20,224 bases of DNA. Origin: a virus. A program made the translations under genes and the position numbers. Location: positions 1 through 20,224 of IMG/VR virus record IMGVR_UViG_3300020194_001055; one strand, 5' to 3'. Below, piece after piece: positions 1 to 20,224 of this stretch. Every line of letters starts with the position of its first letter. Position 1 is the stretch's first letter. The notes under the pieces are model-generated. The model worked only from the letters and a program-made list of their open reading frames with translations, ran no database searches and was not told the origin of the DNA.

Positions 1-48
1 ATAAATGATGAGCAAGCAAAAGACATTTCGAGGATGAGGCGTGGTTAA
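1..48 (+). CDS. C-terminal end of an upstream protein (partial)
   Basis: An open frame runs in from the left edge and ends at TAA 46-48, giving the last 15 residues INDEQAKDISRMRRG. It is short and charged. The following gene starts with GTG at 41 inside this tail, the same overlap style seen throughout the window, which supports it as a real coding end. No family can be named from so little. Confidence 0.5.
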   Translation: MNDEQAKDISRMRRG

Positions 49-841
49 AATATTAGCGGGAATTTTGACATCTAGAGAGACAGATGATATTGTAAGAGCA
101 ATTAAATCAGCACAGCACCGAGATGTTTCTATTGTTGTGATTGTCAACACCAACGACAATGAACTTTATGAATCTGTTAAAACAAAAGTAGCTGAGCTAA
201 AAGTTATTGATGTTGTCAAAACACAATCTAATGGCAATCCTGGCAAAGGCAAAAATTCTGTTATTTCTTATTTTAAGAAAACTGATTATACCCACTTGAT
301 TCCAATAGACGGTGACGATTATTTAGCAAAAGACGGCATAAAATATCTTGTAAAATATATTAAAATACTAGAGCCGGATGTTGTTGGTCAGGGCAATAAC
401 AAAATGTCTATAGGTGATCTAAATACCACGTGGGAAGATTTCGGGCAAAATATTGTAGATCCAAAATACAATTGGTCTGATCTAGAAGAGGTTAGCAAAA
501 AAACAATACTTTCGCTAGTCAAAATCAGAAATTTAAGTGATACTATATTACCCTTTAATAGATTTTTAATATTATCTAAAACTGCAATAACTAAATTTAA
601 ATATTGTGAGGATATAAAAATTGCTGATGATATTACAGCATATTTACAATTATATGCTCAAACTGTAAAGGGTATAAAGTATTACATTACCAAAACAAGA
701 GAACTATATGTTTATGATCTCACTGATCAGGGTGTTTTACATCAATATGTATCTGGTGAGCATCACAAAGATATGCAAACCTTTTTTGATAAGGTAGGAG
801 AATTGAATTTTGATGGGGCAGCAGTTACCTATATTGATTAA
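41..841 (+). CDS. GT-A type glycosyltransferase (family 2-like)
   Basis: A 266-residue protein that probably transfers a sugar from a nucleotide-sugar donor. It opens with a beta-strand/alpha-helix pattern (KILAGILTSRETDDIVRAI) typical of GT-A folds. At residues 90-93 it has DGDD in the context LIPIDGDDYL, the DxD-type motif that binds metal and nucleotide sugar. No membrane segment or signal peptide is visible. The start is GTG at 41, with AGGA at 31-34 as a ribosome binding site 6 bases upstream; no ATG lies near. It overlaps the upstream stop by 8 bases, and the next gene starts inside its 3' end. It is first in a run of genes ending in a carbamoyltransferase, so a role in building or decorating a glycan is a reasonable inference. 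The acceptor is unknown. Confidence 0.75.
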   Translation: MVKILAGILTSRETDDIVRAIKSAQHRDVSIVVIVNTNDNELYESVKTKVAELKVIDVVKTQSNGNPGKGKNSVISYFKKTDYTHLIPIDGDDYLAKDGIKYLVKYIKILEPDVVGQGNNKMSIGDLNTTWEDFGQNIVDPKYNWSDLEEVSKKTILSLVKIRNLSDTILPFNRFLILSKTAITKFKYCEDIKIADDITAYLQLYAQTVKGIKYYITKTRELYVYDLTDQGVLHQYVSGEHHKDMQTFFDKVGELNFDGAAVTYID

Positions 842-1436
842 ACGTATAGATAGCACCTTTCCAGAATGGCCTTTATTAACTGAGTTTACAAAAAAAGCAG
901 AATTAGAATCTAGGGTTATGGCTTGGACTCGTTGGCCATATAATGCAGATTCTTTTTTGTTTAGACTCTATAAGTATAAGATGTATGATAAAGAAAACAA
1001 AGGCTCATACTATGTAGGTGTATACAATGATGAGATTGTGTGTGGTGGGGGACTAGCCAAATTACATGATACAAATTATGCTCATGTTTTTACTAGAATG
1101 TACACACTACCCGAATTCAGAGGCAAAACACAATCTTGGCATCAAGCTTTAACTAAAAATATGGTTAAGGATGTTAAGCGTTTTAATTATGATGGTTATG
1201 TAATAAGTTTTAATGATGAAAACAAGCGTTATCACAAAATGAATTTTAGAAGTAATGATCCCAGTAAAATTAAATATGTTGACGGTAATCCTTATATAAA
1301 AGATAGATTTGTGATTCCCTTTTATCACAAAGAAGACCCGGTATTAATTAATAAAGTAAAACAATGGATTAATTATTATCCGGATAGTATTGAAATGAAA
1401 AATTATTTGGAAAGTATTCATGCAGATAAACAGTAA
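813..1436 (+). CDS. GNAT-like N-acyltransferase
   Basis: A 207-residue soluble protein with the layout of a GNAT acyltransferase. A strand pair VGVYNDEIVCGGG lies at about residues 68-80, followed by a strand and LPEFRGK at about 99-105, where the acyl-CoA pyrophosphate loop and its helix would begin. The loop is not a clean Q/RxxGxG/A, so the call rests mainly on overall pattern. I chose ATG 813; a TTG at 810 is directly in front of it. GGAG at 797-800 could serve as the ribosome binding site. It overlaps the glycosyltransferase stop by 29 bases and the next gene by 17, so it is part of one transcriptional unit. It may acetylate an amino group on a sugar or peptide made by neighbouring enzymes (inference). 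Confidence 0.55.
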   Translation: MGQQLPILIKRIDSTFPEWPLLTEFTKKAELESRVMAWTRWPYNADSFLFRLYKYKMYDKENKGSYYVGVYNDEIVCGGGLAKLHDTNYAHVFTRMYTLPEFRGKTQSWHQALTKNMVKDVKRFNYDGYVISFNDENKRYHKMNFRSNDPSKIKYVDGNPYIKDRFVIPFYHKEDPVLINKVKQWINYYPDSIEMKNYLESIHADKQ

Positions 1437-2034
1437 ATATGTGATGCGTTGGATGGAGTATATGCGAAACAACCCAGACAATGCCTATCGCTTTTCAGAA
1501 TGTTTTTGGCCCAGTCAAATAAAGAGCAAGGATCATATTGTACAATCAGTTGTTGATGATGATATAGATAGACTTTGGCTGAAGTCTTTAGACAGTGTTT
1601 ATATCTTTGGTGGTTGGTATGGTATGTTAGCGCAATGTTTAGATTCAGCATTTCCTAAAATCAAAATAAAAACTATTGATATAGATCCTGATTGTGTAGA
1701 TGTATTCTGGCAAATAAACTATGATTTAGATAATAATATCCTACCAATAACTGCCTGTATGTCAGAGTATGAATATGAAGATGAGCCTAGTTTGATTATT
1801 AATACCAGTGTTGAACATGCTGAACAAAGCATTTATAATATTTGGTGGGAAAGGATACCTGATGGTACAGCATATATTATACAAGGGAATAATTTTTTTG
1901 AATGTGGTGAACATATTAGATGTTCAAAAGATATTGATTCTTTTATTGAAATGAACAATGTACAAAACTGTTTATTTTCAGGTGCTATAGATTGTGAACA
2001 ATTTGAAAGATACTATGCTATTGGTGTTAAGTGA
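1420..2034 (+). CDS. class I SAM-dependent methyltransferase-like protein
   Basis: A 204-residue protein resembling small Rossmann-fold methyltransferases. Motif I is the strand and glycine loop SVYIFGGWYGML at residues 59-70. It is followed by an acidic end of strand 2 (KTIDIDPDC, 84-92) of the kind that binds the ribose of S-adenosylmethionine. A later segment INTSVEHAE, then a helix and DGTAYIIQGNNFF, fits motif IV and the following strand. No target-recognition domain is obvious. The start ATG 1420 lies 17 bases inside the GNAT gene; GTG 1441 and ATG 1444 are alternatives, since no clear ribosome binding site decides between them. The stop shares bases with the GTG start of the next gene (GTGA). 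Function in the modification cluster is inferred. Confidence 0.6.
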   Translation: MQINSKYVMRWMEYMRNNPDNAYRFSECFWPSQIKSKDHIVQSVVDDDIDRLWLKSLDSVYIFGGWYGMLAQCLDSAFPKIKIKTIDIDPDCVDVFWQINYDLDNNILPITACMSEYEYEDEPSLIINTSVEHAEQSIYNIWWERIPDGTAYIIQGNNFFECGEHIRCSKDIDSFIEMNNVQNCLFSGAIDCEQFERYYAIGVK

Positions 2035-3386
2035 ACAATGTTTCTAAGATAGAAGAAGTAAACAATGAGTTAAAAGAAACCTTCAGTAATAGTTTTTGTT
2101 TAGCCAAATGGCTACAAGCATCAATTTATTTACATCGGGGTGAGACTCATAGTTGTTATCATCCGCCTCCGCATAAAATACCTGTAGACACACTAACTAA
2201 TCCTGCAGCTTTGCATAATACCCCTCTTAAGATCCAAGAGAGAAGGTTAATGCTAGATAACCTAAGGCCTCCAGGTTGTCAATACTGTTGGAACATTGAA
2301 GACCTTAAGGGAGAACATTTATCAGACAGAAAAATAAAATCTACAGGGCTATACAATAAAATCAAGGTACAGGAAATCCATGACAATCCTGTTTCAAATA
2401 GTATTAACCCTACTAGATTAGAAATATCATTTAGTGATGAATGTAATTTTAAATGTGGATATTGTCACCCTAAACATAGTAGTAGCTATTACAATGAAAT
2501 AAAAAAATATGGACCCATTGAAACTGTAACTACACATCAATGTTATTTAGACTTTGAAAAGGTAGAAGAAAATAATAACCCCTATGTTGATGCTTTTTGG
2601 AGGTGGTGGCCAGAGTTATCAAATGATTTAACCGTACTTAGAATAACAGGCGGAGAACCATTATTACACGCATCAACAATGAGGCTGTTACAAGAGTTAG
2701 AAACAAACCCGAAACCCAATTTAGAATTGAGTATAAACTCTAACCTAGGTATGTCAACACGCCACGTTGAAAAAGTATCCAAACAAATTAAGATATTGTT
2801 AGATAAGAGATGTATCAAAAGTTTTGTAATGTATACTAGTATGGATACATGGGGTGAACGTGCTGAGTATATCAGAACAGGTTTAGATTGTTCTCTATGG
2901 GAAAAGAACCAAGACACTTATATAAGAATAACAAAACAACCAGTTAGCCATATGTGTACTTTTAATATTCTAAGTGTTACAAGTTTTAAAACATACCTAG
3001 AGAAAGTTTTGTATTGGAGAGAAAAGTATATAGATGTCATTGATTACAACGGTATAAATAATTTAAAGGAAGAAAATATACGCATTGACATACCGTACTT
3101 AAAAGAACCTTTACAATATAATATGCTGTTGTTGCCTAAACAGGAGTATATAAAATATTTTAACGAGTTAGTTGATTTTGCCAAAATTAATTTAACTGAA
3201 ATTGAATTTGAAAAAATAAAAAGACTTAGAGATTATTTTTATCAATCAGACATTGCTAATATTGATGAAGGAAGAAAAAACTTTTATAATTGGTTTGTTG
3301 AATTGGATCAAAGACGAAATACTAATTTTATAAGGACTTTTCCTGAAATGGAAAGTTTTTGGAAGCAATGTCAAACATTATTGTAA
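2031..3386 (+). CDS. radical SAM protein, type A, with N-terminal Cys-rich (twitch-like) domain
   Basis: A 451-residue radical SAM enzyme, expected to bind a [4Fe-4S] cluster and cleave S-adenosylmethionine to start radical chemistry. The cluster motif is C138-x3-C142-x2-C145 (CNFKCGYC), followed by the SAM-binding TGGEP (RITGGEPLL) near residue 210. In front is a domain with C23, C42 (HSCYHPPPH) and the pair C83/C86 (CQYCW), which could hold a second metal or Fe-S cluster. A motif NPYVDAFWRWWPE precedes the GGEP strand and recurs in the two other type A domains in the window. The C-terminal part ends NFYNWFVELDQRRNTNF..TFPE, also shared. The start is GTG 2031, overlapping the previous stop as GTGA; the first in-frame ATG is far downstream, past the N-terminal cysteines. 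The substrate is unknown. Confidence 0.85.
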   Translation: MNNVSKIEEVNNELKETFSNSFCLAKWLQASIYLHRGETHSCYHPPPHKIPVDTLTNPAALHNTPLKIQERRLMLDNLRPPGCQYCWNIEDLKGEHLSDRKIKSTGLYNKIKVQEIHDNPVSNSINPTRLEISFSDECNFKCGYCHPKHSSSYYNEIKKYGPIETVTTHQCYLDFEKVEENNNPYVDAFWRWWPELSNDLTVLRITGGEPLLHASTMRLLQELETNPKPNLELSINSNLGMSTRHVEKVSKQIKILLDKRCIKSFVMYTSMDTWGERAEYIRTGLDCSLWEKNQDTYIRITKQPVSHMCTFNILSVTSFKTYLEKVLYWREKYIDVIDYNGINNLKEENIRIDIPYLKEPLQYNMLLLPKQEYIKYFNELVDFAKINLTEIEFEKIKRLRDYFYQSDIANIDEGRKNFYNWFVELDQRRNTNFIRTFPEMESFWKQCQTLL

Positions 3387-6031
3387 GTGATAAACTAGAT
3401 ACTATTAGCCCTTCCTTTTGTTTAGCAAAATGGAATATGGTTAGCTTGCATCTAACAAATGGAATGACCCATAGTTGTTATCACAACCCGCCACACCCTA
3501 TTTCTCTAAAAGGCCTACAAGAAAACCCAGGACTTCTACACAATACTGATAAAAAAATTACCGAGCGCACTCAAATGCGAAATGGTGAACGACCTGATGG
3601 GTGTTCTTATTGCTGGCGTATAGAAGATTCAGGTCATAAAAGTGACAGACATTATCGTGCAGATGAATGGTGGAATGGTGTAGACTTTGAAAAAATTTCA
3701 AAGGGTGATTTACATTTAGACAGCAATATCACCCCTGCATATGTTGAAGTAAATTTCAATCAAACTTGTAATTTCAAATGTATATACTGTAGCCCACATT
3801 TAAGTTCTTCATGGGAAGAAGAAATAGAGGAACACGGCCCTTACACAATGTATTTAGGCAGTCACAATAACATTAAATCTCTGATTGATAAAAAGTTGAT
3901 GCCTAAGAGAACAGCACAAAAAGATAATCCTTATGTACAGGCATTTTGGAAATGGTGGCCTGAAATTTATCCCAATCTAAAAATATTTAGAATGACGGGC
4001 GGTGAACCTCTTGTAGATCACAATACATGGAAGGTCTTGGATTATGCTAATGAAAATCCAAATCCAAATCTTGAAATTAGTGTTACAAGTAATTTTTGTC
4101 CTCCGAAACCTGAGTTGTTTGACAAATTCATAAACAAACTAAAAGCTTTGGAAGAAGTACGTGTTTACAATTTTGATAACAAAGAAAGATGTGGACCCGG
4201 TATAAAATATTTTAATATGTTTGTCAGTTTGGACAGTGTAGGCAAACAAGCTGAATATATTAGAACCGGTTTAAACTATAATACACTAGAATCAAATGTT
4301 AAGAGATTTTTAAACGAAACCTCAGGAACAAGTTTAACATTTATTAATACTTTTAATATGTTGAGCATAACGAAGCATTTGGAATTTTTACAAATGATTC
4401 TAAAATTGAGACAAGAGTATAGTAAAAAAAATCAGAGTGAAGTATCAATACAAATACCCAATAAACCCTCATACCTGCCATTTGTTAGAGAAAAAACACA
4501 AAGAATATGGTTTGATGTTCCCCTATTAAATACACCGTCTTGGTTAAATATAAAACTTTTAAGTGACATACCTGAATTTGTTTCTATGTTAGCTGATTGT
4601 ATTGCCTTTATGCAAGATAACAAGATGAATGATAACCTTGTTGGTTTTTATGATTACGAAATTGATAAGGTCCAAAGAAATTATGATATATTGAAAGAAG
4701 GAACAAGGCAAGCTGAACTTGTTGTTGATAAAAGAAGATTCTGTGATTTTGTAGATGAATTGGATAAACGCAGAAATACAAACTTTCAAAATACTTTTCC
4801 TGAATTGGCTCAGTTTTATACTGATATAAAAAACGGGGTACAATCTCAAAAAGCATTAAAGTATGAATACAACATCAACAATATTAACTTAGTACATTTT
4901 GAGTTGAGTAATAAGTGTAATGCTGCTTGTCCTAGTTGTGCAAGAAATGCCGGCGGTGTTAAATTACCTTGGTTAGATACAAAAGAATTATACCTAGATG
5001 ATGTTAAAAAAATAATGGAGGGTGCTAGATTTTTACCGAGAACTAATGTGTTATATTGTGGTAATTATGGAGACCCAGCAACAGCAAGGGATTTGATACC
5101 TATTATTAAATGGTTTCAAGAACAAACCGGCAAATACCACCAGAGGATGCAAATTGTAAATACAAATGGCGGATTAAGAACTAAAGCTTTTTGGAGAGAG
5201 CTTGCTTCATGTTTTCCTAAAGGTGAAGGTAACGGTAGGGTTACTTTTAGTGTAGATGGACTCAGTGATACAAATCACATTTATAGAAAAAATGTAGTTT
5301 GGTCAAAATTGTGGGAAAACATGAACGCATATGTTGAGGCAGGCGGTGAGGCGAGATGGGAGTTTCTTATTTTTGGACACAACAAACATCAGGTGGAAGA
5401 GGCAAGAAAAATTGCTGAAGATTTGGGTATGGAGTTTACACCGAAACGTCCTTTTGGCTTTGATGCTTCCGGCGGCCGTTTAGATCAGCAAAAATATACA
5501 CACGCTTGGAATAGACAACATGAATACGAATACAGTATAGTATCAGCAGAAGATCCAGATACTGGACCGGTAGTGTTACCTACAATGGTGGGAGAAAAAC
5601 AAATACCAACACAAGAAGAACCTAAACTTGCACATAAAATTATTGCTACAGATGCTGAAAATAAATTTTCTAAAGAGTCCTGTATTAAGTGTAAGTCTTT
5701 AGGACAAGATAAACAGGGATGGCATCAGATATATATAAGAAGTGATGGTCATTTGTTGCCCTGTTGTTTTATGGATGGTCTTACACACAGCAAACCATAC
5801 AATTTTGCATCTCAACAAATGAAGGATACTATATTAAAAACTTATCCTCATTTAAATTGTCTTGACAGACCTATAGAAGATGTTATAATGGATACACAAG
5901 TAAAAAAAGCATTTTTTGATCCAATGAATTTAAAAAACGCCAAAGAAGGGAAGCCAATGTTCTGTGTAGATCATTGTGGTGACAACAATTTTGTAGATTT
6001 GTTATATAGTAAATATGAAGAAAAGAGATAA
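3368..6031 (+). CDS. fused double radical SAM protein (type A + type B, SPASM-like C-terminus)
   Basis: An 887-residue protein containing two complete radical SAM domains. The N-terminal half repeats the type A layout of its neighbours: C18, C37, C79/C82 in front, C134-x3-C138-x2-C141 (CNFKCIYC), NPYVQAFWKWWPE, then TGGEP. The second half starts at about residue 505 with CNAACPSC (C517, C521, C524). It has CGNYGDP where a GGEP motif would be, and ends in a SPASM-like set of cysteines (C772/C775, C799/C800, C866/C870). Its second half closely resembles the free-standing type B gene at 7468. I chose ATG 3368; the TTG at 3359 is less likely. It overlaps the upstream gene by 19 bases. A tandem fusion suggests two successive radical steps on one substrate, or channelling between them (inference). 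Confidence 0.85.
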   Translation: MSNIIVSDKLDTISPSFCLAKWNMVSLHLTNGMTHSCYHNPPHPISLKGLQENPGLLHNTDKKITERTQMRNGERPDGCSYCWRIEDSGHKSDRHYRADEWWNGVDFEKISKGDLHLDSNITPAYVEVNFNQTCNFKCIYCSPHLSSSWEEEIEEHGPYTMYLGSHNNIKSLIDKKLMPKRTAQKDNPYVQAFWKWWPEIYPNLKIFRMTGGEPLVDHNTWKVLDYANENPNPNLEISVTSNFCPPKPELFDKFINKLKALEEVRVYNFDNKERCGPGIKYFNMFVSLDSVGKQAEYIRTGLNYNTLESNVKRFLNETSGTSLTFINTFNMLSITKHLEFLQMILKLRQEYSKKNQSEVSIQIPNKPSYLPFVREKTQRIWFDVPLLNTPSWLNIKLLSDIPEFVSMLADCIAFMQDNKMNDNLVGFYDYEIDKVQRNYDILKEGTRQAELVVDKRRFCDFVDELDKRRNTNFQNTFPELAQFYTDIKNGVQSQKALKYEYNINNINLVHFELSNKCNAACPSCARNAGGVKLPWLDTKELYLDDVKKIMEGARFLPRTNVLYCGNYGDPATARDLIPIIKWFQEQTGKYHQRMQIVNTNGGLRTKAFWRELASCFPKGEGNGRVTFSVDGLSDTNHIYRKNVVWSKLWENMNAYVEAGGEARWEFLIFGHNKHQVEEARKIAEDLGMEFTPKRPFGFDASGGRLDQQKYTHAWNRQHEYEYSIVSAEDPDTGPVVLPTMVGEKQIPTQEEPKLAHKIIATDAENKFSKESCIKCKSLGQDKQGWHQIYIRSDGHLLPCCFMDGLTHSKPYNFASQQMKDTILKTYPHLNCLDRPIEDVIMDTQVKKAFFDPMNLKNAKEGKPMFCVDHCGDNNFVDLLYSKYEEKR

Positions 6032-6033
6032 TC

Positions 6034-7467
6034 ATGGTAGATAAACACATAGATAAACTGATAGAAACTAGAGATATTCTTAATGATGTCGGTAATGGAT
6101 TTTGCCTTCAGAAATGGCGTAATGTAACTCTATATTTGCATATGGGAGATAATCATAGTTGTTATCACCCACAACCTAATCGTGTACCAGTAGAAGAGGT
6201 TTTAGCAAATCCTAAAGCAATTCATAACTCAAAGTTTAAAAAACAAGTTAGAAAAGAAATGCTTGAAGGTAAAAAGCCTAGCGAATGTTATTACTGTTGG
6301 AATGTTGAAGAACTAGAAGGCAACCATTACAGTGATAGAATGATACACAATTCCAGCACTTGGTTAGATGCAAAAAAAGAAACCGAAGAAATTAGAAATA
6401 TGCCATGGGACGCTGATGTAAATCCTTATTATGTTGAGGTTAGTTTTGGCGCTGGTTGTAATTTCAAATGTGGGTATTGTTGTCCTCAAGCATCTTCACA
6501 GTGGCAGGATGAAATTGAAAAACATGGTAATTATGATATTAGTTTCAATCAGTATGGTATTGATTATTTAGAACATACTAAAGTTTATAAAGATGATGAA
6601 TACAACCCATATGTTGAAGCATGGTGGGAGTGGTGGCCAGAACTTAAAAAGGATTTGAAAGTATTACGTCTTACAGGCGGAGAGGCATTGTTAAATCCAA
6701 ACACTATGAAAATGTTTAAGTTAATACAAGAAAGTGATGATTGTCAGCACTTAGAAATTAATTTGAATAGCAACATGGGTGTGTCTACCGGCCGTGTTAC
6801 TAGGCTTGCTGAAGCTGTTAAAGCAATGCTTGAAAACAAAAAAATTAAAGACTTTAAGTTATACACTAGCTTAGAAGCATGGGATGAGCGAGCTGAGTAC
6901 ATGAGACGTGGACTTAGAATGAAACAGTGGGTCACAAATGTCGAAACTTATTTAGAAATTGTACCCGATACTCCTATTAGTGTTATGTGTACTTATAATA
7001 TATTAAGTGTTGCCTCTTTTAGACCTTTCTTGGAAAACATATTAAGACTTAGAAAGAAATGGAATAAAACACCCGGCAATAATAGAATTATATTTGATAC
7101 CCCGTATCTAAAAGAGCCTCCACATTGGATGATAAACTTATTACCTCAAAGTTTCGGTAAATATATTGATGAAGATTTACAATTTATCAGTGATAATATT
7201 TCCACAGATGGAGTCACAGGATTTTGGGACGTTGAATACGAAAAACTAAAACGAGTTAGAGATTATTTTTATCAAGGCGGGGCGCGTGTAACAGATAAAG
7301 TTATCAGAAACGGCAGAAAAGATTTTTACAATTTCTTTACTGAATACGATAAGAGATCTGATCTTAGCTTGTTACAAACATTTCCAGAGTATGAAGATTT
7401 TTATTATCTATGTCAAGAACTGGTTGAATCAGATGCAGAAAACCTGATACCGGTTAAGGAAATTTAA
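6034..7467 (+). CDS. radical SAM protein, type A (third copy)
   Basis: A 477-residue paralogue of the 2031 protein and of the first half of the 3368 protein. The front cysteines are C24, C43 (HSCYHPQP) and C85/C88 (CYYCW). The radical SAM motif is C142-x3-C146-x2-C149 (CNFKCGYC), followed by a further Cys at 150. The aromatic motif is NPYVEAWWEWWPE, and the SAM motif reads TGGEALL, with Ala replacing the usual Pro. The tail carries NFFTEYDKRSDLSLLQTFPE, matching the ends of the other A domains. The start ATG 6034 is 2 bases past the previous stop. Its own stop is directly followed by the ATG of the type B gene, so A and B are adjacent here as separate proteins, while in the 3368 gene they are one chain. 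Confidence 0.85.
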   Translation: MVDKHIDKLIETRDILNDVGNGFCLQKWRNVTLYLHMGDNHSCYHPQPNRVPVEEVLANPKAIHNSKFKKQVRKEMLEGKKPSECYYCWNVEELEGNHYSDRMIHNSSTWLDAKKETEEIRNMPWDADVNPYYVEVSFGAGCNFKCGYCCPQASSQWQDEIEKHGNYDISFNQYGIDYLEHTKVYKDDEYNPYVEAWWEWWPELKKDLKVLRLTGGEALLNPNTMKMFKLIQESDDCQHLEINLNSNMGVSTGRVTRLAEAVKAMLENKKIKDFKLYTSLEAWDERAEYMRRGLRMKQWVTNVETYLEIVPDTPISVMCTYNILSVASFRPFLENILRLRKKWNKTPGNNRIIFDTPYLKEPPHWMINLLPQSFGKYIDEDLQFISDNISTDGVTGFWDVEYEKLKRVRDYFYQGGARVTDKVIRNGRKDFYNFFTEYDKRSDLSLLQTFPEYEDFYYLCQELVESDAENLIPVKEI

Positions 7468-8757
7468 ATGAGTGATTATAGCTGGCCAATATCTACTGAA
7501 ATAACAGCGATGCATCTAGAATTAACTACTAGGTGTAATGCTGCCTGTCCAATGTGTCCGAGACACATTGATAATGGTAGGGCAATAAATCCAAATCTAA
7601 TATTGGACGAAATTACTTTTGAAAATTTCAAGGAATGGTTTTCACCTGAATTTTTAGCACAACAACGCAGGGTGTATGCTTGTGGCAATTACGGTGATCC
7701 AATTGCTGCCAAAGACACTTTAGAAATTTTCAAATACATTAGAGAACATTCACCTTTTTGTAACCTAGTTATTCATACAAATGGAAGTGCGAGAAATGAA
7801 AAGTGGTGGGCAGAATTAGCTACTGTAATTAATGGTTATCGCCCTGACCCATTATGGAAAGGAGAAGATTATGTTGTTTTCTCTGTAGATGGCCTTTGGG
7901 ATACAAACCACCTATACAGAAGAAATACAAATTTTGATACAATATACAGAAATATGCAAGCGTTTACTTCTGCAGGTGGTAAAGCAAGATGGGACTATAT
8001 TGTTTTTGAACACAACGAACATCAGGTAGAAGAAGCCAAACAAATGGCAGAAGATATGGGGTTTGAGTTCTTTAATATTAAGAGAACTACCAGATGGCAA
8101 GGATATAACATTGAAACAGATAACAGAGGATTCTATGAGGTTAGAAATCCTGATGGTACAAATTATTTGTTGAGACAGGCTAAAGATAGTAAATATCAAC
8201 ATGAAAATGCTATTGAGTTTAAACAAAAGGTTAGATTGATACCTCAGTATATTACCAACGATGAATTTAAACGTATGTTTCCTAGCATGCACGCTAAAGA
8301 TACAATGTCTGTTTTTGATCCTGAAACCAAAGAACAGATTACCATTAAACACAATACATTGGGTGTAGACTGTCGTGCAAGATTAGGTAAGTATCAAAGC
8401 AATAATGAAATATTTGTTACAGGTACGGGTCATGTTTATCCTTGTTGTTTCCTCGGAGGCGAACCCTGGAGAGCACCCAGTAATTACAATGCCAAAGATA
8501 CTTCAAAAGAAATGGTACAACTTAATGGCGGTATGGATTCTATTAGTCTACATGAAAGCACATTAGATAATATTATGCTCACACCACTGTTTCAAAGATA
8601 TTTACCCATGAGTTTTGAAAAAGGATGTAATATGAGAAGTTTTCAATGTTCGTCTTGTTGTGGTGATGAATATAATCAATTAGATCAGGGTGAATTGGGC
8701 GATAATAACAGATCATTGAGCAAAAAACAAGAGAGAGAATCACACAATGATGGATGA
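7468..8757 (+). CDS. radical SAM protein, type B, SPASM-like
   Basis: A 429-residue radical SAM enzyme without the N-terminal Cys domain; the cluster motif is near the start at C23-x3-C27-x2-C30 (CNAACPMC). The place of GGEP is taken by CGNYGDPIAAKD, as in the second half of the 3368 protein. Other shared blocks are IHTNGSARNEKWWAEL, FSVDGLWDTNHLYRRN and EHNEHQVEEAKQMAEDMG. The C-terminal part has C302, C326/C327 (YPCCFLGG) and C387, C394, C397/C398, consistent with a SPASM or twitch auxiliary cluster domain. ATG 7468 follows the preceding TAA with no gap. SPASM radical SAM enzymes commonly modify peptides, proteins or sugars; which applies here cannot be told. Confidence 0.85.
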   Translation: MSDYSWPISTEITAMHLELTTRCNAACPMCPRHIDNGRAINPNLILDEITFENFKEWFSPEFLAQQRRVYACGNYGDPIAAKDTLEIFKYIREHSPFCNLVIHTNGSARNEKWWAELATVINGYRPDPLWKGEDYVVFSVDGLWDTNHLYRRNTNFDTIYRNMQAFTSAGGKARWDYIVFEHNEHQVEEAKQMAEDMGFEFFNIKRTTRWQGYNIETDNRGFYEVRNPDGTNYLLRQAKDSKYQHENAIEFKQKVRLIPQYITNDEFKRMFPSMHAKDTMSVFDPETKEQITIKHNTLGVDCRARLGKYQSNNEIFVTGTGHVYPCCFLGGEPWRAPSNYNAKDTSKEMVQLNGGMDSISLHESTLDNIMLTPLFQRYLPMSFEKGCNMRSFQCSSCCGDEYNQLDQGELGDNNRSLSKKQERESHNDG

Positions 8758-10141
8758 AAAAAGCTCACACATCTTCAGAACAGGTAACTGGAGATTAGAC
8801 AAAGAAAATCAGCGAGTGATGCAACACGAAACAACTATTTGTGTATATCCGTGGAATTGTATTAGTGTGGGATCTAACGGCAATTTGAGACCTTGCTGTA
8901 ATGCTACAAATCCTGTTATGTTGGAGGATGATAAATTAATAAACGGTGCACCTAATAATGCCAACCTAATTAGCAATGTTAATAATGGTAAAGATCAGAA
9001 GGATGTCCTTATAACTAAGACTCATCAGGAGATACGCGAGTCTATGTTACGAGGTGAACAACATCCTATCTGCAATCGTTGCTGGGAACAAGAAGATCAA
9101 GGTGTGCCGAGTTTTAGACATGATGCTAATTTAAGGCACCCAGATGATTATGAAAGAATTTTTGAACAGAAAACAACCGAGCCACTTGTTACTCGGCTTG
9201 AACTAGATTTAGGAACAAAGTGTAATCTTAAATGTAGAATGTGTAGTCCATTTAGTAGCTCATTAATACAGAAAGAAATTAACGCAAATAGAGAACATAA
9301 TGATGGTGAAATTGTAGATTATTACGGATTGCACCCTATAGACAAAACAAAAGATTTTAAACTGACTGAATGGGTTGATTTTGTGGATATTAAAGATCTA
9401 CTAAAAGATCATATTCATAATGTTAATTACATTTATGTTATAGGTGGTGAACCTCTAATCATTGATGAACATTTGGAGTTATTAGAATGGATTATTGAAC
9501 TTGATTTGGCTAAAAATATGCGACTTCATTACAATACCAATGGTATTAAAATTGGTAAAGACTTTATTGAAATGTGGAAGCGGTTTAAATCAGTACAAAT
9601 GGCTACAAGTATAGATGGTTATCAGGAACATTACGAATATGTAAGATTCCCAGCCGCCTGGAGTAAAATAGATAAGAATTTCAAAAGTATTTTTTCTATC
9701 CCTAATATCAATTGTAGTATAAGCACAACGGTTCAAAACATTACACTTGAACGTATGGATGAATTTATATTGTGGGCTGAGGAAATCGGCTCAAGTGTAT
9801 TTTTCTTGCACGTAGATTATCCTAATTTTTATGCTCCTTGGGTGATGCCAGAGGACAAATATTACGAATCAATAAATAAACTATATAAGATAAAAGATAG
9901 AATTAGTGAGACTAATAGATTAAATTTTAAGTATTTGTTATCACGTTTGGAGTCTGACGGAGAAAAATATTTTTCAAAAGAATATGATGCTGAACGTAAT
10001 AAAAGAATGAGAGACTTTGTGAACAAATCGTTGGTTTTAGATAGAATCCGAGGACAAAATTTGTATGATTTTCATCCTTGGGCTAAAGAAATAGATGTAT
10101 CACAAGGAATCGAAATAAATGAGATACGAGTACAAGGGTAG
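8747..10141 (+). CDS. radical SAM protein, type C (twitch-domain type)
   Basis: A 464-residue radical SAM enzyme with a front Cys-rich region different from type A: C32, C38 and C50/C51 in CVYPWNCISVGSNGNLRPCC, then C109/C112 (CNRCW). The radical SAM motif is C159-x3-C163-x2-C166 (CNLKCRMC), followed by the SAM motif VIGGEPLI. The front motif resembles a twitch/SPASM half-site placed N-terminally, the form usually annotated as twitch-domain radical SAM in marine T4-like phages (from memory of the family). Start ATG 8747 has a GAGAGAGA tract at 8731-8738 as a ribosome binding site; ATG 8750 is a second option. It overlaps the type B gene by 11 bases and the next gene by 23. It is the most diverged of the radical SAM set. 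Confidence 0.85.
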   Translation: MMDEKSSHIFRTGNWRLDKENQRVMQHETTICVYPWNCISVGSNGNLRPCCNATNPVMLEDDKLINGAPNNANLISNVNNGKDQKDVLITKTHQEIRESMLRGEQHPICNRCWEQEDQGVPSFRHDANLRHPDDYERIFEQKTTEPLVTRLELDLGTKCNLKCRMCSPFSSSLIQKEINANREHNDGEIVDYYGLHPIDKTKDFKLTEWVDFVDIKDLLKDHIHNVNYIYVIGGEPLIIDEHLELLEWIIELDLAKNMRLHYNTNGIKIGKDFIEMWKRFKSVQMATSIDGYQEHYEYVRFPAAWSKIDKNFKSIFSIPNINCSISTTVQNITLERMDEFILWAEEIGSSVFFLHVDYPNFYAPWVMPEDKYYESINKLYKIKDRISETNRLNFKYLLSRLESDGEKYFSKEYDAERNKRMRDFVNKSLVLDRIRGQNLYDFHPWAKEIDVSQGIEINEIRVQG

Positions 10142-11051
10142 AACGGCAGAATTTTCCCGTATAGTAGCGTATGGTTGTAGTTTTACTGAAGGGCATGAAA
10201 TATTAGATTATGAGCATAAGTATAAAACACTAAAAACTCCAGAAGAAATAGATAACTGTAAGAAAAAATATAAGGATGCGGGAAAATCTATTTACCAGTT
10301 TTATCAGGAGAATCTTTCCTTCGAAAGTGGTTTTTCTGACGGTGTAATATCTGGACCCATGATTTCTAGAACAAGATCTAGAGCATGGCCGGCAATGTTA
10401 GCGAAAAGGTTTGGTTCAAAATATATTAATCGAGGATTTTCTGGCACTGGGATGTGGAATCACATCCAGACATATGAACAAGACACTGCTAGTGGATTAA
10501 TTAAAGATGATGATTTAATAATTTTTGGTTTGACAACGGCTTCTAGATTTTTTTGGCTTCCACCAAAACTCGGCCCCCAGATTAGGGGGTTTATGGATAC
10601 CCCATATACACTAATGCCGGGTATGAGATTCCAAAATGTTTCAGAGTTTTTAAGCCAAAAATTTTTAGATTTGTTTGATACTGAATATGCAAATCCAATG
10701 TTCACTTGTGCTGTGGCGTTTCAAGCAATTAAATATATAGAGTATCTTTCACACGCAAGAGGAGGTTTGGCTCTTATGATACCGGCCGCGGCAGACCTTA
10801 CAACATACGGAGCCGGTTCGGTACCAAATCATCCACATATGTTTTGGGAAATGGGGTATGATGCTTCATACGCACTTACTCAACCCTTTAAAAAAGATTT
10901 TGAAAAAGATTTGTTATCTTATGTAGAAGTAGAGGGTTGTCAGAACGCTGAAAGGCTTGAAAGAACTGGTGGTTATCATACGTATTTTCACCCAAAGTTA
11001 GAGGCATATCAAGAGTTTGTAGACGAAATATACGAGGCAATTAAATGCTAA
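10119..11051 (+). CDS. SGNH/GDSL-hydrolase-like protein
   Basis: A 310-residue protein with the outline of an SGNH hydrolase, a family that removes or moves acyl groups on sugars and lipids. Block I is VAYGCSFTEG with the nucleophile candidate S21. Block II is the glycine segment NRGFSGTGMWNHI around residues 104-116. Near the C-terminus FHPKLEAY offers H291 as the catalytic histidine. Two things are odd. Block III (FGLTTASRFFW) lacks the usual Asn, and the Asp expected three residues before the histidine is Thr288. The enzyme may therefore use another arrangement or be a binding protein. The start ATG 10119 lies inside the end of the type C radical SAM gene. It lies between the radical SAM genes and the carbamoyltransferase, which favours a role in O-acyl editing of the same product (inference). 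Confidence 0.65.
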   Translation: MRYEYKGRTAEFSRIVAYGCSFTEGHEILDYEHKYKTLKTPEEIDNCKKKYKDAGKSIYQFYQENLSFESGFSDGVISGPMISRTRSRAWPAMLAKRFGSKYINRGFSGTGMWNHIQTYEQDTASGLIKDDDLIIFGLTTASRFFWLPPKLGPQIRGFMDTPYTLMPGMRFQNVSEFLSQKFLDLFDTEYANPMFTCAVAFQAIKYIEYLSHARGGLALMIPAAADLTTYGAGSVPNHPHMFWEMGYDASYALTQPFKKDFEKDLLSYVEVEGCQNAERLERTGGYHTYFHPKLEAYQEFVDEIYEAIKC

Positions 11052-11149
11052 CCAAAATAAAAAACTGGTATACGAGATGGAAAAATCGTAGAGAAATGAA
11101 AAAACGTCTTAAGAAATTACGTGAGATGGATCCATTTACGTATGATTAA
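11045..11149 (+). CDS. 34-residue basic peptide of unknown function
   Basis: A small open frame, ATG 11045 to TAA 11147-11149, encodes a 34-residue peptide very rich in Lys and Arg with a short acidic/aromatic end (DPFTYD). It overlaps the SGNH gene stop by 7 bases and the start of the carbamoyltransferase by 8, fitting the coupled layout of the operon exactly and filling what would otherwise be a 90-base gap. That is the main evidence that it is real. It has no leader-core pattern with Cys, Ser or Thr runs, so it is not an obvious substrate peptide for the radical SAM enzymes, but that possibility is not excluded. Confidence 0.55.
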   Translation: MLTKIKNWYTRWKNRREMKKRLKKLREMDPFTYD

Positions 11150-12569
11150 TTGGGGTGTTAGTGCAGGATTTCACGATGCCGCACTAACAGTTATAGCTGA
11201 CAATGAGATCGTGTTTGCCGGCCACGCAGAACGGTATACCAAAAATAAAAACGAAAAGAATCTTTCAATTGGATTAATTTGTGACGCATTAAAATTCGGT
11301 GAACCTGAAAGTATACATTGGTATGAAAATCCTATCTTAAAAGCAACAAGACGGTGGTGGGTAGGTCAGAACAACCCTTGGGTCAATCCTATAGATCACT
11401 TTAATAATGTGGGTTACGGTCCTAAATGTAAAATTAAATGGGGCAATCATCACAGGTCACATTGGGCAGCTGGATATTATACAAGACCTTTTGATGAATG
11501 TGCTACACTTGTTATTGATGCGATAGGCGAATGGATTACTACAAGTATTTGGAACGAAGATAAACTTGTATTTAATCAAAATTATCCAAACTCAGTGGGT
11601 TTATTTTATTCTGCCTTTACTGATAGAATAGGACTTAAACCTAATGAAGATGAATATATCCTTATGGGCATGGCAGCATACGGTGATCCTGATAGATTCT
11701 ATAATGAAATATCTGATTTTTTAACGAGGGGTACTAATCTTCATCGAGGTGTTCGTTGGTGGAAACCTGAACTTACTAGTACACAAGATTATTTTGATAT
11801 AGCAGCAGCAACACAAAAAGTATACGAAAGTAGACTAAAAGCTTTACTTTACATAACAAAAGAATTGACACAAAAAAATAATATTGTTTTCATGGGCGGG
11901 TGTGCATTAAACTGTCTTGCCAATAGAATACTACCCACATATTTTAAACAACATTGGATAATGCCAAATCCGGGTGATGCGGGTTCATCATTGGGTGCGA
12001 TACTTGCACACACACAAGAAAGAGTTAGGTTTACAACCCCCTTCTTGGGTCACAATATTGAGGGAGAATATCCGGTTGACAACCTACTACAAGAACTGTT
12101 ACAATGTGGGATAGTCGGAGTAGCAAATGGGCGAGCAGAATTTGGACCAAGAGCATTGGGCAATCGCTCACTTCTTGCTGACCCTCGTGGACAAAAAATG
12201 AAAGATAAAGTTAATGCTATCAAACAGAGACAAGAATTTAGACCGTTTGCTCCTGTTATAAGAATAGAAGATGCGGCGGATAATTTTGAAGTTGGTAAAT
12301 TTTTTCATTCACCGTATATGCAGCAAGTGGTGAAATGTAAATATCCTGAAAAGTATCCTGCTATTGTACATAAAGACGGAACAAGTAGAGTACAGACAGT
12401 AACAAGACACAGCAATATCGGGTTGTACACTTTGCTTACACAATGGAAAGAAAAAACAGGATGCCCTATGCTACTTAATACTAGCTTAAATATTAAGGGT
12501 ATGCCTATAGTTAATGATAAAACAGATGCTTTAAAATTTGAAAAACATTATAAAGTAAAAGTTTATTAA
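11142..12569 (+). CDS. carbamoyltransferase, NodU/CmcH/TobZ family
   Basis: A 475-residue enzyme expected to make carbamoyl-adenylate from carbamoyl phosphate and ATP and pass the carbamoyl group to a hydroxyl, typically on a sugar. The N-terminal Kae1-like domain shows H103-x3-H107 (GNHHRSHWAA), the metal-binding HxxxH, then IDAIGEW at 125-131, GGCALNC at 252-258 and PGDAGSSLGA around 277-286, whose Asp is the likely third metal ligand. The C-terminal YrdC-like domain has GPRALGNRS at 335-343 and FRPFAP at 366-371, hallmarks of the family. At 475 residues it is shorter than typical family members of roughly 550-600. I chose ATG 11142, since the upstream in-frame GTG (11121) would prepend residues that break the conserved N-terminal strand. 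It closes the accessory run. Confidence 0.9.
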   Translation: MINWGVSAGFHDAALTVIADNEIVFAGHAERYTKNKNEKNLSIGLICDALKFGEPESIHWYENPILKATRRWWVGQNNPWVNPIDHFNNVGYGPKCKIKWGNHHRSHWAAGYYTRPFDECATLVIDAIGEWITTSIWNEDKLVFNQNYPNSVGLFYSAFTDRIGLKPNEDEYILMGMAAYGDPDRFYNEISDFLTRGTNLHRGVRWWKPELTSTQDYFDIAAATQKVYESRLKALLYITKELTQKNNIVFMGGCALNCLANRILPTYFKQHWIMPNPGDAGSSLGAILAHTQERVRFTTPFLGHNIEGEYPVDNLLQELLQCGIVGVANGRAEFGPRALGNRSLLADPRGQKMKDKVNAIKQRQEFRPFAPVIRIEDAADNFEVGKFFHSPYMQQVVKCKYPEKYPAIVHKDGTSRVQTVTRHSNIGLYTLLTQWKEKTGCPMLLNTSLNIKGMPIVNDKTDALKFEKHYKVKVY

Positions 12570-12587
12570 AACATAAATAAAAGTATT

Positions 12588-12878
12588 ATGGGACAAGTAA
12601 TACTTTTTAAACGAAAACCCAAAGTACCTGAAGCTAAAGTAGTAGGTCACAGAATATTATTCTATACAGATGAGGAAATAGACATAACACTTTTAGCTCT
12701 AAATATGTATGGGTTCGATAAACTTAGATATACAGTGGAAACTATGAAATCTCTAGAACCCTTGTATATTAAAGCCTGTTTGTGTGAACTAAGACGCAGT
12801 GATCTCATATCCTCTCATGGCAGGAGAGTTATAAATATGATTATTAATAATATGGAGGAAGTACGTGATGCCAACTAA
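12588..12878 (+). CDS. small phage protein of unknown function
   Basis: A 96-residue protein beginning MGQVILFKRKPKVP, with a basic N-terminus followed by a predominantly helical, mixed-charge region (FYTDEEIDITLLALNMYGFDKLRY). I do not recognise a named family, though it has the look of conserved T4-like marine phage hypotheticals. CATAAATA at 12572-12579 lies just upstream. The 3' end overlaps the next gene by 11 bases, so the two are probably co-translated. No catalytic motif or membrane segment is seen. Confidence 0.7.
   Translation: MGQVILFKRKPKVPEAKVVGHRILFYTDEEIDITLLALNMYGFDKLRYTVETMKSLEPLYIKACLCELRRSDLISSHGRRVINMIINNMEEVRDAN
12830..12837 (+). promoter_or_regulatory. TATAAATA, possible late promoter ahead of the 12868 gene
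   Basis: An exact T4-late-type word 30 bases before ATG 12868; a start near 12843 would leave a short leader containing GGAGG. The same chance argument applies as for the other TATAAATA sites, so this is weak. Confidence 0.3.
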
Positions 12879-13071
12879 ATTCAAACCGAGTATTACAAAA
12901 TTTGAGAAACAAAGTAACGGGACTCAAAAAAAGGTTTCAGAACATTTTTATATGCGCTGTACATCTACAAAAGAGATTCTGGCAGCATATGAATCTACAA
13001 AAATCCCCAAGTACAAGAATAAGTTGAAAAAAGAACTCGTAAAGAGAGGTGTGCTTAATGCCAACGTATAG
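12868..13071 (+). CDS. small conserved phage protein (MPTKFKPS.. type)
   Basis: A 67-residue basic protein starting MPTKFKPSITKFEKQ, with EHFYMRCTSTKEILAAYES in the middle and a Lys-rich helix at the end. It resembles small hypotheticals common in T4-like cyanophages and pelagiphages, but no function is known to me. ATG 12868 is preceded by GGAGG at about 12855-12859; a GTG directly before the ATG is less likely. It overlaps both neighbours (11 and 14 bases). TATAAATA at 12830-12837 lies a suitable distance upstream for a late promoter, but see the caution given for that site. Confidence 0.75.
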   Translation: MPTKFKPSITKFEKQSNGTQKKVSEHFYMRCTSTKEILAAYESTKIPKYKNKLKKELVKRGVLNANV

Positions 13072-13366
13072 TTTTCGTAATAGCGAAACGGGCGAACAGT
13101 ATGATATGATTATGAAGTACGAGGATAAAGTAAACTACCTAAACAATCATCCTGAAATCGAATCAATTATCACCAAAGCTCCTGGATTGACTACAGGCAC
13201 AGGTGATCGAACACGCCCCCCTGAAGGGTTTAAAGAAGTATTATCTAAAATTGCTGAAGCTAATCCAAATAGTACACTAGCTAGTGATTTTGGAAAAAAA
13301 GATCATACCTCAGTTAAAAAACGAGAGGTAATAGAAAAACACAGAAAATTACAGGGAGGAGATTAA
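13058..13366 (+). CDS. small phage protein (MPTYSFRN.. type)
   Basis: A 102-residue protein starting MPTYSFRNSETGEQYD. The opening resembles the N-terminal strand pattern of FmdB-type zinc ribbons (MPxYxFxCxxCG), but the cysteines are absent, so no zinc ribbon can form. The rest is helical and charged, with a disordered-looking stretch (LTTGTGDRTRPPEGF) in the middle. I chose ATG 13058 over the GTG at 13049, because the MPTY start is the recognisable pattern and AGAGAGG lies a few bases upstream. It overlaps the previous gene by 14 bases. Function unknown. Confidence 0.75.
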   Translation: MPTYSFRNSETGEQYDMIMKYEDKVNYLNNHPEIESIITKAPGLTTGTGDRTRPPEGFKEVLSKIAEANPNSTLASDFGKKDHTSVKKREVIEKHRKLQGGD

Positions 13367-13415
13367 ACTTTTGTAATGATTCTCTAACTTTAACCACACC
13401 ATAAGGAAATTATTT

Positions 13416-14153
13416 ATGGCAAAGAAGAATCTTCAGTTAGTACAAAACGAAAGTGGTAGTCCAAACAATAGTCTTAAAATGAGGATTGAAGACCTCAGAA
13501 CAATCGACGCAAAAACAGAAACCCAAGGCCAGTTTATGTCACAATACAGACATAAGCCGGCCTTTTTGCTACACGGTTGTGCAGGCACGGGCAAGACTTT
13601 CATAGCTTTATATCGCGCATTGGAAGAAGTAATGGACAAGGGTTCGACCAGAGACAAAGTAATTATAGTTAGGTCTGCTGTGCCGTCCCGTGAAATTGGT
13701 CATTTACCAGGCGACCAAGATGAGAAAACTGAGGTATATAGCGCACCCTACCAAGCAATGTGTCAGGAATTATTCCCATCAAAACAGCAACCATATCAGA
13801 GGTTGATGGAACAAAAGTATTTGGATTTCATGTGTACTTCATTTGTCAGAGGTATCACACTAGACCATTCTATTGTTATCGTTGATGAATGTCAGAACTT
13901 AAATGACATGGAAATCAATTCCATAATGACAAGGGTAGGCGTAAATACAAAAATAATTTTTTGCGGAGACTTCCGACAAACAGACCTTTACAAGAGGAAT
14001 GACTTGTCTGGGCTCAAACAGTTTATGGTAACTGTTGAAAATATGCCATCTTTCTGTTCCATCGAATTTGGCCCAGAAGATATAGTCAGATCAGAACTAG
14101 TCCGGGAGTATATTGAGGCTAGAATGAAGTATGAGGACTCACAATACATATAA
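13416..14153 (+). CDS. phoH: PhoH-like P-loop ATPase
   Basis: A 245-residue ATPase of the PhoH family, common in marine phages. The Walker A motif is GCAGTGKT at residues 54-61, Walker B is IVIVDE at 153-158 followed by CQN, and the family signature RSAVPSREIGHLPGD..EK..PY lies around 86-112. IIFCGDFRQTDL at about 180-191 is the sensor-like strand after Walker B. The bacterial protein was first named for phosphate starvation; its role in phage infection is not settled. Start ATG 13416 has TAAGGA about 8 bases upstream. The stop codon forms the first bases of a perfect 14-bp inverted repeat (14151-14203), which may define the 3' end of its mRNA. Confidence 0.92.
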   Translation: MAKKNLQLVQNESGSPNNSLKMRIEDLRTIDAKTETQGQFMSQYRHKPAFLLHGCAGTGKTFIALYRALEEVMDKGSTRDKVIIVRSAVPSREIGHLPGDQDEKTEVYSAPYQAMCQELFPSKQQPYQRLMEQKYLDFMCTSFVRGITLDHSIVIVDECQNLNDMEINSIMTRVGVNTKIIFCGDFRQTDLYKRNDLSGLKQFMVTVENMPSFCSIEFGPEDIVRSELVREYIEARMKYEDSQYI

Positions 14154-14203
14154 GTGCTTGATTTATAAGCGCTTTTAATTTCTCCAATAAAATCAAGCAC
14201 TTA
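14151..14203. repeat. 14-bp perfect inverted repeat starting at the phoH stop
   Basis: TAAGTGCTTGATTT at 14151-14164 pairs perfectly with AAATCAAGCACTTA at 14190-14203, leaving a 25-base loop that itself contains AAGCGCTT. The phoH stop codon is the first three bases of the left arm. No T-tract follows the right arm, so this is not a standard intrinsic terminator. It may be an mRNA 3'-end stabilising hairpin, a processing site, or a protein site, since it contains AGTGCTTG on both strands. Confidence 0.75.
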
Positions 14204-14213
14204 CGTCAGAAAT

Positions 14214-14240
14214 GGCCTAAGTGCTTGTTTTCCTTAGGCC
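14214..14240. repeat. second hairpin, GGCCTAAG/CTTAGGCC
   Basis: GGCCTAAG at 14214-14221 and CTTAGGCC at 14233-14240 form an 8-bp stem with an 11-base loop containing GTGCTTG. It is followed by AAAAAA rather than T residues, so it does not look like a rightward terminator. It lies directly upstream of the -35 element at 14250, so it might affect promoter access or end read-through from phoH. Confidence 0.65.
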
Positions 14241-14249
14241 AAAAAATGC

Positions 14250-14277
14250 TTGACTTTTTCTATAATACGTGTATAAT
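14250..14277 (+). promoter_or_regulatory. sigma70-like promoter for the small early-type genes
   Basis: TTGACT at 14250-14255 and TATAAT at 14272-14277 are separated by 16 bases, with a predicted start near 14284, about 35 bases before ATG 14319. It is the best promoter match in this gap and points to host RNA polymerase without phage factors. AAGCACT at 14278-14284 lies at the predicted start, and an AATGCTTG word (14245-14252) overlaps the -35, so repeated words flank the promoter and could serve as operator sites. Confidence 0.75.
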
Positions 14278-14318
14278 AAGCACTGTAAACTGATAAATTA
14301 ACTTGTGAGGAGATGTTT

Positions 14319-14543
14319 ATGAGTAATGTAGCGAAAATTTCAGAGCTTATTGTTAGTTTCAATAACGCAGTCCGTAACCCTGAGAACTTAGACGAGCGCG
14401 GTCGTATCAACTGGAACTTTGTGGATGCTGATATTCACTTGGACGCGGGCGAGGTTGACAAGTCTGTACCCGAGTCTTGGTACAATGTATTTAACGAACT
14501 CGCTGATGAAATCGAATTCAACCTATTACAGGAGTCTGTATAA
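14319..14543 (+). CDS. small acidic phage protein of unknown function
   Basis: A 74-residue acidic protein (MSNVAKISELIVSFNNAV..). It is the first gene behind the sigma70-like promoter. I chose ATG 14319 because GAGGAG at 14307-14312 is ideally spaced before it, while ATG 14313 would sit on the ribosome binding site. Its stop shares bases with the next start (TAATG), so translation is coupled. All its arginine codons are CGC or CGT, unlike the AGA-rich accessory genes. It looks like the small T4-like marine phage hypotheticals found near phoH; function unknown. Confidence 0.75.
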   Translation: MSNVAKISELIVSFNNAVRNPENLDERGRINWNFVDADIHLDAGEVDKSVPESWYNVFNELADEIEFNLLQESV

Positions 14544-14773
14544 TGTGGAACTTAGAAGGTATGCGTGTTAAAGGTATGTATCTTAGCGGTGATGTACCCG
14601 TCAGCGGTAAAGTAACCCACAGTCGTGTTGAATACGGCGGTAACGTATCTCATCACGTTAAGCTCGACAAGGGCTTCCAGTGGAAAAATTCTGCTGATAA
14701 GGTTGTTATCAGTCGTGAGTCTGGTGAGGTTGTTATTGTTGACCACAAGTATATTACAGAGGTGCGTGACTAA
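14543..14773 (+). CDS. small phage protein, probably beta-rich, unknown function
   Basis: A 76-residue protein starting MWNLEGMRVKGMYLSGDVPVSG, with alternating short strands and glycines (KVTHSRVEYGGNVSHHVKLDKG, VVISRESGEVVIVD) that suggest a compact beta-barrel or SH3-like fold. It resembles hypotheticals common in T4-like cyanophages and pelagiphages. It is coupled to both neighbours by TAATG overlaps. All four arginine codons are CGT. Confidence 0.78.
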   Translation: MWNLEGMRVKGMYLSGDVPVSGKVTHSRVEYGGNVSHHVKLDKGFQWKNSADKVVISRESGEVVIVDHKYITEVRD

Positions 14774-14919
14774 TGTTGATTGTATCTAACGGTTTTTCCG
14801 ATCAGATTTTTTCTTGTCACCAGGAAGTGATTGACTTCTTTGGTCTGGAGACCTTCATGGCGCTAATGGACGGTATTCATTCTCAATTCACAATGAGCTA
14901 TAGTAATGAAACACTATAA
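14773..14919 (+). CDS. 48-residue protein of unknown function
   Basis: A short frame from ATG 14773 to TAA 14917-14919 encoding 48 residues (MLIVSNGFSDQIFSCHQEV..). It starts on the TAATG overlap with the gene before and overlaps the next gene by 14 bases, filling the space exactly, which is strong support for so short a gene. The sequence is hydrophobic and aromatic in the middle (VIDFFGLETFMALMDGI) but has no clear membrane segment. No family recognised. Confidence 0.65.
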   Translation: MLIVSNGFSDQIFSCHQEVIDFFGLETFMALMDGIHSQFTMSYSNETL

Positions 14920-15220
14920 GTTTCCTAACCCAACAAATCCGACGGCCGAATTAATCAAGCGCCGTCGGTTACAGATACTTGTCCACTCTTGCATCTACTA
15001 TGCGCTTGACACCAATATCATTAGCGACTATACTTATGATAAATGGGCTAGAGAACTTGAGCAGCTAATGAAGGATTATCCTAACGCTTACAGTGATAGG
15101 TTTGATGCAGAATTTGACAAGTGGGATAGCTCATCAGGTTTTGATTTACCGATGCGAGACCCGTGGGTGTTAAAAACAGCAGAGAGGTTAATATACAATA
15201 ATAATGAATTACCTAATTAA
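14906..15220 (+). CDS. free-standing Ia (NMN-binding) domain of NAD-dependent DNA ligase
   Basis: A 104-residue protein whose middle matches the N-terminal Ia domain of LigA, the part that binds the nicotinamide mononucleotide half of NAD. LigA has a pattern ..Y[YH]xxDxPxxxDxEYDxLxxELxxLExxHP; here the segment runs from H27 through Y31, Y32, D35, D41, Y44, D45, E50, L51 to P59 with the same spacing. Aligned by eye to E. coli LigA, these supply counterparts of Tyr22, Asp32, Tyr35 and Asp36, with Tyr in place of His23, as in many other LigA proteins. No adenylation core with KxDG follows, so it cannot be a ligase alone. It could bind NMN/NAD or work with another protein. It is the last gene of the coupled set and overlaps the next start by 17 bases. 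Confidence 0.7.
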   Translation: MKHYKFPNPTNPTAELIKRRRLQILVHSCIYYALDTNIISDYTYDKWARELEQLMKDYPNAYSDRFDAEFDKWDSSSGFDLPMRDPWVLKTAERLIYNNNELPN

Positions 15221-15899
15221 AGGGACAGGAAGAACTGGTAGTAATTTGTTATTACATTATCTGGCTGCTTGTGGTTATGAACCTGTAGAATTAAACGCTC
15301 TGTTATACTATTCGTCAAAAGATCAATATCCTTTGATAACCTATTACAGAACAGGGAAAACCGAAAAATTAATACATCAGAATAATTTAGTTATACATGA
15401 CCATTCTGGTTGGTTACCTTTGAATACACTTGATTATAACTTAATTATCTCGCGCAGGGATAATAAATTGGATCAGCTGTGTAGTCATTATTTGGCTATA
15501 AACACCAAACAATATACTCCAGATGAATATACAGATGAGATTAAAATTGAACCCTTTAATGTCAATGTAGAACAAGCATTGAGAATGAAAGATCTTTTAA
15601 TTAAAGCAGATAACTTGATGCAAGAGCTGTTAATACTTCCTTGGTTATCAGGAACAGTAATTACATTAGAAGACCATTTATCCAAAGGCCCGGGGTTTTT
15701 ACAAATGTTATTGGGTGAGACTCCTAAAAAACCTTTTAATATGGATAGAGAAAAAAATCCTCATAGTGCAAAAGATTATATTATGAACTATGAGGACCTA
15801 AAAAAATCTTACAATAATAATTGTGTTACAAAAAATGTTTGTAATGATACAATAGATTTTGAGATTATATTGCAAAAATTTGTTGATAGTTTTTATTAG
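15204..15899 (+). CDS. sulfotransferase-like protein
   Basis: A 231-residue protein with an N-terminal P-loop-like motif KGTGRTGSNLL at residues 6-16, the PAPS 5'-phosphate-binding loop of sulfotransferases (compare GxxRSGSTLL). Near the C-terminus NPHSAKDYIMNYEDLKKSY fits the late conserved region of such enzymes. The 3'-phosphate-binding Arg/Ser strand may be LIISRRDNKLDQ around residue 80. It probably moves a sulfo group onto a sugar or lipid, but the family is diverse. ATG 15204 overlaps the LigA-Ia gene; GAGAGG at 15182-15187 is rather far upstream. The TAG stop ends on the first base of tRNA-Arg. Its base composition is lower in GC than the genes just before it, suggesting a separately acquired gene. 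Confidence 0.65.
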   Translation: MNYLIKGTGRTGSNLLLHYLAACGYEPVELNALLYYSSKDQYPLITYYRTGKTEKLIHQNNLVIHDHSGWLPLNTLDYNLIISRRDNKLDQLCSHYLAINTKQYTPDEYTDEIKIEPFNVNVEQALRMKDLLIKADNLMQELLILPWLSGTVITLEDHLSKGPGFLQMLLGETPKKPFNMDREKNPHSAKDYIMNYEDLKKSYNNNCVTKNVCNDTIDFEIILQKFVDSFY

Positions 15900-15975
15900 C
15901 ACCCTTAGCTCAATCGGATAGAGCAACGGCCTTCTAAGCCGTAGGTTGCAGGTTCGATTCCTGCAGGGTGTACCA
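15899..15975 (+). tRNA. tRNA-Arg (anticodon TCT)
   Basis: A 77-base cloverleaf: acceptor GCACCCT/AGGGTGT (with a G-T first pair), D arm TAGCTCAATCGGATAGAGCA, anticodon stem ACGGC/GCCGT with loop CTTCTAA, T arm GCAGG-TTCGATT-CCTGC and encoded CCA. It reads AGA, the main arginine codon of the accessory genes here. Its first base overlaps the preceding stop codon. Confidence 0.96.
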
Positions 15976-15979
15976 AATT

Positions 15980-16066
15980 GCCTCGGTGGTGAAATTGGTA
16001 GACACAAGGGACTTAAAATCCCTCGCTATAACAGGCGTGCCGGTTCAAGTCCGGCCCGAGGCACCA
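15980..16066 (+). tRNA. tRNA-Leu (anticodon TAA)
   Basis: An 87-base class II tRNA: acceptor GCCTCGG/CCGAGGC, anticodon stem AGGGA/TCCCT with loop CTTAAAA, a long variable arm (CGCTATAACAGGCG), T arm GCCGG-TTCAAGT-CCGGC and encoded CCA. It reads TTA, an abundant codon in this AT-rich genome. It lies 4 bases after tRNA-Arg, so both are probably cut from one transcript. Confidence 0.96.
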
Positions 16067-16080
16067 TTATAAGTAGTAAT

Positions 16081-16746
16081 ATGTTTAAAAGAATAGCAAT
16101 AGATTTAAAAATACCAGAAGCAGAAACTACCGGACAAGGTAGATTCTATCGTACACCTGAAGGAAACTTATATCCTTCAGTAACCACCGTTATGTCTCAT
16201 GCGTCAAAAGAGTCTATTAAGGCTTGGCGTAAACGTGTCGGTGAAGAAGAAGCAAACAAAATCAGTAATCAGTCAGCAACAAGAGGTACAAAGATACATG
16301 ACTTGTGTGAGAACGTGTTGCTGAATAAGGATATTGATACAAGCAATCTCAGTTTGTTAGACAAACAGATGTGGGATCGCTTCCGTCCTGAACTCGACAG
16401 GATAGACAACATTCACGCAATCGAAGACCCACTGTACAGTAATCATTTACGTATGGCAGGCCGGGTTGATTGCATTGCTGAATGGGAAGGTAAACTGTCA
16501 GTTATTGATTTTAAGACCTCACGCAAAACTAAAAAGAAAGAATGGATTGATAATTACTTTATGCAGTGTACTTCATACGCTATTATGTTTGAAGAAATGA
16601 CAGGCATACCCGTTTCACAAATCGTTGTTGCTATAACAGTAGAGGGTGAGTTTCCTCAGGTGTTTGTTGAAAAACGAGATAACTATGTAGAGAAACTTTT
16701 AGATTTGAGATTAGACTATGAGCGTCACAATAAACTGGAAAGGTAA
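16081..16746 (+). CDS. RecB/Cas4-like PD-(D/E)XK exonuclease
   Basis: A 221-residue nuclease of the PD-(D/E)XK superfamily. Conserved blocks are RGTKIH at 68-73, an acidic residue in HAIEDPLYS near 115, GRVD with D130, the catalytic VIDFKTS with D143-x-K145, and QCTSYA (Q162, Y166), the RecB-type QxxxY. Proteins of this layout are common as single-strand or end-processing exonucleases in T4-like marine phages. The frame is open back into tRNA-Leu, but ATG 16081, 14 bases after the tRNA, is the sensible start; no strong ribosome binding site is visible. The last 29 bases overlap the next gene. Likely roles are recombination, repair or host DNA breakdown (family knowledge). Confidence 0.85.
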   Translation: MFKRIAIDLKIPEAETTGQGRFYRTPEGNLYPSVTTVMSHASKESIKAWRKRVGEEEANKISNQSATRGTKIHDLCENVLLNKDIDTSNLSLLDKQMWDRFRPELDRIDNIHAIEDPLYSNHLRMAGRVDCIAEWEGKLSVIDFKTSRKTKKKEWIDNYFMQCTSYAIMFEEMTGIPVSQIVVAITVEGEFPQVFVEKRDNYVEKLLDLRLDYERHNKLER

Positions 16747-17461
16747 AATAGGCTACGGTGATATAGTCTCTCCGATTTGTTACGCACACAATGAAGCTGA
16801 AAGGCGAGGAGAAGAGGTTACTCTAAATTTTTATTTTGAACACGCACCTGGAACAAAATTTAAAGAAGAAGATTCTGAAACAATAAATGATAGAATAGAT
16901 TACATTGTTAAAAACACACCCGGGTCTGCTATTGTTAATCAGTTTTATAATCATAAACTAGGGTATGACCACACTAACTATGATGACAGCAACCGTAGTT
17001 ATCATAATCTAAGATTTGCCAAGGAAACTTGGACCGGCGAAGATGGTCATATTGCAATTGTCCCCTCTTACGGAAACAAAAAACAATTTGATGAATATGC
17101 TCCCGGCAAGAGGTGGAAAGATCCTTTGTCAGGTCAGTGGGAAGAATACATAAATGATCTTGGGAACAGACACCGCGTATCTGTTATTGATTATGCCACG
17201 CCTGTATCTCAAGCAGCAGATATTATAAAAAAATCTAAAATTGTTATTGGTTATCATGGCTCTTTAATGTGGTTAGCTCGTTGGTTACAAGCTCCGATGA
17301 TTGTTATATCTGATAAAAAAAGTTTTACAGAAAAAGGATTTCCCTGGAGTGTACACAGTTATTCAAGCGTACACTATGTTATAAATAATTTACAAGAATA
17401 TAGTTTATATCGTTTGAATGAAGTAAAGAGAACATTAGATGAGTATTTACATCGGGTATGA
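16718..17461 (+). CDS. GT-B (heptosyltransferase-like) glycosyltransferase candidate
   Basis: A 247-residue protein that looks like a shortened GT-B transferase. Its N-terminus KGKIGYGDIVSPI (residues 8-20) recalls the GxGDxxxxxP loop of ADP-heptose transferases. Near the C-terminus SQAADIIKKSKIVIGYHGSLMWLARWLQAP recalls the donor-binding GxDSGxxHxAxALGxP region, with YHGS in place of DSG. It is shorter than typical family members (about 320-350). ATG 16718 overlaps the exonuclease by 29 bases, and the following glycosyltransferase overlaps it by 23. The pairing with the next gene suggests joint work on a surface glycan. The call is moderate because the match is to patterns only. Confidence 0.55.
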   Translation: MSVTINWKGKIGYGDIVSPICYAHNEAERRGEEVTLNFYFEHAPGTKFKEEDSETINDRIDYIVKNTPGSAIVNQFYNHKLGYDHTNYDDSNRSYHNLRFAKETWTGEDGHIAIVPSYGNKKQFDEYAPGKRWKDPLSGQWEEYINDLGNRHRVSVIDYATPVSQAADIIKKSKIVIGYHGSLMWLARWLQAPMIVISDKKSFTEKGFPWSVHSYSSVHYVINNLQEYSLYRLNEVKRTLDEYLHRV

Positions 17462-18110
17462 TCCAAGAGAAGAAATTGCTTATGAAGTTTGTAAATATTC
17501 AATTGAACAAAGAAGCAATATAGAAGTCAAAAAACTTTACAGTAAAGATATTGCTGAGTATTCTCGCAATCTCGGTGAGCCCCAGTCTACTGATTTTACT
17601 TTTACTAGGTTTTGGGTGCCGTTACTATCAGAACAGAAAGGATACTCTATCTTTGTGGATTGTGATTTTCTCTTTTTAGATGATCCACAAAAACTAATTG
17701 ATATAGCAAAGTCTGATCCTAGTAAGGCAGTTTGGTTATCAAAACATCCTAACTATATACCCAATTCAATTCGTAAAATGGATAATATCTCACAAAACAG
17801 TTATTATCGTAAAAACTGGGCAAGTCTGATGGTATTCAATAACTCGCATCCGGATTGTCGTATGTCTGCCAGCTATCTTAATACGTATACACCGGGTATA
17901 CACTTTCATAAGTTTACGTGGACTGAAAGCATTGGATCGTTACCATTAGAATGGAATTGTTTAGACGGATATTATCACTTAGAAAATCCAAAAGCTATTC
18001 ATTATACGGACGGCGGACCTTGGTTTGAAGGATATGAGGATACAATGTACAGTGATTTATGGACAATGGAGTATCAAAAATATTTGACAAACAACCCACA
18101 GGCTGTATAA
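17439..18110 (+). CDS. glycosyltransferase, GT-A fold with DxD
   Basis: A 223-residue protein starting MSIYIGYDPREEIAYEVCKYS. It has TDFTFTRFWVPLL at 51-63 and IFVDCDFLFLDDP at 71-83, whose D74-C-D76 is the DxD metal/nucleotide-sugar motif, as in GT8-like and related bacterial and viral transferases. Late motifs include LEWNCLDGYYHLENPKAIHYTDGGPWFEG, where HYTDGGPW resembles the final GT8 HFxGxxKPW-type box. ATG 17439 overlaps the upstream gene by 23 bases. The last part of the gene contains the -35 and -10 of the tmRNA promoter: TATAAT includes its stop codon TAA. Confidence 0.82.
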   Translation: MSIYIGYDPREEIAYEVCKYSIEQRSNIEVKKLYSKDIAEYSRNLGEPQSTDFTFTRFWVPLLSEQKGYSIFVDCDFLFLDDPQKLIDIAKSDPSKAVWLSKHPNYIPNSIRKMDNISQNSYYRKNWASLMVFNNSHPDCRMSASYLNTYTPGIHFHKFTWTESIGSLPLEWNCLDGYYHLENPKAIHYTDGGPWFEGYEDTMYSDLWTMEYQKYLTNNPQAV

Positions 18111-18111
18111 T
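18084..18111 (+). promoter_or_regulatory. consensus sigma70 promoter for the tmRNA, overlapping a T4-late-type TATAAATA
   Basis: TTGACA at 18084-18089 and TATAAT at 18106-18111 are exact sigma70 consensus boxes with a 16-base spacer, inside the end of the glycosyltransferase gene. The predicted start is near 18118, just before the tmRNA acceptor half. TATAAATA, the T4 late promoter consensus, follows at 18111-18118 and would start near 18124. The RNA genes and perhaps the cell wall hydrolase could thus be transcribed both early by host sigma factor and late by phage factors. The sigma70 boxes are seen; the late use is inference. Confidence 0.75.
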
Positions 18112-18120
18112 ATAAATATA

Positions 18121-18357
18121 TTACCCGTTGACGTTTGAAGTAAAACGAGTTTGGACGGGGGTGCAAATCCCCCCGCCTCCACCAATAAAAGACAAGGGGG
18201 GCGTTTTAGATTCGACAGACGAGAGAATAGGCAAATTGAGGGTCGTCAGAGTAGACGTTAAAACTACCTTAAAATAAACGCTAACGATGACGTTTACGCC
18301 TTAGCTGCATAAGCTAAGTGAGGTATGGGCACCGCCTTATAATCCAAAGGGCCCAAT
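18121..18357 (+). ncRNA. ssrA: circularly permuted (two-piece) tmRNA
   Basis: The tRNA-like 3' half comes first: a T arm GGGGG-TGCAAAT-CCCCC (18157-18173), the 3' acceptor strand CGCCTCC (18174-18180) and encoded ACCA (18181-18184). A short 12-base spacer follows (18185-18196), then the 5' half, starting GGGGGCG (18197-18203) and the tmRNA hallmark GATTCGACAG. The acceptor stem pairs over 7 bp with G3-U70 wobble, the alanine identity mark. CAGAC (18216-18220) can pair with GTTTG (18149-18153), and CGTCA (18244-18248) with TGACG (18129-18133), joining the halves. GTAG/CTAC (18251/18264) fits PK1, the tag follows, then a hairpin around its stop, then a pseudoknot-like TGGGC/GCCCA (18326-18330/18351-18355). 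It rescues stalled ribosomes with SmpB of the host. The 5' end is approximate; the 3' end adjoins tRNA-Thr. Confidence 0.92.
18280..18312 (+). other. tmRNA tag reading frame, ANDDVYALAA
   Basis: GCT AAC GAT GAC GTT TAC GCC TTA GCT GCA TAA encodes ANDDVYALAA and stop, close to the E. coli tag ANDENYALAA. The degradation end ALAA, read by ClpXP-type proteases, is intact. TTAGC (18301-18305) and GCTAA (18313-18317) form the usual hairpin around the stop codon. The resume codon is taken as GCT by alignment to E. coli. Confidence 0.9.
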
Positions 18358-18433
<76 letters not shown>

Positions 18434-18449
18434 ATTACTAGGAGATTGT

Positions 18450-19007
18450 ATGAATAAGTTTCTTATTTCTACAGCATTACTAGCAGCGTTTTTACTAGCT
18501 GTAAAAGTTTTATCAATAAGTGATAAAACTGTAAAAGAAAATATTCCAATTGTTATTGATATTGACATTAGCGCAGGAATAAGTTATAATGAAGTAGAAT
18601 GTTTAGCACAGAACATTTACTTTGAGGCTCGTGGTGAGCCTATGACAGGACAAATAGCTGTTGCCTATGTTGCACTCAATAGAAAACATGACGAAAGATA
18701 TCCGAATACTTTGTGTGAGGTTATTAAACAAGGACCTATTTCTGTTTGGTTTCTTACAGAACAAAACAAGATAGTTCCTCTTAGACACCAGTGTCAGTTT
18801 AGTTGGTGGTGCGACGGAAGAAGTGACAGCCCAAAAGATATGTGGGCATGGGGTCTTGCAATGGACGTAGCTGAAGGTGTTATAAATGATAAGTATGATG
18901 ACCCTACTTATGGGGCTTTATGGTATCATAACACAGATGTAGATCCATCTTGGAATAGACAACTTGTCTACACTACAAAAATTGAGAATCATGTATTTTA
19001 TAGATAA
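18450..19007 (+). CDS. cell wall hydrolase, SleB-like (Hydrolase_2), likely endolysin
   Basis: A 185-residue protein with an N-terminal hydrophobic stretch (residues 4-22, [19 protein letters not shown]), a signal peptide or signal anchor that would carry it across the inner membrane. From about residue 48 it matches SleB-type hydrolases: [14 protein letters not shown], where E59 is the probable catalytic Glu, [13 protein letters not shown] (67-79), CQFSWWCDG (115-123), and a late [11 protein letters not shown]. These enzymes cut the glycan strands of peptidoglycan, so it is the best lysis candidate in the window. ATG 18450 has AGGAG about 5 bases upstream. It follows tRNA-Thr by 16 bases and may share the tmRNA transcript. 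No holin is evident beside it; the signal anchor could make one unnecessary for export (inference). Confidence 0.85.
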
Positions 19008-19021
19008 TGGAGTAAAAATAA

Positions 19022-19303
19022 ATGTTGGAATTGTTAATGCCTGACAAAGATAAAATAACAGACGTTTTTTTGATAACGAAAAAATTTAATAGCTCTATTG
19101 AATTTTCTCAATTTATTGAAAGAAAATCAAAACACACAAACACCTCTTGTATGGATATACTCATTGACTATTGTTTGGGCAATGAAATAGAAATTGAAAG
19201 TGTTAATAAACTTTTGACCGCGTCATTAAAAGAAAAGATACAAACAGAAGCACAGGATTTGAATTTATTGAAAAATAAGGGGAGTAGTAAATTACCATTT
19301 TAA
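19022..19303 (+). CDS. 33: T4 gp33-like late transcription co-activator
   Basis: A 93-residue protein with the layout of T4-like gp33: a helical region SSIEFSQFIERKSKHTNTSCMDILIDYCLGN (24-54), thought to bind the RNA polymerase beta flap, and a C-terminal tail ending SSKLPF, a hydrophobic sliding-clamp-binding motif. In T4 it links the clamp to polymerase at late promoters together with sigma gp55. Support comes also from order: gp33 - gp59 - gp32 is the T4 arrangement. GGAG about 9 bases before ATG 19022 marks the start. Confidence 0.8.
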   Translation: MLELLMPDKDKITDVFLITKKFNSSIEFSQFIERKSKHTNTSCMDILIDYCLGNEIEIESVNKLLTASLKEKIQTEAQDLNLLKNKGSSKLPF

Positions 19304-19305
19304 CT

Positions 19306-19890
19306 ATGGATCCTTTTGACGTTTATAAATTGTACTTGGCTCTCAAGTTACATTTTACAACAGAGTCATATGATATTACCAAACATAAAGGTGTTGTACG
19401 TGGTAAAAGAGAAACCTTTTTGCAAAGAAAAGACTTGACTGCTATAAGAAAACTTGCCAGGGACTTTTCAAAAAAAGAAATCATAGAGTTGCTTGTAGCT
19501 AACTTTGTTTCTGGTAACAAATGGGGCGGCATATTTGATGAAAATTGCAAAAATAATTATAAAGACTACTTGACAACACGTAAGAGATTATTGTATAATT
19601 TAGATACAGACTTAGATAATATTCTATTCAGGATGGAAAAAGAAGGAGCTAAGTCAGCAATGGAAGGCACACACCCACTAATCTTCAGAATGTACATGGG
19701 TGGGGATATAAAACTTGAAACACTTGTTATTATGGAAAAAATATATCCGTTTGTTGAAGATTATAAAAATGATTTTGTGCTAAGTGATTTTTGTCTATTA
19801 GTACAAAAGTACAAACCCTTTGTTCACATAGACAAAGATAATGTTAAACAGAGATTTGCAGGTAAATTTGCACAATGTCTAAATCAGTAA
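19306..19890 (+). CDS. 59: T4 gp59-like replicative helicase loader
   Basis: A 194-residue basic helical protein. The start MDPFDVYKLYLALKLHF matches the gp59 N-terminal helix (SVYKLYLMIKQHM in T4). The middle FLQRKDLTAIRKLARDFSKKEIIELLVANFVSG follows the T4 pattern of a Lys/Arg-rich segment and then the helix of the helicase-loading domain. In T4, gp59 loads helicase gp41 onto gp32-coated forked DNA. It lies between gp33 and gp32, starts 2 bases after the gp33 stop, and overlaps a small gene at its end. T4 gp59 is 217 residues, so this one is slightly shorter. Confidence 0.88.
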   Translation: MDPFDVYKLYLALKLHFTTESYDITKHKGVVRGKRETFLQRKDLTAIRKLARDFSKKEIIELLVANFVSGNKWGGIFDENCKNNYKDYLTTRKRLLYNLDTDLDNILFRMEKEGAKSAMEGTHPLIFRMYMGGDIKLETLVIMEKIYPFVEDYKNDFVLSDFCLLVQKYKPFVHIDKDNVKQRFAGKFAQCLNQ

Positions 19891-20054
19891 AAAGAAAACC
19901 CGAAGAAAAAAGAATTCATAGGGTTGGAAAAGAACACCCTGAAAGAGCAATCGATCAGGAACTAAGACGTATAAATAGCATTGAGGATCTAGAGAATATA
20001 GATCTAGATGAAGTCCTCGAAACATATACAACTAATATATCGCATACAAACTAA
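19875..20054 (+). CDS. 59-residue protein between gp59 and gp32, unknown
   Basis: ATG 19875 to TAA 20052-20054 encodes 59 residues. The first third is strongly basic (MSKSVKRKPEEKRIHRVG) and the last third acidic (NSIEDLENIDLDEVLE), so the peptide is a charge dipole and likely disordered or helical. It overlaps the end of gp59 by 16 bases and fills the gap to gp32. A basic/acidic small protein next to replication genes could contact DNA or gp32, but that is only inference. No family recognised. Confidence 0.65.
   Translation: MSKSVKRKPEEKRIHRVGKEHPERAIDQELRRINSIEDLENIDLDEVLETYTTNISHTN
19970..19977 (+). promoter_or_regulatory. TATAAATA, possible late promoter ahead of gp32
   Basis: An exact match to the T4 late promoter consensus, inside the small ORF and about 100 bases before the gp32 ATG. 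About three such words are expected by chance on this strand at this base composition and five are found, so position rather than number is the only support. Confidence 0.3.
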
Positions 20055-20079
20055 TACAACGCATATACGGAGAAATAGC

Positions 20080-20224
20080 ATGGCTTTTAATTCACTTTCA
20101 GACCTTCGCAAGGCTCGTGGCAACTTTGATTCATTGATGAAGGAAGTCGAAAAACTCGACGCCCCTCAGCAACGTAATGATGATTCTAACGAGTGGAAAC
20201 CCACAGTAGATAACGCAGGCAACG
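20080..20224 (+). CDS. 32: gp32-like single-stranded DNA-binding protein (N-terminal part)
   Basis: The first 48 residues of a protein cut by the window edge. They start MAFNSLSDLRKARGNFDSL and contain EWKPTVDNAGN, matching the T4 gp32 start, where a basic B domain precedes EWKLKLDNAGNG. Gp32 coats single-stranded DNA during replication, recombination and repair; the basic N-terminus gives cooperative binding. ATG 20080 has CGGAG at about 20068-20072. The order after gp59 is as in T4. Arginine codons in the visible part are CGC/CGT. Confidence 0.9.
   Translation, partial: MAFNSLSDLRKARGNFDSLMKEVEKLDAPQQRNDDSNEWKPTVDNAGN

Follow-up and report, generated by a model that had tools for sequence, protein, structure and literature searches.

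Which product could a marine phage make with an overlapping run of genes for a glycosyltransferase, radical SAM (rSAM) enzymes and a carbamoyltransferase? The window, the whole 20,224-nucleotide stretch of DNA analysed here, carries such an island at positions 41-12569. We propose, at a probability of about 0.5, that it encodes a cytosolic sugar-tailoring pathway of a T4-like marine myovirus, in which rSAM enzymes would remodel a sugar that is then decorated with methyl, acyl and carbamoyl groups, with a virion protein as the probable target. The host is probably an alphaproteobacterium.

Organization of the island

The initial annotation described a single overlapping run of ten genes at 41-12569. 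Checking of the ORF coordinates found all ten in place, and nearly every junction abuts or overlaps. The glycosyltransferase and GNAT-like genes overlap by about 29 b, the GNAT-like and methyltransferase-like genes by 17 b, and the latter and rSAM A by 4 b; A and B also overlap, B and C are 2 b apart, C and D abut, D and E overlap by 11 b, and E and the SGNH gene by 23 b. The apparent gap of about 70 b upstream of the carbamoyltransferase gene (CARB) is an unlisted 34-aa ORF, an eleventh gene coupled to both neighbours, as its ATG overlaps the SGNH stop and its stop overlaps the CARB ATG. The features are as follows.

41-841, + strand: GT2-type glycosyltransferase (PF00535), 266 aa, opens the run
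810-1436, + strand: possible acyltransferase of GNAT type, 208 aa, with weak matches
1420-2034, + strand: class-I SAM methyltransferase-like protein by motif, 204 aa, kept at the island start
2031-3386, + strand: rSAM A, N-terminal twitch plus rSAM, extra class-C-type paralogue (tree)
3359-6031, + strand: rSAM B, N-twitch rSAM of class B with a further SPASM rSAM of class D fused to it
6034-7467, + strand: rSAM C, class C, most conserved member
7468-8757, + strand: rSAM D, class D, SPASM type (PF04055 31.8 bits; tree)
8747-10141, + strand: rSAM E, class E, N-twitch/SPASM (tree)
10119-11051, + strand: SGNH/GDSL hydrolase or O-acyltransferase-like protein, catalytic residues conserved
11045-11149, + strand: unlisted 34-aa gene, MLTKIKNWYTRWKNRREMKKRLKKLREMDPFTYD, charged helix and near-invariant C-terminal DPF[IT]Y[DE]
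11142-12569, + strand: O-carbamoyltransferase CARB (NodU/TobZ/NovN type), 475 aa, the constant anchor at the island's downstream end
12588-12878, + strand: conserved 96-aa ORF after CARB, outside the pathway

The last ORF is the first gene of a fixed phoH-exonuclease-endolysin-gp59 flank. The island lies between a curli region and phoH, not adjoining tail fibres; its upstream side is cut off, and since the record starts at base 1, it may extend further upstream. Promoter and terminator scans gave signals no better than shuffled sequence.

The gene list given earlier holds for the glycosyltransferase, the rSAMs, the SGNH-like protein and the carbamoyltransferase, but the GNAT assignment falls below every cut-off and the methyltransferase is named from its motif. 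The GT2 protein scores 25.4 bits against the Pfam cut-off of 23.3 for PF00535, and its homologues likewise head the islands of L161, L163, L166 and L167. The GNAT-like protein reaches 16.1 bits of the 20.7 set for PF00583 (E 0.014), has a weak GNAT match in the PDB (E 0.024), and yielded zero homologues in other loci by BLAST within the fetched loci. In the methyltransferase-like protein, GWYG and DxD columns are invariant among 12 aligned relatives, the class-I motif being assigned by eye; its PDB match is sub-threshold (E 0.073), and a spurious score to Destabilase was the only one among Pfam families. The gene lies 5' of the rSAMs in L002, L008, L163, L170, L187, L190, L215 and L240. The Pfam score of the SGNH protein is weak (E 0.006, below the family cut-off); Ser21, Asn104 and His291 are invariant in an alignment of 13 diverse relatives. 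A peptide-pattern scan returned no SGNH relatives, whereas BLAST inside the fetched loci did detect them. CARB contains both family domains above cut-off (PF16861, E 3.1e-52; PF02543, E 1.3e-35) and matches phrog_1601 with 315 bits. Among its closest solved relatives are NovN (E 2e-49) and TobZ (E 1e-37), both sugar carbamoyltransferases. ATG 11142 is a likelier start for CARB than GTG 11121.

Radical SAM proteins

Five rSAM proteins had been counted. The five ORFs stand, but they hold six rSAM domains, with CxxxCxxC in 6/6. The tree resolves four orthologous classes among them, namely B, C, D and E. The likely start of rSAM B is ATG 3368, and its two halves are separate genes in L007 (9-1511 and 1502-2653). 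The curated cut-off of 170 bits for NCBIfam NF033640 ('twitch domain-containing radical SAM') is passed by A (275), the N-half of B (323), C (285) and E (304), whereas D, of the C-terminal SPASM type, lies outside the family with 36.7 bits. The C-half of B is, like D, an rSAM of the SPASM type. A dN/dS of 0.02-0.04 indicates that the rSAM genes are under purifying selection. Pairwise distances of B and C are correlated (Mantel r 0.54), which is not taken as proof because shared ancestry confounds it.

Predicted models of C and D have pLDDT values of 89.9 and 83.4, respectively. Model C matches SkfB (a peptide enzyme), BlsE and DesII (sugar enzymes) and MoaA, tied at Z 12-13; model D matches SkfB, SuiB, BlsE and DesII, tied at Z 17-18. 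SkfB is the top match of both, level with the others, and the fold comparison of the two models does not separate sugar from peptide enzymes. An identity as viperin (pVip) was rejected, as the window proteins score at most 25.7 bits against the NCBIfam cut-off of 180 and the PADLOC matches are partial and score well under their cut-offs.

Relatives in phages and Bdellovibrionota

Class C has 173 relatives in IMG/VR and none among 50,697 phage records, where class E gave two weak matches and class D one. Synteny and orthology extend across 40+ dereplicated loci. All 29 dereplicated CARB-anchored loci with at least 8 kb upstream carry N-twitch rSAMs of the same family before CARB; they also contain the v10 (GT-like) gene (19 loci), SGNH (17), a nucleotide-sugar dehydrogenase (13) and an NDP-sugar epimerase-family gene (7). 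Gene content varies among relatives yet comes from one narrow pool, and it is not random. The island is therefore a conserved system rather than random cargo. Orthology, synteny and this narrow pool bear out the earlier reading as a phage modification pathway and show its conservation across marine viral contigs. The minimal version (L215 and L240) lies on one strand with a single rSAM C, in the order methyltransferase, rSAM C, NDP-sugar epimerase/dehydratase, v10, SGNH, SGNH, micropeptide and CARB.

In relatives of the host recognition cluster (HRC) type such as L014, which also has a nucleotide-sugar dehydrogenase, rSAM arrays come after tail collar/fibre genes and GT8-type glycosyltransferases. 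The pelagimyophage HRC arrangement, an rSAM array adjoining tail fibres, is thus found in L014-like relatives but not in the window island. Relatives also carry a curli operon, with a curli-type CsgG gene adjoining the island, and up to 11 NF033640-type genes occur per marine T4-like phage record. In profile comparisons with solved structures, the c2 family matches glycogenin/GT8; the c1 and v10 profiles matched none, and their glycosyltransferase assignment is therefore by eye only. ORFs with at least three TM segments make up 0/10 in the window island and 0.6% of phage island ORFs, versus 7.1% in bacterial loci. Flippases, polymerases and membrane glycosyltransferases were not encountered in phage islands.

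Among the 101 genes neighbouring class B/C relatives in Bdellovibrionota, the commonest Pfam families are Glycos_transf_2 (8), Glycos_transf_1 (6) and Carbamoyltransferase (3), and DegT aminotransferase, GDP_Man_Dehyd/Epimerase and GDSL also occur. In some Bdellovibrionota, class-C relatives are adjoined by PqqD (PF05402, E 1.7e-11) and have small S74 proteins nearby, one with a leader-like N-terminus, which favours a peptide substrate in those bacteria.

The DPF[IT]Y[DE] micropeptide

Relatives of the 34-aa protein occur in 38/42 CARB-type loci, with a variable N-terminus, a near-invariant C-terminus and codons that vary at third positions. Six large records contain the strict DPF[IT]Y[DE] pattern, each of them once. 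The conserved micropeptide was not found in HRC-type rSAM arrays, and L255, L263 and L317 have a micropeptide-CARB pair but no visible rSAM. Therefore, the micropeptide tracks CARB, not the rSAMs. It may serve as an adaptor for a late step. A search with tblastn against the phage records gave zero matches, possibly because low-complexity filtering masks the sequence. The only DNA pattern match in HTVC008M was rejected, being antisense to annotated genes. The 34-aa gene, the sixth rSAM domain and the four-class module were missed in the initial annotation.

Proposed pathway and alternatives

In the proposed sugar-tailoring pathway, a host nucleotide sugar would enter, and relatives might also make one through the phage nucleotide-sugar dehydrogenase and epimerase. 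The N-twitch/SPASM Fe-S rSAMs of classes C (plus A), B and E, with class-D SPASM partners, would then abstract a hydrogen from the sugar, leaving it epimerised, dehydrogenated, deoxygenated or rearranged. GT2 would transfer the modified sugar to an acceptor, and its ends would be capped with methyl groups, acyl groups (by SGNH and possibly GNAT) and carbamoyl groups (by CARB). The most likely acceptor, on positional grounds, is a virion protein, for instance a tail fibre. The basis of this pathway is the genes, their orthology and purifying selection, the company of sugar genes in phages and bacteria, and the near absence of membrane proteins; from these we infer that the rSAM substrates are sugars, as well as the step order and the target. 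A decorated sugar, favoured in the initial annotation, is the best-supported class of product, given the sugar-gene neighbours in phages and Bdellovibrionota and the homology of CARB. Against this reading, no nucleotide-sugar enzyme is encoded in the window.

The rSAMs could instead act like RiPP maturases on the backbone of virion (fibre) proteins, introducing cross-links, epimers or oxidised residues, with the sugar genes as separate cargo of a variable region. SPASM/twitch rSAMs are known mostly from peptide maturation, SkfB is the top, though tied, match of both models, and many relatives have rSAM arrays directly after tail-fibre genes. The PqqD and S74 proteins of Bdellovibrionota point the same way, but PqqD is found in 0/18 large phage records; its presence beside the bacterial relatives leaves room for the peptide option raised earlier. 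However, HRC-type arrays have no conserved micropeptide, sugar genes stand alongside in phages and chromosomes, and a lone rSAM C lies in the compact sugar operon of L215/L240, so we regard backbone modification as doubtful. A RiPP or redox-cofactor product on the 34-aa protein, with DPF[IT]Y[DE] as a core that is rSAM-modified, glycosylated and carbamoylated, would agree with its conserved C-terminus, third-position codon variation, single copies and frequency in CARB-type loci. It is improbable, as rSAM arrays and micropeptide occur apart and a PqqD-type recognition protein was not found in the 18 large relatives. It is similarly a long shot that the 34-aa protein is a ribosomal acceptor, on whose C-terminal tail a radical-modified glycan would be built in the cytosol in place of a membrane lipid carrier, the glycopeptide going to the virion or being released.

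The same sugar chemistry might also deliver its product to host lipopolysaccharide and block superinfection. Such a role was proposed for pelagimyophage glycosyltransferases (PMC7029224), and the GT8-type enzymes and the CsgG gene, with its cell-surface function, fit it. We consider host-surface alteration rather unlikely, for the islands are nearly free of membrane proteins, though host machinery could serve. Phages of other lineages glycosylate and otherwise modify DNA bases, but the thymidylate-synthase/hydroxymethylase family PF00303 is above cut-off in 0/18 large relatives and no hydroxymethylase is among the island genes. DNA base hypermodification, already ranked as a weaker option, is thus very improbable.

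Comparison with known systems

A 2020 study described radical SAM cassettes lying among glycosyltransferases and tail fibres in pelagimyophages (PMC7029224), and a 2017 study one T4-like marine genome with 12 rSAM genes, TARA_ERS488813_N000010 (PMC5332604). The earlier statement that no single known pathway has this exact gene set is fair, but rSAM cassettes in such phages were already known. The pelagimyophage cassettes resemble the present system in their T4-like marine phages, the hypervariable island with glycosyltransferases and tail fibres, and the curli operon, also carried by relatives of the window. The window island is of a second kind, with the curli region-phoH interval, the CARB anchor and the DPF[IT]Y[DE] peptide, and the main text of PMC7029224 describes neither a structure nor classes nor a function for its cassettes. 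TARA_ERS488813_N000010, likened by description rather than sequence, shares many rSAM genes in a single phage, which PMC5332604 reads only as Fe-S metabolism. We found no function for these rSAM cassettes in the literature, and no description of the four-class/CARB module or the micropeptide.

A, the N-half of B, C and E belong to NF033640 by score, a subfamily-level name without function; the present analysis divides these members into orthologous classes and assigns partners to them. CARB shares both domains with NovN, TobZ, GdmN and NodU, of which NovN and TobZ act on sugars, but is shorter and coupled to the micropeptide and rSAM enzymes. In the predicted models, BlsE and DesII are in the leading fold group of both and BtrN ranks lower, with D only; the likeness is of fold only and tied with peptide enzymes, and the twitch is N-terminal here but C-terminal there. 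Mycofactocin/PQQ pathways likewise place a glycosyltransferase, a methyltransferase and a SPASM rSAM close to a short gene resembling a precursor, whose product is conserved at the C-terminus (an invariant Val-Tyr in the mycofactocin precursor). In contrast, the 18 large phage records have no PqqD-type protein, and the phage peptide tracks CARB, not the rSAMs.

The conserved module and its micropeptide are what is new here. A list of cassettes becomes a defined module, with a B and C core, D and E partners, a constant CARB anchor and a minimal operon (L215/L240), tied to the same rSAM family in predatory Bdellovibrionota. If the proposed pathway is correct, widespread ocean phages would use new radical chemistry on sugars together with virion or host glycosylation.

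The enzyme set recurs across hundreds of uncultured phages and predatory bacteria.

Organization and conservation of the radical SAM island

The stretch 41-12569 had been described as one phage modification pathway, and its ten genes were borne out. Its five radical SAM (rSAM) ORFs, termed A to E, stand as counted, but they hold six rSAM domains. The GNAT call is weakly supported, and that of the methyltransferase comes from a motif alone. The carbamoyltransferase is present, with its start probably at 11142, and one small gene absent from the initial annotation was added:

10119-11051, SGNH/GDSL-like protein (SGNH)
11045-11149 (+), 34-aa ORF (the micropeptide)
11142-12569, O-carbamoyltransferase of the NodU/TobZ/NovN type (CARB)

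A scan with CARB as the query retrieved 80 loci, 42 after dereplication, which share the frame variable island, CARB, 96-aa ORF, phoH, exonuclease, endolysin and gp59. N-twitch rSAMs lie upstream of CARB in all 29 loci with at least 8 kb of upstream sequence, accompanied by the glycosyltransferase-like family v10 (by eye) in 19, SGNH in 17, a nucleotide-sugar dehydrogenase in 13 and an NDP-sugar epimerase-family gene in 7. Because the same frame and partner families are repeated, with recurrent sugar genes, the gene content at this locus in relatives is not random. A minimal island, found in the relative loci L215 and L240, consists of methyltransferase, rSAM C, epimerase/dehydratase, v10, two SGNH genes, micropeptide and CARB.

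The rSAM C query found 173 relatives in IMG/VR, 80 of which were kept, but none among 50,697 phage records. Sorting of 201 rSAM sequences from 44 dereplicated loci and the window yielded four classes, B, C, D (SPASM type) and E. Classes B and C occur once each in nearly all of these loci, mostly as neighbours in the order B-C. The window has an additional C-type paralogue, rSAM A; its rSAM B is joined in one ORF with a second D-type protein, for which L007 has a gene of its own. Median dN/dS values for close pairs are 0.02-0.04 in all classes. The N-twitch family has two to eleven matches in each of 18 large phage records, mainly grouped at one or two sites.

Most class-C relatives have the array after tail collar/fibre genes and GT8-type glycosyltransferases, the 'host recognition cluster' (HRC) of PMC7029224; the window island is a second type. 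A QueE-like protein (L020 3750-4601; phrog_2076, E 6.5e-53) is encoded in the core region that adjoins HRC-type arrays. Such phages were already known to carry rSAM cassettes (PMC7029224, PMC5332604). In the searched literature, which covers few subscription papers, no description was found of the class structure, minimal operon, micropeptide or partner set shared with predatory bacteria.

A conserved micropeptide next to CARB

The ORF between SGNH and CARB encodes MLTKIKNWYTRWKNRREMKKRLKKLREMDPFTYD, ending in DPF[IT]Y[DE]. DPFIY was the top 5-mer in an unbiased count over small intergenic ORFs and occurs in 29 of the 42 CARB-type loci; counting DPFTYD, DPYTYD and longer forms as variants, the micropeptide reaches 38 of 42. 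No equivalent was found in HRC-type arrays. When all viral contigs were scanned by pattern, at least 62 new loci with such a 20-80 aa ORF came up, not fully independent since part of the contigs are identical or related to earlier loci. Among the 62 matches listed, 57 have CARB and/or rSAM genes, 50 have CARB, and in 31 the ORF lies within 150 bases of CARB. Since the search pattern fixes DPFIY, finding it invariant in that scan is no evidence by itself; apart from the pattern, evidence comes from the neighbour genes, the 5-mer count and a KKRLKELRKR-type helix upstream of DPFIY. Third codon positions vary for D, P, F, I and Y, showing that selection acts at the protein level.

The micropeptide tracks CARB, because rSAM arrays without it exist, as do peptide-CARB pairs without visible rSAM, and the pair may move independently of the islands. 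Such pairs (L263, L267, L313, L317 and L319) mostly follow a primase-like gene, by eye. We infer that the micropeptide acts as an adaptor for a late step; a bolder option is a precursor or acceptor.

Bacterial relatives

A B/C profile scan of GTDB genomes gave 79 loci, almost all from Bdellovibrionota; a few (L082, L118, L119, L123, L148 and L159) look like phage contigs. Family members above the cut-off were present in 16 of 59 Bdellovibrionota genomes versus 0 of 14 controls. Among 101 immediate neighbours, glycosyltransferases 2 and 1 are commonest, carbamoyltransferases next, with aminotransferase, GDP-mannose dehydratase/epimerase, ABC exporter and GDSL genes also found. This chromosomal set, arrived at independently, resembles that of the phage islands.

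In Bacteriovoracaceae, the same rSAM genes lie by a PqqD-type protein, signal-peptidase-like proteins, a pilin-like fibre and a small S74 protein whose N-terminus resembles a leader. Class-C rSAM, PqqD and the small Peptidase_S74 protein occur together in the Bacteriovoracaceae-type loci L134, L136, L137, L141, L153 and L156, several with a pilin-like fibre or ABC exporter too. In predatory bacteria these loci may encode a system that modifies peptides or fibres. Elsewhere in Bdellovibrionota, near genes for ribosomal proteins or Obg, a lone class-C rSAM adjoins a protein whose GxSDLD motif looks nucleotidyltransferase-like by eye (L083, L087, L096, L108, L109 and L151); the family of this neighbour recurs by class B/C genes in 16 loci.

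Proposed sugar pathway

The capping of a sugar typically involves genes for a carbamoyltransferase, an SGNH protein and a methyltransferase, placed next to those for NDP-sugar enzymes and glycosyltransferases. The decorated sugar favoured by the initial annotation was strengthened by such company, by NovN and TobZ being among the closest solved relatives of CARB, and by the similar bacterial partners. We propose that a cytosolic pathway modifies a sugar, whose carbamoyl, SGNH and methyl steps would cap the product. We give this full mechanism about even odds, and sugar chemistry overall, whatever its destination, about two in three.

The same chemistry could instead serve serotype conversion at the host surface. 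ORFs with at least three predicted membrane segments make up 0.6% in either phage set versus 7.1% in bacterial loci, and none of the ten in the window island. The islands therefore encode no lipid-linked assembly or export, which favours a cytosolic acceptor, e.g. a virion protein, although host machinery could supply both. A peptide substrate would suit the Bacteriovoracaceae neighbours, which count against the sugar reading; however, PqqD is found in none of the 18 large phage records. AlphaFold models of rSAM C (pLDDT 90) and D (pLDDT 83) have ordinary rSAM folds and do not discriminate, because peptide-acting and sugar-acting enzymes are level among their best matches. DNA hypermodification, initially judged a weaker option, is unsupported, with no hydroxymethylase family member above the cut-off in the same 18 records.

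Virus, host and flanking genes

The window spans the whole of a 20,224-base virus record. Downstream of the island lie phoH, exonuclease, endolysin, a gp59-type loader and the start of gp32, and a permuted tmRNA is present at 18070-18403 (RF04321, 111.5 bits, E 2e-21; ARAGORN tag ANDDVYALAA); by these sequence features the virus is a T4-like myovirus. Prochlorococcus/Synechococcus myoviruses are among the best matches of its exonuclease (~50% identity). A tmRNA, with varied tags, is also present in L007, L008, L178, L188, L199, L215, L228 and L231. The permuted form is characteristic of Alphaproteobacteria, though not of them alone. A CsgG gene, known from SAR11 myophages (PMC7029224), is present in relatives of the window, and together with the tmRNA makes an alphaproteobacterial host likely.

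In the closest relatives a curli-type operon (L002 115-6287, also L004 and L008) lies immediately upstream of the rSAM island. Its CsgG, the only member profile-tested, matched at E 4e-50; the operon also has curlin-repeat-like, FecR-like and CHASE2/cyclase-like proteins. Further ORFs lie outside the island:

15204-15899, 231-aa protein with N-terminal GTGRTGSNLLLHYL P-loop, resembling a sulfotransferase by eye
16718-18110, two ORFs of 247 and 223 aa, glycosyltransferase-like by eye

The 231-aa protein had no match in Pfam, and its homologue precedes the methyltransferase in L170. The 223-aa ORF, second of its pair, matches phrog_28018, a family without an assigned function, and homologues of both ORFs occur in L170, L178, L204, L213 and L216.
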